Assembly: GCA_903837605.1 (NCBI GenBank)
Contig: CAILVF010000045.1
Coordinates: 1 to 64,000, forward strand
Reading direction: 5' to 3'
DNA length: 64,000 bases
Source of the DNA: an uncultured Bacteroidales bacterium
GTDB taxonomy: Bacteria > Bacteroidota > Bacteroidia > Bacteroidales > FEN-979
Part shown: positions 1 to 64,000 of the stretch, one piece after another
Layout: every line of letters starts with the position of its first letter
How positions within the stretch are numbered: position 1 is the first letter of the stretch
Made by a program: the position numbers and the translations under genes
The notes under the pieces: model-generated
Told to the model about the DNA's origin: nothing
Database searches by the model: none
Seen by the model: only the letters and a program-made list of their open reading frames with translations

Positions 1-21
1 ACTTCTTTCTTTGGCGGGATT

Positions 22-54
22 GAAAAGAAAAAGAAAGCCCCGGTTTCCCGGGGC
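22..54 (-). terminator. Rho-independent terminator after radC
   Basis: A 7-bp GC stem (37-43 with 48-54, loop TTTC) is followed, on the minus strand, by a pyrimidine tract with T-runs (22-36). It lies just past the radC stop and would end the minus-strand transcript there. Confidence 0.75.
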
Positions 55-61
55 CCGAATT

Positions 62-802
62 CTACATTTTAGCATCATCCGCAAAGGAATAATACCGGTC
101 ATCCCCGATGAAGATGTGGTCCAGGACATCCACATCAAGCATGAGTCCGCAATCACTGAGCTTTTTGGTTAGTTTACTATCTGCTTCACTAGGATTGATG
201 TTCCCTGAAGGATGATTGTGACCTAATATAATGGAGCAGGCTTGATTATCCAGGCAAGTCTTGAATACCTTCTTGGGATCCACTACAGTTCCGGACACTC
301 CGCCTTCGGAGATGCGGATCTTTCTGAGAACCCGGTTTGAACGGTTCAGAAGCAGGATCCAGAACTCTTCATAGGGAAGGTCACCCATCAGGGATTTAAA
401 GATTTCAAAGGCTTCACAACTATGGGTGATCTTATCCTTGAGGATAACTTCTGATTCATTCCTGCGACGAGCCAGTGCGAACATAGCCGATATCTTAACG
501 GCTCTCTTTTGTCCGATACCTTTGATCTTCTGCAGATCGGTTACCCCGAACTTCCAGAATTCGCAGAGGGAGTTTCCGCAATTTGACAGCATTTTCTTAG
601 CTATATCCAGGGAGTTTTCTCCTGAAATACCGGAGCCGATAATAATACTGAGGAGTTCTGCATCGGAACAGTTTGCAGTTCCTTTCAGCAGGAGTTTCTG
701 ACTGGGCAGATCATCTTCTGCCCAAAGGCGCATCGGAATTCTGTTTTCATAGGATTCGCCATTTTCTTTGGCAAGTACCGGATTCATCATGTGTTTCTTC
801 AT
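62..802 (-). CDS. radC: RadC family JAB-domain protein
   Basis: This 246-residue protein has the usual RadC layout. An N-terminal helix-hairpin-helix part (LQKIKGIGQKRA, about 90-101) is followed by a C-terminal JAB1/MPN metalloprotease-like domain with HNHPSG (195-200) and a downstream D208, which complete the zinc site. The family was named for DNA repair, but that role is disputed. RadC copies are very often carried by mobile elements and prophages, as here, where it is the last minus-strand gene of the phage-like element and is followed by a terminator (22-54). The N-terminus 'MKKHMMNP' is a little longer than the usual start before IPMRLWAEDD, so the exact start is uncertain. Family assignment is firm; function is unknown. 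Confidence 0.93.
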   Translation of the reverse strand: MKKHMMNPVLAKENGESYENRIPMRLWAEDDLPSQKLLLKGTANCSDAELLSIIIGSGISGENSLDIAKKMLSNCGNSLCEFWKFGVTDLQKIKGIGQKRAVKISAMFALARRRNESEVILKDKITHSCEAFEIFKSLMGDLPYEEFWILLLNRSNRVLRKIRISEGGVSGTVVDPKKVFKTCLDNQACSIILGHNHPSGNINPSEADSKLTKKLSDCGLMLDVDVLDHIFIGDDRYYSFADDAKM

Positions 803-914
803 AGCTGATTAGTTTTAAGCAGCGCTGTTGGCCGCGGTGAGTAAATGAAATTTGCCGGTGGAAGCATGCCCTGAGAAACTTTTAAGCAAAGGTTCAGGTC
901 AGATTGTTGATAAG

Positions 915-965
915 AATCTGAATGAACCCGAAGGGCGACAAGCGCCATCAGGAGGTCGCCTTTAG
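915..965. repeat. Stem-loop repeat, copy 1
   Basis: A 9-bp stem (931-939 with 955-963) closes a 15-base loop, and the 3' side carries AGGAGGT (950-956). A diverged second copy lies at 1396-1446 with the same spacing from AATCTGAA to AGGAGGT (35 bases). On the minus strand the block reads as codons for KGDLL...VALRV.SD, and several differences from copy 2 fall at third positions, so it could be a decayed coding sequence or a structured RNA/DNA element. Confidence 0.6.
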
Positions 966-1080
966 TGAGAAACAGTTTAACCGGGCATACCTTTGTGAAT
1001 TTCGGATTACTCTTTGGGCAGGTTTTTTGCAACTTTTTCCTAAACAGTTGCCCGGATACTTCCTTTTGAGCACCAGCGAG

Positions 1081-1114
1081 CATATAAAAACAGGCAGTCA
1101 TTTCTGACTGCCTG
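1081..1114 (-). terminator. Rho-independent terminator after the 54-aa gene
   Basis: A perfect 10-bp inverted repeat (1091-1100 with 1105-1114, loop TTTC) is followed on the minus strand by TTTTT and AT-rich sequence (1081-1090). It sits 20 bases past the stop of the small gene at 1134-1298. Confidence 0.8.
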
Positions 1115-1133
1115 CTCTGTGCATTGATTTGTT

Positions 1134-1298
1134 CTAACAGGAGAACTGGCCCTGGAATTCGTTGAATTCCCAGGTGAACTTTTCAGGTTCAGAAGCCATA
1201 AGTTCTTCAGAGTATCCTGGGTAGTAGATCTGATCCATTTCATGGATAAACATTTCTTCGATCGACTGATGACGGGTGGTAGCGGCTGTAGTTTTCAT
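1134..1298 (-). CDS. Small acidic protein, 54 aa, function unknown
   Basis: An open frame of 54 codons begins MKTTAATTRHQ and ends EFQGQFSC. The product is rich in acidic and aromatic residues (EEMFIHEMDQIYYPGY, FTWEFNEF), has no signal peptide or membrane segment, and ends in a cysteine. I do not recognise the family. Support comes from a clear ATG, biased amino-acid content, and a strong terminator 20 bases downstream (1081-1114), which makes it a self-contained transcription unit. It lies between the large terminase and radC at the distal end of the element, a position often used by accessory genes. It is a short candidate gene only. Confidence 0.6.
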   Translation of the reverse strand: MKTTAATTRHQSIEEMFIHEMDQIYYPGYSEELMASEPEKFTWEFNEFQGQFSC

Positions 1299-1395
1299 AG
1301 ACGTTTGAGTTAAGGTTAGTAATGAAATTTTTTAACGCCAAAGGCTTAAACCGAGAATAATAAATAATGTCAAGGGGGTAGGTCACGATTGGAAC

Positions 1396-1446
1396 AATCT
1401 GAAAACACTCGAAGAGCGACTATTTCTTGCAGGAGGTCGCCCTTTA
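1396..1446. repeat. Stem-loop repeat, copy 2
   Basis: This is a diverged copy of the element at 915-965, about three quarters identical by eye. GCGAC (1416-1420) pairs with GTCGC (1436-1440) around a 15-base loop, with AGGAGGT at 1431-1437. In the frame matching KGDLL, stop codons lie directly upstream, so no protein can start there. Confidence 0.6.
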
Positions 1447-1548
1447 CAGTTTTAAGCTACTATCTCTTAAAGCGAATTATTCGTAAGGTAACTTTGTAGC
1501 AAAATTTCGAGCTAAACCGTGGGCTGGCCTATCGGGGTTTCTTTTTTG

Positions 1549-1589
1549 GTACTTCTTGCTTTGACCAGGGCGCTCAAAGAAAAAAGTAC
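1549..1589. repeat. REP-like hairpin A
   Basis: Sixteen-base arms (1549-1564 and 1574-1589) pair with two mismatches around a 9-base loop. The arm resembles hairpin B (shared CTTCTT.CTTTG) and matches the style of dispersed palindromes common in Bacteroidota intergenic DNA. A possible third, poorly kept copy lies at about 2-36. Confidence 0.6.
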
Positions 1590-1602
1590 TGCAATTGCAG
1601 TA
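1587..1602. repeat. 16-bp perfect palindrome
   Basis: TACTGCAATTGCAGTA reads the same on both strands. It abuts hairpin A. It could be a dimeric protein-binding site; no other support. Confidence 0.5.
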
Positions 1603-1631
1603 AGACCGCTAAATCAGGGTGATTTCTTTTT

Positions 1632-1670
1632 GCTTCTTTCTCTTTGCACCGTTATCAAAGAAAAAGAAGC
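1632..1670. repeat. REP-like hairpin B
   Basis: Fifteen-base arms (1632-1646 and 1656-1670) pair with one mismatch around a 9-base loop. Arm sequence and loop size match hairpin A, 80 bases away. Confidence 0.65.
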
Positions 1671-2040
1671 CGGGATGAATTGGTTATCAATCAAATAACC
1701 TGATTTTTCCCGGTTTTAACCCTTCTCTCCAAAAAAAAAGTCGTAATCTTCTCTTTTGGAAGATATTAAAGGTGTCTGCACCGCCTTTATCTTTCAAAAT
1801 TCGTCTAAAGACCACGCCCCGCCCTATCCTTTTTTGCGTGTCTGTCACAAACCTGTTATACGATATATGAAACGCTCGTATATAGGTACATTCATACGTT
1901 TGTATCAATGTACGGCAACCTCTGACAAACGATCATAAGGCAAGGCAATGCCTTAGTTCAAATAAAGGCACAATGCGCCTAAAGGCTTTAATTAAGTAAA
2001 AGGGTAAAAGGCAGGCCGGCAGGCAATCTGCTCCCCTATG

Positions 2041-3546
2041 CTATCGATTCAGGAATATAAGTTCGTTTGAAGGAAGTTGATCCCCAACGGACTGAAAGAA
2101 CATCCAGTAATACAGATTGTCCACTGCATCACTAAGGTCCGTGGCTTTCCATCTGGGCTGATCCACCCGGCGTTCGGATCGTTTATCCTTTTTGAACTCA
2201 TCGGCAAGAATAGGTGCATTGTCCATTGAAAAGAACACTTCCATAGCGTTGTTCAGATTGACTTTGAATCTTGGTACTGAAGGAAAATCTCCGCTAAGGA
2301 ACCGGTGCCAGAAGTTAAACTTATCCATATGGGAAGCTTCAAAGAGTTCTGCACGCAAGTAAACTTCCCAACCGGCTTTGATAAGCCAATCAACGACATC
2401 ATCGAAATAGCTTTTGCGGCTTGCCGCATCGTTCTTACGCTGTCCATCGCTCCCCCCATACAGATAGATCACACGTGTAGCATGATGTTCATAGTACTTG
2501 ATGAACATCTCAACAACGACTTTAAGAGTTTCATTCTCGACAAAGAAGTTTTTGATGATAGGGAACTCATTGATATCACGGTGCCACTGGCTTACGATCA
2601 GGCAATTCTGAGTAGTACCGAAATCGAAGGACAGGTACAAGGGTTCATAGGTTTTGCAATCGGCATCGCCACGGCAGTCCTGTAAGGTCTTCCTTGAAGA
2701 GTCCTGATCCAGTCGGTCATAATAGGAATAATCGTAGGAATTATAATACCCATGCTGCTTTTCGATAAGCAGCGGGTAGAACTTATTGACGTTTGCTTTC
2801 CTACGTTTGTTCAGGACTTCAAGATCATAGATCACCTGTGGCAACACCCGTTTAAGGTCTCTGAAATACTGCGTTCCGAGAATATGCACATTCTCATAAG
2901 CCGAAGCTTCAATATAGAGATACTGCTTTGGAAACTTGTCCTGCAGGGATTCGTACTCAAAAACCCAGTCACCATCAGATGTCAGTGGCATGGAACCCAG
3001 GAAAAGGGTGCCATGATGAAAACGGATATGTCCGTAACGGTCCCGGTTTCCACGGTTTGCAGGAAGCACATCGCTGTCGATGGCTGATTTCTTAAGTTTT
3101 GTTGCTTCATCGAAGATCATTCCGTCATAGGAACCGCTTCGGGCCATTTCCGGCCTGTCGAAGGAATTGAATTCAAGAACAAAGCCGTTCCAGAAATGGA
3201 TGCAGTTGGTATAATCTAGCGGCGGCTGATGGGGTTCATCCCACTGAAATTTACCAGACGCTTTATGACCGACAAAATAATGGATCCCCCTATACAAACC
3301 GCGGCGCTCCCAATGGTCGATGATTGGAGGCAGTGATTTGGTGCGGATATGGAAATACGTCAGTCCGTTAAGAGAAACCTTGCCCCGGGGCATCGCGGCA
3401 AGGTACTTGATGACTTCATCAGCGATGATGGTTGTCTTTCCTACTCCACGTCCACCGATAAACATTTTATGAGGCCGGGAGTTGATCTTGATGACCAGCT
3501 GCGGGAAATTATAATAAGGGGCCGGCTTAATCTGCATTACTTCCAT
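2041..3546 (-). CDS. Phage terminase large subunit
   Basis: The 501-residue product has the two-part layout of TerL, the packaging motor that drives DNA into proheads and cuts it. The N-terminal ATPase has a Walker A motif GGRGVGKTT (31-39) and a Walker B motif GMIFDEAT (142-149, D146/E147). The C-terminal RNase H-like nuclease begins with YLSFDFGTT (first acidic residue D308). Length is normal for TerL (450-600). It is the last gene of the capsid/packaging operon, overlapping by 20 bases the small-terminase-like gene upstream. A TerL placed after the capsid genes is the reverse of the usual tailed-phage order. Identification is by motifs; the subfamily is not assigned. Confidence 0.85.
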   Translation of the reverse strand: MEVMQIKPAPYYNFPQLVIKINSRPHKMFIGGRGVGKTTIIADEVIKYLAAMPRGKVSLNGLTYFHIRTKSLPPIIDHWERRGLYRGIHYFVGHKASGKFQWDEPHQPPLDYTNCIHFWNGFVLEFNSFDRPEMARSGSYDGMIFDEATKLKKSAIDSDVLPANRGNRDRYGHIRFHHGTLFLGSMPLTSDGDWVFEYESLQDKFPKQYLYIEASAYENVHILGTQYFRDLKRVLPQVIYDLEVLNKRRKANVNKFYPLLIEKQHGYYNSYDYSYYDRLDQDSSRKTLQDCRGDADCKTYEPLYLSFDFGTTQNCLIVSQWHRDINEFPIIKNFFVENETLKVVVEMFIKYYEHHATRVIYLYGGSDGQRKNDAASRKSYFDDVVDWLIKAGWEVYLRAELFEASHMDKFNFWHRFLSGDFPSVPRFKVNLNNAMEVFFSMDNAPILADEFKKDKRSERRVDQPRWKATDLSDAVDNLYYWMFFQSVGDQLPSNELIFLNR

Positions 3547-4159
3547 CAGTCAGTGCTTCTGTTTTGGCTACATCCGTCATTAACATATCCATGTAATCTT
3601 TAACGGTTGAGTTATCGATGACCTGTTGAATTTTCTCAACAACGGAGAGGATTTCCCTCTGGGCCTTATCATCAATCATTTTGAAATACGGACTGTTGAC
3701 AAAATTGATAGACAAGGAAAGCAACTGCACCGGAGGCTGGATCTTTGAAGGATCTGGCAGGTCCTGGTCTTCTTTATCCAGGTTATTTGCTTTGGTGATG
3801 CGTTCCAGGGCTTTTCCAATACCATCCAAATCCTTTTTAATAAAAGCCATTTGAAGATAGTCAATGGACCATTGTGTAACAACATAACGTAAGCCTTTCT
3901 TGGTAGCTTCCCGAAGGTCACCGAATAACATTCTGGCATTTACAATGTCACGGTAAGCCTGAGTTTCACTGATATTAAAGGTTTTCATCAGCATAGCTGA
4001 GATCTGCTTATCACTGCCGACCTTTCCCAGGTAAAATGTAAAAGCAGCCTGCCAGCGGCACTTCACTTCTTCATCATGGGCAGAAAGTTCATATCCTGAG
4101 ACGTAGTGTTTGCGGATACGTTCAATTGCCGTGTCTTCTTCTAGTTTCCAAACATTCAT
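3527..4159 (-). CDS. Putative small terminase / DNA-binding packaging protein
   Basis: A 210-residue, mostly helical protein. Its first part contains a helix-turn-helix-like stretch (SDKQISAMLMKTFNISETQ, about 49-67), and the rest is charged helices. It lies directly upstream of the large terminase, overlapping it by 20 bases, and overlaps the 90-aa gene upstream by 4 bases, so the three are translationally linked. The position, HTH and size suggest a DNA-recognition partner of the terminase. Sequence alone does not prove this; it may instead be a second small subunit next to the protein at 4156-4428. Confidence 0.55.
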   Translation of the reverse strand: MNVWKLEEDTAIERIRKHYVSGYELSAHDEEVKCRWQAAFTFYLGKVGSDKQISAMLMKTFNISETQAYRDIVNARMLFGDLREATKKGLRYVVTQWSIDYLQMAFIKKDLDGIGKALERITKANNLDKEDQDLPDPSKIQPPVQLLSLSINFVNSPYFKMIDDKAQREILSVVEKIQQVIDNSTVKDYMDMLMTDVAKTEALTDGSNAD

Positions 4160-4428
4160 TTGTCGTCCATTTTAGCGTTTTCAATAAGCTTTGTTGCAAA
4201 GGCCTGAGCCGGTGAAGAACCATTTGCAGCCAGGTCGAATATTGCCTTTCGAAGTTCTGCATCACGCAGTAGTCGTCCTTTTTTAAATGCCCTGTCGGCC
4301 CGTGGATCGTCAAGGCATTTCTCAAACTGCAACGGGTCAAGCTCCAGGATAGATGCAATTTCATCCTTACTGAACATCAGGCCGCTATACTGTTCTATCT
4401 GTGATAAGAGGTCGTCATTTATTTCCAT
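4156..4428 (-). CDS. Small-terminase-like HTH protein
   Basis: I take the ATG at 4428, giving 90 residues (MEINDDLLSQIE), because it overlaps the stop of the upstream PLD gene as TAATG, a sign of translational coupling; a longer start at 4467 is possible. The sequence has an N-terminal helix-turn-helix (FSKDEIASILELDPLQF) and a C-terminal stretch GRLLRDAELRKAIFDLAANG followed by SSPAQAFATKLIE. From memory, this kind of stretch is common in small phage proteins near terminases, where it fits a DNA-binding TerS-like role. The link to packaging rests mostly on its place in the operon. Confidence 0.55.
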   Translation of the reverse strand: MEINDDLLSQIEQYSGLMFSKDEIASILELDPLQFEKCLDDPRADRAFKKGRLLRDAELRKAIFDLAANGSSPAQAFATKLIENAKMDDK

Positions 4429-5009
4429 TAAAAAACACTTTGCTCGTTTAATTCTTTCATGATCCAATACCGGTGATGCTCTGCAACTTTGGGATCCGTA
4501 TGGATATCCCCGGCTTCAATGCGTGGATTACGGGTATAATTAGCTGATCCGACAATGGCAATGCTCCAGGAATCATTCATAATACAGGTTACTTTGGCAT
4601 GGCATTTCGCCGGTTTGATATTAGTAGTTATCTGCTGCAGGAATTGCAATTCGGCAGGCTTACGCACTCCGTTGCGGTAATCAAAGATTCCGTGTAGTTC
4701 CAGGATATGACCCTGCTGAATGAAATTATACAATTGACGGACTGCATATTCTGAGATTGCCCAGGTAGTGAAATACACTTTGGCAGGACCGGTCGTCTGC
4801 AGCAGGTAGAATAACAAATCATGCGTGGACCAATCACCATTAGAACTATAACTAATGCATTCACCCTGGTTGATCGTACCGATTACTTCCTCCAGCTTTT
4901 GGTTTGCTTTGCCTATCACCACCCGGATCTTCTCCTTAGTTCTGACTGCCTTGATTACATCGGCAACAGGCTTTTCTTTCTTCAGGTCAGAGAGGTTGAA
5001 CAGGCTCAT
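4428..5009 (-). CDS. Single-domain phospholipase D-like (HKD) nuclease
   Basis: The 193-residue protein carries one HKD motif near its C-terminus: HAKVTCIMND, then the SIAIVGSANYTRNPRIE strand typical of PLD-family nucleases. Single-motif members such as Nuc act as dimers, two motifs forming one active site that cleaves phosphodiester bonds. The N-terminal half (1-60) has no match I know. It is embedded in the packaging operon, overlapping the gene upstream by 4 bases and sharing a TAATG junction with the next. It could trim or resolve packaged DNA, or serve defence or host-DNA degradation. The motif is clear; the substrate is inferred only. Confidence 0.75.
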   Translation of the reverse strand: MSLFNLSDLKKEKPVADVIKAVRTKEKIRVVIGKANQKLEEVIGTINQGECISYSSNGDWSTHDLLFYLLQTTGPAKVYFTTWAISEYAVRQLYNFIQQGHILELHGIFDYRNGVRKPAELQFLQQITTNIKPAKCHAKVTCIMNDSWSIAIVGSANYTRNPRIEAGDIHTDPKVAEHHRYWIMKELNEQSVF

Positions 5010-5716
5010 GAGTTAATGTTCCTTTCAATCTGATTCAATTCCAGCTGATATTTGACCAGCAGGTTTTGATGAATGGTCCGTGTTGCGTCGGTTCGGGCAT
5101 CACGGATCAGTTTCTTTTCCCTGGTCACATAGGTTCTAAGCGTGGTACGGCGTTTAGCAACATCAAAAGGTTTAGAACTATCCCATTTGTGTATTGGGAA
5201 AACCTTGGCCGGTGGTAATACTCCATGCTTATTATAATGATCAAGGCGGTTATACATATCATCCAGGATATCGCCGATTTCAAGGATCCTCAGGGCATTG
5301 AGGAGTCGGATGGGTTGATCAACCAGTTCAAGGGTAGCATGAAGGCTATCCCATTCCTTGAGGAGCATAATCTTTTGCTGGATCATCTGATCGATCTCAG
5401 GAGTATTTTGCCTGCGGATCACACCGGAAAATGCTCCCCCGGTTGTCTGCGATGAAATCGTATTAACAGGTAATGTACCGGTGTTTAAAGGTGCAATTCG
5501 ATCAATGTTTTCAGAAGTCTTAACAATCTTCTCAGAGGTTGCATTGACAAGAAGGCGCTCAAGTTCATAGATCAGGGTAGCCTTGCTTTTTGAGGTCGGG
5601 CCGCCAATGGAAAGAACCCGCATCAGTGATTTGCTTCGGCCATGTTTTAAATACAGTGCAAGACCGCACTGGTAATCCTGATCGGAACCAATCCAGGCTT
5701 TAATTTCTTCAATCAT
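5006..5716 (-). CDS. Conserved element protein, function unknown
   Basis: I choose the ATG at 5716 (MIEEIKAWIGSDQDYQCGL), giving 236 residues. The 45 extra codons upstream run through the terminator at 5811-5842 and are not plausible. The N-terminal part (IEEIKAW...GLALYLKHG...LMRVLSIGG...LIYELERLL) looks like a compact helical module that I have seen at the start of hypothetical proteins in Bacteroidota phage-like elements. The C-terminal part (about 120-236) is helical and basic, with HKWDSSKPFDVAKRRTTLRT. It overlaps the PLD gene by 4 bases. There is no portal-like feature. Role unknown. Confidence 0.65.
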   Translation of the reverse strand: MIEEIKAWIGSDQDYQCGLALYLKHGRSKSLMRVLSIGGPTSKSKATLIYELERLLVNATSEKIVKTSENIDRIAPLNTGTLPVNTISSQTTGGAFSGVIRRQNTPEIDQMIQQKIMLLKEWDSLHATLELVDQPIRLLNALRILEIGDILDDMYNRLDHYNKHGVLPPAKVFPIHKWDSSKPFDVAKRRTTLRTYVTREKKLIRDARTDATRTIHQNLLVKYQLELNQIERNINS

Positions 5717-5810
5717 TGCAATAGGGATAAATATTTGAACCTGAAAACAGAGTAAAGGGAATAACCATTGATCATGGAAGCGAAAGTAACCTCTCTGCAA
5801 TTGCACATAA

Positions 5811-5842
5811 AGGACAAAAGAAAACCCCAGCAAATGCCGGGG
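5811..5842 (-). terminator. Rho-independent terminator inside the structural region
   Basis: A 7-bp stem, CCCCAGC with GCCGGGG (5825-5842, loop AAAT, one G-T pair on the minus strand), is followed on that strand by TTTTCTTTTG. It follows the gene at 5883-6593 and would separate capsid expression from the packaging genes. Confidence 0.7.
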
Positions 5843-5882
5843 CTTTCCCACTAACCAACTACTAACCTATGAACTATGCACA

Positions 5883-6593
5883 CTACCAACTTTCGCTTGT
5901 GGGATCAAATGCAATTGCACCTTCATATATGGCCATCGGTGTGCTTTGTTTGCATTTGAAGGTGAACTTCGACCCTTTTTCCTTATCCACTTCTTCACCC
6001 CAGGTCGTATCGATATTGTCGATATGAGCCAGGTTGCACTGTTCACCGATCAGGTAACGCTTTGCGCTGGCGCAATTCTGTATGATGATAAGGCCTTTGA
6101 AGCTGATGCCGAACTGGGCTTTCCAGTTCTGAACAGCTTTTTCAATGCCGGGATAAAAACCTTCCAGGGAGATTTCAAACCCACCGCAGTCCTGGTTGGA
6201 ACCTTTCAGTACCTTTTCTGAAGGTTTGATCGTACCCTGGGTCATATAAAAACGGTGCATGAACTTTCCTGTTTTCATAGCGATGTCACCTATTATCGTA
6301 GATACATCGGTACCTGTCCCGCGAGGTGGGAACAGAGTCCAATCCACATCGGTTTCATGAATGAGGATAATCTCGCTTTTAATACCACCGCCGCTGCCGG
6401 CGGTTTCCCCTAAAGGCTTTGCCAGGTCAAAGAGCACTGAGAAATTCAATACACCCCTCTGGCGGGGGACAATCAGGCTGAAGGCTGTCAGGCCTACGGC
6501 AATGGGAAGCGGTGAAGCATCCAGGGCATAGGCAAAGACCGAGGCCGTGAGCAGGATCATCACCAGAGTAAACAACGTGCGAGCTATTTTCAT
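5883..6593 (-). CDS. Beta-rich structural protein with N-terminal hydrophobic segments
   Basis: The 236-residue product follows the major capsid gene by 38 bases. Residues 4-24 (ARTLFTLVMILLTASVFAYAL) and about 28-46 are hydrophobic, resembling a signal peptide or one or two membrane segments, which is odd for a cytoplasmic virion protein. The remainder is beta-rich. Its C-terminal 80 residues (GLIIIQN, RYLIGEQC, KFTFKCKQSTPMAIYEG) share a pattern with the gene at 8919-9446. The two may be paralogous tube, connector or vertex proteins. The structural role is inferred from position next to capsid and protease; the function is unproven. Confidence 0.6.
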   Translation of the reverse strand: MKIARTLFTLVMILLTASVFAYALDASPLPIAVGLTAFSLIVPRQRGVLNFSVLFDLAKPLGETAGSGGGIKSEIILIHETDVDWTLFPPRGTGTDVSTIIGDIAMKTGKFMHRFYMTQGTIKPSEKVLKGSNQDCGGFEISLEGFYPGIEKAVQNWKAQFGISFKGLIIIQNCASAKRYLIGEQCNLAHIDNIDTTWGEEVDKEKGSKFTFKCKQSTPMAIYEGAIAFDPTSESW

Positions 6594-6631
6594 TTTTACG
6601 TTCTCCTATTCGTTACTGATTACTCTGTGAA

Positions 6632-7579
6632 TTAAGAAGCCGGAACATAAGCAAACACGGCTTCCTGGATCCCGAATCCAACGGATTCATACCAATCGGC
6701 GAACACCTTGATCTGACGGTCAACGCTTTCGATGGTGATATTGGAAGCGCCTTCATTGCGGTTCATCAGCCGAATGAAGTTTTCCTTCGGAGTGGTGAAG
6801 ATGACATCTTTGCCATTCATTGAAGGAAGGGGCATCAGGGTCATGTTGCTGCCTTCGATTAGGTCTTTCATGCCGGTATAATTGGTATCCTGGCCATGGA
6901 GGTCCCTGCGCTTTTTATGGTAAGCGGCATACCATTTTCGGGAAAGGAACACTTCCATCGGGATATCCTGATAGAGATCGGCCACCGAAGCGGCAAACAG
7001 TTCGATCTCATCAAAGATATTGTCTGCGGTGAGAGCCGTCAGAGGGATGAAGTTCACGTTTGAATTGCCTGCAGTCTTGAGTTTCTCCAGGATCGTGATG
7101 AACCCATCCATGGATTTGCCGGTAGCCTGGGCAGTTCCTTCAACGGGGGCTTCATAGAAGCCTTTGCCGATCAGCTTCAATTCCCTGTTATCATTGATCT
7201 TAGGAAGGATGAGCTTTTCAATGATATACTTACTGATAGGCCACTGTTTGCGGTCCACATTTTCTGCGGCCATGAAGCCTAACCAGGAGTCCACGATATC
7301 ATCGGGGTACATTTCCCAATCGAACTTATGCCGCCTCTGCGGTATAGCGATGGGGGTGAAAGTTGCCGTTCCTTTGGGTGTCCATTTCTTCTGAAAACCC
7401 TGGACCATATCATCGATAACGGCTTTGGAAGCACGGTATTCCAAATCGGCTGAGGCGATGGTGGTCATATGCTTTTGGCTGACCGTGGCCTGCATGAGAA
7501 GCAGAAGGATATCCTTCTGGTTCGTTCCGATATAGGTACCGAAAGCTTCCCTCAACTGAGCTAATGAAATTTCTGCCAT
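6632..7579 (-). CDS. Major capsid protein, HK97-fold type (putative)
   Basis: The 315-residue protein sits directly downstream of the S49 protease-scaffold gene (26-base gap), the classic place of a major capsid protein. Its size is typical. The features I see are an N-terminal helical region (1-70), a tryptophan-rich loop (KKWTPKGTATFTPIAIPQRR), a central alpha/beta part with MEVFLSRKWYAAYHKKR, and a C-terminal beta part (IKVFADWYESVGFGIQEAVF) like the last strands of HK97-type shells. I recognise this as the style of Bacteroidota phage capsid proteins. The call leans on gene order and is not an alignment. Confidence 0.72.
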   Translation of the reverse strand: MAEISLAQLREAFGTYIGTNQKDILLLLMQATVSQKHMTTIASADLEYRASKAVIDDMVQGFQKKWTPKGTATFTPIAIPQRRHKFDWEMYPDDIVDSWLGFMAAENVDRKQWPISKYIIEKLILPKINDNRELKLIGKGFYEAPVEGTAQATGKSMDGFITILEKLKTAGNSNVNFIPLTALTADNIFDEIELFAASVADLYQDIPMEVFLSRKWYAAYHKKRRDLHGQDTNYTGMKDLIEGSNMTLMPLPSMNGKDVIFTTPKENFIRLMNRNEGASNITIESVDRQIKVFADWYESVGFGIQEAVFAYVPAS

Positions 7580-7605
7580 TGTGAAAAAAGATTTGCGTGA
7601 ATATT

Positions 7606-8886
7606 TTATTTACCTAAAAACTGTTCTGCGAGTTTATCGTGTCCGTACACGGCCTTAGCGGGATTTTCGCCGGTGATCTTATCGGCGGCTTTATCTGCGA
7701 TGGTCTCAGCCTTGGCATCTTCTGCCTTGAGATCTGCAAGTTCTTTACGGGTTGAGTTGTGTGCCTGCTGTTCGGCAGCCAAGTGATCAAGTGCCTGCTT
7801 CTTTGCCGAAGATTCTTTCTGAAGGCTGGCATCCAGATCCTCGTTCCTGGATTTAAGGGCAGCCATTTCCTGATCGAGCTGACCAATTCTCTCTGCTGTC
7901 ATTTCTTCAGCCTCGGCCTGATCGCCGGTGAAACCAAAGAAAGTCCTAAGGGTATTCCATTTTGCTGAAAATTTCATGGTATCATTATGTTTAGATTGAA
8001 CATTACTGTATTGCATTGCCAGGTTGGCTGTATAAGCAAGGGCTGATTGAAATGAGCCTATTTCATCAAGTAGTCCGGCCGCAATGGCATCTTGGGCAAA
8101 AAACATCTTGCCGCTTAAAGCGTCTTCGCTGACCGCAGGCCGGCACTCCCTGATGTGTGCTATAAATTTTTCATTGATCTTATCCAATACTTCTGTCCTG
8201 TACCCGTCATAATTGCCGGAAAGAACATCATTGAAATCCTTGTTCTTGTCGGTTGATAAGGTAGCCGTGAACTCATGGAACTTAACCCCAAGCTTTTCAT
8301 AGTAGGGTTTAAGATCAGCAAAGGCGAGCATCACTCCGATGGAGCCGATACGGTCCAGGTCGGATGAAGCAAATATCCTGTCCGATCCGGCGGCAATCCA
8401 TAGCGCTGCACTTGCACACAGACCTTCGACAAAAGAAACTACCGGCTTTGGGGATGATTTGACTTTATCGGCCAGAAGGTCTGTGGCCGACACCTGGCCT
8501 CCTGGTGAATCAATCAGCAGAAGCATTCCTGATATATTCGGGTTGCTATTCACCGCGTCGATCTCATCCATGATGGACATTGTGCCACGGGGACCGCACT
8601 CCTGATCATACTTCATGATCTCGCTGCGGATCGGGATAACGGCAATACTGCCTGCAGGAATGGATTCGTCCTTTAATCCGAAAGACTGATCAGGGGAACT
8701 TCCTGAGAGTGCAAATGATCTTGATTTTGCCCTTTCGATGGAAAGATCCCCCTGATTGATACAGCCACCATTAAACAAAGTGTGGATCAGGGATGCATAA
8801 TAAGCTGAGCGTTCATTATCGATCAGCCAAACAGAAGAAAGAATTTCATTTAAAAGGCGGTTCATTGTAACCGAATCAGGATACAA
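7606..8886 (-). CDS. S49-family prohead protease with scaffold-like C-terminal coiled coil
   Basis: Residues 80-285 form an SppA/ClpP-fold S49 peptidase domain: IDSPGGQVSATDLLAD (125-140), the catalytic-serine region GLCASAALWIAAGSDRI (155-171, S159) and DRIGSIGV (178-185). Residues about 325-395 are a charged coiled coil (EEMTAERIGQLDQEMAALK onward), and the C-terminus ends KLAEQFLGK. In HK97-like phages such a fusion first scaffolds the prohead and then digests itself, and the capsid gene follows, as here. The N-terminal 70 residues are extra. It is a 426-residue product. The protease family is certain; the scaffold role is inferred from architecture and position. Confidence 0.85.
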   Translation of the reverse strand: MYPDSVTMNRLLNEILSSVWLIDNERSAYYASLIHTLFNGGCINQGDLSIERAKSRSFALSGSSPDQSFGLKDESIPAGSIAVIPIRSEIMKYDQECGPRGTMSIMDEIDAVNSNPNISGMLLLIDSPGGQVSATDLLADKVKSSPKPVVSFVEGLCASAALWIAAGSDRIFASSDLDRIGSIGVMLAFADLKPYYEKLGVKFHEFTATLSTDKNKDFNDVLSGNYDGYRTEVLDKINEKFIAHIRECRPAVSEDALSGKMFFAQDAIAAGLLDEIGSFQSALAYTANLAMQYSNVQSKHNDTMKFSAKWNTLRTFFGFTGDQAEAEEMTAERIGQLDQEMAALKSRNEDLDASLQKESSAKKQALDHLAAEQQAHNSTRKELADLKAEDAKAETIADKAADKITGENPAKAVYGHDKLAEQFLGK

Positions 8887-8918
8887 TGATACTTCCGCAG
8901 TAAGGCTTAATAAAGGAC

Positions 8919-9446
8919 TTACGAAGTACCGTCGCCTCCAGGATCAGGGGGCGGGGTAACAATGATGGAATTGGCTGTACCGCCATAAAACAAGGCCGGT
9001 TGGGGAAATTCACCCTGAAAGGTAATCTGGTAACCGTTATAACCTTCAGGTTCCTTTGGTATCAAAAGCTTGGATGTTTTTTTCATGGGACAATCCGGAG
9101 TTCCGAAAATCCGCATGGTGCCGTTTTTATCCTTGGTTAGTACAATGATGCCTCGTTGATTCATCTTTCGAAGCAGAAGTTCAACCGAGGGTCGGTCTTT
9201 AGGAACCTGCATCGAGATCTTGTAAACGTACTTGGTTCCGGAAGTAGTTTCCTGTTCCTCTCCTTCAATCTGTATGGTTTCCGCTGTGGCATATAACGTA
9301 TTCCAGGATCTACCCAAGCCAAGGGCGACGGTTGCAGTCCAGGTATTCTTCGAATATACCAATGACAGAAGATCTTCCTTGAAAATCCAGTAGATCGGAT
9401 TTACTCCCCCAAAATTTATTCCTTCATGCACTGAAATATTTTCCAT
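8919..9446 (-). CDS. Beta-rich structural protein, paralogue of 5883-6593
   Basis: A 175-residue protein upstream of the protease gene (32-base gap). It is beta-rich with no membrane segment. The C-terminal half (GIIVLTKDKNGTMRIFG, then GYQITFQGEFPQPALFYGG) shares its pattern with the protein at 5883-6593: a G-IIV strand, R-x-(F/L)-I-G, a T-F strand, and P-x(3-5)-Y-x-G. It ends in a proline/glycine tail (TPPPDPGGDGTS). The pattern of strands is reminiscent of tail-tube or head-completion proteins, but I cannot assign one. It starts the structural operon after the regulator at 9536-10018. Confidence 0.6.
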   Translation of the reverse strand: MENISVHEGINFGGVNPIYWIFKEDLLSLVYSKNTWTATVALGLGRSWNTLYATAETIQIEGEEQETTSGTKYVYKISMQVPKDRPSVELLLRKMNQRGIIVLTKDKNGTMRIFGTPDCPMKKTSKLLIPKEPEGYNGYQITFQGEFPQPALFYGGTANSIIVTPPPDPGGDGTS

Positions 9447-9535
9447 GACTTCAATTTAATTTTCACTTTTTTAAACAAACGGCCCCACAAGACCCTATGC
9501 GACCTCACGCGACCATCGAGGGACAATAGGACCAT

Positions 9536-10018
9536 TCAACTGACAAGAAATTTATGCTTTTTTCTAAGCTTAAGCCTGCGTCGATTTTTACGATACCGAT
9601 CATAATCTTTCTTCATCATATCCCAGGATTCACCGGGCATTGAGTACCGATCAATAAACAATTCAATGGATTCTTTGCGCGAGAAACCAAGGATTATGCT
9701 TTGATTTACCTGTTCATGGAAGACACATTTATAAAATGATCGGATGCGCTCGACAAAGGAAGTCTGTGCCCTCCTGGACAGATACCAATAGGAATAAGCA
9801 TTTTTATTCTCCATGTAGGGAAGCTGGATTTTAAGGTTATTTTCTCCATAATCTTCCTCTTCCCAATTTTTAGGAGGCTGGGTAACCAGGAACGTCAATT
9901 GAAAATTGAAATCGTGATTTCTTGGAAACTCAATCGGAGATGTTGTTTCGAAATACGATTCAAGGAACCTGATCAGATAAGGCTCACACTCACAACTTAC
10001 AATCATCGGTGAAGGCAT
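9536..10018 (-). CDS. Possible phage regulator with C-terminal HTH-like region, function unknown
   Basis: The 160-residue protein begins MPSPMIVSCECEPYLIRFLE. The C-terminal half (GFSRKESIELFIDRYSM, then MMKKDYDRYRKNRRRLKLRKK) is a helix-turn-helix-like stretch followed by a strongly basic tail, suggesting nucleic-acid binding. A TATATTTG promoter motif lies only 4 bases before the ATG (10023-10030), so the message may be nearly leaderless. It lies between early replication genes and the structural operon, the place of a late-gene activator; that role is inference. I recognise similar unnamed proteins in Bacteroidota phage-like elements. Confidence 0.55.
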   Translation of the reverse strand: MPSPMIVSCECEPYLIRFLESYFETTSPIEFPRNHDFNFQLTFLVTQPPKNWEEEDYGENNLKIQLPYMENKNAYSYWYLSRRAQTSFVERIRSFYKCVFHEQVNQSIILGFSRKESIELFIDRYSMPGESWDMMKKDYDRYRKNRRRLKLRKKHKFLVS

Positions 10019-10022
10019 AGAG

Positions 10023-10030
10023 CAAATATA
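10023..10030 (-). promoter_or_regulatory. TAnnTTTG -7 promoter motif
   Basis: TATATTTG on the minus strand matches the Bacteroidota -7 element and ends 4 bases before the ATG of the gene at 9536-10018. Confidence 0.5.
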
Positions 10031-10055
10031 ACTGGGTGACTACTTAATATAAAGG

Positions 10056-10217
10056 TCAAGGATTGATCGATTTATAGCCTTTGACAATAAGGCCGATAAT
10101 TTCACCAAGTTGATGAGGAAACAGGAATGGATAAAGGATAAGTCCCAGCAGCAGCATAAATACCAGGAGGTTCAGTATGATATCCTGAATCTTTTCAATC
10201 TTGAGCAGGATCTTCAT
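10056..10217 (-). CDS. Small single-span membrane protein, 53 aa
   Basis: An open frame of 53 codons begins MKILLKIEKIQDIILN and has one strongly hydrophobic span (IILNLLVFMLLLGLILYPFL, about 13-32), then a short tail ending GYKSINP. Its start overlaps the last 23 bases of the HTH gene at 10195-10455, which suggests co-translation. I do not recognise the family. In a phage-like element such a protein may be a holin, a toxin or a membrane anchor, but no lysozyme-like gene is nearby to support a holin role. Coding potential rests on the clean hydrophobic span and the overlap. Confidence 0.55.
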   Translation of the reverse strand: MKILLKIEKIQDIILNLLVFMLLLGLILYPFLFPHQLGEIIGLIVKGYKSINP

Positions 10218-10455
10218 GGTCCATCTGGATTAACGGGAACTTGATACTGGTCTGGTCATTGGAGAATTCAATAGTGACTTTGAAGCCAATGGCACGGCTG
10301 AGAAGGAACAGCGCTGAAATATCGATATCATCGGAGTTAAGAATTTTCCGAAGGGTCTTTTCAGAGATGCCTGCAGCTGTTGCCACTTTTTGTTTAGAAT
10401 ACCGGTTCTGTTCAATGGTATTCTTAATGAGCTGGTTGATCGTGATTGAAGACAT
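10195..10455 (-). CDS. XRE-type helix-turn-helix regulator
   Basis: An 86-residue protein whose first 60 residues are a helix-turn-helix: SKQKVATAAGISEKTLRKIL (20-39) gives helices 2 and 3. The C-terminal part (ALFLLSRAIGFKVTIEFS) resembles the tail of antitoxin-like XRE proteins. It is the second gene after the origin-like iterons, between the 80-aa gene (3-base gap) and the small membrane protein (overlap). It could be the element's repressor or an antitoxin. DNA binding is well supported; the target is unknown. Confidence 0.75.
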   Translation of the reverse strand: MSSITINQLIKNTIEQNRYSKQKVATAAGISEKTLRKILNSDDIDISALFLLSRAIGFKVTIEFSNDQTSIKFPLIQMDHEDPAQD

Positions 10456-10457
10456 TG

Positions 10458-10700
10458 CTATGATTTTTTGATGAATACTCTGTTTGCTTCGATAAATGGT
10501 TGCAGGAATGCTGAAGTCAGCCGCTCGGACACGATACAGACCTGGTACTTTTCCTTGTCAGCATACCGGATCAGGAATTCCAGACCTATCCGTTTTACCC
10601 CTTTTATATGAAAATCTTCCAGGGTGGCCAGGATGAAATCGCCAGGAACCGAATCAAAATATTCCCATCCATACTGATCTATTTTCTTGAATTCACCCAT
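10458..10700 (-). CDS. Hypothetical small element protein, 80 aa
   Basis: This 80-residue protein (MGEFKKIDQYGWEYF... ending VFIKKS) has alternating strands and helices, no membrane span and no motif I recognise. It is followed after 2 bases by the HTH gene and lies just downstream of the iteron/AT-rich block (10748-10848), so it is the first gene of a short operon (80-aa, HTH, membrane protein). With an antitoxin-like HTH next door it could be a toxin partner; this is only suggested by arrangement. Confidence 0.5.
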   Translation of the reverse strand: MGEFKKIDQYGWEYFDSVPGDFILATLEDFHIKGVKRIGLEFLIRYADKEKYQVCIVSERLTSAFLQPFIEANRVFIKKS

Positions 10701-10747
10701 TTGAAAAAAAAATTAAAAAACCGTTTGCCCAACACGAAAAACCGCTT

Positions 10748-10848
10748 CCTACAGTCCTACAGTCCTACAGCTACCTACAACTTCCTACAGCTTCCTACAC
10801 TCTATATTATTGATTTTTAATATTATAATCTATTTTGTAGGACGTAGG
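10748..10848. other. Origin-like iteron cluster with AT-rich core
   Basis: Six CCTACA repeats start at 10748, 10756, 10764, 10774, 10784 and 10794, mostly spaced by 10 bases. A 36-base stretch with only three G/C follows (about 10801-10836), then two inverted copies, TGTAGG (10836-10841) and CGTAGG (10843-10848). Iterons in helical phase facing an AT-rich unwinding region, right after the primase/helicase gene, are what a replication origin looks like. Tandem operators are the alternative. Confidence 0.6.
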
Positions 10849-10891
10849 ATCGAAAACATTGAAAAATCCGGAATCTCATTTCTAAAAAAAT

Positions 10892-12997
10892 TTAAAAAGG
10901 CAGGTCTTCCTCTCCTGTAATACGTTGTGACCGCTGCAGGTTAACCTTTAATGCCTCATAATCAAATGTATAGCAACTGCTGATTGAATCCTCGAACCGG
11001 TAGCTGCTCACCGATCCGATATAACTGGGATGATGCTTGATATAATGCATCAGGCTGATCAGGTCCACTCCGTTTTTTCCAAACTGTTTGCGGTGACCTT
11101 CCATATATAGAGGATGGATCCTTGAGAATCGGATGAACAGAACCACTTTCGGCTCAGGATAATTCAGTATCTCCGCTTGAGAGTTCTTATTTGTCACCTT
11201 GATGGTGGCAATGGATTTCACTTCAAAATCCTTACCGGCTTCGATGAGTTTATTATCCAGCAGGTACTCGGTCATCATCCAGAAATTGGATAGGGATTCG
11301 CTCGATGAAATCTGCACGGATAGCTCGGTGATCATGATCTTTGCCTGGGAATAGATCTCATCAAATGTGAAATTGAGGTCTAGGGGCAGCATGGACTTAA
11401 GTACGATCTGAACAGGAGCCAGTATGATGCAGAAATTTCTCACCAGACGTTCTTCGAACTGTTTTCCTTGCCGGGTAAGTTCATCTTTGATCTTATCCAT
11501 CAGGAAAGAAAAGGCCATGCTGAACCCCTGATCAATTTCCTTACGGTATTTAAGGATTTCACCGATCAGGCTGCTTAAGCCTTGTTGCTCATAGCCTTTC
11601 AGTTCATCATAACGGGCAAGTTGCTCAGCAGAATAGATCTTCCTGATGAACGAAAGCAGGATGGACCTGGTAAACAAGGCATTGTCATCGGTTGTCGGCA
11701 AATATTGACCGCTGATCAAGGAAGAACCGTTGACTTTGGTTACTTCCGTGCGGTTATCCCTGGTCATCTTTCCTTTTTCATGACCCATGCCGTCAAAAGC
11801 GCTTTTCAGCGTTTGAATTCGTTTGGGATCAATATCATTGGAGTATTCATCCCACCAGCAAATGGCGTTCTTTATCCTGGATAACTTCCTATGGAAACCA
11901 ACTTGTGTTCCTGAGCTTAAATTAAATGCGGGCATATTGTTAAAAAATAGGTTTGACAAGGACCAGGCAAGCTGTGATTTGCCGGATTGTTTCTCACCGA
12001 ATAGAAAGAGGTGAGGGAATATTTTATATTTCTCATAGATCAGATCCCTGAAGACCGTCGCTATGGCAAAGGCAATAGCTATTCTGGCATTGGATCCATA
12101 GACATCCATCATGAGTTTGGTCCACTCTCCGAAGGTGATCGGGGACTGCTGCCAGATGAAATAGCGGTCGCTTTCATAATCGTCATCGTCTTCGCGAACC
12201 TCATTATATACACGGGAGAATGCCGGGGAGAAATACTTTTGTTTTGCATGCTCTGTGATCCCAAACTCATCCACCGGCTGCCAGGTACCATTAAAAATTC
12301 CATTGGCAAAGGCATAGAAACCTTCCCTCTGCCATCCCAGCGTTCTTAGTTCATTGCAGACCGGGAACTTATTGGCAATGTGGTCCAGGATCTTAAGAAA
12401 ATGAAATTTCGTTACGAAGAACAGGAAATTGCCTTCATTGATCACGGCGGCCTGGAATTGTTCAATGCTGACAAAGCTTTTGGATGGTATGTCAATAGTT
12501 CTATGGTAATCGTCTTCATTGATGATCTCCACCAGGCGTTTATTATCGGTTTTTGAATATATATGGAACAGGGGGCGGATGATGAAATTCGACACTCTAA
12601 CAGGACCATCCTTGGTTAAAAAGTAAAAGCAATTGCGATGTTCGAAGAATCCCAGCTTTCGGGCCGACATTCTGTCAATGTCGCCGAAACCCTCAAATTC
12701 ATCCTTGCTATCCTGCTTAATTACAGTGACTGAATCCTTCAAGGTCTTAATCCTGTCGGTGATTGCTTTTTTGGATATTTTATGGCGCTTTGAGATCTCC
12801 TCAACAAATATGCTTTGCCTTATAGGATCATCCATTTTAAAGATCAGATCGCATATTTGATTGATCACCTCACCCCGACGGGTCAGGTTTTTACCGGCTT
12901 CTACCAGGGCTGTATCTGCATACAGAAGTACTTCTTCTTCATTGAGGATCTCAATATTTGGCAGTTCGATTCCCTGGTTATGGGGTAATTCATTCAT
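10892..12997 (-). CDS. Phage-type primase/helicase (replication initiator ATPase)
   Basis: The 701-residue protein has a short N-terminal segment like the C-terminal helicase-binding part of DnaG (DDPIRQSIFVEEISKRHKIS, about 56-75), then a superfamily 3/D5-like ATPase with Walker A GEKQSGKS (334-341) and a Walker B-like WWDEY (381-385). Such proteins drive replication of Bacteroidota phages and integrative elements. The C-terminal 200 residues include another helical region. The origin-like iterons lie just past its stop (10748-10848), matching a cis-acting initiator. A zinc-finger primase core (TOPRIM) is not visible, so priming activity is doubtful. Confidence 0.75.
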   Translation of the reverse strand: MNELPHNQGIELPNIEILNEEEVLLYADTALVEAGKNLTRRGEVINQICDLIFKMDDPIRQSIFVEEISKRHKISKKAITDRIKTLKDSVTVIKQDSKDEFEGFGDIDRMSARKLGFFEHRNCFYFLTKDGPVRVSNFIIRPLFHIYSKTDNKRLVEIINEDDYHRTIDIPSKSFVSIEQFQAAVINEGNFLFFVTKFHFLKILDHIANKFPVCNELRTLGWQREGFYAFANGIFNGTWQPVDEFGITEHAKQKYFSPAFSRVYNEVREDDDDYESDRYFIWQQSPITFGEWTKLMMDVYGSNARIAIAFAIATVFRDLIYEKYKIFPHLFLFGEKQSGKSQLAWSLSNLFFNNMPAFNLSSGTQVGFHRKLSRIKNAICWWDEYSNDIDPKRIQTLKSAFDGMGHEKGKMTRDNRTEVTKVNGSSLISGQYLPTTDDNALFTRSILLSFIRKIYSAEQLARYDELKGYEQQGLSSLIGEILKYRKEIDQGFSMAFSFLMDKIKDELTRQGKQFEERLVRNFCIILAPVQIVLKSMLPLDLNFTFDEIYSQAKIMITELSVQISSSESLSNFWMMTEYLLDNKLIEAGKDFEVKSIATIKVTNKNSQAEILNYPEPKVVLFIRFSRIHPLYMEGHRKQFGKNGVDLISLMHYIKHHPSYIGSVSSYRFEDSISSCYTFDYEALKVNLQRSQRITGEEDLPF

Positions 12998-13397
12998 TCG
13001 GTTGGATTTGTTTTATAGGGTTCGATTGCTCTTCTCTCTTTGCCAGCATATCATCAACATTTTTCACGATTTCCTCAAATCGGCCATTGAGTTTCATCTC
13101 ACGAACAAGCTCAAAGGCTTCGAGCCGCTTGGACAACTCAATATTCCAATCCCGAAGCCACTTGTTTTCTGCTTCAAGGATTTGGTTTTTCCTTAAGATC
13201 CATTGAACGTCCTGTATATAATCCCAGGCAAACTTCATCACTTCAGCCACCTTGACCCAGAACCGGTAAGATTCGGTCTCACCGGTTTTGGCCTTCTGCT
13301 TGGAAAGAATGCCATTGACCTCGGCAATTTTATCAAGCAGCATTTCCCCTGCTGATTCATAGCAACTATGGGTGATCCTTTGAGAATCTTTACTCAC
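12990..13397 (-). CDS. Hypothetical coiled-coil element protein, 135 aa
   Basis: The 135-residue product is almost entirely helical and highly charged (EMLLDKIAEVNGILSKQKAK; ILEAENKWLRDWNIELSKRL). It overlaps the primase start by 8 bases, so the two are co-expressed. No domain is recognised. It may be a replication accessory or a packaging coiled coil; position favours the former. Confidence 0.55.
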   Translation of the reverse strand: MSKDSQRITHSCYESAGEMLLDKIAEVNGILSKQKAKTGETESYRFWVKVAEVMKFAWDYIQDVQWILRKNQILEAENKWLRDWNIELSKRLEAFELVREMKLNGRFEEIVKNVDDMLAKREEQSNPIKQIQPNE

Positions 13398-13442
13398 TGC
13401 TGAAATGGTTATTATGGATTTGAGGAACTTGTGCTGATTGAA

Positions 13443-13643
13443 TTACTCGGATAATATGTCTACCTCCAAAGCATCCATTAACTGTTGTAGGCGATGTGTT
13501 TGCTGCAATAGTTTATCCCTGATCTCAAAAGGCAGGTTACCTGGCGCTTCAGCAGTTGCTTTAAACATTACACATAATTGTTCGTAAGCTTGTATTGTTA
13601 ATCGTTTATCCGGAATGGACATAGCTGAGAATGTTTTCATCAC
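13443..13643 (-). CDS. Hypothetical small element protein, 66 aa
   Basis: A 66-residue helical protein (MMKTFSAMSIPDKRLTIQAY... ALEVDILSE) overlaps the preceding gene by 4 bases. No motif is recognised. Its place in a tightly packed early operon supports it as a real gene. Confidence 0.5.
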   Translation of the reverse strand: MMKTFSAMSIPDKRLTIQAYEQLCVMFKATAEAPGNLPFEIRDKLLQQTHRLQQLMDALEVDILSE

Positions 13644-13891
13644 AATGCTTTCCTTAGATGTGAAACTCTTTCTTCTTTTTCTTCTATGATTTTCGTAATC
13701 TCTTCCCCAAGTTTAATGGCTTCGTCGATGATGGTAGGATTGTAATCGTCCTGGTCAGGGTCAAGACAACGATAAATGTATTGCTGTGTAAACTTGATAT
13801 TTTTCTTAATTAAGCGCGATCTTATCTTTTGAGCGCTTCCTCGGGGCAGTTTATCTCTGAGTTCTGCAGCTGACTCTTTACTGATTCTCAT
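13640..13891 (-). CDS. Small helical DNA-binding-like protein, 83 aa
   Basis: An 83-residue protein. Residues 10-50 (ELRDKLPRGSAQKIRSRL, then FTQQYIYRCLDPDQDDYN) look like a short helix-turn-helix module. I have seen small proteins with this LPRGSAQKIR and IYR...DP pattern in Bacteroidota phages and elements. The C-terminal part is an acidic helix (EEITKIIEEKEERV). It probably regulates early transcription. The 89-base gap to the HTH gene upstream contains no clear promoter. Confidence 0.55.
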   Translation of the reverse strand: MRISKESAAELRDKLPRGSAQKIRSRLIKKNIKFTQQYIYRCLDPDQDDYNPTIIDEAIKLGEEITKIIEEKEERVSHLRKAL

Positions 13892-13980
13892 AAATAGTAG
13901 TTTGGTTTAGTTGGTTTGGTTAATTTGGGTTTATTGGTAATTCATAGGCCCCCATTACTGGAGATTAATCAATTGATTAA

Positions 13981-14160
13981 TCAGCACTTTTTTAAGTCCT
14001 CCATTACTTCGCTTTCAAAGTAAAAAAGCTTGCCCCCAAGTTTATGGTAGCGGACAATGCCTGCTTTGCTCCATCTATGGAGTGCAGGTCGGCTGACCCC
14101 GATCATTTTACAGATATAGTATGCTGTAACAGGTTTCTCGATTACTGACTTTTCGCTCAT
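13981..14160 (-). CDS. Excisionase/MerR-like HTH protein
   Basis: I take the ATG at 14160 (MSEKSVIEKPVTAYY), 59 residues, because a promoter motif at 14197-14204 lies just upstream and a longer start at 14199 would begin inside it. The fold is a winged helix-turn-helix of the Xis/MerR type: VTAYYICKMIGVSRPALHRW, then KLGGKLFYFESEVMEDL. Such proteins bend DNA and control excision or early transcription of integrative elements. Its position at the outer end, next to the att-like site (14687-14710), fits an excision function. The integrase would be expected at the other end, outside the window. Confidence 0.75.
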   Translation of the reverse strand: MSEKSVIEKPVTAYYICKMIGVSRPALHRWSKAGIVRYHKLGGKLFYFESEVMEDLKKC

Positions 14161-14196
14161 AGGCTGTATAAAGTTTTTATAAATTTTTACAAGCGG

Positions 14197-14204
14197 CAAA
14201 TGTA
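14197..14204 (-). promoter_or_regulatory. TAnnTTTG -7 promoter motif
   Basis: TACATTTG on the minus strand lies 37 bases before the start of the HTH gene and supports the shorter start at 14160. Confidence 0.55.
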
Positions 14205-14686
14205 TTAAACCGGAAATTACAAGGATGATAAAGTTATCAACAACAGTCTGATTACTAACGAATTAGTAAAGCAATAGTAACCTCAGACTAATCAGTTATT
14301 AACCTTTTAGCCCGAAACAGATTATAGGATAGCAAATTAGGGAAGCTGAATTTTCTTGAAAAAAAATCATAAAAAAATTAGCCGGGGCAAAATTAATTAT
14401 GAACAGATTCCAAGCAAGAAATTGTCAAAAATGGGGGTAAAACAAGGAGACACCAATAAAATTGAGGGGTCTATGTGAAATCCGGATAGAAAGGAGGGAT
14501 TAAGTACTAAATCAATTCTAAATTTGTAAATGAAATTAACTAAATTTGACAAGGAGATACAGATAAGAACAGGAAGAGTATAATATTTACACTGAATGGG
14601 TTGCAGTGCCAAAAATCGCCTAAATAAATGCCTGTATTTTTAATTGCCCTCTGGAAACACCAGTAAAATCAGGTAGTCTGGAAAGC
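14205..14686. other. Non-coding left flank of the att-like site
   Basis: An AT-rich, non-coding interval between the first early gene and the tRNA fragment. At 14246-14295 nested inverted repeats occur: CTGATTA (14248-14254) with TAATCAG (14289-14295), GTCTGA (14246-14251) with TCAGAC (14283-14288), and TACTAACGAATTAGTA in between. These could be operators or recombination-protein sites. No other feature is seen. Confidence 0.5.
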
Positions 14687-14710
14687 GGTTCGAATCCCTC
14701 ACATCCCACA
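14687..14710 (+). tRNA. tRNA or tmRNA 3' fragment, candidate attachment site
   Basis: GGTTCGAATCCCTC is the T-loop and T-stem 3' half of a tRNA, followed by ACATCCC as the acceptor 3' half, then A and CA. The expected T-stem partner on the left (GAGGG) is missing: the bases there, AGCGG, do not pair. Thus only the 3' end is present, as at the far end of an element integrated in a tRNA or tmRNA gene. A terminator follows at 14721. The intact gene should lie beyond the left edge of the window. Confidence 0.6.
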
Positions 14711-14720
14711 AAGTTTGAAA

Positions 14721-14755
14721 AGGCTGCCGGCTTCAACCCCCTGACAGCCTTTTTT
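14721..14755 (+). terminator. Rho-independent terminator after the tRNA fragment
   Basis: AGGCTG (14721-14726) pairs with CAGCCT (14745-14750) and is followed by TTTTT. It matches a chromosomal terminator for the interrupted tRNA/tmRNA gene. Confidence 0.65.
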
Positions 14756-14899
14756 GTCGGTAAACCCCTCCTCCTCGTCTATTTTCTTCATTCAGGTTTC
14801 CTTTTTCAGGTTTTTTCTCAATATATTTACATCCGGTCCCGGGACAGGATGTTCAGCTTGCCTTCCCGATACATTCAACATTTAAACAATTCCAGCGAT

Positions 14900-17710
14900 A
14901 TGAAAAAACATTTTCCAAAGCTAGTGCTGATCATGGCACTGATGCTGGCCTGGACATCCTTTGTCCTTGCCCAGAACTACAATCTGAAAGAAATGCCTCC
15001 CCTTGATCCGAAGATCAGGACCGGAGTCCTTTCAAACGGGATGCATTACTATATCCGTGCAAATTCCCTTCCCGAGAAACGGGGTGAATTTTACATTGCC
15101 AACAACATCGGGGCAATACAGGAAAACGACGACCAGAACGGGCTCGCCCATTTCACCGAACATATGTCGTTCAACGGGACGGTTCATTTTCCGAAGAAAG
15201 GGATCCTGGATTACCTGGCAACCATTGGCGTGAAATTCGGGACAAATGTGAACGCTTCCACCGGGCTTGAGCAAACTGTCTTCAACCTTTCAAACGTACC
15301 TCTTTCCCGTGAGACGATCACGGATTCCTGCCTGATGATCCTCCGCGACTGGGCCCATTATGTGGCTTTCGAGGATACGGAGATCGACCTCGAAAGGGGT
15401 GTGATCATGGAGGAATGGAGGATGTACGGAAGCGCATCGGAACGTATGAGCAATAAGCTGGCTCCCGTGATCTATAAGGGTTCCAAGTATGCCATCCGCG
15501 ATGTAATCGGGGATACGGCTGTCATCAAGCATTTTAAGTATCAGACCATCAAGGATTTTTATCATACCTGGTACCGCACCGACCTGCAGGCGATCATCAT
15601 CGTGGGCGATTTTAACGTGGATGCCGTTGAAGCGAAGATCAAAGCCATCTTCAGCGATATCCCGAAAGTCACCAACGCGAAAGCCAAGGAACTCTACCCG
15701 CTTCCCGACAACAAGGAAGCCCTCATAGGGACAGCTACCGACAAGGAAGCCACTAACACCATGGTGACCGTGGCTTTCAAGCATGACGGGACCCCCGATG
15801 CAGACAAGAACCTGGAGTACATGAGAACCCAGCTCGTGAGGTCGTTTGCGAACATGATGCTCTCTATGAGGCTGATGGAACTTGCCCGAAGCGAGAACCC
15901 TCCCTTCATTTTTGCAGGGGCCGGCTACCGCAGGTACACTTCAACTAAAGATGCTTTCACAGGGATGGCGCAGAGCGCGGATAACAATTCACTGAAAGCC
16001 CTGAATGCTATACTCGTCGAGATACAAAGGATGAAACAGTACGGGTTCACTCCGGGAGAATATGAGCGCGCAAAGGCGGAATTCCTTCGCAGCCTCGATT
16101 CACGCTACATGGACCGTGACAAGCGCAAAAACCGCGAGCTGGTCCGCCCTATCACCGGTAACTTCCTGACCAACACACCCAACCCCGGCATAGAGTATGA
16201 ATATGCCTTCGACAAGGCCCTCCTTCCCGGCATCAGCCTGGATGAGATCAATACGGCTGCAAAAGGATATGTGACTGACAACAACATGATCGTCACCATC
16301 ACCGGACCGGAAAAGGAAGGCGTGAAACTGCCAACGGTTGCCGAAATCCAGAATGTGCTGAACACTTATGCGCAGGCTAAGATCGGTCCGTACGTGGATG
16401 CCACAGCAGGGAAAAAACTGATAGAAAAGGAACCTGTTCCTGGAAAAGCCTCCGCTACCGGTGTTAACACGGTTTTCGGGACTACCGAGTGGACCCTGTC
16501 AAACGGCATGAAGGTCATCTTCAAGCCTACGGATATTAAGGAAGACGAGCTTTCCATCACCGGATGGGCCGAAGGCGGTACTTCAGCATTGAAAGACGAA
16601 GAACTGGTTGCAGCTGATTTCCTGGGCGACGCCCTTTCGGCCATGGGCCTCGGCAATTATACAAGGAACGACCTTACCAAGCTGCTGGCCGGAAAGCGTG
16701 CAGGGGTTTCATTCATGATCAGCGACGAACAGGACATGATCTCGTCGCGCACTTCCCCCAAAGACCTGGAGACAGCGCTCCAGCTCATCTATATGAGTTT
16801 CACGAGCCCGAGATGGAATGAAACCGATTACAAAACCTGGCTTGACAAGGTCAAAGCATCTCTTATCAATGCCGATGCCGAACCCAGGAAAGCGTTCAGC
16901 GACACCTTAGATGTGATGATGGCAAACCATAATAAACGCGTTCAGCCTGTTACCTATAAATCCCTGGATAAACTTTCCTTCGACCTCCTGCAGAAGGTGT
17001 TCAAAGAAAGGTTCTCAGACCCGGGGAATTTCACCCTCCTTTTTACGGGCAAGATAAACCCTGAGTCTGCAAAGCCCATGATAGAGAAATACCTTGCATC
17101 ATTGCCCACAACACCCCAGAAGGATGTTTACGTTGACCGCGGGATCAGGCCGCCGAAGGGCCATGCAAAATCCGATTTCAAAAGGGCCAGCACTACGCCG
17201 AGGACTGCCATCTATGTGAATTTCAACGGGAAATGCGATTACAACATTGACAACCGCCTGGTCGGGGCAGCCATGAGGCATATCCTCGAGCTCCGTTATA
17301 TAGAACGTATCCGCGAGGATGAAGGCGGGGCATACAGTGTTCGTGTTTCCTTTGCAACCCAGAAGCTGCCCGTGCAGGGGTTCAATTTCATCGTGACATT
17401 TGAAACAGACCCGGCTAAAGCCGATAAGCTAATAGGGATAGTTCACAGCGAGGTTGAAAAATTCCTGAAAAGCGGTCCTTCCGATGCCGACCTTCAGAAA
17501 TTCAAGGAATATGCTTTAAAACAAAGGCCTGAAGACATGAAGGAGAACAACTGGTGGAATTCAACAGTACAGGAATATTATGTTAACAAACTTGATTACC
17601 TCACCGGTTTTGAAACAAAAGTGAAAGCCCTTAACACAAAAGCCGTCCAGGATTTTGCTAAAAAAGTCCTGGGCCAGGATAATGTTGTTGAGGTAATTAT
17701 GAGGCCGTAA
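14900..17710 (+). CDS. M16 family zinc peptidase (pitrilysin/insulinase-like)
   Basis: I take ATG 14900, which gives 936 residues with a signal peptide (MKKHFPKLVLIMALMLAWTS, cut after ...LAQN); an in-frame ATG at 14849 would bury it. The inverted zinc motif HFTEH (about 83-87) is present, with the downstream glutamate region around EDTEIDLERGVIMEEW. A second, inactive M16 repeat fills the C-terminal half, as in bacterial two-domain pitrilysins. It probably acts in the periplasm or outer membrane on peptides. It opens the chromosome after the element and is followed by the beta-CASP gene after 3 bases, forming a short operon. Confidence 0.9.
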   Translation: MKKHFPKLVLIMALMLAWTSFVLAQNYNLKEMPPLDPKIRTGVLSNGMHYYIRANSLPEKRGEFYIANNIGAIQENDDQNGLAHFTEHMSFNGTVHFPKKGILDYLATIGVKFGTNVNASTGLEQTVFNLSNVPLSRETITDSCLMILRDWAHYVAFEDTEIDLERGVIMEEWRMYGSASERMSNKLAPVIYKGSKYAIRDVIGDTAVIKHFKYQTIKDFYHTWYRTDLQAIIIVGDFNVDAVEAKIKAIFSDIPKVTNAKAKELYPLPDNKEALIGTATDKEATNTMVTVAFKHDGTPDADKNLEYMRTQLVRSFANMMLSMRLMELARSENPPFIFAGAGYRRYTSTKDAFTGMAQSADNNSLKALNAILVEIQRMKQYGFTPGEYERAKAEFLRSLDSRYMDRDKRKNRELVRPITGNFLTNTPNPGIEYEYAFDKALLPGISLDEINTAAKGYVTDNNMIVTITGPEKEGVKLPTVAEIQNVLNTYAQAKIGPYVDATAGKKLIEKEPVPGKASATGVNTVFGTTEWTLSNGMKVIFKPTDIKEDELSITGWAEGGTSALKDEELVAADFLGDALSAMGLGNYTRNDLTKLLAGKRAGVSFMISDEQDMISSRTSPKDLETALQLIYMSFTSPRWNETDYKTWLDKVKASLINADAEPRKAFSDTLDVMMANHNKRVQPVTYKSLDKLSFDLLQKVFKERFSDPGNFTLLFTGKINPESAKPMIEKYLASLPTTPQKDVYVDRGIRPPKGHAKSDFKRASTTPRTAIYVNFNGKCDYNIDNRLVGAAMRHILELRYIERIREDEGGAYSVRVSFATQKLPVQGFNFIVTFETDPAKADKLIGIVHSEVEKFLKSGPSDADLQKFKEYALKQRPEDMKENNWWNSTVQEYYVNKLDYLTGFETKVKALNTKAVQDFAKKVLGQDNVVEVIMRP

Positions 17711-17713
17711 TTC

Positions 17714-19105
17714 ATGAAAATCAAAGTGCTCGGAGCCGGTGGCGGGGAAGTCACCGGCTCCGCATATTTAGTGGAGACCGATCATGCCAGGATACTGGTC
17801 GATTGCGGTATTTTCCAGGGGGGCAAACAGGCCGTGGCAATGAACCGCTTTGACCTTAAAGATGTTTCCAATCTCGACGCAGTCCTTGTAACCCACGCCC
17901 ACCTGGACCATACGGGCCGCCTGCCCCTTCTGAGCAAACTCGGAGTACCGGCACCTGTGTTCTGTACACAGGCGACATTGGAACTGACCTCCCTTATTCT
18001 CAGGGATTCGGCCCACGTACAGGAGATGGATACGAACCGGGTTAACCGGAAAAGGCAGAGGGCCGGCATGAGGGCAATACAGCCCCTGGTTTCGCACGAA
18101 GACACTGAAGATATCATTGGCCGGCTTATTGCCCAGCCATACGATAGTCAGCTCCCTGTTGCACCAGGCATTAAAGCCAGCTTCGCCGAAGCCGGGCACA
18201 TGCTCGGCTCTTCATGCATACAGCTCAGTATCGAAGACCAGGGAAGGATGAAGAAAGTGATTTTTTCGGGTGACCTGGGTCCAAAAGGCGCCCCGATCCT
18301 GAAAGATTTCGAGGAACTTCATACCGCTGATGCGGTTTTTATGGAAACGACTTATGGGGACCGCGATCATAAACCGCTTGATGAAACCGTAAATGAATTT
18401 ATTTCAATTGTAAAAACAGCCGTGGCAGCCAGGGGTAAAATCCTTATCCCTACGTTTGCTGTCGGAAGGGCCCAGCTGATGATATCCATCCTGGCATCTA
18501 TGTTCAGGGCCCGGCATGTGCCGCCCTTCCCGATTTTCCTCGACAGCCCTATGGCCATAGATGCCTCGAAGATCTATTTTAACCACAAGGAACTCTATGA
18601 TGAAGAACTGCTGGAATTCATAAAGCAAAAGCCTCTGATGGAAGACCTGGCAAGCCTGAAAATGTGCCCTTCCGCCGAAGATTCAATCGCTATCAATAAG
18701 GTACCGGGCCCCATGATGGTTCTTGCAGGTGCGGGAATGTGCAACGCGGGCCGCATACTCCACCATCTTAAATATAACCTGTGGAAACCCGAAACCCATG
18801 TGATCATCGTCGGGTACCAGGGTTCAGGAACCCTGGGCAGGAGACTGGTCGACGGTGCAGAAAAGGTCAGGATCTTCGGTGAAGAAATTGCTGTCAAGGC
18901 AACAATACACACGTTGGGGGGCTTTAGTGCACATGCGGGCCAGAAAGACCTGCTCGACTGGTTCTCTCACCTTGCCCCTGCCAAACCAAAGCTGGTACTG
19001 ATCCATGGTGAAGACATCCCGAGAAAAACCCTGGGATCCATGATCATGGAACGCTTCGGCACCGAAGCCATTTACCCTTCAATGAATGAGGAGGTCTCCC
19101 TCTGA
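17714..19105 (+). CDS. Metallo-beta-lactamase/beta-CASP RNA nuclease-like protein
   Basis: The 463-residue protein has the MBL fold metal motif HAHLDHTG (about 61-68), EAGHMLGSS, the aspartate strand VIFSGDLG, a beta-CASP region with ETTYGDRDH, and a C-terminal RMMBL part with GGFSAHAGQKDL and LVLIHGE. Members of this CPSF73/YSH1-like family process or degrade RNA in the cytosol. The length fits the bacterial group (about 450). It follows the M16 gene by 3 bases. The RNA substrate is assumed from the family and not shown. Confidence 0.9.
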   Translation: MKIKVLGAGGGEVTGSAYLVETDHARILVDCGIFQGGKQAVAMNRFDLKDVSNLDAVLVTHAHLDHTGRLPLLSKLGVPAPVFCTQATLELTSLILRDSAHVQEMDTNRVNRKRQRAGMRAIQPLVSHEDTEDIIGRLIAQPYDSQLPVAPGIKASFAEAGHMLGSSCIQLSIEDQGRMKKVIFSGDLGPKGAPILKDFEELHTADAVFMETTYGDRDHKPLDETVNEFISIVKTAVAARGKILIPTFAVGRAQLMISILASMFRARHVPPFPIFLDSPMAIDASKIYFNHKELYDEELLEFIKQKPLMEDLASLKMCPSAEDSIAINKVPGPMMVLAGAGMCNAGRILHHLKYNLWKPETHVIIVGYQGSGTLGRRLVDGAEKVRIFGEEIAVKATIHTLGGFSAHAGQKDLLDWFSHLAPAKPKLVLIHGEDIPRKTLGSMIMERFGTEAIYPSMNEEVSL

Positions 19106-19159
19106 AAAACAGGGGGCATATGTTTCCTGGGACACGATCCTGCTAAAGAGACCCGGTGA

Positions 19160-19552
19160 TTATACCGGCAGCAGGTATTTTTTTATCAGGTCAAGCATTT
19201 CATTTGCACGTATGGGTTTTGCGAGGAACTCGCAGCATCCGGCACTAAAAGCTGCTTTCTGATCATCTTCTGCAGCATAAGCCGTTTGTGCAATAACTGG
19301 CATGCCTGATCTAAGGGCAATTATTTGCCGGGTAGCATCAAGTCCATTTAAACCAGGCAGCCGTATATCCATAAGAACCACGTTGATCTCAGAATGCTTC
19401 CTGCAAAGCTCGACCGCTTTCAGCCCATTTTCGGCATGCAATATCTTTGCCTGCGTCGGTTTCAGCAATATGTCGAGATAATTGAAATTGAGCTGGTCGT
19501 CTTCTACAACAAGAATCGATTTTCCTCTCCAGTTGATCGTGTGGTTCCCCAT
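19160..19552 (-). CDS. Stand-alone response regulator receiver protein
   Basis: The 130-residue protein is one receiver domain, with an acidic pocket (VVEDDQ, about 16-21), the phospho-acceptor strand VVLMDIRLPGLNG, a conserved Thr/Ala (AQTAYA) and the lysine loop AKPI. There is no output domain. It resembles receiver domains of hybrid kinases, and such lone proteins often pass phosphate to or from a kinase elsewhere. The only hybrid kinase in the window (60838-62925) is far away. A TAnnTTTG promoter (19571-19578) precedes it. Confidence 0.9.
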   Translation of the reverse strand: MGNHTINWRGKSILVVEDDQLNFNYLDILLKPTQAKILHAENGLKAVELCRKHSEINVVLMDIRLPGLNGLDATRQIIALRSGMPVIAQTAYAAEDDQKAAFSAGCCEFLAKPIRANEMLDLIKKYLLPV

Positions 19553-19570
19553 GAGTATAAATTAGCTGGC

Positions 19571-19578
19571 CAAAAATA
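19571..19578 (-). promoter_or_regulatory. TAnnTTTG -7 promoter motif
   Basis: TATTTTTG on the minus strand lies 19 bases before the receiver gene. Confidence 0.5.
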
Positions 19579-19630
19579 TCATTATTCAGTGATTTTCCCA
19601 AGAGACGTTCTGATTTACATATAAAAATCT

Positions 19631-19638
19631 TAGTTTTG
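19631..19638 (+). promoter_or_regulatory. TAnnTTTG -7 promoter motif for pyk
   Basis: TAGTTTTG lies 35 bases before the pyk ATG, with TTGACTGACAATT following. Confidence 0.55.
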
Positions 19639-19672
19639 ACTGACAATTAGTAAACCCAAATACCAACCTACC

Positions 19673-21088
19673 ATGAATGATCCCATCCGCAGGACTAAAA
19701 TTGTGGCTACAATTGGACCTGCAAGTAATACTCCCGACATGATACGGAACCTCATAAAGGCAGGAATGAATGTGGCACGCCTGAATTTTTCCCACGGCAG
19801 TTATGATGACCATGCAAAGGTTATTAAATACCTGAGGGATATTTCAGATGAGATGGATACCCCGGTAACTCTTCTTCAGGACCTCCAGGGGCCTAAGATA
19901 CGCGTGGGGAAACTGCTGGGCGACGAGATCAGGCTGACAAAGGGCGAGGTTCTCCGTATCATACCGATGGAAGAATATTCAGGACAGGCGGGTGTCATTC
20001 CCATCGACTATCCGCATGCAGCTGAAGAAGCCGAAAGCGGGATGCTTATTCTTCTTGACGACGGACTGCTTTCTCTTAAAATTACCGGGATCCAGGGGAA
20101 TGCCCTGGTATGTGCAGTTGAGGACGGGGGTATTTTAAAAAGCAGGAAAGGAGTTAATTTCCCCGACCTTAAGTTAAAACTCCCCTCACTTACTGAAAAA
20201 GACAAACAGGACCTGTTGTTTGGACTTGAACATGGTGTTGACTGGGTTTCGCTTAGTTTTGTCCGTTCTGCTGCCGATATAGTGGAACTCAGGCAGTTTA
20301 TAAATAAAGCCGGGTACAGGAAACCCCTGATTGCCAAGATTGAAAAGCCACAGGCAATAGAACACCTGGATGAGATTATCAATGTCACCGATGGTGTGAT
20401 GGTTGCAAGGGGCGACCTTGGAGTTGAAATGAGCCCCGAAAAAGTTCCCCTTTTACAGAAACACATCATTGAGCAATGCAACCGCATGAGCAAACCGGTC
20501 ATCACAGCAACCCAGATGCTGGAGTCGATGATCCACGAGCCGAGACCGACCAGGGCTGAAGCAAACGATGTGGCCAATGCCATTATAGACGGGACCGATT
20601 GCACAATGCTTTCAGGTGAATCGGCCGTGGGCGAGTATCCGGTCAAGGCAGTTGAGATGATGGCCAGGATTGCGATGGAGGTGGAATCAAAAATTGAATT
20701 CAGGACCTACCCTGCTATTGAACATTCGGAGATCGGTGCAATCTGCGAAGCAGTAAACCGTATTGAAAAGGTGGTTGAGGTATGCGCGATCTCGGTGCTG
20801 ACTGCCAGCGGCAGAAGTGCAAAATTCATCGCTGCGGGAAGGCCCAAGGCGCCGATCTACGCGCTGACCGACGATCCCGTGATCTATCATGGGCTGAACC
20901 TGCTCTGGGGCATCCACCCTATCCTTATCAGGGACAAATGCCATTCCTTTGACGAAATGATCAGCCTGGCTGAAGCCAGTGTCAAAGAGCACCAGGTCAC
21001 AAAACCGGGAGACAGGATCATCGTCATTGCCGGGATCCCCCCGAACATCCCAGGTGGCACAAATTGTTTAAAGATCCACACAATATAA
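19673..21088 (+). CDS. pyk: Pyruvate kinase
   Basis: The 471-residue protein is a full pyruvate kinase that makes ATP and pyruvate from phosphoenolpyruvate in glycolysis. Key motifs are TKIVATIGPASNT near the N-terminus, LLQDLQGPKIRVG, MVARGDLGVEM (about 243-253), KPVITATQMLESM (active-site region) and a C-terminal effector-type domain. Length is typical (470-480). A strong bidirectional terminator follows at 21087-21132. It stands alone with its own promoter (19631-19638). Confidence 0.97.
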   Translation: MNDPIRRTKIVATIGPASNTPDMIRNLIKAGMNVARLNFSHGSYDDHAKVIKYLRDISDEMDTPVTLLQDLQGPKIRVGKLLGDEIRLTKGEVLRIIPMEEYSGQAGVIPIDYPHAAEEAESGMLILLDDGLLSLKITGIQGNALVCAVEDGGILKSRKGVNFPDLKLKLPSLTEKDKQDLLFGLEHGVDWVSLSFVRSAADIVELRQFINKAGYRKPLIAKIEKPQAIEHLDEIINVTDGVMVARGDLGVEMSPEKVPLLQKHIIEQCNRMSKPVITATQMLESMIHEPRPTRAEANDVANAIIDGTDCTMLSGESAVGEYPVKAVEMMARIAMEVESKIEFRTYPAIEHSEIGAICEAVNRIEKVVEVCAISVLTASGRSAKFIAAGRPKAPIYALTDDPVIYHGLNLLWGIHPILIRDKCHSFDEMISLAEASVKEHQVTKPGDRIIVIAGIPPNIPGGTNCLKIHTI

Positions 21089-21132
21089 AAGACCGAGGCT
21101 GCCTTCTTCCGAACGGCAGCTTCGGTCTTTTT
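21087..21132. terminator. Bidirectional terminator between pyk and the outer-membrane gene
   Basis: AAAAGACCGAgGCTGCC pairs with GGCAGCtTCGGTCTTTT around an 11-base loop. A-runs on the left and T-runs on the right allow it to work for both convergent genes. Confidence 0.85.
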
Positions 21133-21145
21133 GCCAGGCACTGGT

Positions 21146-21793
21146 TTATTTCAGGATGTAGGTAAGGCCTATATTGAAATTGAGACCCTGCATGATATTG
21201 TATGCCTTAAAATCATTAAAGTTGAATGAATTGGTATTAAACCAGTACTGGGCGCTAAGGCTGGCCCCCCAGTGGGAAGATCTGCTGAACCTGATGAGGA
21301 CGCCTGCTTCGGGCGAAAGGGTGAATCCCCATTGGGTTTCATAGATATCAAACTCCTGTACAATGATATGCTCCTCCATGTAATCACCCCCAAAAGACAG
21401 ACCAATATAAGGGTCGGCAACTGCTGAAGGCAAAAAATAATAATACGCCCCCGCCTTCCATGGCACAACAAAAGCATAAGCGTAATTAATGCCTGTGATG
21501 GCAAGGCCATCATTACTATAATAGGTCATCCTGGGATATTTCTTATAATAGTTGTTCCAGCCGAATTCAAAACCTATGGCAAAGCCCTTTTTCAGGAAAT
21601 ACCGGCCTGTGAAATTCCCCCCGGCAGGGCTGACATTATTAATAAAATCATTTAAACTGCCAAGGGGAACACTCAGGGCCCATGAAAGAGAATAGAGCGA
21701 AGCCGGGCTGTACCCGACAGCAGCCTGTTCCTGTGCCCTGGCTGTGAAAGAGAGAAGGAGAACCGCTGAAATTATAAGGGATATCTTTTTCAT
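21146..21793 (-). CDS. Outer-membrane beta-barrel protein
   Basis: I take the ATG at 21793 (MKKISLIISAVLLLSFTARA), 215 residues, which gives a clean signal peptide cut near ARAQEQ; the longer frame to 21850 would hide it. Alternating hydrophobic strands with aromatic ends and a C-terminal strand (NIGLTYILK) mark a small OmpA/OmpW-like barrel of the kind common in Bacteroidota. No ligand can be guessed. It lies 56 bases past the DUF4136 lipoprotein gene and probably shares its transcript. Confidence 0.75.
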   Translation of the reverse strand: MKKISLIISAVLLLSFTARAQEQAAVGYSPASLYSLSWALSVPLGSLNDFINNVSPAGGNFTGRYFLKKGFAIGFEFGWNNYYKKYPRMTYYSNDGLAITGINYAYAFVVPWKAGAYYYFLPSAVADPYIGLSFGGDYMEEHIIVQEFDIYETQWGFTLSPEAGVLIRFSRSSHWGASLSAQYWFNTNSFNFNDFKAYNIMQGLNFNIGLTYILK

Positions 21794-21849
21794 TGCCGAA
21801 GCATAATACGTGTGTAAGCTTATTATTGTCTGAAGACGCGACAGTTGCA

Positions 21850-22488
21850 TTAATCAGCCCTGATTTGCGGAGTTTGCATAAAACACTGGTCAACATTGCC
21901 GAGAATCTCCTGTGTAGTGTGATTACCGGTCATAACGCCCCTGATGACGGCGACCCAAACAACATACAGCTTATTGTTGCGGGCGGCTGCATTTTTCAGG
22001 TCAGGCATTTCAATGATAATAGTTCCTGTGCTCAAGGAACTGACTGCGGGAGGATAATACGGGTAATAATAATTGTAACCGTAATAGCCCCAGTATGACG
22101 GACCATAATATCCATAATCCCAGTACCATCCGGGGTAATAATACGACACATTTGTAATTTTCACTACACCAACATTTATTCCAAGGTCAGGATTCCCGGT
22201 TTTTCGGTCCACCCTGTTATAACCCCTTGCCTGCATGTTTACTGTGATCTGGTTGAGCAGGGCCGCTGCCTGGGCGTCGAGTATCCTGATGCTGTCTTTG
22301 TCGCTGATGACCGATACCGAATCAACAACCGAAAAGGTTTTGAATTGTGTGAAATCAGTACCAACGTCATATTTAGTGATATCAACCAGGTCTTCCTCAA
22401 GCCTTGAATCGAGAGACGGATATGTTGCGCAGGAAATCAAAAAAGCTATCGCCGCCGACAGTGTCAGCATTTTTATCTTTCTTTTCAT
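21850..22488 (-). CDS. DUF4136 lipoprotein
   Basis: A 212-residue lipoprotein: a signal sequence with lipobox LISC (cysteine at about 20) followed by a DUF4136-type region (DFTQFKTFSVVDSVSVISDK, ILDAQAAALLNQITVNMQARGYN). A tyrosine/glycine-rich stretch (YYPGWYWDYGYYGPSYWG) precedes the C-terminal strand ending with the QEILGNV helix. The family is of unknown function and sits in the envelope. It precedes the barrel protein. Confidence 0.85.
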   Translation of the reverse strand: MKRKIKMLTLSAAIAFLISCATYPSLDSRLEEDLVDITKYDVGTDFTQFKTFSVVDSVSVISDKDSIRILDAQAAALLNQITVNMQARGYNRVDRKTGNPDLGINVGVVKITNVSYYYPGWYWDYGYYGPSYWGYYGYNYYYPYYPPAVSSLSTGTIIIEMPDLKNAAARNNKLYVVWVAVIRGVMTGNHTTQEILGNVDQCFMQTPQIRAD

Positions 22489-22535
22489 AGGCCTATGATG
22501 AACAATTTACAGGTCGTCTATCCATGCCTGCCTGA

Positions 22536-24017
22536 TTAAACCATCCTGTACATCTGGAAAAAATGGAATCCCCAGGATTCAAGCCCGACATAAAGTCCGC
22601 CAACTGCCAGTTCATCCCCGTTCCGAATAAAATGCGCCTGGGTAAACATGTCGACAAGTCTCCATACGTGGCCGGCCATTTCGCAGTCGGGCAGGTAAAC
22701 GAACCCTTGCGAGGGCTGTGGTGAATAATTCACTGCAATGAGGCAGACCTTGTTTTCGAATCTCCAGTACCAGGCGAGGATATTCCTGCAACTCTGGTTA
22801 TCGTCCCAACCGCTGACAGGGCTTAGCGACCACTCTCCAAGGTGAAGTTCCGGCATGGAAATGATTTCCAGGAGATTTTCATAGAAATTTTTAATGAAAG
22901 TATTCGTATTCTCCCGGGGTCTTCTTCTTAAAAACACAGGTAAGCGGATAACTCTCCCTTCCAACTGGCCTTCGTGGATGAGTTTTGCTCCCGGAAGGGC
23001 CAGGCTGATCAGCGCTGCCGCTTTTTCTTTATCAGGATTGAAAATGGATATGGCTCTTTCTTCATCATGATTTTCTATGAACCTCATCAGTTTGGACTGA
23101 TACCCGGTGTCGGCCTGGAGATGATGGCGTATCGCATCAGCATTTTCTCCTTTCAGCCTGTCATAAAGCCGTTTATCATAACAGAAATCAAAACCGTTTT
23201 GCTGAAGGATATATTCCATATTCCAGTATACCTCAGCAATGAAAACGAAATCAGGAAACTCAGATTTTATTTCCCGAATAACGTATTTCCAGTATTCCTC
23301 TTCAAGGGCTTCTCCGGCCAGGGGGCCCCATGTCTGGAGAAACACGTCGTTCAACATCAGCATGGCCATATCGCAGCGAACACCATCGCTCATCGACGCG
23401 ATTTCCTTCAGCGTTCGTATCACCTCCAGCCTTAAGCGTGGATTAAATGCGTTTACCTGGACTACATCTTCCCATGCAGGATAATAAGGATCCTTGCCGC
23501 AGGCAAAGATCCCTGATTCCAGGGTTTTAAAAGTCACCGGGTCACGTACCGCATCATCAGCATTTCCATGGATGAAAAAATCAGGGTAAGAAGTTATCCA
23601 TGGATGATCGAAGGCAAGGTGGTTTGGGACAAAATCAAGAATGAGAGCAATGTTTCTCTCGGCAAGCTTCTCACGCGCAATAGCCAGCCCATGGTTACCC
23701 CCAAGTTTGATGTCAACCGAATAATTTTTTACACAATACGGTGAACCTGTATTATCTTCAGGTGAAAAATCACTCAGGGCTTTATAAAAATCGGAGAGGT
23801 TTCCCCGATCAGCATTGGAGATCCTGATACATTCGGGGCTTCGCTCCCATACCCCCATAAACCATACAGCCTGAATTCTGAGCCGGGAAAGCTCATCCCA
23901 TTTATAATCAGGAACATTGGCAAGGGTAATCTCAGCCTGGCATTCATTGCTCATTTCTCCCAGCCACACAAGGGTATTAATCTCATAAATGACCGGATTA
24001 TCACTAAGGGCTTTCAA
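22536..24017 (-). CDS. GH13 alpha-amylase family glycosidase
   Basis: The 493-residue protein has the GH13 regions: I, LILDFVPNH (about 123-131); II, GVRCDMAML with the nucleophile Asp; III, FIAEVYW with the acid/base Glu; IV, FIENHDEERA with the third catalytic Asp. There is no signal peptide, so it acts in the cytosol. The C-terminal part has a beta-sheet domain. The usual starch or trehalose specificity loops are not resolvable by eye; candidates include a maltodextrin or sucrose-type hydrolase. No PUL partners (SusC/D) are near. Confidence 0.9.
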   Translation of the reverse strand: MKALSDNPVIYEINTLVWLGEMSNECQAEITLANVPDYKWDELSRLRIQAVWFMGVWERSPECIRISNADRGNLSDFYKALSDFSPEDNTGSPYCVKNYSVDIKLGGNHGLAIAREKLAERNIALILDFVPNHLAFDHPWITSYPDFFIHGNADDAVRDPVTFKTLESGIFACGKDPYYPAWEDVVQVNAFNPRLRLEVIRTLKEIASMSDGVRCDMAMLMLNDVFLQTWGPLAGEALEEEYWKYVIREIKSEFPDFVFIAEVYWNMEYILQQNGFDFCYDKRLYDRLKGENADAIRHHLQADTGYQSKLMRFIENHDEERAISIFNPDKEKAAALISLALPGAKLIHEGQLEGRVIRLPVFLRRRPRENTNTFIKNFYENLLEIISMPELHLGEWSLSPVSGWDDNQSCRNILAWYWRFENKVCLIAVNYSPQPSQGFVYLPDCEMAGHVWRLVDMFTQAHFIRNGDELAVGGLYVGLESWGFHFFQMYRMV

Positions 24018-24092
24018 AATGACATGGTATTTGTCTGAATGTAAATATAAGACAATTTACCGCGAGAAGGTATGCAGGCAGAAAAAAAAGAG

Positions 24093-24842
24093 CTACATAT
24101 GCAGGATCTGTTTCAACAGCTTGTAGCCGCTGGAGCTTGCCCTGAGGCTGGCTCCGTTTTTCAGGAGTACCGAATAACTTTCCTTATCATAAAGCTCTAT
24201 CCTTTCTATGGCCTCGGCGTTGACAATATAGGAACGGTGGATACGGATGTATTTTTCAGGATCAAGATGGGATTCAAAGTATTTCATCGTCTTCTCTTTC
24301 AGGTAATTACCATCCTTAGTATGGATCATAACGTAATCGCCTTCGGCTTCAAGATAAATGATCTCGCCAACCCCGATAACATGAACTTTATGCCTTGTTT
24401 TAACTGCTATCCTGTTTAATAATTCCTCCTTTTCATCCGCCGACATAATAATTTTTTGAACTTCCGGCTGGATTGCTATACCGCTTTGAAGTTTGGCTAT
24501 AACTTTACCTACGGCCTGGGCAAACCTTTCCCTCGAATAGGGTTTGAGGATATAATCGGTGGCGTTCATTTCAAAGGCCCTGATTGCATACTGGTCATAT
24601 GCAGTGCTGAAAATGATCAGCGGCGGGTTATCAATCAGTTCAAGGACTTCAAAACCGGTAAGTTTTGGCATCTGGATGTCAAGGAAAGCCAGGTCGGGCT
24701 TTAAATCCTGGATTGCTTTAAGTCCCGCAAACCCGTCTGAACATTCTGCAAGGACTTCAATGTCGCTGAAGTCTTTAAGAAAAGTCCTGATGATATCTCT
24801 CGCAGGCTTTTCATCGTCGATGATAATTGCTTTGTATGTCAT
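24093..24842 (-). CDS. LytTR-type response regulator
   Basis: A 249-residue protein: an N-terminal receiver (DDEKPARD, DLAFLDIQMPKLTG with the phospho-Asp, IIFSTAYDQYA, LKPYSRE) and a C-terminal LytTR DNA-binding domain (about 148-247, with IHRSYIVNAEAIERIE). It overlaps the histidine kinase gene by 4 bases (ATGA), so the two form one operon and one signalling pair. Confidence 0.95.
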   Translation of the reverse strand: MTYKAIIIDDEKPARDIIRTFLKDFSDIEVLAECSDGFAGLKAIQDLKPDLAFLDIQMPKLTGFEVLELIDNPPLIIFSTAYDQYAIRAFEMNATDYILKPYSRERFAQAVGKVIAKLQSGIAIQPEVQKIIMSADEKEELLNRIAVKTRHKVHVIGVGEIIYLEAEGDYVMIHTKDGNYLKEKTMKYFESHLDPEKYIRIHRSYIVNAEAIERIELYDKESYSVLLKNGASLRASSSGYKLLKQILHM

Positions 24843-25912
24843 TGCTTAAGGGTGTTTTCAACAACCTGGTTCGGAATTGTCAATATGACCTGGAACACAT
24901 TCTGGCTGGCTGAGGTTTTTAAGAGTGAATCATTGCGGAACATAAGCCTCAATCTCTCACGAATATTTCTCAAACCTATCCCCGAGCCTTTTCTTGCCGG
25001 CGCGGAAGGGTCGAAGTCGTTGGTGATGCTGATCTCAAAATAATCGGCAAACGTGCTGCACCTGGTCAGCACTTTTACCGGTTCGGTACTCTCATAAACC
25101 CCGTGTTTTATGGCATTCTCGAATAAGGGTTGCAGTATCATCACAGGTATGTGCCTGGAGGAGCACCCGGGGGCCATATCAAATTCGAAAACGAGCTTAT
25201 CTCCGAAACGGATCTTTTCTATCTCAAGGTATCTCTGGATATTCTGCATTTCCTTGTCCAGTGTTGTGAAGGTATTGATGTTCGAGGTAACACTGTAGCG
25301 GAGGAATTCGGAAAGTTTTACAACCATTTCCTGTGCTTTGCCGGGATCGGTAATCGTTAACGAGCTGATGGAGTTCAGGCTGTTAAACAGGAAATGGGGA
25401 TTGATCTGGGACTTAAGCATGTTAAGTTCCGATTCCTTGAGAAGTTCATTAAGCCGGGTTTCGGCCTTCGCTTTGTCCTGGAGGTCCCGGTACATCAGGA
25501 TAAGGTAGTAGGCCAGGCCTGTAAAGGCATAAAGCATTATCCCGACAATAAAACGGTAAGGTATTGACAAGCCGAGGAAGTTCATAAATACGGCCTGGTC
25601 CTTGAATAAGACGCTGAGGAGGGCATACCCTGTTCCCAGCCAGAACACGAGAAGGAGTATAAGGGAAGTGAAGTGATTGAAGATAAAGCTGAATCCCGGA
25701 TGGTTACCGGGCATTGAATAGCGTATCACATACCATAAGGCCACCCCTATCATGCAGAGAAGAAAGTTGTAGATGAGGCTGTCGGCCAGGGCTATGTTTA
25801 ACGGGATGCGGAACTGGAAAAACAAAATGGAAAAGTGGATCCCCGCAAGGAGGATCCACGTTCCAAAATACACGGATATGGACCTGAGATTTTGAAAGAC
25901 CGGATGTATCAT
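24839..25912 (-). CDS. LytS-type sensor histidine kinase
   Basis: The 357-residue kinase has about four to six membrane spans in the first 150 residues and then a His_kinase (PF06580-type) domain with NPHFLFNSLNSISS (acceptor His). A HATPase part carries ENAIKHGVYES and GIGLRNIRERL. It pairs with the LytTR regulator (4-base overlap) and follows the LiaF-like gene by 21 bases. LytS/LiaF-like context suggests sensing of envelope stress. Confidence 0.95.
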   Translation of the reverse strand: MIHPVFQNLRSISVYFGTWILLAGIHFSILFFQFRIPLNIALADSLIYNFLLCMIGVALWYVIRYSMPGNHPGFSFIFNHFTSLILLLVFWLGTGYALLSVLFKDQAVFMNFLGLSIPYRFIVGIMLYAFTGLAYYLILMYRDLQDKAKAETRLNELLKESELNMLKSQINPHFLFNSLNSISSLTITDPGKAQEMVVKLSEFLRYSVTSNINTFTTLDKEMQNIQRYLEIEKIRFGDKLVFEFDMAPGCSSRHIPVMILQPLFENAIKHGVYESTEPVKVLTRCSTFADYFEISITNDFDPSAPARKGSGIGLRNIRERLRLMFRNDSLLKTSASQNVFQVILTIPNQVVENTLKQ

Positions 25913-25933
25913 TCTCTATCCCCAGGTTTTATT

Positions 25934-26683
25934 TTAATACGTTTTGATTTCACCACCGCCAAACACTGCAGAAGCTTTGATAACCAGTACTCTTGAGGGG
26001 TCAGCTGCTTCTTTTACGCAGAAACGTTTATCAGAGAAACCTCCAAAAACGCTTGTATTCTTCAGCTGTATCTTCCATTCGCAAGGGACAATAATAGTAG
26101 CCCCTCCGAAAACCACATTCACTTCAAGCTCATTAGTGCCTTCGGCAAGGCTTGCCTGGGTGAGGTCGATCTTCACGCTTCCGAAGATAACATTGACCCT
26201 GCCACCTTTAAAGTCCCTGTTGGTGATCCTCTTTTCGGTTCCGCTGAACATATGGTCTTCAAAAATATAACCCAGGTCGCTTGCAGCTTCAGTATTCTGA
26301 GGCGAAGGCCCAACGCGGTGTTTCCAATCCCTTGGATGGGGGAATTTACGGAACAGTATAAGCACCCCTATTGATATGAGGATCAATGGCCAGAAAAGAT
26401 GTGCAAAATTGATATCGAAATCGAATATCCTTGGGAAGAGGAAAAATCCACCAACCACTATCAGGATAATTCCCGGCACCCTGTTTTCGGCACCCATGAG
26501 GCTTACAACGCCAATAGCAACTAAAAGCATCGGCCAGGAAATAATTATGTGCCGGAGATAGTAAGGGAGGAATCCGGCGTTAAGAAGCAGCAGAGCAAGT
26601 CCTGCTAAGATCACGACAATACCAAGCATCCCTTTTTTCCGGTCCTTGTCGTAATGAGTTTTATGTTCGGGATTTGGTTCCAT
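25934..26683 (-). CDS. LiaF-like membrane protein
   Basis: The 249-residue protein has an N-terminal group of four membrane spans (KGMLGIVVILAGLALLLLNA, then others to about 115) followed by a cytosolic beta-helix-like LiaF domain (VNVIFGSVKIDLTQA; VNVVFGGATIIVP; SVFGGFSDKR; AVFGGGEIKTY). LiaF-type proteins inhibit partner kinases in Firmicutes. It leads an operon with the LytS-type kinase and LytTR regulator. A TAnnTTTG promoter lies 36 bases upstream (26719-26726). Confidence 0.85.
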   Translation of the reverse strand: MEPNPEHKTHYDKDRKKGMLGIVVILAGLALLLLNAGFLPYYLRHIIISWPMLLVAIGVVSLMGAENRVPGIILIVVGGFFLFPRIFDFDINFAHLFWPLILISIGVLILFRKFPHPRDWKHRVGPSPQNTEAASDLGYIFEDHMFSGTEKRITNRDFKGGRVNVIFGSVKIDLTQASLAEGTNELEVNVVFGGATIIVPCEWKIQLKNTSVFGGFSDKRFCVKEAADPSRVLVIKASAVFGGGEIKTY

Positions 26684-26718
26684 AGTATTCGAGTTTAAAA
26701 TTAGTAATTTTCTGATAG

Positions 26719-26726
26719 CAAAAATA
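26719..26726 (-). promoter_or_regulatory. TAnnTTTG -7 promoter motif
   Basis: TATTTTTG on the minus strand before the LiaF-LytS-LytTR operon. Confidence 0.5.
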
Positions 26727-26822
26727 TTATCATTACAACCCGTGTTAAATAGTAAATCGATAAACAGCCGAAATGGCCCGACGAAATTAGGGCAGGATAC
26801 TTTTAATATGAAGATTTGTTCA

Positions 26823-26830
26823 TAGCTTTG
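26823..26830 (+). promoter_or_regulatory. TAnnTTTG -7 promoter motif for dapF
   Basis: TAGCTTTG ends 18 bases before the GTG start of dapF. Confidence 0.55.
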
Positions 26831-26847
26831 CGATATAATGAGCTCAG

Positions 26848-27636
26848 GTGGGAATTGAATTTTTCAAATACCATGGCAACGGGAATGATTTCATCATCCT
26901 CGACAACCGCGACAACCAGGTTATACCAGGCAACTCGCGGATAGCTTCCCTGTGTGACAGGCATTTCGGCATCGGAGCCGACGGTCTGATGCTGCTTGAG
27001 AAGAAAGACGGGTATGACTTCTCGCTGAGGTATTATAATTCCGACGGATTTGAAAGTACCATGTGCGGTAACGGGGGCCGGTGCATGGCAGCCTTTGCAT
27101 ACTCCCTGGGAACAGCAGGTAAAAAAACCAGGTTCATCGCCATTGACGGCCCGCATGAGGCAGAGATCCTGTCTGTTGATTCTCGGGGTTCCATGGTCCG
27201 TTTGAAGATGAAAGACACTTCTGTGGGCGGACAATTTCCTGATGGATATTTCATTGATACGGGCTCCCCTCATTTTGTAAAGTTTGTGCCTTCGGTTGAC
27301 GCTGTTGACGTTCCGGCTGAGGGCAGGGCTTTAAGAAATGACAGCAGATTCGCTCCTGGCGGCTGCAATGTGAACTTCGTGGAATCTTCATCCGCAGGCC
27401 TGACTGTCAGGACATATGAACGCGGGGTTGAGAACGAAACACTTTCGTGCGGTACAGGAGTGACGGCATCTGCCCTGATCACGGCATCCCTGGATAAAAA
27501 TAATGAGGGCTTTTACCGGATCAATGCAAGGGGGGGGCAGTTTACGGTTCGTTTCCTGCAATCGGGCCGGCAGTTTACGGAGGTATATCTTGAAGGACCT
27601 GCGGTCTTTGTATACAAAGGAGAAATAATCATATAG
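26848..27636 (+). CDS. dapF: Diaminopimelate epimerase
   Basis: The 262-residue enzyme converts LL- to meso-diaminopimelate for peptidoglycan and lysine synthesis. The two catalytic cysteines are in MCGNGGRC (about 72-79) and SCGTG (about 201-205). The reading frame begins MGIEFFKYHGNGNDFI from a GTG codon; no in-frame ATG gives this N-terminus, so GTG is chosen. The GNAT gene follows after 6 bases. Confidence 0.96.
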   Translation: MGIEFFKYHGNGNDFIILDNRDNQVIPGNSRIASLCDRHFGIGADGLMLLEKKDGYDFSLRYYNSDGFESTMCGNGGRCMAAFAYSLGTAGKKTRFIAIDGPHEAEILSVDSRGSMVRLKMKDTSVGGQFPDGYFIDTGSPHFVKFVPSVDAVDVPAEGRALRNDSRFAPGGCNVNFVESSSAGLTVRTYERGVENETLSCGTGVTASALITASLDKNNEGFYRINARGGQFTVRFLQSGRQFTEVYLEGPAVFVYKGEIII

Positions 27637-27642
27637 GGAACA

Positions 27643-28188
27643 ATGAATTACGAGATTCTGAAGAGCAAAAGGCTGCATTTGAGGGCAGTGGAACCGGCTG
27701 ATATTGATGTGCTATATCAATGGGAGAATGATCCTTCGATCTGGAGGGTCAGCAACACATTAACACCCTATTCCCGTTTTCAGATCGAGGAATATGTAAT
27801 GAATGTTCAGAACGATATCTATTCGGCACGGCAATTAAGGCTGATGATAATTGGAAACGAGGGGGACATTAAAGAAAGGGCGGTTGGGGCGATAGACCTG
27901 TTTGATTTCGACCCCTTCCATATGAGGGCCGGCATCGGCATTTTAATCAGGGAGGAGTTCAGGGGGAACAGGTATTCGTCTGAAGCCCTCGAATTACTTA
28001 TACGTTATGCATTTGAAGTATTGAATTTAAGACAGTTGTACAGCAATATCACACCTGAGAACACAGCAAGTGTCTCTTTATTTGAGAAATACGGATTTGA
28101 ACGCTGTGGAATTAAAAAAGACTGGGTCAGGGTTGGAAACGGCTGGCTGGAAGAATGGATGTTCCAGTTGATAAGGCGTTTTGATTAA
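27643..28188 (+). CDS. GNAT family N-acetyltransferase (RimJ/RimL type)
   Basis: A 181-residue single acetyltransferase domain: LHLRAVEPADIDVLYQWEN at the start, GIGILIREEFRGNRYSSEAL (the acetyl-CoA binding loop, about 105-124), and the C-terminal SLFEKYGFERCG...GWLEEWMF. This resembles RimJ/RimL or SpeG-like enzymes acting on protein N-termini or polyamines; the substrate is unknown. It lies in a plus-strand run (dapF to HD hydrolase). Confidence 0.9.
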   Translation: MNYEILKSKRLHLRAVEPADIDVLYQWENDPSIWRVSNTLTPYSRFQIEEYVMNVQNDIYSARQLRLMIIGNEGDIKERAVGAIDLFDFDPFHMRAGIGILIREEFRGNRYSSEALELLIRYAFEVLNLRQLYSNITPENTASVSLFEKYGFERCGIKKDWVRVGNGWLEEWMFQLIRRFD

Positions 28189-28208
28189 TTATCTCAATCA
28201 GTTCATTA

Positions 28209-29279
28209 ATGAAGTCTTCACAACCTGATCCGCTTTGCCGAAGGAGGCTTAGCTATGTTGCTCCCGTGATTGTTGTTACCGTCACGCTGGCAATGCTTCT
28301 TATTTTATCCGCAAGGTTTTATTATTATGTAAAATACCCGAATGTTGACCTGAAAGGCAGGGCCTCTGTAATTATTTACATTCCGACCGGAACAGATTTT
28401 ACGGGCATCCTGAAGATACTGAAAGAAAAGTCCATATTGAAGAATGAGAAAAGTTTCATTTTTACAGCCGAAAGGAAGCATTACATTAAGCGTGTTAAAG
28501 CAGGGAAATACAGGATACATGACGGGATCAGCAACAATGAGCTTGTCGGTCAGCTGAGGCTGGGCCGGCAAGAGCCTGTCCATCTGAGTTTTCAGAGCGC
28601 GAGGAATATAGCCGAGCTTGCCGGTCGATTAGGGCACCAGGTTGAAGCTGATTCCGCCAGTCTTATGAAATTGTTCCTCGACAACAGTTTCCTTGATAGA
28701 TACGGTATCAACACTTACAATGTGTTTGTGCTTTTCATCCCGAACACTTACCTTATTTTCTGGAACACTTCGGCAACTCAGCTTATAGAAAAAATGAGCG
28801 CTGAGCAGAAAGCCTTCTGGAATGCAAAACGCAGGAAACAACTTGAAGCAAACGGGATGTCCATCCAGGAAGTGGTGACTATTGCATCCATTGTTGAGAA
28901 AGAAACAAACAAAGATTTTGAGAAACCTGATATTGCGGGGGTATACATAAACAGGTTACGGAAAGGATGGCCTTTGCAGGCTGATCCCACTGTAATCTAT
29001 GCCTGGCAGGATTACAGCATTAAAAGGCTCACTGAGAAACACCTTAAAATACAATCGGGATACAATACCTATTTGCATACGGGGCTTCCGCCCGGCCCGA
29101 TCTGCATCCCTTCAATCAGCACCATTGACGCCGTGCTGAATTTCAGGAACCACCCTTATATGTATTTCTGTGCAAAGGAGGACCTTTCGGGATCTCACAA
29201 TTTTGCTGTAAGCCTTGCCGAACACGGCAGAAATGCAAGAAAGTACCAGAAAGCCCTGGACCAGATGAAAATCAAATAA
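28209..29279 (+). CDS. mltG: Endolytic transglycosylase MltG
   Basis: The 356-residue protein is MltG, which cuts nascent peptidoglycan near the membrane. It has an N-terminal membrane anchor (APVIVVTVTLAMLLILS), a LysM-like/beta part, and the YceG catalytic region with ASIVEKETNKDFEKPDIAGV (Glu is catalytic) and LQADPTVIYA. The C-terminal GLPPGPICIPSISTIDAVLN is also typical. It sits 20 bases after the GNAT gene. Confidence 0.95.
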   Translation: MKSSQPDPLCRRRLSYVAPVIVVTVTLAMLLILSARFYYYVKYPNVDLKGRASVIIYIPTGTDFTGILKILKEKSILKNEKSFIFTAERKHYIKRVKAGKYRIHDGISNNELVGQLRLGRQEPVHLSFQSARNIAELAGRLGHQVEADSASLMKLFLDNSFLDRYGINTYNVFVLFIPNTYLIFWNTSATQLIEKMSAEQKAFWNAKRRKQLEANGMSIQEVVTIASIVEKETNKDFEKPDIAGVYINRLRKGWPLQADPTVIYAWQDYSIKRLTEKHLKIQSGYNTYLHTGLPPGPICIPSISTIDAVLNFRNHPYMYFCAKEDLSGSHNFAVSLAEHGRNARKYQKALDQMKIK

Positions 29280-29300
29280 TCTGCTTAAACGATTTGCCTG

Positions 29301-30215
29301 ATGCGATGCCGCCTGCTCCTGTTCGGATTGTTTTTAACCCTTGCATCTTTCGGGCAGGACAGCCTTAAATACCATTCCTTGAGAACGGATTCAGCCGGGA
29401 TCAATAAAGGCCGCCTCATCGGGGTTTTATCGGTACAGGGAGCCCTGTATTTCGGAAGCCTTTCGGGACTTTATTTCGCCTGGTACAAGGGATATCCCCA
29501 GTCATCTTTCCACTTGTTCAACGACAATAATGAATGGTTGCAAATGGATAAATGTGGTCATGCTTTTTCGACTTATTACGAAAGCATGATATTTTATTAT
29601 TCCTACCGATGGGCCGGGCTTGGGAACACTGCATCGGCCTGCTACGGGGGCCTGCTTGCCTTCGCTTACCAGCTGAACATTGAGATACTCGACGGTTTCT
29701 CATCTGCATGGGGGTTTTCGATCGGAGATTTAACAGCAAACACCGTAGGGGCAGCGATGTTTGTAAGCCAGCAACTCATTTGGCACCAGCAGCGATTCAG
29801 TTTGAAGGCCTCGTTTCATCAGACGTCTTATCCTGCATACAGACCTGACCTCCTTGGGACAAATATAATCACTCAGAGCTTAAAGGATTATAACGGGCAT
29901 AGTTTCTGGTTGTCGGGCAATATCAGCTCCTTTCTTCCAAAACACAGCCGTTTTCCGAAATGGCTTAACATGGCTTTTGGGTACGGGGCCGGGGGGATGA
30001 CAGGTGCTGCGGCAAATACTTCAGCTACCACTCCAGAGTCACCCGGGCGATACCGTCGTTTCATGATCTCGGTGGATGTAGACCTCACGCGTATACCGAC
30101 ACGCTCAAAACTGCTCAAAGCTGTTTTCACAGTCCTCAGTTTCATAAAGATACCTGCACCTGCAATCGAATATAATACCCTTGGAAAATTCAGGTTCTAT
30201 CCACTGTATTATTAA
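29301..30215 (+). CDS. DUF2279 outer-membrane-associated protein
   Basis: The 304-residue protein has a signal peptide (MRCRLLLFGLFLTLASFGQD) and a DUF2279 region with MDKCGHAFSTYYESM and NIEILDGFSSAWGFSIGDL, followed by a tail of beta-like strands. The function of this Bacteroidota family is unknown. It lies 21 bases after mltG. Confidence 0.8.
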   Translation: MRCRLLLFGLFLTLASFGQDSLKYHSLRTDSAGINKGRLIGVLSVQGALYFGSLSGLYFAWYKGYPQSSFHLFNDNNEWLQMDKCGHAFSTYYESMIFYYSYRWAGLGNTASACYGGLLAFAYQLNIEILDGFSSAWGFSIGDLTANTVGAAMFVSQQLIWHQQRFSLKASFHQTSYPAYRPDLLGTNIITQSLKDYNGHSFWLSGNISSFLPKHSRFPKWLNMAFGYGAGGMTGAAANTSATTPESPGRYRRFMISVDVDLTRIPTRSKLLKAVFTVLSFIKIPAPAIEYNTLGKFRFYPLYY

Positions 30216-30256
30216 TTTTTCTTCGTAACTTTACTCATTGTTTAAACACATCTTTT

Positions 30257-30625
30257 ATGGAAGTGAACGATTCCAATTCAGCCCCCCAGGGAAGACCGGT
30301 GAACGATCCGTTGTACCAGCAGAATCTGCCGAATTCAAACACAATACTTGTAATGGGCATCCTTTCTATTGTCTTTTGCTGGTGGAAGCTGGTTTCATTT
30401 GTAGGCATTGTCCTGGGTATCATCACTATCGTACTGGCAAAAAGGGAAATTGCAGTATTTAATTCAGCTCCCCAGAATTATACTATCAGTTCCCTGAACA
30501 ATGTTAAAACAGGAAGAACATGCGCCATTATAGGGCTCATTATTTCTGTTGTGATTTTCGTGCTGGTTTCCCTGTTTCTCATTGGTTTCCTGGCGACACT
30601 GCCTTTTTGGGGAATGATCAGATAA
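30257..30625 (+). CDS. CCC-motif-type small membrane protein
   Basis: A 122-residue protein with an N-terminal proline/asparagine-rich stretch and two hydrophobic hairpins (ILVMGILSIVFCWWKLVSFV; IGLIISVVIFVLVSLFLIG). It resembles the DUF4190/'CCC motif membrane protein' group of Bacteroidota; here a single Cys remains in that span (IVFC). Function unknown. Confidence 0.65.
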   Translation: MEVNDSNSAPQGRPVNDPLYQQNLPNSNTILVMGILSIVFCWWKLVSFVGIVLGIITIVLAKREIAVFNSAPQNYTISSLNNVKTGRTCAIIGLIISVVIFVLVSLFLIGFLATLPFWGMIR

Positions 30626-30627
30626 AC

Positions 30628-32148
30628 ATGAAAATACTTCCGGTTGAAAAAATACGTGAGGCAGACGCATATACCATTGCCAATGAGCCTATTGCCGACA
30701 TCGACCTGATGGAAAGGGCTGCAACGGCCTGTTTTTCCTGGATTACCGGGAAGCTGAGTTCAAAGAAGGCGATTTTTGTCTTTGCCGGGACCGGCAATAA
30801 CGGAGGCGATGGCCTGGCAATAGCGAGGATGCTGCATCTGAAACATTTTCAGGTTTTTGTTTACCTGGTCGGTCCTGAACAGAACCTTTCCCCATCCTGC
30901 CGCAAAAATTTCGACCGGTTTCATACAATCGCTTCTAAAAACATAAAGTTTCTGAACGAGGGGGATCCAATGCCCGAGGTCGGCGATGGCGACCTTGTGA
31001 TTGACAGTCTCTTCGGCAGTGGGTTGACCCGTTCGGCCGGGGGATTCACCGCTGCTGTTATAAGGCATATCAATGAAAGCCGGGCCCTGGTTATTTCCAT
31101 AGATGTCCCGTCAGGCTTGTTTTGCGACTCTTCTTATAAATCTATTGAAAAGCCGGTAGTTATACAGGCTGATTACACTCTTTCATTCTCACCTCCCAAA
31201 CTGGCATTTTTCTTTCCGGAGAATGACATCTACCTGGGGGAATGGCATTTGCTCGATATCGGCATATCAGGGGAGTTTATTGAGCAGACCGTTGTCAAGA
31301 ATTATTTGATTGACAGCCAGATGCTTGGGTCAAAGCTGATCAGGAGGCACAAATTTGATCACAAGGGAACCTTCGGGCATGCCTTGCTTATCTGTGGCGG
31401 ATATGGTAAAATGGGAGCTGCGGTGCTTTCCTCAAATGCAGCCTTGCGATCGGGAGCAGGGCTTGTCACGGTTCATGCGCCTTCATCGGGAGTGCCAATA
31501 CTGCAGTCATCTGCCCCGGAAGCCTTGATGAGCATCGACAGGAATGAAAGGGTTGTAAGCATGCTGCCCGATCTTTCGGCCTATACCGCAATCGGCATTG
31601 GATGCGGCCTGGGGATGGACGAACAGACACAAAAAACCGTCAAGTTGTTGATCCAGGAAGCCGGCCAGCCGATAGTCTTCGATGCCGACGCAATAAATAT
31701 TATTGCAGAAAACAAAACCTGGCTGGGTTTTATCCCGAAGCAGAGCATATTCACTCCCCATCCAAAGGAATTTCAAAGGCTTACAGGCAGGCACAAGGAT
31801 GATTTTGACCGCATGCAGATGCAACGTGAGTTTTCATTCCGCCACCAGGCCTATGTCGTGCTGAAAGGTGCCAACACTGCAATCACCACTCCCGAAGGGG
31901 AATGTTATTTCAACTCCACAGGAAACCCCGGGATGGCCACCGGCGGCAGCGGGGATGTTCTTACAGGATTGATCACGGGATTGAAGGCCCAGGGATATTC
32001 ATCCCTTGATGCCTGCCTCCTTGGGGTATTTCTCCATGGCCGGGCAGGGGATCTTGCCTGCGTGGAAACCGGTGAGGAAGCCCTGACAGCAGGAGATATA
32101 ATCAAGTATATTGGTAAAGCATTTCAAACATTATATGGAAAACTTTGA
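30628..32148 (+). CDS. nnr: Bifunctional NAD(P)HX epimerase/dehydratase
   Basis: I choose ATG 30628 (MKILPVEKIREAD), 506 residues; the frame opens earlier inside the previous gene. The protein repairs hydrated NAD(P)H. The N-terminal epimerase has FAGTGNNGGDGLAIAR, and the C-terminal ADP-dependent dehydratase has GHALLICGGYGKMGAAVLSS and NPGMATGGSGDVLTG. It follows the CCC protein by 2 bases, and the HD gene overlaps its end. Confidence 0.95.
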   Translation: MKILPVEKIREADAYTIANEPIADIDLMERAATACFSWITGKLSSKKAIFVFAGTGNNGGDGLAIARMLHLKHFQVFVYLVGPEQNLSPSCRKNFDRFHTIASKNIKFLNEGDPMPEVGDGDLVIDSLFGSGLTRSAGGFTAAVIRHINESRALVISIDVPSGLFCDSSYKSIEKPVVIQADYTLSFSPPKLAFFFPENDIYLGEWHLLDIGISGEFIEQTVVKNYLIDSQMLGSKLIRRHKFDHKGTFGHALLICGGYGKMGAAVLSSNAALRSGAGLVTVHAPSSGVPILQSSAPEALMSIDRNERVVSMLPDLSAYTAIGIGCGLGMDEQTQKTVKLLIQEAGQPIVFDADAINIIAENKTWLGFIPKQSIFTPHPKEFQRLTGRHKDDFDRMQMQREFSFRHQAYVVLKGANTAITTPEGECYFNSTGNPGMATGGSGDVLTGLITGLKAQGYSSLDACLLGVFLHGRAGDLACVETGEEALTAGDIIKYIGKAFQTLYGKL

Positions 32149-32710
32149 GAGAGAATCATTAGTGAACATGGTTGTCGCACCATATGTTCAAAAAGCAACT
32201 GCACTCCGGGGAATTAAAAGGCATGTCGGGGGGAACCAGTTCAGGCATGCCCTCAGCACATATGCTATTCTGATCGATTATCATTATGTGGACCATATAC
32301 TGCTCAAAGCATCTGTTATCCATGATCTTTTTGAAGATGTAAAATGTGTTTCGCGTGACGAGATAATAAACCTGGATGTGGACGGACCGGCTGTACTGGT
32401 ACTTGTACTGGAGGTAACCCGGATGAAGGAAGAAACAAAAGACCAATACCTTGAAAGGTTACTGCTGAAAGGCAGTGAAAACGCAAAAACGCTTAAATGT
32501 GCCGACCGTATAAGCAACCTGACCGACCTGCATCCCGATATTTTCGATAAGGAATTTATCCGCAGATATCTTGATGAAACGAAGAAATGGGTGATCCCGA
32601 TGGCTGAGCAGGTAAACCGGAATATGTTATATGAACTGGAAGATCTTCTTCACCGGAGGGAAGCGCTGCTGAGATTTACAGCTTTAGGCTGGCCATTCCA
32701 CAAAAAATGA
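32135..32710 (+). CDS. HD-domain (p)ppGpp hydrolase-like protein
   Basis: About 191 residues from ATG 32135 (an ATG at 32111 is also possible); both overlap the end of nnr. The sequence has the metal-binding pattern of SpoT/MESH1 HD hydrolases: RHALST, VIHDLFEDV and LKCADRISNLTDL. It has no synthetase, TGS or ACT domain. This may be a small alarmone hydrolase; substrate is not shown. It converges with parE, abutting at 32710/32711. Confidence 0.75.
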   Translation: MENFERESLVNMVVAPYVQKATALRGIKRHVGGNQFRHALSTYAILIDYHYVDHILLKASVIHDLFEDVKCVSRDEIINLDVDGPAVLVLVLEVTRMKEETKDQYLERLLLKGSENAKTLKCADRISNLTDLHPDIFDKEFIRRYLDETKKWVIPMAEQVNRNMLYELEDLLHRREALLRFTALGWPFHKK

Positions 32711-34567
32711 TCAGGCCAGGATTGCCTCCCCCAATACATCCTCTTCGACTTTCAGGTTATCGATAATAAAATTCTGGCGTTCGGGTGTATTTTTCCCCAT
32801 ATAAAAATTCAGGACCTCCTGGAAGGATGAATCTTTTGTGAGAATTACAGGGTCAAGGCGCATATTCGCTCCAATAAAATATTTAAACTCATCGGGTGAG
32901 ATTTCGCCAAGGCCTTTGAATCGGGTGATCTCGGGGTTTCCTCCCAACTTTTCCATGGCTGATTTTTTCTCTTCTTCAGAGTAGCAATAGATCGTCTTTT
33001 GTTTGTTCCTCACCCTGAAAAGCGGTGTTTGCAAAATAAAAAGATGGTTATTCCTGACGAGGTCAGGATAAAATTGCAGGAAAAACGTAAGCATCAGAAG
33101 CCTGATGTGCATCCCGTCCACATCGGCATCAGTTGCCACCACTACATAGTTATAACGAAGGTTTTCAAGTCCTTCCTCAATATTTAATGCAGACTGCAGC
33201 AGGTTAAACTCTTCATTTTCGTATACAACCCTTTTGCTGAGCCCGAAGCAGTTCAGGGGTTTGCCTTTCAGGCTGAATACAGCCTGGGTATTGACATCCC
33301 TTGCTTTTGTAATTGAACCGCTGGCCGAGTCCCCTTCAGTGATAAAAATGGTAGATTCATACCTGCGGTCATCATGGTTGTTATAGTGGATGCGGCAATC
33401 TCTCAGCTTTTTATTATGAAGACTGACTTTCTTTACACTTTCCTTGGCGATCTTTTTGATATTGGCCCATTCCTTGCGCTCTTTCTCCGATTGAAGAATT
33501 TTCCTGAGCAGGGCCTCCGCCGTATCGGTGTTCATATAAAGGTAATTGTCAAGATGCTTCTTGACAATATCCATGATGTAGTTCCTGATGGTCTGTCCGT
33601 CAGGTTCTATATACAGGGATCCCAGTTTCGTTTTGGTTTGGGACTCAAAAACAGGATCCTGCACTTTGATACTTAATGCGACAATCAATGAAGCTTTTAT
33701 ATCGTTCGTGTCAAAGTCCTTCTTATAGAACTCCCGTATTGTTTTAACCAGGGCTTCACGGAACGCGGCCTGGTGCGTACCTCCCTGGGTGGTATGCTGC
33801 CCGTTCACAAAAGAGTAATACTCTTCGCCATACATTTCGCAATGAGTAAAGGCGAATTCAAAATCCCCTTCGGTGAGATGGACAACAGGATATAATTTCG
33901 GTGTGTCTATGTATGAATTGAGGAGATCCAGCAGGCCATTCTGGGAATAATAACGTTCACCGTTAAAGATCAGCGTAAGTCCATTATTCAGGAACGCATA
34001 GTTCCAAAGCATTTTCTGTATGTAGTCGGGAATAAAATGATATTTCCCGAATAAATCCTCGTCGGGTGTGAATGTGACTATGGTCCCGGCCCTAAGGTCG
34101 CAGGGTTTTTCTTTTTCATCATGGGTGAGTTCACCCCTTGAAAATTCAATGATCCTGGTATGGCCTTCGCGTATAGCCTGCACCCTGAAAAAGGATGAGA
34201 GTCCGTTGACTGCCTTGGCTCCCACACCATTTAGCCCTACCGCTTTTTTAAAGACCTTGGAATCGTATTTTGCTCCTGTATTGATCTTTGAAACGCATTC
34301 CACCAGTTTACCAAGAGGGATGCCTCTGCCGTAATCACGAACACAAACCTGCTGGTCTTTAATGGTTATTTCAATAGTTTTGCCATATCCCATGACATAC
34401 TCGTCAATGGCATTATCAACGATTTCCTTGATAAGGACATAAATGCCGTCGTCGGGAGAGGAACCGTCACCCAGTTTGCCAATATACATACCCGGGCGAA
34501 GGCGGATGTGTTCTTTCCACTCCAGGGACCTTATACTGTCTTCATTATAGGCTTCTTCCTTAAACAT
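32711..34567 (-). CDS. parE: DNA topoisomerase IV subunit B
   Basis: From ATG 34567 ([13 protein letters not shown]), 618 residues. It has GHKL ATPase motifs ([22 protein letters not shown]-like [12 protein letters not shown]) and the TOPRIM motif TEGDSASGS with DADVDGMHI. Its length (about 620) and the absence of a long insert fit ParE rather than GyrB. It decatenates chromosomes with ParC; no parC lies next to it here. A TAnnTTTG promoter lies at 34648-34655. Confidence 0.9.
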
Positions 34568-34647
34568 GTTCAGGGTTTGAAAAATCAAAAAAACATCGGC
34601 CGGTTCAAGCCCGGGATGTCCTGGCCTGATTTTTTTTATGGCCGCGA

Positions 34648-34655
34648 CAAATATA
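34648..34655 (-). promoter_or_regulatory. TAnnTTTG -7 promoter motif for parE
   Basis: TATATTTG on the minus strand, 80 bases before the parE start. Confidence 0.45.
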
Positions 34656-34769
34656 AAGTAAACTCAGGGGCAGCCTTGACTGATTTACCAAATATTATGC
34701 GAAAGTTATTCACAGGAGCAGGGATTTCCTTTATTTTGCATACAGTAACAATATTATCCGGAAAAAGTC

Positions 34770-35549
34770 ATGGAACTAGTCAAGCAGGAAGTTAAAGAGA
34801 TGATCGGATGGATCACTCTCAATCACGATGCCAAAAGGAATGCCTTAAGCCGCGCTCTTTTGAATGAGTTGCTTGAGGCCTTGCATGAAATGGAACAGAA
34901 AAAGGTAAGGGTCATAATCCTCAGGGCCAACAAAGGAGCCAAGGTATGGTCTGCGGGCTTTAACATCGACGAATTGCCGCGTGACGGCAGCGATCCCCTT
35001 GCCTATGACAACCCCCTGCAAAAGGTGATTCGGTCCATCATGAGGATCCCCATACCCGTGATAGCAATGGCCGAAGGAAGCATATGGGGAGGAGCATGCA
35101 ATGTTGCGATTATATGCGACATCGTTATCGGGACCAAAGACACCTGCCTTGCGATAACTCCTGCGAAGATCGGGGTGCCATACAACACTTCCGGGATCCT
35201 GCAGTTCCTTGATATCATGGGATCCCATATCGCGAAAGAGATGTTCTTCACGGCAGACCCGATATCGGCGGAAAAGGCGCACAGCCTGGGGATCATCAAT
35301 CATATCGTCGAACCGGAAGAACTTGAAAATTTCACCATCAAGATTGCCAACCGTATCATTGCCAATTCCCCTCTTAGCATCCAGGTCATTAAAGAGCAGC
35401 TGAATATTTTGGGAAATTCCTTACCCATATCACCTTCAGTGTTTGAACATATCGACATGCTGAGAGGGAAAGCCGGGACCAGTGCCGATTATATCGAAGG
35501 TATAAGGTCTTTTTATGAAAAGAGGAAACCGGTGTTTATAGGTCAGTGA
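34770..35549 (+). CDS. scpB: Methylmalonyl-CoA decarboxylase-like crotonase
   Basis: A 259-residue crotonase-fold protein that matches E. coli ScpB in pattern: KRNALSRALLNEL, VWSAGFNIDELPRDG, AMAEGSIWGGACNVAI and AITPAKIGVPYNTSG. ScpB removes CO2 from methylmalonyl-CoA to give propionyl-CoA, which fits a succinate-to-propionate pathway. No mutase genes are seen in the window. Specificity is inferred from sequence pattern. Confidence 0.85.
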   Translation: MELVKQEVKEMIGWITLNHDAKRNALSRALLNELLEALHEMEQKKVRVIILRANKGAKVWSAGFNIDELPRDGSDPLAYDNPLQKVIRSIMRIPIPVIAMAEGSIWGGACNVAIICDIVIGTKDTCLAITPAKIGVPYNTSGILQFLDIMGSHIAKEMFFTADPISAEKAHSLGIINHIVEPEELENFTIKIANRIIANSPLSIQVIKEQLNILGNSLPISPSVFEHIDMLRGKAGTSADYIEGIRSFYEKRKPVFIGQ

Positions 35550-35628
35550 CAGATCATTTTAAGGATTTTACCGATAAGGGTTTTGTTCGGTTGTATTATG
35601 ACATAATTTTACCCGAAATCTGTAAAAC

Positions 35629-37062
35629 ATGAAAAAACCCTTACTGTTATTGGTCTGCATATTTGCAGCAAGTTCTTTTGTGAATGCAACAAAACTGCTT
35701 GTTCCTTCACAATATACAAGCATACAGGCAGCGATTGACGCGGCATCAGTTCATGACACGGTTCTGGTTTCGCCGGGGACCTATTTTGAAAACCTCAATT
35801 TCAGGGCAAAAGGCATAGTACTGGCCAGCACATTCATTCTGACGCAGGATACTGCAACTATTGACGCTACAGTGATCAACGGGAGCCAGCCCGCAATACC
35901 TGATTCTGCAAGTTGTGTTATCATTGCAAGCAAAGTTCCGTCAACCATAGCTGATACGAGTGCATGCATAATCGGGTTTAAAATAACGGGAGGTACGGGC
36001 ACAAAATGGAATGATGAGCACAGCCCCGGGAACATCTACAGGGAAGGAGGCGGAATTTTGGTTCAATATCTTTCACCCAGGATACTCCATAATCATATAA
36101 CACATAATCAGGCTGTGAATATGAGCGGAGGCATGGCCAGTGCCGGAGGGGGTGCCATACGATGCGGTGACAGCAATCCATTGATACAGAACAATGTCAT
36201 CGACAACAACCAGGGCCGTTACGGAGCCGGTATTGTATTCAATTATTGCGGATGCACGGTGAGGAACAACCTGATAGCCCATAATTCGGGCGGGCAGGAT
36301 TTCGGCGGAAGCGGTGTTTGGCTTCTCGGAGAGAGTTCCCAGGGTTCACCCCGCAACGTTTTAAACAACACTATCATCTTCAACTATGCGACAGGCCCGG
36401 GAGGCGGCATCTGGGCGCTGAACACCAGTGCCAGCATCATCAACAATATCCTCTGGGGCAATACGGCTATGAGCGGCAAGCAGATATACTCAGGGGCAAG
36501 CACACTTGCAGTAACATATAATGACGTTCAGGACGGGTTTACCGGGGCCGGTAACATCAAAGAGAATCCCGAATTCGATGTCATCAATTATTTTCTTTCG
36601 GGCATCTCCCCATGTATCGACAAAGGAGATTCTTCTGCCGTTTTCAACGACAACCCTGATCCCCTCGACCCGACATCGGCAAAGTTCCCTTCCAAAGGGA
36701 GTCTGCGTAATGACATGGGGGCTTACGGAGGGCCTAAAGCCAGCCTGCTTTCATCCCTGAGCACCTTATGGACCAGTGCAGGCCCTGCAACGAACCAGGG
36801 GCCATTGCCTGAAATCCTCATCATGCCTAACCCGGTGAGGGATGCAGCCGACATTGTAATGCATAACCTGGACGAAAATGCCTTAAGCACTGAATTATTC
36901 GATATTAACGGGCATACTGTAAGACAAATGTCCCCGGAACCATTTTCCCCTGACGAATACCGGATCAGGTTTCTCAGGGGGAATCTTTCGTCGGGAAATT
37001 ATCTGCTTGTCCTGACTTCCGCTAACCGTGTGCTGGCAAGGAAATCTCTCACAATCAACTAA
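35629..37062 (+). CDS. T9SS-secreted right-handed beta-helix protein
   Basis: The 477-residue protein has a signal peptide (MKKPLLLLVCIFAASSFVNA) and a right-handed beta-helix built from repeated turns (for example IQNNVIDNNQGRYGAGI, VRNNLIAHNSGG, LNNTIIFNYATGPGGGI). The C-terminal 80 residues (MPNPVRDAADIVMHNL... SGNYLLVLTSANR...KSLTIN) are a type A sorting domain of the type IX secretion system. The substrate is unknown, perhaps a polysaccharide. It converges with the flippase gene; their ends overlap by 8 bases. Confidence 0.85.
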   Translation: MKKPLLLLVCIFAASSFVNATKLLVPSQYTSIQAAIDAASVHDTVLVSPGTYFENLNFRAKGIVLASTFILTQDTATIDATVINGSQPAIPDSASCVIIASKVPSTIADTSACIIGFKITGGTGTKWNDEHSPGNIYREGGGILVQYLSPRILHNHITHNQAVNMSGGMASAGGGAIRCGDSNPLIQNNVIDNNQGRYGAGIVFNYCGCTVRNNLIAHNSGGQDFGGSGVWLLGESSQGSPRNVLNNTIIFNYATGPGGGIWALNTSASIINNILWGNTAMSGKQIYSGASTLAVTYNDVQDGFTGAGNIKENPEFDVINYFLSGISPCIDKGDSSAVFNDNPDPLDPTSAKFPSKGSLRNDMGAYGGPKASLLSSLSTLWTSAGPATNQGPLPEILIMPNPVRDAADIVMHNLDENALSTELFDINGHTVRQMSPEPFSPDEYRIRFLRGNLSSGNYLLVLTSANRVLARKSLTIN

Positions 37063-38362
37063 GGTCGGCAGCCTCAGCTTTCCAGGTAATGTTCCTGATC
37101 TCACTGAGAAGCAATTTTATCTCGGCCGGCGTTAAAAGAAAGTCCCTGGGTTTCAGATGGCTCATCCTTGAAAAAACAATAAACTGATATATTGTTGATA
37201 CGATGTACGAGATGGATGCAGTAACGGAGGCACCGATTATACCGTATTTGGGCACAAGAAGCAAGCCCAGTCCCAGGGTAAAGACCAAACCGATTGCAGA
37301 ACTGATCGTATTATGGTAAGGTTTATTGATACCTGAGAAGAAGTGGCTCAGTATCATGCCGAAACTAAGGGCTATAATACCAATTCCCAGGCAGGCAATT
37401 ACCGTTCTTATCATCCCGAATTCAGGCCCGAATATCATCCTGAAAACAATCTCGGGCAGGGCAACAAGGCAAAGTACTGCAGCCGAGGTTACCACGATGG
37501 TTATTTTCGAAAGGGTAAGCGTAAGTTTAACGCTGTAGTCAAAATCCATGGCGTTGGATATCCGCGTGAACTGGACCATTGCAAGGCTGCGGCTGATTAT
37601 CCAGAGGCCTTCCGAAATACTGAACCCAAGTCCCATGACCCCGAGAGCTGCCCTGCCGAACCAGAAATCAACCATATAATACCCGATACGGTAATTCATC
37701 AGCTGGAAAATGTTGGCAAACTGGGAATATGTGCCAAACCGGAACATGGCCCGGAATATCGGCTTCAGCCCGTTTAAAGGTTCGATTTTCAGGAATTTCA
37801 AAAGAGGGAAAAAACTGAATAAAAATGAGATCAGGTATGAGATCAGGATAGCCCAGTAATAGGCCATTACCGTCCTCACATGGAACAGGAATACGGCGGC
37901 AACCAGGCAGATGATCAGGACGATGATCTGGAGTATGGTTAAGATATTATAAGCTTCAACCTTTTCTTTACCCAGCAGCAGCATATAGTTAGCCGAAGTA
38001 AATGACATCACGAATGCAAGGGCCAGCACTTCGAAGAAATATCCATGGGGGATCACTTCAAGGTGCCTCGAAAGGGTACCTGTATAATAGAATAATAAGG
38101 TACTGATTATTGTAATTCCGAAGGTCCAGGCGTAGCTGGAAACGAACAGCTTAAAAAAGCCTGCCCTGGGAGTCATATAAATCAGGGCACCTCCTCCGAT
38201 AAAATTGTTAAACAGCTGGATATAGGTAACCGAGAGAGTGATCAGGAAAATGGTGCCGACATTTGCAGCTCCCAGGAAGCGTGCATTAAGGACACTGATC
38301 AGAAGCGTCAGGAATGCACTGATTACACGGGTCCCAATAGTACCAATGATCTTTCTGAACAT
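37055..38362 (-). CDS. Oligosaccharide flippase (Wzx-type)
   Basis: A 435-residue multi-span membrane protein (12-14 spans) of the MATE/Wzx superfamily, with an N-terminal FRKIIGTIGTRVISAFLTLL, GGGALIYMTPRAGFF, and later helices including GVMGLGFSISEGL. It would flip lipid-linked glycans across the inner membrane. It is at the distal end of a minus-strand run with GT4 and the formyltransferase fusion (8-base gap), so a glycan pathway is likely. Confidence 0.85.
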   Translation of the reverse strand: MFRKIIGTIGTRVISAFLTLLISVLNARFLGAANVGTIFLITLSVTYIQLFNNFIGGGALIYMTPRAGFFKLFVSSYAWTFGITIISTLLFYYTGTLSRHLEVIPHGYFFEVLALAFVMSFTSANYMLLLGKEKVEAYNILTILQIIVLIICLVAAVFLFHVRTVMAYYWAILISYLISFLFSFFPLLKFLKIEPLNGLKPIFRAMFRFGTYSQFANIFQLMNYRIGYYMVDFWFGRAALGVMGLGFSISEGLWIISRSLAMVQFTRISNAMDFDYSVKLTLTLSKITIVVTSAAVLCLVALPEIVFRMIFGPEFGMIRTVIACLGIGIIALSFGMILSHFFSGINKPYHNTISSAIGLVFTLGLGLLLVPKYGIIGASVTASISYIVSTIYQFIVFSRMSHLKPRDFLLTPAEIKLLLSEIRNITWKAEAADLS

Positions 38363-38370
38363 CCGGGATG

Positions 38371-40041
38371 CTAGTGTTTCCTGAATTTATGCCGGGTCTG
38401 GCGGCCAAAGTGAGAAAAATTGAATTTGGTGCGTTTGGCATCGATCAGGGTATAACGGCCAAGCCCTGAAACTGTATGGAATCCCTGAGAATACCTGCAA
38501 TCCTTTATGGGCCCGATAAATTTAATCACCTCTTCCTCGAATTCTGTTTCGGAGAGCTTGATAACCCTGTTGATGGCCACCCTTCTCCCATATGTTTCAG
38601 AGCAATCCTGCGACGGCCTGTAAAGCTCTCCTTCATTGATAAAAGGCAGTCCTGCCGGCCTTGCGGACCTTACATCCATTTTGACGGGGTTCAAGGGATG
38701 AGGCTTATATACCCCGTTAAGCTCATCCGCAAAATAGATATAAAGATGAGTATTTGAATACTTCCTCAGGGTAAAGAAAAGCCACCATTTGTCGTTATGA
38801 TTTATCAATGTAGGATCAACCGCATCGATATGATCAAGAAGAACATGGTCTTCAACAAAAATACCCTCGGAGTAATTCCGTTTGTACAATCCTATATAAC
38901 CGTAACGGTAGGATTCAGGGAGGCAATAAATACTTTCGCCGTAAACAAAAATAAAGGGGTAAGAAAGGTGTTCTTTGGTCTCGATGGATTTCAGCGGCAC
39001 TGAAAAGGTCTTAGACAACGGGTCAAACACGGCTTCTGAGATATTGGCTTTGTTTTCGGAATAAGAGTAATCTTCCATCAGGATGTGAACCTTATTCTCT
39101 TCGATAAACCCGCCGGGATCAGCGAAATAATTACCTGAACTCCTCTCCCTCATCCACAATACATCTTCACAAACCAGAGGATTTGGGGAGAATGCGATCT
39201 CCTGAACCGAGCGGTTAACGATACCGATGTTCCAGCGTTCAGCCCTGAACAGGTCATTCCAGTAGAAATTCATCCTGTTTTTAAGGAGCTTGAGAAGGAA
39301 AACCATCATTTTCGCATTGCCCGGGACTTTATAAACTGGGGCAGTCGTATCCGAAGGAGGACCGGGATTAAACCCGGAAGTCATGATCTGGTTCGCCATA
39401 TCGGCCGGCCAGGCAGAAGAAGTCAGCAACAATACATCCAGGTTGGTCCGGTAGGAATGAAACAGGGTTTTCATCCACGCCTTCTTTAAAACCACGCCGG
39501 CATCGAGTTTCCCGGTCAGCTGCTGCATGATTGCCCCGCTAACAGGGTCATTCTTATATACAGGCCAGAAACCCGGGGGGCCCCCGCGGTATTTCATTTC
39601 ATCGTCATGATGAAAGGACCATACCCCGTATTTAGCCGCATGCAGTATTTCGCCGCGGATAATATTAAATCCGAAACGGAGGATAAAGTCAAGATCGGCC
39701 GACTTTATTGCCGAAAGATCGGTATCGCTGAAAAATTCAGAGGAATTGTCTTCGTTAACAGTGCAGATGATCCGCGAAACATTGAGGAGTTCAGACTCCA
39801 TGTCGACCGGGACTTTTTGTTCAGCCTTGAATAACAGCCTGTGACTGGCCCTCCAGAGCAGTGAGTACTTCTGCGTTTTTGAAATGGGCGTAGATCCGGG
39901 ATTTGGATTAGCCACCCGGGCATCTATAATAAGCAGAGCTGGCTTATGGCCATTTTCAACAAGCAGCCTGACAGCCTCAGCCTGCCATTTCTGAAACGAT
40001 GTGCCGGAGCACATAACACCGAATTTTAATCCTTCTGACAT
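38371..40041 (-). CDS. Formyltransferase-beta-propeller fusion (GINT/FMT-like)
   Basis: The 556-residue protein has a formyltransferase-fold domain (1-250). The loop GVWSFHHDDEMKYRGGPPG (139-157) and LDAGVVL (179-185) hold the conserved His and Asp, but the usual catalytic Asn before the loop is replaced. A C-terminal five-bladed propeller of GH43-like sequence (about 290-540) includes VDPTLINHNDKWWLFFT. Such fusions are known near glycan genes and may acylate an amino sugar. It overlaps the GT4 gene by 16 bases. Confidence 0.75.
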   Translation of the reverse strand: MSEGLKFGVMCSGTSFQKWQAEAVRLLVENGHKPALLIIDARVANPNPGSTPISKTQKYSLLWRASHRLLFKAEQKVPVDMESELLNVSRIICTVNEDNSSEFFSDTDLSAIKSADLDFILRFGFNIIRGEILHAAKYGVWSFHHDDEMKYRGGPPGFWPVYKNDPVSGAIMQQLTGKLDAGVVLKKAWMKTLFHSYRTNLDVLLLTSSAWPADMANQIMTSGFNPGPPSDTTAPVYKVPGNAKMMVFLLKLLKNRMNFYWNDLFRAERWNIGIVNRSVQEIAFSPNPLVCEDVLWMRERSSGNYFADPGGFIEENKVHILMEDYSYSENKANISEAVFDPLSKTFSVPLKSIETKEHLSYPFIFVYGESIYCLPESYRYGYIGLYKRNYSEGIFVEDHVLLDHIDAVDPTLINHNDKWWLFFTLRKYSNTHLYIYFADELNGVYKPHPLNPVKMDVRSARPAGLPFINEGELYRPSQDCSETYGRRVAINRVIKLSETEFEEEVIKFIGPIKDCRYSQGFHTVSGLGRYTLIDAKRTKFNFSHFGRQTRHKFRKH

Positions 40042-41207
40042 GCACAGATTATTTCGTAGTAAACAGATGAAAGACTTTCTGAAATTCTTTCGTCAGAGAA
40101 CGCCTCGGAAACTGATTCATGCAGTTTGCCAATTTCAAAGGTAGGATAATAATCCAGCATTTGTTCCACCGCTTCAACAATTTGATCAACATCGGATTGT
40201 TGAATAAGTATCCCGTTATTTTTATTGATGACCGATGGTGCAATCCCCGTCCTTGTTGAAACAACCGGAAGTCCGCAAGCCAGGGCCTCGATCACTACAG
40301 TGCCGAATGTTTCATAGCGGCTGGTCTGGACCAGGAAGGAAGATGACTGGTAGATCCTGATCAGTTCAGCATCCTCTTTAAGGCCGGTAAATTCTGTTTG
40401 CGGATGTCTTAATCCCAGTTTATGCGCATGGCCGGTCATGGCAAGCCTGTCGGGCCCGTCACCAACGAGCAGCACATTGAAATCCTTCCTGCGTGAGTAA
40501 AGCTCAGCCATTGCATCAAGGAATGCTGTTATATTCTTGGATTTATCTTCAAAACAGGACACATGGAGAATGACCGCTTTCGCAGCCTGAGGTTTAGCTG
40601 CCGGAGGGATATACAAGGAAGTATCCACGACATTGGGAACCACGAAGGTTTTAGGGTGCTCCAGTCCGGAAGCTTTCATTGCTTCCGCAAGGGAATCGCT
40701 CACTGCGATAAGCCCGCCGGACTTTTTGAGAAGTACCCGGGTCAACCATTTTCTGAACATCCCCTTGTATGTTCCGTTCTCAGGAAAATATCTTGACCAG
40801 TGTTCGGAGACCACATAGGGTTTGCGTTGTTTCCCTGCCATATACCATGTAAAGAGGATTTCACGGGTGAAAATATGCCCGTGAACTATATCCACCACTA
40901 ACGGCATGAAACTCATATAACCCAGGTGATGGGACCTCACATATCGGAAGACATTGATCAGTTTTGACACTATGGGAATGCCCCGGGATGTTTTATAATA
41001 CACCCTGCAGACCCGCACTGAATTTTCTTCGGTATGTACGACTTCAAAATTATTGCTGCAGGCAGGATCCGGGCATACCGAAATAACCATGACCGAATGC
41101 CTTTTTGCCAGGGCCTCTGCCTGCCTTTTGATGAACAGGCCGGGCATAGGGTCAAGGCGGCCTGGATACCAACGGGGTATGAATAATATTTTCAATGGTT
41201 TGTTCAC
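40026..41207 (-). CDS. GT4 family glycosyltransferase
   Basis: A 393-residue GT-B enzyme. The N-terminal part holds the acceptor domain (PRWYPGRLDPMPGLFIKRQ), and the C-terminal part the nucleotide-sugar site with RYETFGTVVIEALACGLPV (the E-x7-E pattern). It uses a nucleotide sugar to extend a glycan; its acceptor is unknown. It overlaps the formyltransferase fusion and is followed upstream by the nadR-like gene (27-base gap). Confidence 0.9.
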   Translation of the reverse strand: MNKPLKILFIPRWYPGRLDPMPGLFIKRQAEALAKRHSVMVISVCPDPACSNNFEVVHTEENSVRVCRVYYKTSRGIPIVSKLINVFRYVRSHHLGYMSFMPLVVDIVHGHIFTREILFTWYMAGKQRKPYVVSEHWSRYFPENGTYKGMFRKWLTRVLLKKSGGLIAVSDSLAEAMKASGLEHPKTFVVPNVVDTSLYIPPAAKPQAAKAVILHVSCFEDKSKNITAFLDAMAELYSRRKDFNVLLVGDGPDRLAMTGHAHKLGLRHPQTEFTGLKEDAELIRIYQSSSFLVQTSRYETFGTVVIEALACGLPVVSTRTGIAPSVINKNNGILIQQSDVDQIVEAVEQMLDYYPTFEIGKLHESVSEAFSDERISESLSSVYYEIICACQKD

Positions 41208-41234
41208 TTGCCCTGAATTTGAACCCGGAGAATG

Positions 41235-41825
41235 CTAGCTGGTTTTAAAATGTTCATTGATAATACCGATCGCGTTACTAAGGCGGTCCCGGCCATAGCC
41301 CCTGACTATAAAAAACGGGAAGCCCCTTGATGTTAATTCATTGCAATATAACTCAAAAAGTTCTTTCCTCCTGCCGGGATGTTCCCTCAGAGGGTCAAAT
41401 TCCCAGGGCAGGTCGATGTCACATAAGAGGTAAAGATCGTAAACATGCGTTTCAACCTGCTCTGAGATCCACGGGTGGCACCTTCCGTATTTAACGTTGC
41501 TCCATATCCTGGTTACAATGAATTCAGTATCACAGAAAATAAATCCTGTTGCTTTCGAAAGGGCCTTTGATTCCCGTTCAAGCTGCCCCCTGGCAATGGC
41601 AAGTATATCCTCTTCATTGTATGCCGGGCCATTCAGCTCAAGATATTCCCGGGCATATTCGGGTACCCATACCGTTCCGTACTGAACGGCAAGCTGCCCG
41701 GCAAGTATTGATTTGCCTGTTGATTCAGGGCCTGTGATTGCTATTTTCCTGAGTTTGCGGGTCAAATCAGTAAGTTTGTGTGCCCTTGACTTTATATTTC
41801 CATTCCATCCAGCCGAGAGATGCAA
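41235..41825 (-). CDS. Ribosylnicotinamide kinase-like P-loop protein (NadR C-terminal type)
   Basis: A 196-residue protein with Walker A GPESTGKS and a lid-type region ICDIDLPWEFDPLREHPGRR in the style of the ribosylnicotinamide kinase half of NadR. The adenylyltransferase half is missing. It would phosphorylate nicotinamide riboside, and it overlaps pnuC, the transporter for that substrate, by 59 bases if the longest start is used; the true start is probably nearer IAITGPESTGK. The pair is a salvage unit for NAD. Confidence 0.85.
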   Translation of the reverse strand: MHLSAGWNGNIKSRAHKLTDLTRKLRKIAITGPESTGKSILAGQLAVQYGTVWVPEYAREYLELNGPAYNEEDILAIARGQLERESKALSKATGFIFCDTEFIVTRIWSNVKYGRCHPWISEQVETHVYDLYLLCDIDLPWEFDPLREHPGRRKELFELYCNELTSRGFPFFIVRGYGRDRLSNAIGIINEHFKTS

Positions 41826-42375
41826 TAATGGTGAACACGAAGTACTGGAAGCCGATAAAATACCATTTGAGTATAATGCAAAGCACTATCATGATCACAT
41901 CGCCGATGATCCAGAGGATCCAGTGCTGTATCTTTTTCCTGGCCATGAGCCACATGGCCACTGCATACATTGCCGATGTGAATGCATCGGAGATCACGTA
42001 TTTATTATCGGGCATCTTTCCGAGCAGGTACCACAAGCCCAGGAACATTATGATGATCAGGGCCGAGTAAAAGAACATTTCTTTGAGGCTGCAGGATGTG
42101 ATCACGAGCGGGCCGCCGTCGCCGGGCTTCCTGATCCAGTTGTACCAGCCGTAGATCTGCATTATAAAGTAGAATACATTAATGCCTGCATTTGCAAAGA
42201 GCCTGCCGTTAAAATAAATCCAGGCCGACAACAGCACATTAACCGCTCCAATTGGAAAAGCCCAAACGTTTTCCTTTTTGACCAGCCACACACTGACGAG
42301 CCCGAACAGCACTGCTGTTAATTCGATAAGGGAAGTCTGGAAAAGTCCGAAATTGATTAAAAAATCATGATTCAC
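41767..42375 (-). CDS. pnuC: Nicotinamide riboside/mononucleotide transporter PnuC
   Basis: A multi-span (about 7) PnuC transporter with the substrate motif YGWYNW. I choose GTG 42375 (202 residues) because a TAnnTTTG promoter (42380-42387) lies only 4 bases before it and because PnuC is about 200-230 long; the frame can be extended to an ATG at 42471, which would overlap the divergent antiporter gene by 18 bases. It pairs with the downstream kinase for NAD salvage. Confidence 0.85.
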   Translation of the reverse strand: MNHDFLINFGLFQTSLIELTAVLFGLVSVWLVKKENVWAFPIGAVNVLLSAWIYFNGRLFANAGINVFYFIMQIYGWYNWIRKPGDGGPLVITSCSLKEMFFYSALIIIMFLGLWYLLGKMPDNKYVISDAFTSAMYAVAMWLMARKKIQHWILWIIGDVIMIVLCIILKWYFIGFQYFVFTIIASLGWMEWKYKVKGTQTY

Positions 42376-42379
42376 CGCG

Positions 42380-42387
42380 CAAAGGTA
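42380..42387 (-). promoter_or_regulatory. TAnnTTTG -7 promoter motif for pnuC
   Basis: TACCTTTG on the minus strand, 4 bases before the GTG, implying a leaderless or nearly leaderless message. Confidence 0.5.
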
Positions 42388-42420
42388 AATTAATACAGCG
42401 GTTTGCAAATCAGAAAAGAC

Positions 42421-42428
42421 TAATTTTG
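42421..42428 (+). promoter_or_regulatory. TAnnTTTG -7 promoter motif for the antiporter
   Basis: TAATTTTG on the plus strand, 25 bases before the antiporter ATG and 33 bases from the divergent pnuC motif. Confidence 0.5.
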
Positions 42429-42453
42429 CAGTCAGTAAGGATGATGTTAGAGT

Positions 42454-43689
42454 ATGTTCCATGTTTTCCACACCCAGCTGCCGTTTATAGTCAACCTGCT
42501 GATTCTTTTACTAGCGGCTAAGATTCTGGGTGAAGTTGCCGAACGCCTTGGCCAGCCTGCAATGATAGGCGAAGTACTTGCCGGTGTCATCCTGGGACCT
42601 TCCCTTTTCAATATCATTCCCGTTGTAGGCGACATCAAACCAATTGCCGACCTGGGTGTCTTCCTTCTGATCTTCATGGCCGGGATGGAAATTGAGGCTG
42701 AAGAGATCAGGAATTCCATCCGGGGAAGAAACTTCTGGATCGCCCTGCTGGGGTTCCTGATCCCGCTGGGAAGCGGGCTGCTCATCGGGCATCTCTTTCA
42801 TTTCAGTAATATTTTTACAATATTCCTCGGTCTCTGTATAGCCATAACCGCGCTTCCCGTAAGTATCCGCATCCTGATCGACCTCGGCAAGCTGCAGACC
42901 GATGTCGGCCGGAGAATAATCTCGGCAGCAATTTTTAACGATATCGTCTCCCTGATGGTACTCGGTGTCATCCTCGATTACAACGGCACTTCGGGTAACC
43001 TCAGGGACGTAACCTTCTCGATACTTTTCACAAGCGGCAAGGTGGTATTTTTCATGTTCTTCCTCGTTGCCGCATACAGGCTTATTGGCTTTTCAAAGAA
43101 AAGGGTAAGTACCCTCAATCCCAAGATGGAGAGCTTCCTCCGTTACCTCAAAGGGAAGGAGTCGATGTTTGCCCTGGTCATACTGTTCGTCCTGATCTTC
43201 GCAAGCATTGCCGATCTGCTTGGGCTTCATTTTATTGTCGGGGCGTTTTTCGGGGCTATGCTTTTCCCCAGGGATTTATTCCAGAAATCGGAGTTTGAAC
43301 AGGTAAAGCATTCGACAGCCAGCTTTACCATGGGTTTTCTTGCCCCAATCTTTTTTGCCATTATGGGAGTCCAGTTTGATGCAAGCGCCCTGACCAACGG
43401 TTTGCTGCTCACAGTCGTTTTGATAGCATCTTTCCTGAGCAAGATCCTCGGGGGTTATTTCGGATCCAAACTTGCCGGGTTTGACAATCTTAAGTCAATA
43501 ACCATCGGCCTGGGGCTGAATGCCCGTGGCATCATGGAACTGGTCATCGCCAACATAGCCCTACAGAAAGGCTTCATCGATGTTCCTATCTTTTCAATAC
43601 TGGTGGTGATGGCCCTGCTTACAACCCTGATCACACCATTCCTGTTGAAGGATGCTTTTCTTCGCATAGAGAAAACCGCCGTCCCTTAA
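42454..43689 (+). CDS. CPA2-type cation:proton antiporter
   Basis: A 411-residue antiporter of the monovalent cation:proton antiporter-2 family with about 12 spans. Motifs are GQPAMIGEVLAGVILGPSLF near the first helices, a cation/proton-site region around FIVGAFFGAMLFPR, and LGLNARGIMELVIA. No C-terminal TrkA-N domain is present, so it is a bare transport unit. It exports Na+ or K+ against protons. Confidence 0.92.
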   Translation: MFHVFHTQLPFIVNLLILLLAAKILGEVAERLGQPAMIGEVLAGVILGPSLFNIIPVVGDIKPIADLGVFLLIFMAGMEIEAEEIRNSIRGRNFWIALLGFLIPLGSGLLIGHLFHFSNIFTIFLGLCIAITALPVSIRILIDLGKLQTDVGRRIISAAIFNDIVSLMVLGVILDYNGTSGNLRDVTFSILFTSGKVVFFMFFLVAAYRLIGFSKKRVSTLNPKMESFLRYLKGKESMFALVILFVLIFASIADLLGLHFIVGAFFGAMLFPRDLFQKSEFEQVKHSTASFTMGFLAPIFFAIMGVQFDASALTNGLLLTVVLIASFLSKILGGYFGSKLAGFDNLKSITIGLGLNARGIMELVIANIALQKGFIDVPIFSILVVMALLTTLITPFLLKDAFLRIEKTAVP

Positions 43690-43709
43690 ACCGAAAATAA
43701 AAAAACGAC

Positions 43710-43717
43710 TACCTTTG
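43710..43717 (+). promoter_or_regulatory. TAnnTTTG -7 promoter motif for the DedA gene
   Basis: TACCTTTG followed by C, 28 bases before the ATG. Confidence 0.5.
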
Positions 43718-43745
43718 CCCTTTCTTAATTAATAATTCTAAGCCT

Positions 43746-44393
43746 ATGGAACTGATCAGGCAATTAATTGATTTCGTGCTGCATATCGACAAGCATTTGC
43801 TTGAGATTGTAAGCAATTACCAAACCTGGGCTTACCTGATCCTTTTCCTTATCATTTTCATGGAGACAGGACTGGTTGTCACTCCTTTCCTGCCGGGCGA
43901 CTCCCTGCTTTTTGCCGCAGGCACCATTGCTGCCATGCCGGGTGAGCCCCTGCAGATGCTGCCGCTGATAATCCTGCTCATTTGCGCTGCATTCGGGGGC
44001 GACAACACCAACTATTTCATAGGAAGGTTCCTCGGCCAAAAAGTGTATGAGAAGAATTACCGCCTTATCCGCAGGGAATATCTTGATAAAACGCATGCCT
44101 TTTATGAAAAACACGGCGGGAAAACCCTTATAATAGCCCGGTTCATGCCCATCATCAGGACCTTTGCCCCGTTTGTGGCGGGCGTGGGCAGAATGACTTA
44201 CATCAGGTTTATAAGTTTCAGTATTTTCGGGAATGTGCTGTGGGTTGTACTGTTCAGCCTGGCAGGTTATTTTTTCGGCAACATCCCGTTCATTAAAGAC
44301 AACTTCACAGTTGCTATTTTAGCAATCATTTTCATTTCGCTGCTTCCCATGATCGTGGCTTTTCTTCAAAAAATCTTCAGGAAGAAAGCCTGA
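43746..44393 (+). CDS. DedA family membrane protein
   Basis: A 215-residue DedA/SNARE-associated-type protein with several spans and the family motifs FLPGDSLLFAAG and ARFMPIIRTFAPFVAGVG. Members move or flip undecaprenyl-phosphate or other lipids and support membrane potential. It converges with the transketolase gene (8-base gap). Confidence 0.92.
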   Translation: MELIRQLIDFVLHIDKHLLEIVSNYQTWAYLILFLIIFMETGLVVTPFLPGDSLLFAAGTIAAMPGEPLQMLPLIILLICAAFGGDNTNYFIGRFLGQKVYEKNYRLIRREYLDKTHAFYEKHGGKTLIIARFMPIIRTFAPFVAGVGRMTYIRFISFSIFGNVLWVVLFSLAGYFFGNIPFIKDNFTVAILAIIFISLLPMIVAFLQKIFRKKA

Positions 44394-44400
44394 TAACAGA

Positions 44401-45354
44401 TCATTTTCTTGCAAGCACTGCTTTTACCGCACTGACCACATCAGGGGTGTCGAGACCGAACTTCTTCATAAGTTCTTCGGGTGTTCCGCTTTCGCCAAAA
44501 GTATCCTGAACGGCCACCATTTCGACGGGCACCGGGTATTTTCTCGCAAGCAGCTGGGCTATGCTGTCGCCGAGCCCGCCGTTCATCTGATGTTCTTCGC
44601 AGGTAACAGCACACCCGGTCTTATTTACAGAAGCCAGAACCGCTTCCTCATCCAGGGGTTTTATAGTATGAATATTGATGACTTCGGATGAGATCCCCTG
44701 TTCCTCCAGCATTCGGCAGGCTTCAAGCGCCTTCCATACCAGGTGGCCTGTCGCAAAGATGCTCACATCACTGCCTTCATTGAACAGCAGGGCTTTGCCG
44801 ATTTCAAACTTCTGGCCGGCCGGAGTAAAATTGGGAACCTTTGGACGGCCAAACCGGAGGTAAACCGGTCCCTTATGATAGCAAACTGCCAGGGTGGCTG
44901 CCCTGGTCTGGTTGAAATCGCAGGGGTTGATCACGGTCATATTGGGCAGCATCTTCATCATGCCAAGATCTTCCAGGTTCTGGTGGGTGGCCCCGTCCTC
45001 GCCCAGGGTGATGCCTGCATGTGAGGCACATATCTTCACGTTCTTCTCAGAGTAGGCGACCGATTGCCTTATCTGGTCATACACCCTGCCGGTCGAAAAA
45101 TTAGCAAAGGTGCCGGTAAACGGTATCTTCCCTCCTATGGTCAATCCTGAGGCTATGCAGATCATGTTTGCTTCGGCTATCCCGGTCTGGATAAACCGTT
45201 CGGGAAACTCTTTTGCAAAGGCTTCAAGTTTCATTGAAGGAGTAAGATCGGCACAAAGAACCACCACCTCTGGGTTTGTCCTGCCAAGTTCAAGCATCGC
45301 TTCCCCAAAACCCGAGCGGGTATCTTTGGAACCGGAATTGGTATATTGAGTCAT
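44401..45354 (-). CDS. Transketolase, C-terminal subunit
   Basis: The 317-residue protein is the pyrimidine-binding/C-terminal half of a split transketolase (GMMKMLPNMTVINPCD; FAKEFPERFIQTGIAEANMI; EHQMNGGLGDSI). It works with the N-terminal subunit at 46858-47703 in the pentose phosphate pathway. A VWA gene lies between the two halves. Confidence 0.93.
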   Translation of the reverse strand: MTQYTNSGSKDTRSGFGEAMLELGRTNPEVVVLCADLTPSMKLEAFAKEFPERFIQTGIAEANMICIASGLTIGGKIPFTGTFANFSTGRVYDQIRQSVAYSEKNVKICASHAGITLGEDGATHQNLEDLGMMKMLPNMTVINPCDFNQTRAATLAVCYHKGPVYLRFGRPKVPNFTPAGQKFEIGKALLFNEGSDVSIFATGHLVWKALEACRMLEEQGISSEVINIHTIKPLDEEAVLASVNKTGCAVTCEEHQMNGGLGDSIAQLLARKYPVPVEMVAVQDTFGESGTPEELMKKFGLDTPDVVSAVKAVLARK

Positions 45355-45385
45355 AATTCGTTTTGTTTTTTCTCCTTAATTCTGC

Positions 45386-45417
45386 TCACCAGTCACTATT
45401 CACTGTTCACTATTCAC
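45386..45417. repeat. CACTATTCAC/CACTGTTCAC repeat
   Basis: Three tandem degenerate copies of the unit (TCACTATTCACTGTTCACTATTCAC) lie just past the stop of the VWA gene. A similar run occurs at 58945-58978 after the aminotransferase gene. Confidence 0.5.
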
Positions 45418-45418
45418 T

Positions 45419-46852
45419 TTAATTCGAATACATCTTCACGTTGGTCGTTTGTCCTGATTCCACTTTAAATGACTTTTCTTCGGTATAGGATGATGAATTT
45501 GAATATTTCGGCCTGAATACCACCCTGTAATTTCCCGGTTGCAGGTAAAGTGTTTCCTGCTGCTGCTGGTTGTCTTTGAGGTTGTATACCCAGCTAAGCC
45601 CTTTTTTATCTTCTGTATAAAGGCTGCCGTACCCGTTGGTTGCCCTTTGAATGACGGCAATCCCCGGAGTGGGTATTTCCACAAATGTGGTATGGCTCTG
45701 GGTAACATCCACATCTTTCACAAGGATCCTGGGCAAACAAAGTATTTCGATATCATATTTTCCGACGATGTACTTCTCAACCTGGTCGAACTGCTGAACG
45801 TTGAGAGTCTGGGGCTGGCCTGCTTTCCTGATGATACAGGGCAAATATTTCAGGGTGGCATTCCCGCCTGCTTTAAAAGTGAGGTAGCCCTGGGGGGCGT
45901 CAATCCCAATGATTGTATGCTTTCCGGGGGTAAGTTTCACCGAATCTTTCCTTACCTCCGGGATAGTGTGGACAATTATATTGTATGTGGCAAGGGGATC
46001 CACGTCGAGGGTATCGGGAAGCCCCTTTGCATTGAGGGAATGGATGAAATTATATTTGATCAGGCCGCTCCTGGTATCATAAAAAGTCATTGCAACATTG
46101 GTTTCGGTAGGTTCGTCATTCTGGTCGAGCAGATTGACCTGCATTGTGGTGGGATTAAGGGTACGGCTTATGATTACTTTCAGGGCATTCGTAAATTCCT
46201 TTTCGCTGCTGGCGTCAAAATATGTGCCGACACACTCAAACTGGTCTTTGAAATTTTTCCCCAGCCCAACAATAAACGGTTTGAGTGCGATCCCTTTCTG
46301 CTGCAGTTCGGCCGAAGCGGCACAGGGGTCCCCCCCGCATTCCTCCAGTCCGTCGGTGATTAGGATAATTACATTGCGGCAGTGGTCACATGGTGTAAAA
46401 TCCTTCGCCGAGAGTGAGAGGGAATATGCAATAGGCGTAGTGCCGTTAGGGCTTATGACCTTCAACACATGTTTGATCCTGGCAATATTATCCTTTGCAA
46501 AAGGGACTTCGAGTTTTGAATCGTTGCAATCCTGGGGCGGAAAAGGTTTTTGATGACCGTAAACCCTGAGCGCCAGCTCAAGGTCGGGGATATAGCGCAG
46601 GCTGTCAAGCAGCCCCGAGAGAAGGCGGGTGGCGATGTTGAACTTGGTATCGCTTTGCCATCTCCCGTACATGCTCTGGGATGCATCAAAAACAAATAAA
46701 ATACGTGTGACAGGCTTGGGTTTTTCAGGTTCCTTCCTGGCCTGCCCGAATGCAACATGAAATGAAACAAGCATGCAGAACAGCATGAAGATCTCTACCG
46801 TCCTTTTCAGAACCTGCCTCAGGATATGGTTTTCTTTTGCTTTCGGTTGCAT
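45419..46852 (-). CDS. VWA-domain envelope protein inside a split transketolase operon
   Basis: The 477-residue protein has an N-terminal signal/membrane segment (FMLFCMLVSFHVAFG, about 22-36), then a von Willebrand A domain with the metal-site motif DASQS (56-60) and LITDGLEECGG. The C-terminal half is beta-rich (repeated strands such as KLTPGKHTIIGIDAP). VWA proteins bind partners through the metal site. Partner and function unknown. It starts 5 bases after the N-subunit gene stop and ends 64 bases before the C-subunit gene. Confidence 0.8.
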   Translation of the reverse strand: MQPKAKENHILRQVLKRTVEIFMLFCMLVSFHVAFGQARKEPEKPKPVTRILFVFDASQSMYGRWQSDTKFNIATRLLSGLLDSLRYIPDLELALRVYGHQKPFPPQDCNDSKLEVPFAKDNIARIKHVLKVISPNGTTPIAYSLSLSAKDFTPCDHCRNVIILITDGLEECGGDPCAASAELQQKGIALKPFIVGLGKNFKDQFECVGTYFDASSEKEFTNALKVIISRTLNPTTMQVNLLDQNDEPTETNVAMTFYDTRSGLIKYNFIHSLNAKGLPDTLDVDPLATYNIIVHTIPEVRKDSVKLTPGKHTIIGIDAPQGYLTFKAGGNATLKYLPCIIRKAGQPQTLNVQQFDQVEKYIVGKYDIEILCLPRILVKDVDVTQSHTTFVEIPTPGIAVIQRATNGYGSLYTEDKKGLSWVYNLKDNQQQQETLYLQPGNYRVVFRPKYSNSSSYTEEKSFKVESGQTTNVKMYSN

Positions 46853-46857
46853 TGCAA

Positions 46858-47703
46858 TTAATAATCACCCAGGGTTTCCTGCAGCTGGCTTAATGCCCTC
46901 GCTGCCTGTTCATTTGTAGGAGGGACCCCATGCCATTCATGGTTATCCGTCATAAAATCCACCCCGGAACCCATATGCGTATGCATAATGATCACATTGG
47001 GTTTTCCCTTCCCTGTTAAGGACTTCACCCTATTGAGAACGTTCAATACTTCTTCAATATTATTGCCGTCCATTTCGGTGACCTCCCATCCAAAGGCTTC
47101 AAATTTGGCTCTCAGGTTTCCGAGGGGCATCACTTTATCAACAGGGCCGTCGATCTGTTGTCCGTTGTAATCTATTACTGCAATGAGGTTGTCGATCTTT
47201 TTCGCAGGTGCAAACATAAGGGCTTCCCAGTTCGAGCCTTCCTCAAGTTCCCCGTCTCCGCACAGAGTATAAACCAGGCGTTTGTCGCCGTTCATTTTTT
47301 TTGCAATGGCGGCTCCTATTGAAACCGAAAGACCCTGACCCAGCGAACCTGAAGCCATCCTCACCCCCGGAAGTTTTTCGAAAGTTGAAGGGTGCCCCTG
47401 GAGACGGCTGCCGAGTTTACGGAGAGTGCCTAATTCAGGGACCGGGAAGAACCCATACCTTGCCAGTACGCTGTACCATGCAGGGCAGACATGCCCGTTT
47501 GAAAGGAAGAAAAGATCCTCATCTTTCCCGTCCATGTCAAATTTCCCGGGATCGGGGCGCATTATTTCAAAGTACAAAACCGTAAGAAAGTCGGCTACCC
47601 CAAGTGATCCTCCGGGATGACCCGAGGCGGCCCCGTTGATCATTCGTATAATATCCCTTCTGACTTGTGTGGCAATTCGCTGCAGTTCTTCTGTTGTAGG
47701 CAT
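46858..47703 (-). CDS. Transketolase, N-terminal subunit
   Basis: The 281-residue protein is the thiamine-diphosphate half: GHPGGSLGVADFL (start), GDGELEEGSNWEA and INDYNGQQ-like IDYNGQQIDGPVD. It forms an active enzyme with the C-subunit (44401-45354). A TAnnTTTG promoter lies at 47733-47740. Confidence 0.93.
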   Translation of the reverse strand: MPTTEELQRIATQVRRDIIRMINGAASGHPGGSLGVADFLTVLYFEIMRPDPGKFDMDGKDEDLFFLSNGHVCPAWYSVLARYGFFPVPELGTLRKLGSRLQGHPSTFEKLPGVRMASGSLGQGLSVSIGAAIAKKMNGDKRLVYTLCGDGELEEGSNWEALMFAPAKKIDNLIAVIDYNGQQIDGPVDKVMPLGNLRAKFEAFGWEVTEMDGNNIEEVLNVLNRVKSLTGKGKPNVIIMHTHMGSGVDFMTDNHEWHGVPPTNEQAARALSQLQETLGDY

Positions 47704-47732
47704 CTCGATAAGTTAATTTGGCTTATTCCGGT

Positions 47733-47740
47733 CAAAGATA
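47733..47740 (-). promoter_or_regulatory. TAnnTTTG -7 promoter motif for the transketolase N gene
   Basis: TATCTTTG on the minus strand, 30 bases before the start. Confidence 0.5.
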
Positions 47741-47862
47741 TGGGAATCCAATCTGCAAGCCGGGTTGATGTTAATAAAATTGGATAAGATTTAAAGTATC
47801 CCACGGCATTTTTAACTTCTTTTGTTTCGCCCGTTCTGCAGGGCATTAATTTTGAGATTATC

Positions 47863-50781
47863 ATGAAACACCTGATCTTTTTCCTGGCATTATTTTTCCT
47901 GACGGGCCCGCTTATACAGGCACAGGGGATACCGAGGTCCGACAGCCTTTGGGCCGATTCGGTCTTCAGGAAACTCACTCCCGAGGAGAAGATCGCCCAG
48001 TTGTTCATCATCAGGGCCTATTCTTATAAGGATTCGACATACAGGGACAGCCTTTCTGGGGTCGTTTTAAAAAACCAGCCCGGGGGCATTTGTTTCTTCA
48101 AGGGGATGCCTTTTGCCCAGGCCGTTTTTACCAACAGGCTGCAGAAGATAAGCAAGGTTCCCCTGCTTATCTCGATCGATGCTGAATGGGGCCTCGGTAT
48201 GAGGCTCGACAGTGCGACCGCTTTCCCCAGGCCGATAACCCTCGGGGCCATTTCAAACGACACACTGATCTACCAGGTTGCAGCAAGGATAGCTGCGGAT
48301 TGCAGGCGGCTCGGCATCCAGATCAACTTCGCACCCGTGGCCGACATTAACTGCAACCCTGATAACCCTGTAATCAATTTCAGGTCGTTTGGCGAAAACA
48401 AATACCGGGTCTCGGCCAAAAGCCTGCAATATATGCGTGGATTGCAGGACAACGGCGTTATGGCCGTTGCCAAACATTTCCCAGGCCATGGAGATACTGA
48501 TTCCGACTCACACCTGACCCTGCCGGTAATAAGACATACCAGGGAGAGAATGGACAGTGTTGAACTTTTCCCATTTAAAACATTGATAAACAATGGCATA
48601 AAAGGTATTATGATTGCCCATCTTTACCTTCCATGCTATGATTCCTCGCTGAATGCCGCTTCCACCCTTTCGAAGCCTGTTGTAACCCGGCTCCTGAAAG
48701 AGGACCTCGGGTTCAGGGGATTTGTGATCACCGATGCCCTGGACATGCAGGGTGTTATAAAATACTTCAAGCCGGGCGAGATTGAGTTGAAAGCCCTGCA
48801 GGCCGGCAATGACATACTTCTTCTTCCCAAGCAGGTGGAGGAAGCTATCAGGGTCATCAAAGCGGCTGCCGACAGCAATCTTTTCCCCTGGGCGGAGATT
48901 GACAGGAGATGTTTCAGGATATTGATGCTAAAAAGCGGCCTGGGAGCAAGCAACAAACCTGTGAGCACCCAGAACCTGTATAGTGACCTGAACACAAGAG
49001 CATCGCTGGCATTGCAGAAAGAAGGCTTCGCCTCGGCCCTGACGGTGGTAAAAAACGAGCTCGGGCTCATTCCATTGATCTCCCTTGACAAAAGGCATAT
49101 TGCGTACCTTGGGATAGGCGACAGGCCCGGCATGGAGTTCTCAGAAGCTTTAAACTCATACGCAAAGGTGAACCCGTTCTTCCTTCCCAGGAAGTTCAGC
49201 AGGACCGAAAAGGACAGTGTGATTGGCATGCTGAAGAATTTCGATGTTATAATCATAGGCCTTCACAATATGACCGGTTACCCTGCCGACAGTTTCAACC
49301 TCTCGAAACAAACCCTGAACCTGGCCGATACCCTGTCGAAGATCAGCAGGACTGTATTAGTGGTTTTTGGAAATCCCTATTCTTTAAGCCTTCTTCCAAA
49401 ACCCGTTAAAACTGAATCTATTCTGGTCGCATACCAGGATTTTCCCGTGACCCGGCTGCTTGCCGCCGAGGTGCTTTTCGGCGGGATCAGTTCCCAGGGC
49501 CACCTTCCTGTCAGCCCGGCGGGCTTCAGGTATGGTACCGGAGAGGAAACGGATAAAACAAGGATCTCCTTTGCGATGCCCGAAGAGACAGGGTTAACTG
49601 AAGCATCGCTGGGGATTATCGATTCTCTTGCCCTGGACGGGATAGCAAAGGGAGCATACCCCGGATGCGAGGTGTTGCTTGCAAAAAACGGCAAAGTATT
49701 TTATAACAAGGCATTTGGCCATCCGCAGTATAACGATACGATCAGTGTGAACACAAACGATTTATACGACATTGCATCGGTAACCAAAATAGCCGCCACC
49801 ACCCTGGCCGTCATGAAACTGTTTGACCAGGATAAACTAAGCGTTGATGACAGCCTTGGAAAATTCCTGCCTTACCTGGCCGGGTCAAATAAATCGGCTT
49901 TGATCATACGCGATGTCATGACCCACCAGGCGGGCCTGCAGTCATGGATCCCTTTTTACAAATCGCATATCAGCCCCGGGGGGCTAAATGAAAAAGTTTT
50001 CAGCAGGGATTCAGGCTCGGTCTTTCCTTCAAAAGTGGCCGACAGCCTGTTTATCAGCAAGGCCTGGCAGGATACAGTCTACCGGCAGATCGCCAGGTCG
50101 CCCCTGGGGGAAAAAGGGAAATACCTTTACAGCGATCTTGGGTTTTACCTTCTAAGGCAGGTCGTGGAAAGGATAAGCGGGAAACCTTTTGATATGTACC
50201 TGGATGAAACCTTTTACGGCCCGCTGGGGCTGCATCATACATGTTTCAATCCGTACAAACGGTTTGCAAGGGGCATGATCATGCCTACCGAGAACGATAC
50301 AGAATTCCGCCACCAGCTTATCAGGGGTTATGTTCACGACCCTGGTGCTGCAATGCTCGGGGGCATTTCGGGGCATGCCGGCCTGTTCACCAATGCCCTT
50401 GAACTGGGAGTTATCATGCAGATGCTCATGAACCAGGGCACTTACGGGGGGAAGCAGTTCTTTTCCCCGTCAACGGTAAGGACTTTCACAAGCTGCCAGT
50501 TCCCGGGCAGCGGGAACCGAAGGGCCCTGGGATTCGACAAGCCCCTGCGGAACTATAAACCCGACAGTCCCACATGCGAGGGGGCTTCACAGGAAAGCTA
50601 TGGGCATAGCGGGTTTACAGGGACTTATACCTGGGCCGACCCTGCGAACGGGCTGGTATATGTTTTTCTCTCCAACCGTGTCTGCCCCTCGACAGCAAAC
50701 CAGAAACTCAGGGATATGAACATCCGCACAAATATTCAGCAAGCTGCATATGATCTCTTTGAAAAGTTTGGAGTCAAATAA
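47863..50781 (+). CDS. GH3 glycosidase-serine hydrolase fusion (NagZ-AmiE-like)
   Basis: A 972-residue secreted protein (signal peptide MKHLIFFLALFFLTGPLIQA). Residues about 30-355 form a GH3 N-terminal domain with KHFPGHGDTDSDSH (about 203-216, the NagZ signature), followed by a GH3 C-terminal-like domain (390-550). Residues 580-965 are a beta-lactamase-fold serine hydrolase: SVTK (S about 639), YSD in the YxN position, HSGFTG near 914. In Bacillus the same two activities are separate neighbours (NagZ and AmiE). It probably trims peptidoglycan fragments outside the cytosol. Confidence 0.88.
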   Translation: MKHLIFFLALFFLTGPLIQAQGIPRSDSLWADSVFRKLTPEEKIAQLFIIRAYSYKDSTYRDSLSGVVLKNQPGGICFFKGMPFAQAVFTNRLQKISKVPLLISIDAEWGLGMRLDSATAFPRPITLGAISNDTLIYQVAARIAADCRRLGIQINFAPVADINCNPDNPVINFRSFGENKYRVSAKSLQYMRGLQDNGVMAVAKHFPGHGDTDSDSHLTLPVIRHTRERMDSVELFPFKTLINNGIKGIMIAHLYLPCYDSSLNAASTLSKPVVTRLLKEDLGFRGFVITDALDMQGVIKYFKPGEIELKALQAGNDILLLPKQVEEAIRVIKAAADSNLFPWAEIDRRCFRILMLKSGLGASNKPVSTQNLYSDLNTRASLALQKEGFASALTVVKNELGLIPLISLDKRHIAYLGIGDRPGMEFSEALNSYAKVNPFFLPRKFSRTEKDSVIGMLKNFDVIIIGLHNMTGYPADSFNLSKQTLNLADTLSKISRTVLVVFGNPYSLSLLPKPVKTESILVAYQDFPVTRLLAAEVLFGGISSQGHLPVSPAGFRYGTGEETDKTRISFAMPEETGLTEASLGIIDSLALDGIAKGAYPGCEVLLAKNGKVFYNKAFGHPQYNDTISVNTNDLYDIASVTKIAATTLAVMKLFDQDKLSVDDSLGKFLPYLAGSNKSALIIRDVMTHQAGLQSWIPFYKSHISPGGLNEKVFSRDSGSVFPSKVADSLFISKAWQDTVYRQIARSPLGEKGKYLYSDLGFYLLRQVVERISGKPFDMYLDETFYGPLGLHHTCFNPYKRFARGMIMPTENDTEFRHQLIRGYVHDPGAAMLGGISGHAGLFTNALELGVIMQMLMNQGTYGGKQFFSPSTVRTFTSCQFPGSGNRRALGFDKPLRNYKPDSPTCEGASQESYGHSGFTGTYTWADPANGLVYVFLSNRVCPSTANQKLRDMNIRTNIQQAAYDLFEKFGVK

Positions 50782-50782
50782 T

Positions 50783-50790
50783 TAACTTTG
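50783..50790 (+). promoter_or_regulatory. TAnnTTTG -7 promoter motif
   Basis: TAACTTTG directly after the GH3 fusion stop, 28 bases before the membrane protein gene at 50819. Confidence 0.5.
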
Positions 50791-50818
50791 CACGCAAACC
50801 AAAAAACCAAAACCGAAG

Positions 50819-51643
50819 ATGAAAAAATACCAAACCGCTTTGATCTGGCTGTTTGCCTTCCTTTTTACGGCAGGCCTTGCCGTTTATCAGAAAATGACAG
50901 GGCCCACCTACCCTATCCGGAGCAGGCTGCAGCTTGAGTCGGGACTGATCAAATATAAACTTCCGCGTTCGGGTGAGTGCGGGCAGGACATGCCGGTAAA
51001 GATCACGGTTGCCGACACTTCGGTGCATGGCATATTCACTTATAAAAGGTATAAAAGCAATGACGAGTGGACATCTGTCCCCATGATCCGCCAGGAAGGC
51101 GAACTTGTGTCGATGATCCCGATGCAGCCGGCGGCAGGCAAGGTTTCATACAAGGTAGCCCTTGTGAAAAACAGCCGGACTTATCCCCTGAACGATGATC
51201 ACGAGGTGGTGCTGAGGTTCAAAGGCAGTGTTCCCCTGCTTGTTTTGATTTTACATATCATCGCGATATTCGGGGCCATGCTGCTTTCGACAGTGACCTG
51301 CCTTCAGGCAATATTCAAAGGTAAATTCGTACTACGCTATATCTGGCTGACGGTGATCTTTTTCTTCGCAGGCGGACTCATTCTGGGCCCCATTGTTCAG
51401 AAATACGCTTTTGACGCCTACTGGACCGGATGGCCGTTCGGGCATGACCTTACCGACAACAAAACGTTTGTGGGACTGGTCTTCTGGATCATCGCACTGG
51501 TAGTGCAGTACTTTAAACCAGGCAACAGGTCATGGCCGGTGATAGCGGGTATTGTGTTCCTGGTCGTCTTCCTGATCCCTCACAGCGCACTTGGTTCGGA
51601 GATAGATTATACCAAGCAGGCCCCGGTGCAGCAGGGCAAATAG
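50819..51643 (+). CDS. Membrane protein of unknown function
   Basis: A 274-residue protein with an N-terminal anchor (ALIWLFAFLFTAGLAVYQ), a periplasmic beta domain (about 30-140, containing IKYKLPRSGECGQDMPVKI) and four or five C-terminal spans (LLVLILHIIAIFGAMLL; LTVIFFFAGGLILGPI; GLVFWIIALVVQ; IAGIVFLVVFLIP). I do not recognise the family; the final spans carry a WTGWPFGHDLTDNK loop. Its promoter (50783-50790) shows it is expressed on its own. Confidence 0.7.
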   Translation: MKKYQTALIWLFAFLFTAGLAVYQKMTGPTYPIRSRLQLESGLIKYKLPRSGECGQDMPVKITVADTSVHGIFTYKRYKSNDEWTSVPMIRQEGELVSMIPMQPAAGKVSYKVALVKNSRTYPLNDDHEVVLRFKGSVPLLVLILHIIAIFGAMLLSTVTCLQAIFKGKFVLRYIWLTVIFFFAGGLILGPIVQKYAFDAYWTGWPFGHDLTDNKTFVGLVFWIIALVVQYFKPGNRSWPVIAGIVFLVVFLIPHSALGSEIDYTKQAPVQQGK

Positions 51644-51665
51644 GAAAAAAAGTTCAGGTTACAAA

Positions 51666-53732
51666 TCAGGATTTTTTCTTGTCAATCCTGATCCTTGCAT
51701 CTACTGCAAGGATTATTTCTCCTTTCCCGAGCAGCGGGTTGAAGTCGAGTTCAACAATTTCGGGGGCAGCTTCCAGCAGGGATGAAAGACGTACAAGAAT
51801 ACCGGCAAAAGCTTCTTCGCTTATACCTTTTTGCCCCCTCACACCCTGGATTATTTTATAGCTTTTCAGGTTGCGGATCATCGTTAAGGCTTCGTCCTTT
51901 GAGAGGGGGGAAAGGCCGGCCGATACATCTTTGAGCACTTCTATAAAGATGCCGCCCATACCGCAGAGTATCATATGCCCGAATTTAGGCTCATATTTTG
52001 CCCCTGCAAACAGTTCGGTGCCCGAAAGCATCGGCTGGACAAGCACTGCGGTAGTGTCTTTGACCGTAATCATCCGGTCAAATTCAGCCATCACGGCTGC
52101 CTGGTCTTTTATATTCAGCATCACACCACCCACATCAGATTTATGAACCGGGCCAACGACTTTCATCACAACCGGGAACCCAAGCCTCGCTGCCGCTTTT
52201 GCAGCGTCTTCCCTGGTTGTTACAACAGCTTCGCCTGCCCGGGGAATGCCGCAGGCATCCATCAGGGTCTGTATAGCTGCAGGCGGAAGGTAACCGTCGG
52301 TCGCAGCATCTATTATATTACGGATCACATCGGTTCTCACAGGTGGAAGTTCCGGCTCGGCGGGAGCAGGCCCGGGAGTATAATAGACCCTTGAGAGTGC
52401 TTTTCCGAAGGTCACTTCATCGGGGAAAAACGTCTTCCCTCTTTGAATAAAATCTGAGATTTCAGCACTGGCTGTCATTACGGAAGGGAGGATGGGAAAG
52501 ATCGGTTTGCGGGATGTCATCATTTTTTCATCGATGACCTTGTATACATCAAATACTTCAGTAAGGCCCGGGGTGCCGAAGATCACTGCCATACCGTCAA
52601 TCTCATTGAATTTTTTATCACAATAGTCAATGATGGTCCCCAGCTGTTCGGCTGTTCCCGTAGCCAGGAAATCAATGGGATTGGCAACCGATGAACCCGG
52701 GAAAAGCTTTGCAAGCAGTTCTTTTGCCGAATTATCTTCGATGCGCGGAACCGACAGTCCGTGGTTCGATAAGGCATCGGTAAGCATCACGGCAGGACCG
52801 CCGGCATGGGTGATAACAGCTATATTTTTCCCTTTCAGCGGGGGATACATGAAAACCGAAGCGACACTGATCAGGTCCTCGCGCCCATAGCAACGTACTA
52901 TCCCGGCTTTGCGGAATAAGGTATCCACCGCCACGTCGGGGCTGGCAAGGGCGCCGGTATGCGATGAAGCAGCCCTGCTCCCGGCTTCCGAAGATCCGGC
53001 TTTGACAGCGGCAATGCGGCAACCTTTCCGTATCAGCGAAGAAGCGTGCTTCAATAGCATTTGGGGTTTCGAGATATTTTCCAGGTACAGAAGTTTTACC
53101 CTTGAACTCTTCTCCGGGTCAAAACTTTCGTCGAGAAAGGCAAGAATTTCCTCGGCTCCAACCTGGGCGCTGTTGCCAACCGAGAAGACGTTTGCAAAAG
53201 TAAGTCCGTTCGGTATCCCTGCTTCCATGATGAAGCAGGCCGTGGCCCCTGAACCCGAGATAAAGTCACAACCCCTGGGATCGAGTTTCGGGATAGGTTT
53301 TGTGAAAATCCCGGCATAATCAGGAGTAAGGACCCCGATACAATTCGGTCCGATTAAAGTGCCGTTTACATGATTGACAATAGAAACCAGCTTATCTTCC
53401 AGCTCCTTTCCTTCATGGCTTTCCTCGCTGAAACCGGCTGAGAGTATAATAAACGCCCTTGTATTTTTCTGAAAGGCCAGCAGCCCCACAGTTTCAGGAA
53501 TGAATTTGGCTGCAATGGCAATTATAGCCAGGTCCACATCGGGCAGCTGTGAAGGATCCTGGTAACACCTGATCCCCTGAACTTCCGATTCTTTGAGGTT
53601 TGTAACATAAAGCCGGCCCTTGAACCTGCTTTCAATAAGGTTTCTCAGTATGGCACCGCCAGGTTTATGCGTGTCATTGGATCCTCCGACAACAACGATA
53701 CTTTCGGGATGCAGCAGTGATTTGTTAAGCAT
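51666..53732 (-). CDS. ADP-forming acetate/acyl-CoA synthetase, fused subunits
   Basis: The 688-residue protein joins the two subunits of ADP-forming acyl-CoA synthetase. It has an N-terminal CoA-binding domain (PESIVVVGGSNDTHKPGG), a succinyl-CoA-ligase-like part with the phosphohistidine loop ASSHTGALASPD (about 252-263), and a C-terminal ATP-grasp domain (about 475-688, e.g. FPVVMKVVGPVHKSDVGGVM). It makes ATP while turning acetyl-CoA to acetate, an energy route of fermenters. Confidence 0.92.
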   Translation of the reverse strand: MLNKSLLHPESIVVVGGSNDTHKPGGAILRNLIESRFKGRLYVTNLKESEVQGIRCYQDPSQLPDVDLAIIAIAAKFIPETVGLLAFQKNTRAFIILSAGFSEESHEGKELEDKLVSIVNHVNGTLIGPNCIGVLTPDYAGIFTKPIPKLDPRGCDFISGSGATACFIMEAGIPNGLTFANVFSVGNSAQVGAEEILAFLDESFDPEKSSRVKLLYLENISKPQMLLKHASSLIRKGCRIAAVKAGSSEAGSRAASSHTGALASPDVAVDTLFRKAGIVRCYGREDLISVASVFMYPPLKGKNIAVITHAGGPAVMLTDALSNHGLSVPRIEDNSAKELLAKLFPGSSVANPIDFLATGTAEQLGTIIDYCDKKFNEIDGMAVIFGTPGLTEVFDVYKVIDEKMMTSRKPIFPILPSVMTASAEISDFIQRGKTFFPDEVTFGKALSRVYYTPGPAPAEPELPPVRTDVIRNIIDAATDGYLPPAAIQTLMDACGIPRAGEAVVTTREDAAKAAARLGFPVVMKVVGPVHKSDVGGVMLNIKDQAAVMAEFDRMITVKDTTAVLVQPMLSGTELFAGAKYEPKFGHMILCGMGGIFIEVLKDVSAGLSPLSKDEALTMIRNLKSYKIIQGVRGQKGISEEAFAGILVRLSSLLEAAPEIVELDFNPLLGKGEIILAVDARIRIDKKKS

Positions 53733-53740
53733 ATGGAGTG

Positions 53741-54499
53741 TTATAGGAATTTGACAAAGGGGATAAATGCCGCGGTGCTCTTCTTATATTCTTCCCAATC
53801 GGGCCGGCCCTCGTATTTTTTCTCCAGCATGGGAACACCTGAAACAAAGCGCAGCAGGATTGTGATCATGAGCGGGCTGATAAGGGTCATCCAGCCGTTC
53901 GGCAGGTTCATGGCATAACAGCCAAAACCCCACCATACAAGGGCTTCCCCGAAATAATTAGGATGGCGGCTCATTTCCCAAAGGCCCGAAGTAATTATCT
54001 TTCCCTGGTTCCCGGGCTTCTTTTTAAAGCTCATCAGCTGGTAATCGGCAACAGCTTCAAACAAAAAACCGATGCCGAATAAAACCAAACCCAGGGTATC
54101 CCAGAAACCAAGCGGTTCTTTAGAATAAAAATTTATATAATATACAGGCGAGGCTATGATGAACATAAAAAAGCCCTGTAATAAAAAAATCTGGACATAG
54201 CTTCTCAGGATGAAAAATTTCCAGGTTTCCCTCCATTGCCGGTACCTGAAGTCCTCTCCTTTGCCCCGGTTCCTTAAAAAAACATGCACCGAAAGCCTGA
54301 TCCCCCATAAAGCAACAAGGAAAGTAACTATCCACTTGCGAAAATCAGGTTCCGTATCCTGGATAAAGGAATAGATTGCTATCAGTATAAAACCCAGGCC
54401 CCAGAAAATGTCAACGATGGAATTGTCTTTTGCGATCAGTGCGAGCACAAAAACAAAGGACATGTATATCAATATCAGCAGAGCGATTTCTGTAAACAT
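53741..54499 (-). CDS. DUF1295 (steroid 5-alpha-reductase-like) membrane protein
   Basis: A 252-residue, about 6-span protein with the DUF1295 motif GLWEMSRHPNYFGEALVWWG, typical of the isoprenylcysteine methyltransferase/5-alpha-reductase fold. Reaction unknown. It starts 33 bases past its TAnnTTTG motif (54532-54539) and ends 8 bases before the acyl-CoA synthetase gene, forming a possible operon. Confidence 0.85.
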   Translation of the reverse strand: MFTEIALLILIYMSFVFVLALIAKDNSIVDIFWGLGFILIAIYSFIQDTEPDFRKWIVTFLVALWGIRLSVHVFLRNRGKGEDFRYRQWRETWKFFILRSYVQIFLLQGFFMFIIASPVYYINFYSKEPLGFWDTLGLVLFGIGFLFEAVADYQLMSFKKKPGNQGKIITSGLWEMSRHPNYFGEALVWWGFGCYAMNLPNGWMTLISPLMITILLRFVSGVPMLEKKYEGRPDWEEYKKSTAAFIPFVKFL

Positions 54500-54531
54500 A
54501 CCATCCTGTTTTAAGTGGAATTAAGCAGAAC

Positions 54532-54539
54532 CAAAGATA
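54532..54539 (-). promoter_or_regulatory. TAnnTTTG -7 promoter motif
   Basis: TATCTTTG on the minus strand before the DUF1295 gene. Confidence 0.5.
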
Positions 54540-54545
54540 GAAAAA

Positions 54546-56345
54546 TTATTCCAGCAAGTAGGAGATGCACACTATCCCCGGGCCGGTATGTGCAACCAGT
54601 ACAGGTGAAGCATGATCAAGGTATAGAGGTTTCTTCCCGGTAAGCCTTTCCATCTCCAGGGCCAGGTAATTGGCTTTTTCAGGGTTTGATGCATGTGTGA
54701 TCGCATATTCCCAGATCCTGTTTTTCCTGAGCATCCGCTCAAAATCGCGGACCACCTTACTGATGCAGCCTTTTTCGGTGAGGGATTTGCTGAACAACAC
54801 TGCTTTGCCATTTTCATCCAGTGAAATAACCGGCTTGAGGTCCAGCATCCGGGCGATGAAACTCTTCATCGGGCTTACCCTACCGGTACGGATAATATAT
54901 TTCAGGGTTTGCACGCTCACCCTGATACCGCTCTTAGGGATCCATTCCCTGATCCTGGCCGAAAGTTCAAAATGGGACATTCCCTCTTCAAGAGCCCTGG
55001 CGGCACGAATTAAAATCAGGCCAAGCGCTCCTGTAAGCACCCTGGAATCTATTACTTCAATAGATTTACCTGTACGGCCTGCAACTTCCTTTCCCGCTAT
55101 CTCAGCATTACCGAAAGTCCCGCTGAGCCCGCTTGAAAGATGAATTCCTATAATGTTTTTATAATGCGTACTCAGGTACTCAAATTTATTCTGAAAGTCC
55201 TTGGCCGATGGCTGGGAGGTGGAAGGACTGATTTCAGATTGTTCAAGCCTCTGGTAGAACTTCTCAGGATTGATGGTAAGGCGGTCGAGAAAATACGTCT
55301 CCCCGAAATGAAGATTCAATGGAACTACATGGATCTGGTAACGATCGGTCAGTTCCCTGGGCAGATCGCTGGTCGAATCGGTCATCAAGGCTATATCAGA
55401 TTTTCGCTCCAGCAGGATATTGTTCTGAAAGATCATGTCATCGACCTTCTGGTAGGTGATCTCGCCAAACCTGTGAAGCTGAGACATGACTTCAATGGGA
55501 TGATCGGTATGGATATGGATCCGCATTTTGCTCCTGGAACCTGCAACTACCAGGGAATCACCAGAATGTTCAAGGAAACCGCGGATCTTTTTAAGGTCAA
55601 GATTCTGCCCGTTTATAAGGGCTTCGGTACAGAAGCGGAACGTAATAACATCATGCTGAACGTCAACCTCCTCGCCTTCCGACTGATCGGCATGGGCAGT
55701 TATGGCGGTTTCGGGCTGGCCCATGGTAAAGAAGTCCTTGATCCCTTCCAGGAAATAGACGAAACCCTTAGCCCCTGCATCCACAACATGAGACTTAGCG
55801 AGTACTTCGAGTCTTTTTGTCGTTCCGGCCAGGGCTTCAAGAGCCTTATTATATGCTTCGATCAGCAATTTGATAAAATCATCTATCCTGTCCTTGATCT
55901 TGTCGAGATGTTCGGCCCATTCCTTTATTACTGTGAGTATAGTTCCTTCCACCGGGTTGGCAATTGCATCGTAAGCATAGGCAACGGCCTTTTTCATACT
56001 TTCGGCAAAGGATTTAATATCGAGGGTCTGGGCAGAACTGAGTTCGTTACTGAAGCCGTAAAGAAACTGTGCGAAGATGATGCCTGAATTTCCCCTTGCA
56101 CCGCTGAGGGCGGCATCGGCCATAGCAACGGCAGTCTGCTTGAGATTATCGGTAGGGATTATGGCATCCATAATGGAACGCATGGTGGAGGCCAGGTTGG
56201 TCCCGGTATCAGCATCGGCAACAGGAAAAACATTGATTTTATTTAACAGCTTCTGCTGTTCAAAAATTCTTTGGGCACCGGCAAGGAAAGAGTGGTAGAG
56301 CTGCTTGCCGTCCAATTCCTTTATTTTCTGAGTTATTTCAGTCAA
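54546..56345 (-). CDS. DAK2-DegV fusion (FakA-FakB-like fatty acid kinase)
   Basis: The 599-residue protein joins a DhaL/DAK2 kinase domain (1-210, with VADADTGTN at 42-50, D44 and D46 as metal ligands, and GNSGIIFAQF), a FakA-like middle domain (about 230-305, HIHTDHPIEV), and a DegV/FakB fatty-acid-binding domain (317-599, with MTDSTSDLPREL and GIHLSSGLSGT). In Firmicutes FakA and FakB are separate and together phosphorylate exogenous fatty acids. The fusion would carry substrate and kinase in one chain. A TAnnTTTG promoter lies at 56370-56377. Confidence 0.88.
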   Translation of the reverse strand: MTEITQKIKELDGKQLYHSFLAGAQRIFEQQKLLNKINVFPVADADTGTNLASTMRSIMDAIIPTDNLKQTAVAMADAALSGARGNSGIIFAQFLYGFSNELSSAQTLDIKSFAESMKKAVAYAYDAIANPVEGTILTVIKEWAEHLDKIKDRIDDFIKLLIEAYNKALEALAGTTKRLEVLAKSHVVDAGAKGFVYFLEGIKDFFTMGQPETAITAHADQSEGEEVDVQHDVITFRFCTEALINGQNLDLKKIRGFLEHSGDSLVVAGSRSKMRIHIHTDHPIEVMSQLHRFGEITYQKVDDMIFQNNILLERKSDIALMTDSTSDLPRELTDRYQIHVVPLNLHFGETYFLDRLTINPEKFYQRLEQSEISPSTSQPSAKDFQNKFEYLSTHYKNIIGIHLSSGLSGTFGNAEIAGKEVAGRTGKSIEVIDSRVLTGALGLILIRAARALEEGMSHFELSARIREWIPKSGIRVSVQTLKYIIRTGRVSPMKSFIARMLDLKPVISLDENGKAVLFSKSLTEKGCISKVVRDFERMLRKNRIWEYAITHASNPEKANYLALEMERLTGKKPLYLDHASPVLVAHTGPGIVCISYLLE

Positions 56346-56369
56346 TAGCGGGAATTTTTAAATAAGGTG

Positions 56370-56377
56370 CAAAGGTA
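56370..56377 (-). promoter_or_regulatory. TAnnTTTG -7 promoter motif
   Basis: TACCTTTG on the minus strand, 25 bases before the DAK2-DegV gene. Confidence 0.55.
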
Positions 56378-56445
56378 ATCAAAATCAGGGAAGGTATTTC
56401 CGACATTCCGCTTTCATCATCCCATCCCATTGTTTTTAACATTTT

Positions 56446-57666
56446 TTATGAAAACCGTATTGCTTTAACCGGGTTGATCCTTGTAATTATAAGCGAAGGG
56501 ACGATCAGCATCAGGTAACAGGCTGCGATGGATATCAAATTGAGCAGCAGTATATTAAAAAGGTCAAGGTGTACAGGGACCACCGGGACGTAATAGGATT
56601 CCTGGGGCAGGCCTATAAGGCCCCATTGCTGCTGCGCCAAACAAAGTGTGAACCCGATAAGATTACCTATACCTATCCCCCAGCCCAGTATATACAGCGC
56701 ATGGTAGACGAATATCTTCCTTATGCGACGGCTGGAGAGCCCCAGGGCTTTCAGAACACCTATCATGGAAGTCCTTTCTAGTATGAGTATCAGCAAAGTG
56801 GAGATCATGGTGATAGCCGATACGGAAATCATCAGGGCAAGGATAATAACCACATTCATATCCTGCAGGGCAAGCCAGTCAAAGATCTGGGGATACAGCT
56901 GGTAAATAGTGGAAGCATCCAGCTGAAAACCGATCTGGTGGTATACATACTTCCCCATTTCCTCAATATCCCTGAAATCTTTGAGCACAACTTCAAATCC
57001 ACCTATCTGATTGCTGTTCCATCCGTTGATCTTCTGTATGTGGACCAGGTTACCGATCACGTATAACTTGTCGAATTCCTCCAGTCCTGTTTCAAAGATC
57101 CCGCTGACCCTGAACTTGCGTCCGACAGTATGTTCCCCATAGATGAAATACATCCTTACCGGGTCATTGACCTTGAGGTCCAGCAAATTGGACAGGCTTT
57201 TTGATATGATCACGTCATTTTTCTGAGCGGTATCAGAATAATCAGGGATATTCCCTTCAGCCATCCGTTTACGGAAGAACCCCCAGTTATAATCCTCTCC
57301 CACCCCCTTAAGAACGACACCCTGGATCTGGTCGGAAGTCCTTATTATACCTGCCTTGCTTGCATATGCCTGTATATATTTGATCTTCGGATGCAGCCGC
57401 ATGCCCTGGAGGAATGGTTGCCGGCTTTCAACCGGGAATGGCACCAGGTTTGTATTCTCAGAGAACCTTGTGATCTGGATATGTCCGGTAAATCCGATAA
57501 CTTTATCGCGGATTTCCTTCTGGAACCCTGTCAGAATGGCAATGGAGACGAACATGATCGTCAGGCTCAGTGAAATAGCGAGGATGGATATCCTGATCAC
57601 GGGGCGGGAGTAATGTCCCCTGCTGCCTTTAATCATCCTGCGGGCTATGAAGAGATCGGTGTTCAA
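56446..57666 (-). CDS. LolC/LolE-type ABC transporter permease
   Basis: I take TTG 57666 (LNTDLFIARRMIKG), 406 residues; the frame reaches an ATG at 57831, but that would run 126 bases into the divergent NamZ gene, and the added residues are not typical. The next ATG is 57636. The permease has the MacB-like N-terminal span and periplasmic part and the C-terminal three spans of FtsX/LolE (DMNVVIILALMISVSAITM; VYHALYILGWGIGIGNLIG; LLNLISIAACYLML). The ATPase partner (LolD) is not in the window. Confidence 0.85.
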   Translation of the reverse strand: MNTDLFIARRMIKGSRGHYSRPVIRISILAISLSLTIMFVSIAILTGFQKEIRDKVIGFTGHIQITRFSENTNLVPFPVESRQPFLQGMRLHPKIKYIQAYASKAGIIRTSDQIQGVVLKGVGEDYNWGFFRKRMAEGNIPDYSDTAQKNDVIISKSLSNLLDLKVNDPVRMYFIYGEHTVGRKFRVSGIFETGLEEFDKLYVIGNLVHIQKINGWNSNQIGGFEVVLKDFRDIEEMGKYVYHQIGFQLDASTIYQLYPQIFDWLALQDMNVVIILALMISVSAITMISTLLILILERTSMIGVLKALGLSSRRIRKIFVYHALYILGWGIGIGNLIGFTLCLAQQQWGLIGLPQESYYVPVVPVHLDLFNILLLNLISIAACYLMLIVPSLIITRINPVKAIRFS

Positions 57667-57705
57667 GCAAATTGATTTATCTTTACAAAAATAGAAACTT
57701 ATTCC

Positions 57706-58881
57706 ATGCTGAACCGAATCAAACCCCAACTTATCCTTACAGTATTGCTTATTCTTGGGTTCAACCTGACGGCTTTTGCCCAGGTAAAACCAGCTGCATA
57801 TCAAACCGGCAGGTACATGAAACTTCTTCATGGCAAGAAAACTGGTGTGGTTGCCAACGCCTCTTCCGTTGTCGGGACTACGAATATCGTTGACACGCTA
57901 ATTAATTCGGGTGTAGACGTGAAAGTGGTTTTCTCACCCGAGCACGGGTTCAAGATGAAGGATGAGGCCGGGCAATTATCAGCCGATTATACTGATCCCG
58001 GTTCAGGCCTGAGGACCATAAGCCTTTACGGCCTGAAGAAAAAGCCCGTTGCAATGGACCTGGCAGGGCTCGACATAGTAGTGTTTGACATACAGGATGT
58101 GGGGGCTCGCTTTTATACTTATATAAGCACTTTGAGCCTGGTGATGGAAGCCTGTGCCGAAAACCACGTCGCGGTGCTTGTTCTTGACAGGCCGAACCCG
58201 AATGCGTTTTATATTGACGGTCCTGTACTTGACATGAAATATAAATCTTTCGTAGGAATGCACCCTGTGCCGGTTGTTTACGGCATGACCATTGGCGAGT
58301 ATGCAAAGATGGTAAACGGGGAAGGATGGCTCAAAGGAGGGATCAGCTGCGACCTGAGTGTTTTGCCGCTGGAGGGCTATACACACCAGACTGCATGGTT
58401 CCCCGGGGCGAAACCCTCACCCAACCTGCCCGATGCAAATTCCATACTGCTTTATCCTTCGCTATGCCTGTTCGAGGGAACGGTGATCAGTGTGGGACGG
58501 GGAACGCCAACCCCATTCGAGGTATACGGCCATCCGGGTTTGCAGGGTTACTCATACAGCTTCACACCGGAAGCAATTAAAGGGATGGATTCAAAACCAA
58601 TGTATAAAGACAAGACCTGTTTCGGTGAAAACCTTCAGCACTATTACGAGCAGCATATGGCCGACAAAGGACGGATCAACCTTTCGTGGCTCATCAGGGC
58701 GTTTCATTCCCTTGGGGGCAAGCCCGATTTTTTCAATCCGTATTTTGACCAGCTTGCAGGAACCTCAGCACTCCAGGAGCAGCTGATCAAAGGCATGAAA
58801 GAAGAAGATATCCGCAACAGCTGGAAAGCCGGCATTGAGGCATTTAAAAAGATAAGGGCGAGGTATTTGCTGTATCCCTGA
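57706..58881 (+). CDS. namZ: Exo-beta-N-acetylmuramidase NamZ (DUF1343)
   Basis: A 391-residue secreted protein with a signal peptide (ILTVLLILGFNLTAFAQ) and the DUF1343 motifs FSPEHGFKMKDEAGQ, FDIQDVGARFYTYISTL, LDRPNPN and GRGTPTPFEVYGHPG. The family was shown to remove N-acetylmuramic acid from peptidoglycan ends. It fits the nearby GH3-hydrolase fusion (47863-50781) in peptidoglycan recycling. Confidence 0.92.
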   Translation: MLNRIKPQLILTVLLILGFNLTAFAQVKPAAYQTGRYMKLLHGKKTGVVANASSVVGTTNIVDTLINSGVDVKVVFSPEHGFKMKDEAGQLSADYTDPGSGLRTISLYGLKKKPVAMDLAGLDIVVFDIQDVGARFYTYISTLSLVMEACAENHVAVLVLDRPNPNAFYIDGPVLDMKYKSFVGMHPVPVVYGMTIGEYAKMVNGEGWLKGGISCDLSVLPLEGYTHQTAWFPGAKPSPNLPDANSILLYPSLCLFEGTVISVGRGTPTPFEVYGHPGLQGYSYSFTPEAIKGMDSKPMYKDKTCFGENLQHYYEQHMADKGRINLSWLIRAFHSLGGKPDFFNPYFDQLAGTSALQEQLIKGMKEEDIRNSWKAGIEAFKKIRARYLLYP

Positions 58882-58884
58882 GGG

Positions 58885-58978
58885 GAGTAACCGGGGACTG
58901 GGGACTGGGGACTGGGGACTGGGGACTAAGGACCAGGGATTATTGTTTAGTCACTGTTCACTATTTACTGTTCACTTC
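58885..58978. repeat. GGGGACT tandem repeat followed by CACTGTTCAC repeat
   Basis: Several copies of GGGGACT (58893-58930 region, about five) lie after namZ, then CACTGTTCACTATTTACTGTTCAC (58945-58978) before the aminotransferase stop. The second unit matches the repeat at 45386-45417. Confidence 0.55.
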
Positions 58979-60174
58979 TCCAACCGTCCCGGGTAAACTT
59001 TTAGAGCCGCTTCCAGGCATTTCATAGACTCCCGCAGGTCGTTCACATTAAGCACGTAACTAATCCGCACTTCATCTATCCCTCTTCCTTTGGTGGAATA
59101 AAATCCCGTACCCGGAGCCAGCATTACTGTTTTTCCGTCGCAATTGAAATCCTGCAGCAGCCATTGGCAGAATTTATCCGAATCATCGATAGGAAGCCTG
59201 GCCATTGCATAAAAAGCTCCGCCAGGATTAGGGCAGAAGCAACCTTTCATTTTATTTATGGACTCTACCACCACATTGCGGCGCTGGAGGTATTCGGCAA
59301 GTACTTCTTTTATATAGGTATCAGGTGTGCTGATGGCTTCTTCCCCTGCGATCTGTCCGAAAGTCGGCGGGCTCAGCCTTGCCTGGGCGAACTTCATGGC
59401 AGTGGACATGACTTCCCTGTTATGGGATATCATCACACCGATCCTGGCTCCGCATGCACTGTAACGTTTCGAGATGGAATCGAGAAGAACCACATTCTGT
59501 TCTATCCCCTTAAGATTCATTACCGAATAATGCTGCCGGCCGTCATACACGAATTCACGGTACACCTCATCAGCGAACAAAAACAGGTCATGCTTCAGAA
59601 CGATCTCTTTCAGAAGTTCCAGTTCTTCCCTTGAATAAAGATAACCTGTAGGGTTGTTCGGATTGCAAACCATGATGGCTTTTGTCTTTGGCGTAATGGC
59701 TTTTTCAAATGCCGACATCGGGGGAAGGGCGAAACCGTTTTCGATGACAGAATCGATAGGTTTGACAACCACTCCTGCCGCAACAGAGAAACCGTTATAG
59801 TTGGCATAAAAAGGCTCGGGAATGATGATCTCATCGCCCGGGTTCATGCAGGTGAACATGGCAAACATGATTGCTTCGCTTCCGCCGGTAGTAACGATCA
59901 TTTCTTCAGGGCTGACCTCTATCCCGCATTTATGGTAATATTCGGCCAGTTTCTTGCGGTATGAAGGGATCCCTGCCGAATGGCTGTATTCGATTACTTT
60001 CAGGTCGGTATTCCTGATCTTGTTCATCACATTTTCAGGTGTGGGGATATCAGGTTGACCGATATTAAGATGGTAAACCCTGATGCCTTTCTTCTTAGCT
60101 TCATCAGAGAAGGGAACTAGTTTCCGGATTGGGGAGGGAGGACAAATTTGTCCGCGGTCTGAGATAGTTGGCAT
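58972..60174 (-). CDS. Pyridoxal-phosphate aminotransferase (class I/II)
   Basis: A 400-residue fold-type I aminotransferase. The PLP lysine is in SISKRYSACGARIG; other class I motifs are CNPNNPTGYLYS and GIDEVRISYVLNV near the end. It most resembles aspartate or aromatic-type aminotransferases; the substrate is not decided. It is preceded by the DUF1573 gene (69-base gap) on the same strand. Confidence 0.92.
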   Translation of the reverse strand: MPTISDRGQICPPSPIRKLVPFSDEAKKKGIRVYHLNIGQPDIPTPENVMNKIRNTDLKVIEYSHSAGIPSYRKKLAEYYHKCGIEVSPEEMIVTTGGSEAIMFAMFTCMNPGDEIIIPEPFYANYNGFSVAAGVVVKPIDSVIENGFALPPMSAFEKAITPKTKAIMVCNPNNPTGYLYSREELELLKEIVLKHDLFLFADEVYREFVYDGRQHYSVMNLKGIEQNVVLLDSISKRYSACGARIGVMISHNREVMSTAMKFAQARLSPPTFGQIAGEEAISTPDTYIKEVLAEYLQRRNVVVESINKMKGCFCPNPGGAFYAMARLPIDDSDKFCQWLLQDFNCDGKTVMLAPGTGFYSTKGRGIDEVRISYVLNVNDLRESMKCLEAALKVYPGRLEK

Positions 60175-60243
60175 GGCTGAAGTTTTTGATAAAGCAGCAA
60201 AGCCAGCTTTTGGCTGGCTGAACTGTGTGTGATTATCTGATAC

Positions 60244-60708
60244 TTACTTACTGACGGGGGTCGCGCCCTGTTCAGCTTGTTTTTCGGGTGTGGTAGAAAC
60301 CGGCTTGGCTACTACCGTCCCTTTTATTGTTAACCTTATTGATGATGACTTGGCATTCGAATTAACTGTGATGGTCTTGTTGATAGGGCCAATATTATTC
60401 GTATTGTAAGTCACCTTGATCACGTCACTTTTACCGGGAAGTACAGGTTCCTGGGGCCATGAAGAGGTGGTACATCCGCAGGATGTGATCGGTTTTGAAA
60501 GAATCAAAGGTTCTTTCCCGGTGTTTGAGAATTTAAATTCGCAGGCTCCGTCAGCACCCTGGAAGATTGTGCCGTAGTCGTGCACCAGTTTGTCAAAAGA
60601 AATTTCGGGAGCATTCGGGTTTACCGGTGGCTGCTGGACTGCATCCTGAGCATTTACTGCAAAAGCAGCGAACATTACGAACAGGACTGAAAGCAAAATT
60701 TTCTGCAT
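60244..60708 (-). CDS. DUF1573 secreted protein
   Basis: A 154-residue protein with a signal peptide (MQKILLSVLFVMFAAFAVNA) and a DUF1573 Ig-like domain (ISFDKLVHDYGTIFQGADG, CEFKFSNTGKEPL, TSCGCTTSSWP, VTYNTNNIGPINKTITV). The CGC pattern is a family signature; function unknown, found in the Bacteroidota envelope. A TAnnTTTG motif at 60743-60750 precedes it. Confidence 0.9.
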   Translation of the reverse strand: MQKILLSVLFVMFAAFAVNAQDAVQQPPVNPNAPEISFDKLVHDYGTIFQGADGACEFKFSNTGKEPLILSKPITSCGCTTSSWPQEPVLPGKSDVIKVTYNTNNIGPINKTITVNSNAKSSSIRLTIKGTVVAKPVSTTPEKQAEQGATPVSK

Positions 60709-60742
60709 ATTGTATTGATTTGTAGGTTTATAAAATGGAATG

Positions 60743-60750
60743 CAAAGTTA
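60743..60750 (-). promoter_or_regulatory. TAnnTTTG -7 promoter motif
   Basis: TAACTTTG on the minus strand, 35 bases before the DUF1573 gene. Confidence 0.5.
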
Positions 60751-60837
60751 CGAAAAAATTTTGTGAAACAGGGGCCATATCATTAATATTTTATAAAGAG
60801 TGCCCGGGTATGAAAAGGTTGCCCTTCAGCTGAAGCC

Positions 60838-62925
60838 TTACTTTATACTGTCGAGTATCTCTATCAGCTCTTCCAGTTTAAAAGGTTTGGTGATATAACT
60901 GTTTACACCGGCCTTATAACATTTCTCCTCATCATCCTTATCGGCATTGGCCGTGATAGCACATATATGAATTGCTTTTTTTGAAGGAGCCGACTGTTCG
61001 ATCTGCCTGATCTCCCGGCTTGCCTGGAGCCCGTCCATTTCAGGCATGAAGATATCCATAATGACCAGGTCATAATGGTTCTTTTTGAACATTTCAACAG
61101 CAATTTTTCCATTCTCGGCCACTTCTATATAGTGACCCAGTTTGCTGAGGGTGACCTTGGCAACTTTCTGGTTTATAAGATTGTCCTCGGCAAGCAATAT
61201 CCTGAGGTTCCTGGTTTCAGTCCTTGGAAGGGGTTTCAATGCAGCCTCTGTAACAGGCGTCACAACCTTCTTTGTAAACGCATTATAAACAGATGTCCAG
61301 AATTCTGCAGGAAGGAACGGACGTTGTAAAACGGAGCCGAATCCCATTTCTGAGATCTTCTTTGGGATGGATGAACCCTTGTAATGAAGCAGTAATTTAC
61401 CAGTCTTTTCCCAGGCCGGGTTCGGTATGAATGATCCCTGGGCCAGCTTTGCTGCCTCAAGGTCAACAATAACAAGGTCAGCAGGCTTATTGATTTTATT
61501 CCTGTGGGAAATTTCCTGCAAGCCGTCGGTAAAAGTGATAAAATGTTCGACATCGCAGTCCAGCCTGACCAGGTAATCGATCAATACCCGGGCATTGACG
61601 GCTGAAGGATCAATCAGCACTACTTTGAGGCCTTTTATTTTCGGATCTGTAAAAGGAGGTTCAGAGCCGGGGGATTTTTCAAGCAGTACATTAAAGGTGA
61701 AAGAGGAGCCACTTGAGGGTGTGCTTTCAACATTTACTTCTCCTTTCATTTTCGTGATAAGGTGCCTGGCAATGGCAAGGCCAAGCCCGCTTCCGCCGTA
61801 TTTCCCGGTCGAAGGGCTTATCCTGGTAAATGAAGTGAAGATCCGCTTCAGGGCTTCTTCGGAAATGCCAATGCCGGTATCGCTGACCCTGAACTGAACA
61901 TTAACGGTATCTTCATCCCAGGAAAGAAAATGAGCTTCAATTGTGATCTCCCCGTTTTCTGTAAATTTCACCGCGTTATCGGCAAAAACCCTCAGCACCT
62001 GCGTTAACCTTGCAGGGTCTCCTTTAACCCTCATCGGGATGTTCGGGTCGATGAAAGTGATCACCTCCAGTTCTTTTTCTGCAGCTTCCGGGATAATTAC
62101 CGAAATGAGATCATCCATAAGGTCATAGATGCTGAAGAAGGAACTTGTCAGTTCTATCTGGTCGGCTTCAATCTTTAAAAAGTCCATGATGGTGTTGAAT
62201 ACCGAAAGCAGGTTGGTGGCCGAATCCGTGATAATCTCCAGATATTCCATCTGTTCAGGAGAAAGCTCCGACTGTTTCAATATCTCTGCCATGCCTACAA
62301 CGCCCGAAAGGGGAGTGAAGATCTCGTGAGCCATAGTGGAAAGGAATGAGCTTTTAGCCCTGTTTGCCTCATCGGCTTTTTCGAATTCGGTGAGAAGTTT
62401 CTTTTCATGTACTTTTTTCCGTTCAACGTCCATGGTCACACCAAGAAGCCTTACAGGTTTTCCCAGAATGTCCTTTTCAATTATCCGGCCTTTGTCAAAC
62501 ACCCACTTCCATTCTCCCGATGAGGTTTTCAGCCTGTATTCAGATTCAAAATATGGTATTGCCCCGTTCAGGTGTTTTTCAAGGTTTGCTTTGACTTCGT
62601 GCGCATCCTCAGGATGAATAAGGTCGAGCAAAGCCGAAAATGTGGGCGGCAAAAATTCCTTCTTCAACCCAAGCAGCAAAGCCATATTTTCGCTACAGTC
62701 AAGTTTCCCGCTTTTAAAATCCCAGTCCCACCAGGCCAGCTGGCTGGCTTCGAAGGCCATGGTGAGCCTTTCGTTGACCTGGTTGAGCTCTCCGAAAACC
62801 TGCTGAAGCCGGTCATTCGATTTCTGATAGGTCCTTTGTATCTCTTCCCATTGCATGGAAGCGAGCCTGACCACTTTGAGCTCGGATTCAAGAGCCTGAA
62901 TTCGTTTCTTTAGATCTTCTGACAT
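60838..62925 (-). CDS. PAS hybrid histidine kinase
   Basis: The 695-residue protein begins with a coiled coil (1-50), then a PAS domain (about 55-175), a HisKA domain with the acceptor His in STMAHEIFTPLSGVVG, an ATPase domain (FADNAVKFTENGEI; RVSDTGIGISEE; GKYGGSGLGLAIAR), a degenerate receiver-like segment (about 420-540), and a full receiver domain (ILLAEDNLINQKVAK; VIMDIFMPEMDGL with phospho-Asp). No membrane span is visible, so the sensor is cytosolic. Confidence 0.93.
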   Translation of the reverse strand: MSEDLKKRIQALESELKVVRLASMQWEEIQRTYQKSNDRLQQVFGELNQVNERLTMAFEASQLAWWDWDFKSGKLDCSENMALLLGLKKEFLPPTFSALLDLIHPEDAHEVKANLEKHLNGAIPYFESEYRLKTSSGEWKWVFDKGRIIEKDILGKPVRLLGVTMDVERKKVHEKKLLTEFEKADEANRAKSSFLSTMAHEIFTPLSGVVGMAEILKQSELSPEQMEYLEIITDSATNLLSVFNTIMDFLKIEADQIELTSSFFSIYDLMDDLISVIIPEAAEKELEVITFIDPNIPMRVKGDPARLTQVLRVFADNAVKFTENGEITIEAHFLSWDEDTVNVQFRVSDTGIGISEEALKRIFTSFTRISPSTGKYGGSGLGLAIARHLITKMKGEVNVESTPSSGSSFTFNVLLEKSPGSEPPFTDPKIKGLKVVLIDPSAVNARVLIDYLVRLDCDVEHFITFTDGLQEISHRNKINKPADLVIVDLEAAKLAQGSFIPNPAWEKTGKLLLHYKGSSIPKKISEMGFGSVLQRPFLPAEFWTSVYNAFTKKVVTPVTEAALKPLPRTETRNLRILLAEDNLINQKVAKVTLSKLGHYIEVAENGKIAVEMFKKNHYDLVIMDIFMPEMDGLQASREIRQIEQSAPSKKAIHICAITANADKDDEEKCYKAGVNSYITKPFKLEELIEILDSIK

Positions 62926-62950
62926 TTGTCAATTGCTTTATTTGGCTTTG

Positions 62951-63748
62951 TTATCTTCTTTTTTTATCGGGATAAAGGATATCGAGTCCGCAACGCAGGT
63001 TTGCTAAATAGCGGAATGCATCCTGCACAAAAGGCTCAGGGATGACCGAGCCGTGCTGGGGGAGGATCGCCTTGACCTCAATGCCTTTTAATCGGTCAAT
63101 AAACCCCCGGGCCGCAATATTCCCGGCCATATAATCAAGGTGAAACAGGTTCATTTTAAATTCATGCTTATGAAAATCGCTTATCACCAGTTTCCAGTCC
63201 ATATCGATAGCCGCCCAGATATCCCCTGAAAACAGGAAGGACGAGGTTTCGTCGTATGTAGTGAAAGCGCCCGGGAAGTGCAGGAAAGGGGCTTCGATAA
63301 ACCGGATGCTTCGCCCTGAAGAGAATGTATATGTTGAGGATTCGGTGATGTTGAAGAAATTATAGTCGTCCCTCCCGTAATGGGAGATCAGGATATTGGT
63401 ACGGGTGCTGGTTATAACTTTCATTTCGGGATTGACATCAAGCCATCTGACCATAGAACCCGCCACATCGGGGTCCTGGTGGCAAAGTATCTGTGCCGAC
63501 ACATGTGCAGGTACAATGATCTGTTCAACCCTTCGCCGGATAAAGTCGAATGCCTCAACTCCGCCCGGGTCGACAATAATGGCCTCATCCCCATCGGTAA
63601 TGAGGTAGGTATTGCATCGGAATGCAGAATCTTCGGGTGTCCCTAGCCAATAAACCGAATGGTATTCATTCTGGTACAGAGGGGTGGGCAGCTCCATCCT
63701 CTCGTCAAACGTCCTGCTTAAACCGATAAGATCAATCGTATTGCTCAT
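62951..63748 (-). CDS. ODP-type metallo-beta-lactamase-fold protein
   Basis: A 265-residue di-iron protein of the oxygen-binding ODP group (flavodiiron-like MBL without flavodoxin). It lacks the classical HxHxDH; instead it has LCHQDPDVAGSMVRWLD, LHFPGAF, SGDIWAAIDMDW and LPQHGSVIP. The family binds or reduces oxygen. It shares no overlap with the cysH gene downstream. Confidence 0.85.
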   Translation of the reverse strand: MSNTIDLIGLSRTFDERMELPTPLYQNEYHSVYWLGTPEDSAFRCNTYLITDGDEAIIVDPGGVEAFDFIRRRVEQIIVPAHVSAQILCHQDPDVAGSMVRWLDVNPEMKVITSTRTNILISHYGRDDYNFFNITESSTYTFSSGRSIRFIEAPFLHFPGAFTTYDETSSFLFSGDIWAAIDMDWKLVISDFHKHEFKMNLFHLDYMAGNIAARGFIDRLKGIEVKAILPQHGSVIPEPFVQDAFRYLANLRCGLDILYPDKKRR

Positions 63749-63753
63749 AGTGT

Positions 63754-64000
63754 TTATTTTTCGTTGTTATGAAGCCCGCATTCTTTCTTTGACCCGTTCT
63801 CCCACCACCAGCGGCCGGAGCGGAAATCCTCGCCGGGCATGACCGCCCTTGTGCACGGAAGGCAGCCTATGCTCGGGAATCCCTTGTCGTGAAGCCCGTT
63901 GTAAGGGATTTTTTTCGCCCGTATGGCTGACCATACATCGGTCTCCTTCCATTCTATAAGGGGGTTCAGCTTGATGATGGAATAAGTTTCATCAAAATCC
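63754..64000 (-). CDS. cysH: Adenylylsulfate/PAPS reductase, C-terminal part (truncated by window edge)
   Basis: The last 82 codons of CysH are visible on the minus strand, ending GLHNNEK. The iron-sulfur/thioredoxin-linked motifs GCLPCTRAVMPGEDF, RSGRWWWENG and the final KKECGLH are diagnostic, with the CxxC (CLPC) and the C-terminal Cys. The enzyme reduces sulfate bound to adenylate in sulfate assimilation. The start lies outside the window. Confidence 0.95.
   Translation of the reverse strand, partial: DFDETYSIIKLNPLIEWKETDVWSAIRAKKIPYNGLHDKGFPSIGCLPCTRAVMPGEDFRSGRWWWENGSKKECGLHNNEK

Follow-up and report, generated by a model that had tools for sequence, protein, structure and literature searches.

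A very probable replication origin beside the helicase gene of a Bacteroidales phage, with repeats that tend to change together with one helicase residue

Does a short run of repeats beside a helicase gene mark the place where a mobile element of Bacteroidales begins its replication? Positions 10748–10848 of the window, the whole 64,000-nt stretch of DNA that was analysed and the beginning of contig C45 (103,385 bp), raise this question. On the + strand, six CCTACA units start at 10748, 10756, 10764, 10774, 10784 and 10794. Their spacings are 8, 8, 10, 10 and 10 nt, so the last four lie 10 bases apart and not the last three, as the original prediction had it; its count of six units agrees with these coordinates. 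Read in the direction of the helicase gene, these six direct iterons (10748–10799, − strand) are TGTAGGAAGC TGTAGGAAGT TGTAGGTAGC TGTAGGAC TGTAGGAC TGTAGGA, with a spacing of 10-10-10-8-8. Next to them lies an AT-rich stretch that is a candidate unwinding element (10800–10835, no strand); its predicted length of 36 nt is correct, and it contains four G/C rather than the three first counted. Beyond it are two inverted iterons (10836–10848, + strand), TGTAGG at 10836–10841 and CGTAGG at 10843–10848, exactly as had been described. The array had also been placed directly after an initiator-like gene, and it does begin 43 nt past the stop of a gene for a 701-amino-acid (701-aa) protein (10892–12997, − strand), between this stop and the start of an 80-aa open reading frame (ORF) that is conserved in close relatives (10458–10700, − strand). 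In gene direction, the order is the stop of the 701-aa gene, 43 nt, the two inverted units, the AT-rich stretch, the six direct TGTAGG units and the 80-aa ORF.

The special feature of the array is the clustering of CCTACA, not its overall number, as this 6-mer shows no enrichment across the 64-kb window (19 observed versus 19 expected). With both strands counted, GTAGGA occurs in seven copies downstream of the gene; of 200 dinucleotide shuffles of 700 nt only one matched this level, and none of 60 shuffles of 1,200 nt reached it. The pattern CCTACA-N2..4-CCTACA-N2..4-CCTACA has a single site in the 4.15-Mb genome (97% complete), namely the array, which gives four overlapping matches. Rfam returned no match for positions 10400–11100 at E values up to 0.1.

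Absence of the repeats from close relatives was one of the outcomes named as able to refute the original prediction, and the array was found at the same place in all five relatives checked (L002, L003, L004, L005 and L007; distinct, at least 82% identity, record reaching the site). The spacing of 10-10-10-8-8 is identical in L002, L004, L005 and L007, with L003 left out of this comparison as a duplicate of L002, and a degenerate version of the array is present in L006, at 63% identity. Those close helicase relatives that come from named genomes belong to metagenome-assembled genomes labelled Bacteroidales (L007–L009) or Bacteroidetes (L010). We then consider the wider family. Of 258 loci searched, 255 had a helicase match and 212 were kept, having at least 250 nt downstream and a distinct last 250 aa. 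A downstream array that none of 60 shuffles reached was found within 1,200 nt in 127 of these 212 loci, and the best 6-mer had at least seven copies in 121 of the 212 downstream stretches. Both flanks were available for 178 loci, and in these a count of seven for the best 6-mer was reached in 97 downstream stretches versus none upstream. For later comparisons we defined array loci by a count of at least six that at most 1 of 60 shuffles reached (n = 130); 107 of them could be registered on a (T)GTWG core and 23 could not.

The remaining 85 of the 212 loci had no array passing the 0-of-60 test within 1,200 nt downstream. The layout is not always tidy, because at least five of these loci (L006, L014, L034, L035 and L112) carry degenerate or mixed arrays when inspected by eye. 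In L034, L035 and L112, CGGGG and TGTAGG unit types are mixed in the same eight-unit layout, and these arrays are possibly caught between two specificities. Neither Cellulophaga phage Ingeline (L067) nor a Microcystis phage (L071) has an array that passes in the 1,200 nt downstream of its helicase relative. The four Porphyromonas gingivalis phage loci that we examined (L068, L069, L070 and L075) likewise carry a helicase relative and no significant downstream array, and the origin of these phages may lie elsewhere.

Within the clade of the 701-aa protein, 14 of the 20 array loci have a direct spacing of exactly 10-10-10-8-8 or 10-10-10-9-8. The exceptions are L018, with one extra interval of 10, L022, which lacks the last unit, and L115, L118, L122 and L123, whose gaps in spacing are explicable by missing or diverged units. 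The AT-rich spacer has a mean GC content of 0.12 versus 0.40 in the 3′ flank in 19 of these 20 loci (L020, in which no inverted unit was called, was excluded). Across the array loci, the lowest-GC 30-nt window has a mean GC content of 0.10 versus 0.29 inside the helicase gene and is lower in 128 of 129 loci.

The kind of element that carries the array is clearest in another genome, G006, in which the helicase and array module adjoins a tRNA-Arg gene at about 113.6 kb of contig C24 (L531–L534). Fifteen bases of the 3′ half of this tRNA recur at about 159.5 kb, next to a tyrosine integrase ORF, and between the repeats lie the counterpart of the terminase of the window, a tape measure gene and a tail-fibre gene. 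This is a tailed prophage of about 46 kb and apparently a complete copy of the element. The 15-base repeat can be assigned as its attachment site only tentatively, because another 15-base match of equal E value exists there. The related copy in the window spans positions 29–14,492 and is apparently cut by the start of the contig. The G006 copy also carries cargo (L532:11012–16377) consisting of a Vsr endonuclease, two C5 cytosine methylases, an NgoFVII-like restriction enzyme and an ArdC-like protein. Several contigs end inside the helicase gene, namely C7 and C8 of G005 (L008, L009, L012 and L032) and C8 of G001 (L010 and L023); two of the contig ends in G005 fall at the same codon (422), a pattern expected from near-identical copies in one genome.

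The 701-aa protein, our proposed initiator, is by fold an MCM-like AAA+ helicase of the Cch and SaPI Rep type. Its AlphaFold2 model (mean pLDDT 85.6) matched SCCmec Cch (Z 24.3, rmsd 4.7, 466 residues aligned) and SaPIbov1 Rep (Z 23.5, rmsd 4.0, 448 residues, 11% identity), both within residues 112–690; the next fold matches were MCM helicases at Z 15.8 and below, mostly over residues 215–570, the AAA part. Cch was also the best sequence-profile match (5dgk, E 4.5e-8). Residues G334, G339, K340, E384 and R444, which we read as Walker A, Walker B and arginine finger, are invariant across 46 aligned sequences. Pfam gave no useful match at E values up to 1, and no DUF927, primase, Rep_3 or P4-type domain. 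The protein had been called a primase/helicase: the helicase half of this name is borne out by the Cch and SaPIbov1 Rep folds, and the primase half does not fit, because only an N-terminal stretch (profile positions 3–102) resembles part of DnaG (E 2.3e-4) and no primase catalytic domain was detected in the protein. Class-wide and phylum-wide genome tallies, in which 348 and 389 of 395 genomes matched, were set aside as uninformative on the helicase family because in nearly all of those listed the match is confined to the N-terminal part of the query and falls in an ORF of about 650–750 aa that we read as host DnaG.

At the C terminus, residues 567–683 (10949–11299, − strand) form a domain with a winged-helix-like order of elements in the model, which we propose as the reader of the iterons. 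Modelled alone (mean pLDDT 87.4), it places residue 674 early in the second strand of the final hairpin, and residue 665 should face residue 674 across this hairpin, judging from the strand limits. Foldseek returned nothing for the isolated domain at E values up to 0.001, and the PDB held no sequence match of value; its best VIA match was TcpK, with 88 residues aligned at a Z of 5.9, which is below the caution line of the tool. The low-confidence tail of the full model, residues 691–701, ends in GEEDLPF (10895–10915, − strand). This sequence resembles the tail of the host SSB, PEDDLPF, and may be a case of SSB-tail mimicry; 113 of the 212 relatives end in PF.

The repeat unit itself differs by lineage. 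Depending on the locus, the unit of the 701 clade is TGTAGGA, TGTAGGG, TGTAGGT, TGTTGGA, TGTTGGTC or TGTAGTT, and 19 W-G-N6-N7 types were found among the fully determined, TGTWG-registered units of the training and held-out loci. Units within a locus have a mean identity of 0.93 (269 pairs), versus 0.73 for units of the same rank in loci of different type (836 pairs). These comparisons indicate that the units of one array change together while the layout stays. As each lineage has its own unit, nearly uniform within an array, the origins of related phages should therefore be mutually orthogonal. A separate subfamily with Phe672, seen among the held-out loci, has TGTGTGCA units together with Arg674 (L410, L412, L413, L419, L421 and L424) and TGTGTGT units together with Asn674 (L328 and L330). 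Its units are apparently one base longer, and the base after the last G fits a pairing of Arg with C and Asn with T; L334 (Asn674, TGTGTGTGc) has no clear fit.

We looked for helicase residues that follow these differences in the 107 of 130 array loci whose unit was registered as (T)GTWG-N6. With overall identity removed, residue 674 had the top partial correlation with unit bases 6–7 (r 0.65; next 0.48; 656 columns). In the window, its codon encodes Ser (10976–10978, − strand) and base 6 of the unit is G; by the model, the residue lies in the β-wing of the C-terminal domain, on the second strand of the wing hairpin. In sample, G was paired with Ser in 58 of 60 cases, T with Thr in 10 of 15, A with Gln in 14 of 21 and C with Arg in 8 of 9, and a code of Ser/G, Thr/T, Gln/A and Arg/C was correct in 90 of 105. 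Exceptions to this code include L331, L044 and L178. The 23 unregistered array loci are mixed when judged by eye: part of them agree with the code and others, such as L066, L138 and L208, do not.

Since many of the loci come from few clades, the association might reflect shared descent only, with clades that share a helicase also sharing a unit. We built a tree of 124 loci (107 training and 17 held-out) from residues 110–560, which leaves out the C-terminal domain. On this tree residue 674 ranks first of 653 columns: base 6 changes on 15 branches, and residue 674 changes with it on 8 of these versus 1.3 expected (nominal p 3e-6). This result argues against shared descent; it is a re-ranking rather than an independent test, because the column had been picked from the training loci, which are also on the tree. 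Four of the eight co-changing branches obey the code: L114 (Ser to Thr with G to T), L127 (Thr to Ser with T to G), and L186 and a clade of eight loci, each to Arg with A to C. Three others lead to residues outside the code (L133, L180 and L246), and the last, L331, contradicts it. The other 7 of the 15 base-6-changing branches, some of them deep and ambiguous, have no change at residue 674, as shared descent would allow.

The base-6 rule was fixed from the training set before it was scored on held-out loci. Of 234 new loci with a helicase, 74 shared less than 90% identity with the training set across their last 300 aa, and 43 were left after mutual thinning, two of which (L350 and L456) have no usable C-terminal end. 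Arrays were present in 30, 17 were registered and 15 could be scored for base 6. The code was correct in 14 of these 15 and a guess from the nearest relative in 12 of 15, so the margin is small. L326 shares 96% identity with a training locus across residues 110–640; when it is removed, the code is correct in 13 of 14 and the nearest-relative guess in 11 of 14. The methods give different outcomes at L347 and L353, both of which favour the code, and an additional new locus, L541 (Thr674, GTAGTT units), agrees by eye. When relatives are capped at 50% identity, the nearest-relative guess drops to 50 of 105 versus 90 of 105 for the code, in sample. Weighing both sides, we regard shared descent on its own as an unlikely account of the association. 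The repeat tends to change with one helicase residue, and thus the initiator and its repeats appear to evolve together. This covariation supports recognition of the iterons by the C-terminal domain, in the sense of linked change, not contact.

Base 4 of the unit behaved differently. Residue 672, encoded in the window as Ile (10982–10984, − strand) next to units with A at base 4, is associated with this base in sample (Asn672 with T in 23 of 26) and ranks 3rd of 653 on the tree. A rule fixed ahead of the held-out test, in which Val, Ile, Ser or Thr at 672 gives A, Asn or Gln gives T and Gln665 overrides to A, failed there, with 11 of 17 correct versus 16 of 17 for always predicting A. Gln672 proteins account for five of the six misses, and four of these proteins have a PERF insertion in the hairpin; the sixth miss is L331. 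Residues 662–666, a hypervariable stretch after SYxG picked out by eye as a specificity loop, were likewise rejected, as residue 665 was only 156th in the tree count; in the correlation scan, residue 665 was the best column for base 4 (r 0.31). Mean correlations taken over whole domains were near 0 in all domains, and the C-terminal domain stands out in single columns only. On balance we lean, by a modest degree, towards a wing code in which residue 674 dictates the sixth base in all iterons of an array (Ser-G, Thr-T, Gln-A, Arg-C) and residues 672 and 665 share in base 4, such that one substitution followed by homogenization of the array would move a lineage to a new, private origin type and many mutually orthogonal origins would result. 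Such origin switching is perhaps driven by origin-targeting parasites or nucleases; Odn, in the part of the account drawn on here, targets origins for PLE (PMC8263062).

The array is intergenic and stands in front of the 80-aa ORF, and covariation with the helicase requires binding only, so a regulatory site bound by the helicase would fit it too. The array could then be an operator, with the helicase or a phage regulator controlling the 80-aa ORF onward, and no origin at all. We found a relative of the 80-aa ORF within 1,200 nt downstream in 20 of 20 loci of the 701 clade and in 10 of 19, 6 of 64 and 0 of 27 loci of the other groups. Because this amounts to only 36 of the 130 array loci, the array is not tied to the ORF; arrays were searched for nowhere but next to the helicase gene, which makes their proximity to it a matter of design. 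Where an upstream stretch was available (178 loci), the DNA in front of the helicase gene held nothing comparable. The arrays retain an AT-rich centre flanked by opposed units, and autoregulation does not preclude origin function. We therefore consider a pure operator quite improbable. Tandem short repeats also mark partition or centromere-like sites and phage packaging signals. A site of this kind seems very improbable here, as the unit follows a helicase residue and the neighbours on the far side of the array vary between families.

Our preferred reading, in which we have high confidence, is that replication of a Bacteroidales temperate phage starts at the array, where the 701-aa helicase would bind the TGTAGGA iterons, melt the DNA and load itself. 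That the element replicates from here with the 701-aa protein as initiator was the core of the original prediction, and the comparison of related loci supports it through the retained array, the fold and the covariation. From the array, its layout, its conservation beside the gene, the modelled helicase fold and the 674/base-6 association, we infer a series of steps comprising binding, melting, loading and recruitment. The C-terminal domain would bind the iterons, its β-wing reading the variable base of each unit, and helicase rings would assemble on the oppositely oriented iteron sets. These rings would melt the AT-rich stretch between the opposed iterons and load themselves as the replicative helicase, as proposed for SaPI Rep and Cch2. 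Priming and synthesis would come from host enzymes, possibly recruited through the SSB-like tail of the helicase; SSB tails recruit replication proteins.

Several known systems share parts of this arrangement. The initiators of iteron plasmids (Rep_3, RepA and TrfA) differ from the 701-aa protein, which has a helicase fold and no Rep_3 match at E values up to 1. P4 α is a primase-helicase with a C-terminal origin-binding domain and iterons. Longer phage relatives of the 701-aa protein are annotated as DNA primase, in line with P4 α, whereas the 701-aa protein itself has no detected primase catalytic domain or P4-type Pfam domain. In geminiviruses (Rep and iterons) and lambdoid phages (O and ori), type-specific initiators are paired with type-specific repeats while the layout is kept; these proteins are unrelated to the 701-aa helicase, and lambda has its repeats within the O gene, whereas the array (10748–10848) lies outside the helicase gene (10892–12997). 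TcpK of pCW3 is a winged-helix protein that, in the portion of the report used here, places a β-wing in the major groove and reads 9-nt tandem oriT repeats (PMC6137059). It is the best VIA match of the C-terminal domain, and it is a conjugation accessory protein rather than a helicase. The likeness is perhaps only a shared arrangement, because the Z is low (5.9). The match is weak, yet by analogy it suggests a mode of reading that agrees with the covariation.

The closest parallels are the helicase/iteron origins of SaPI and SCC elements, which are already known. In the part of the source on which we rely (PMC7581432), the C-terminal domain of SaPI Rep recognizes iterons directly downstream of its own gene, Cch2 of a resistance cassette binds three iterons downstream of its gene, and both Cch and SaPIbov1 Rep have a DUF927 domain. 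As far as that part goes, the 701-aa initiator shares with SaPIbov1 Rep its fold and the position of the iterons directly downstream of the helicase gene. The phage array differs in phylum and element type, and its initiator differs in sequence (11% identity) and in having no DUF927 by Pfam. Cch is the best match by both profile (5dgk) and fold (Z 24.3), whereas the Cch2 site, on the same partial account, has three iterons in a resistance cassette and the site described here has eight units around an AT-rich centre in a phage. Because the relation consists of the fold and a distant profile match to 5dgk, without DUF927, we say that the 701-aa protein works like SaPI Rep and Cch and do not call it a member of their family. 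Our searches of open-access literature showed no SaPI/SCC-type initiator-helicase origin in Bacteroidota, which is weak evidence of absence. The new parts are the Bacteroidota phage family, lineage-private units with a kept layout, and the link between residue 674 and base 6. If the array is the phage replication start, as it very probably is, sequence alone would often suffice to locate both origin and initiator in a broad group of Bacteroidota phages and prophages, and one residue would allow a partial prediction of the specificity of the pair. The evolution of origin specificity, in which initiator and repeats shift while replication is retained, would become testable with natural variants, which would also supply orthogonal origin sets, and the initiator helicases of SaPI and SCC elements would extend to Bacteroidota.
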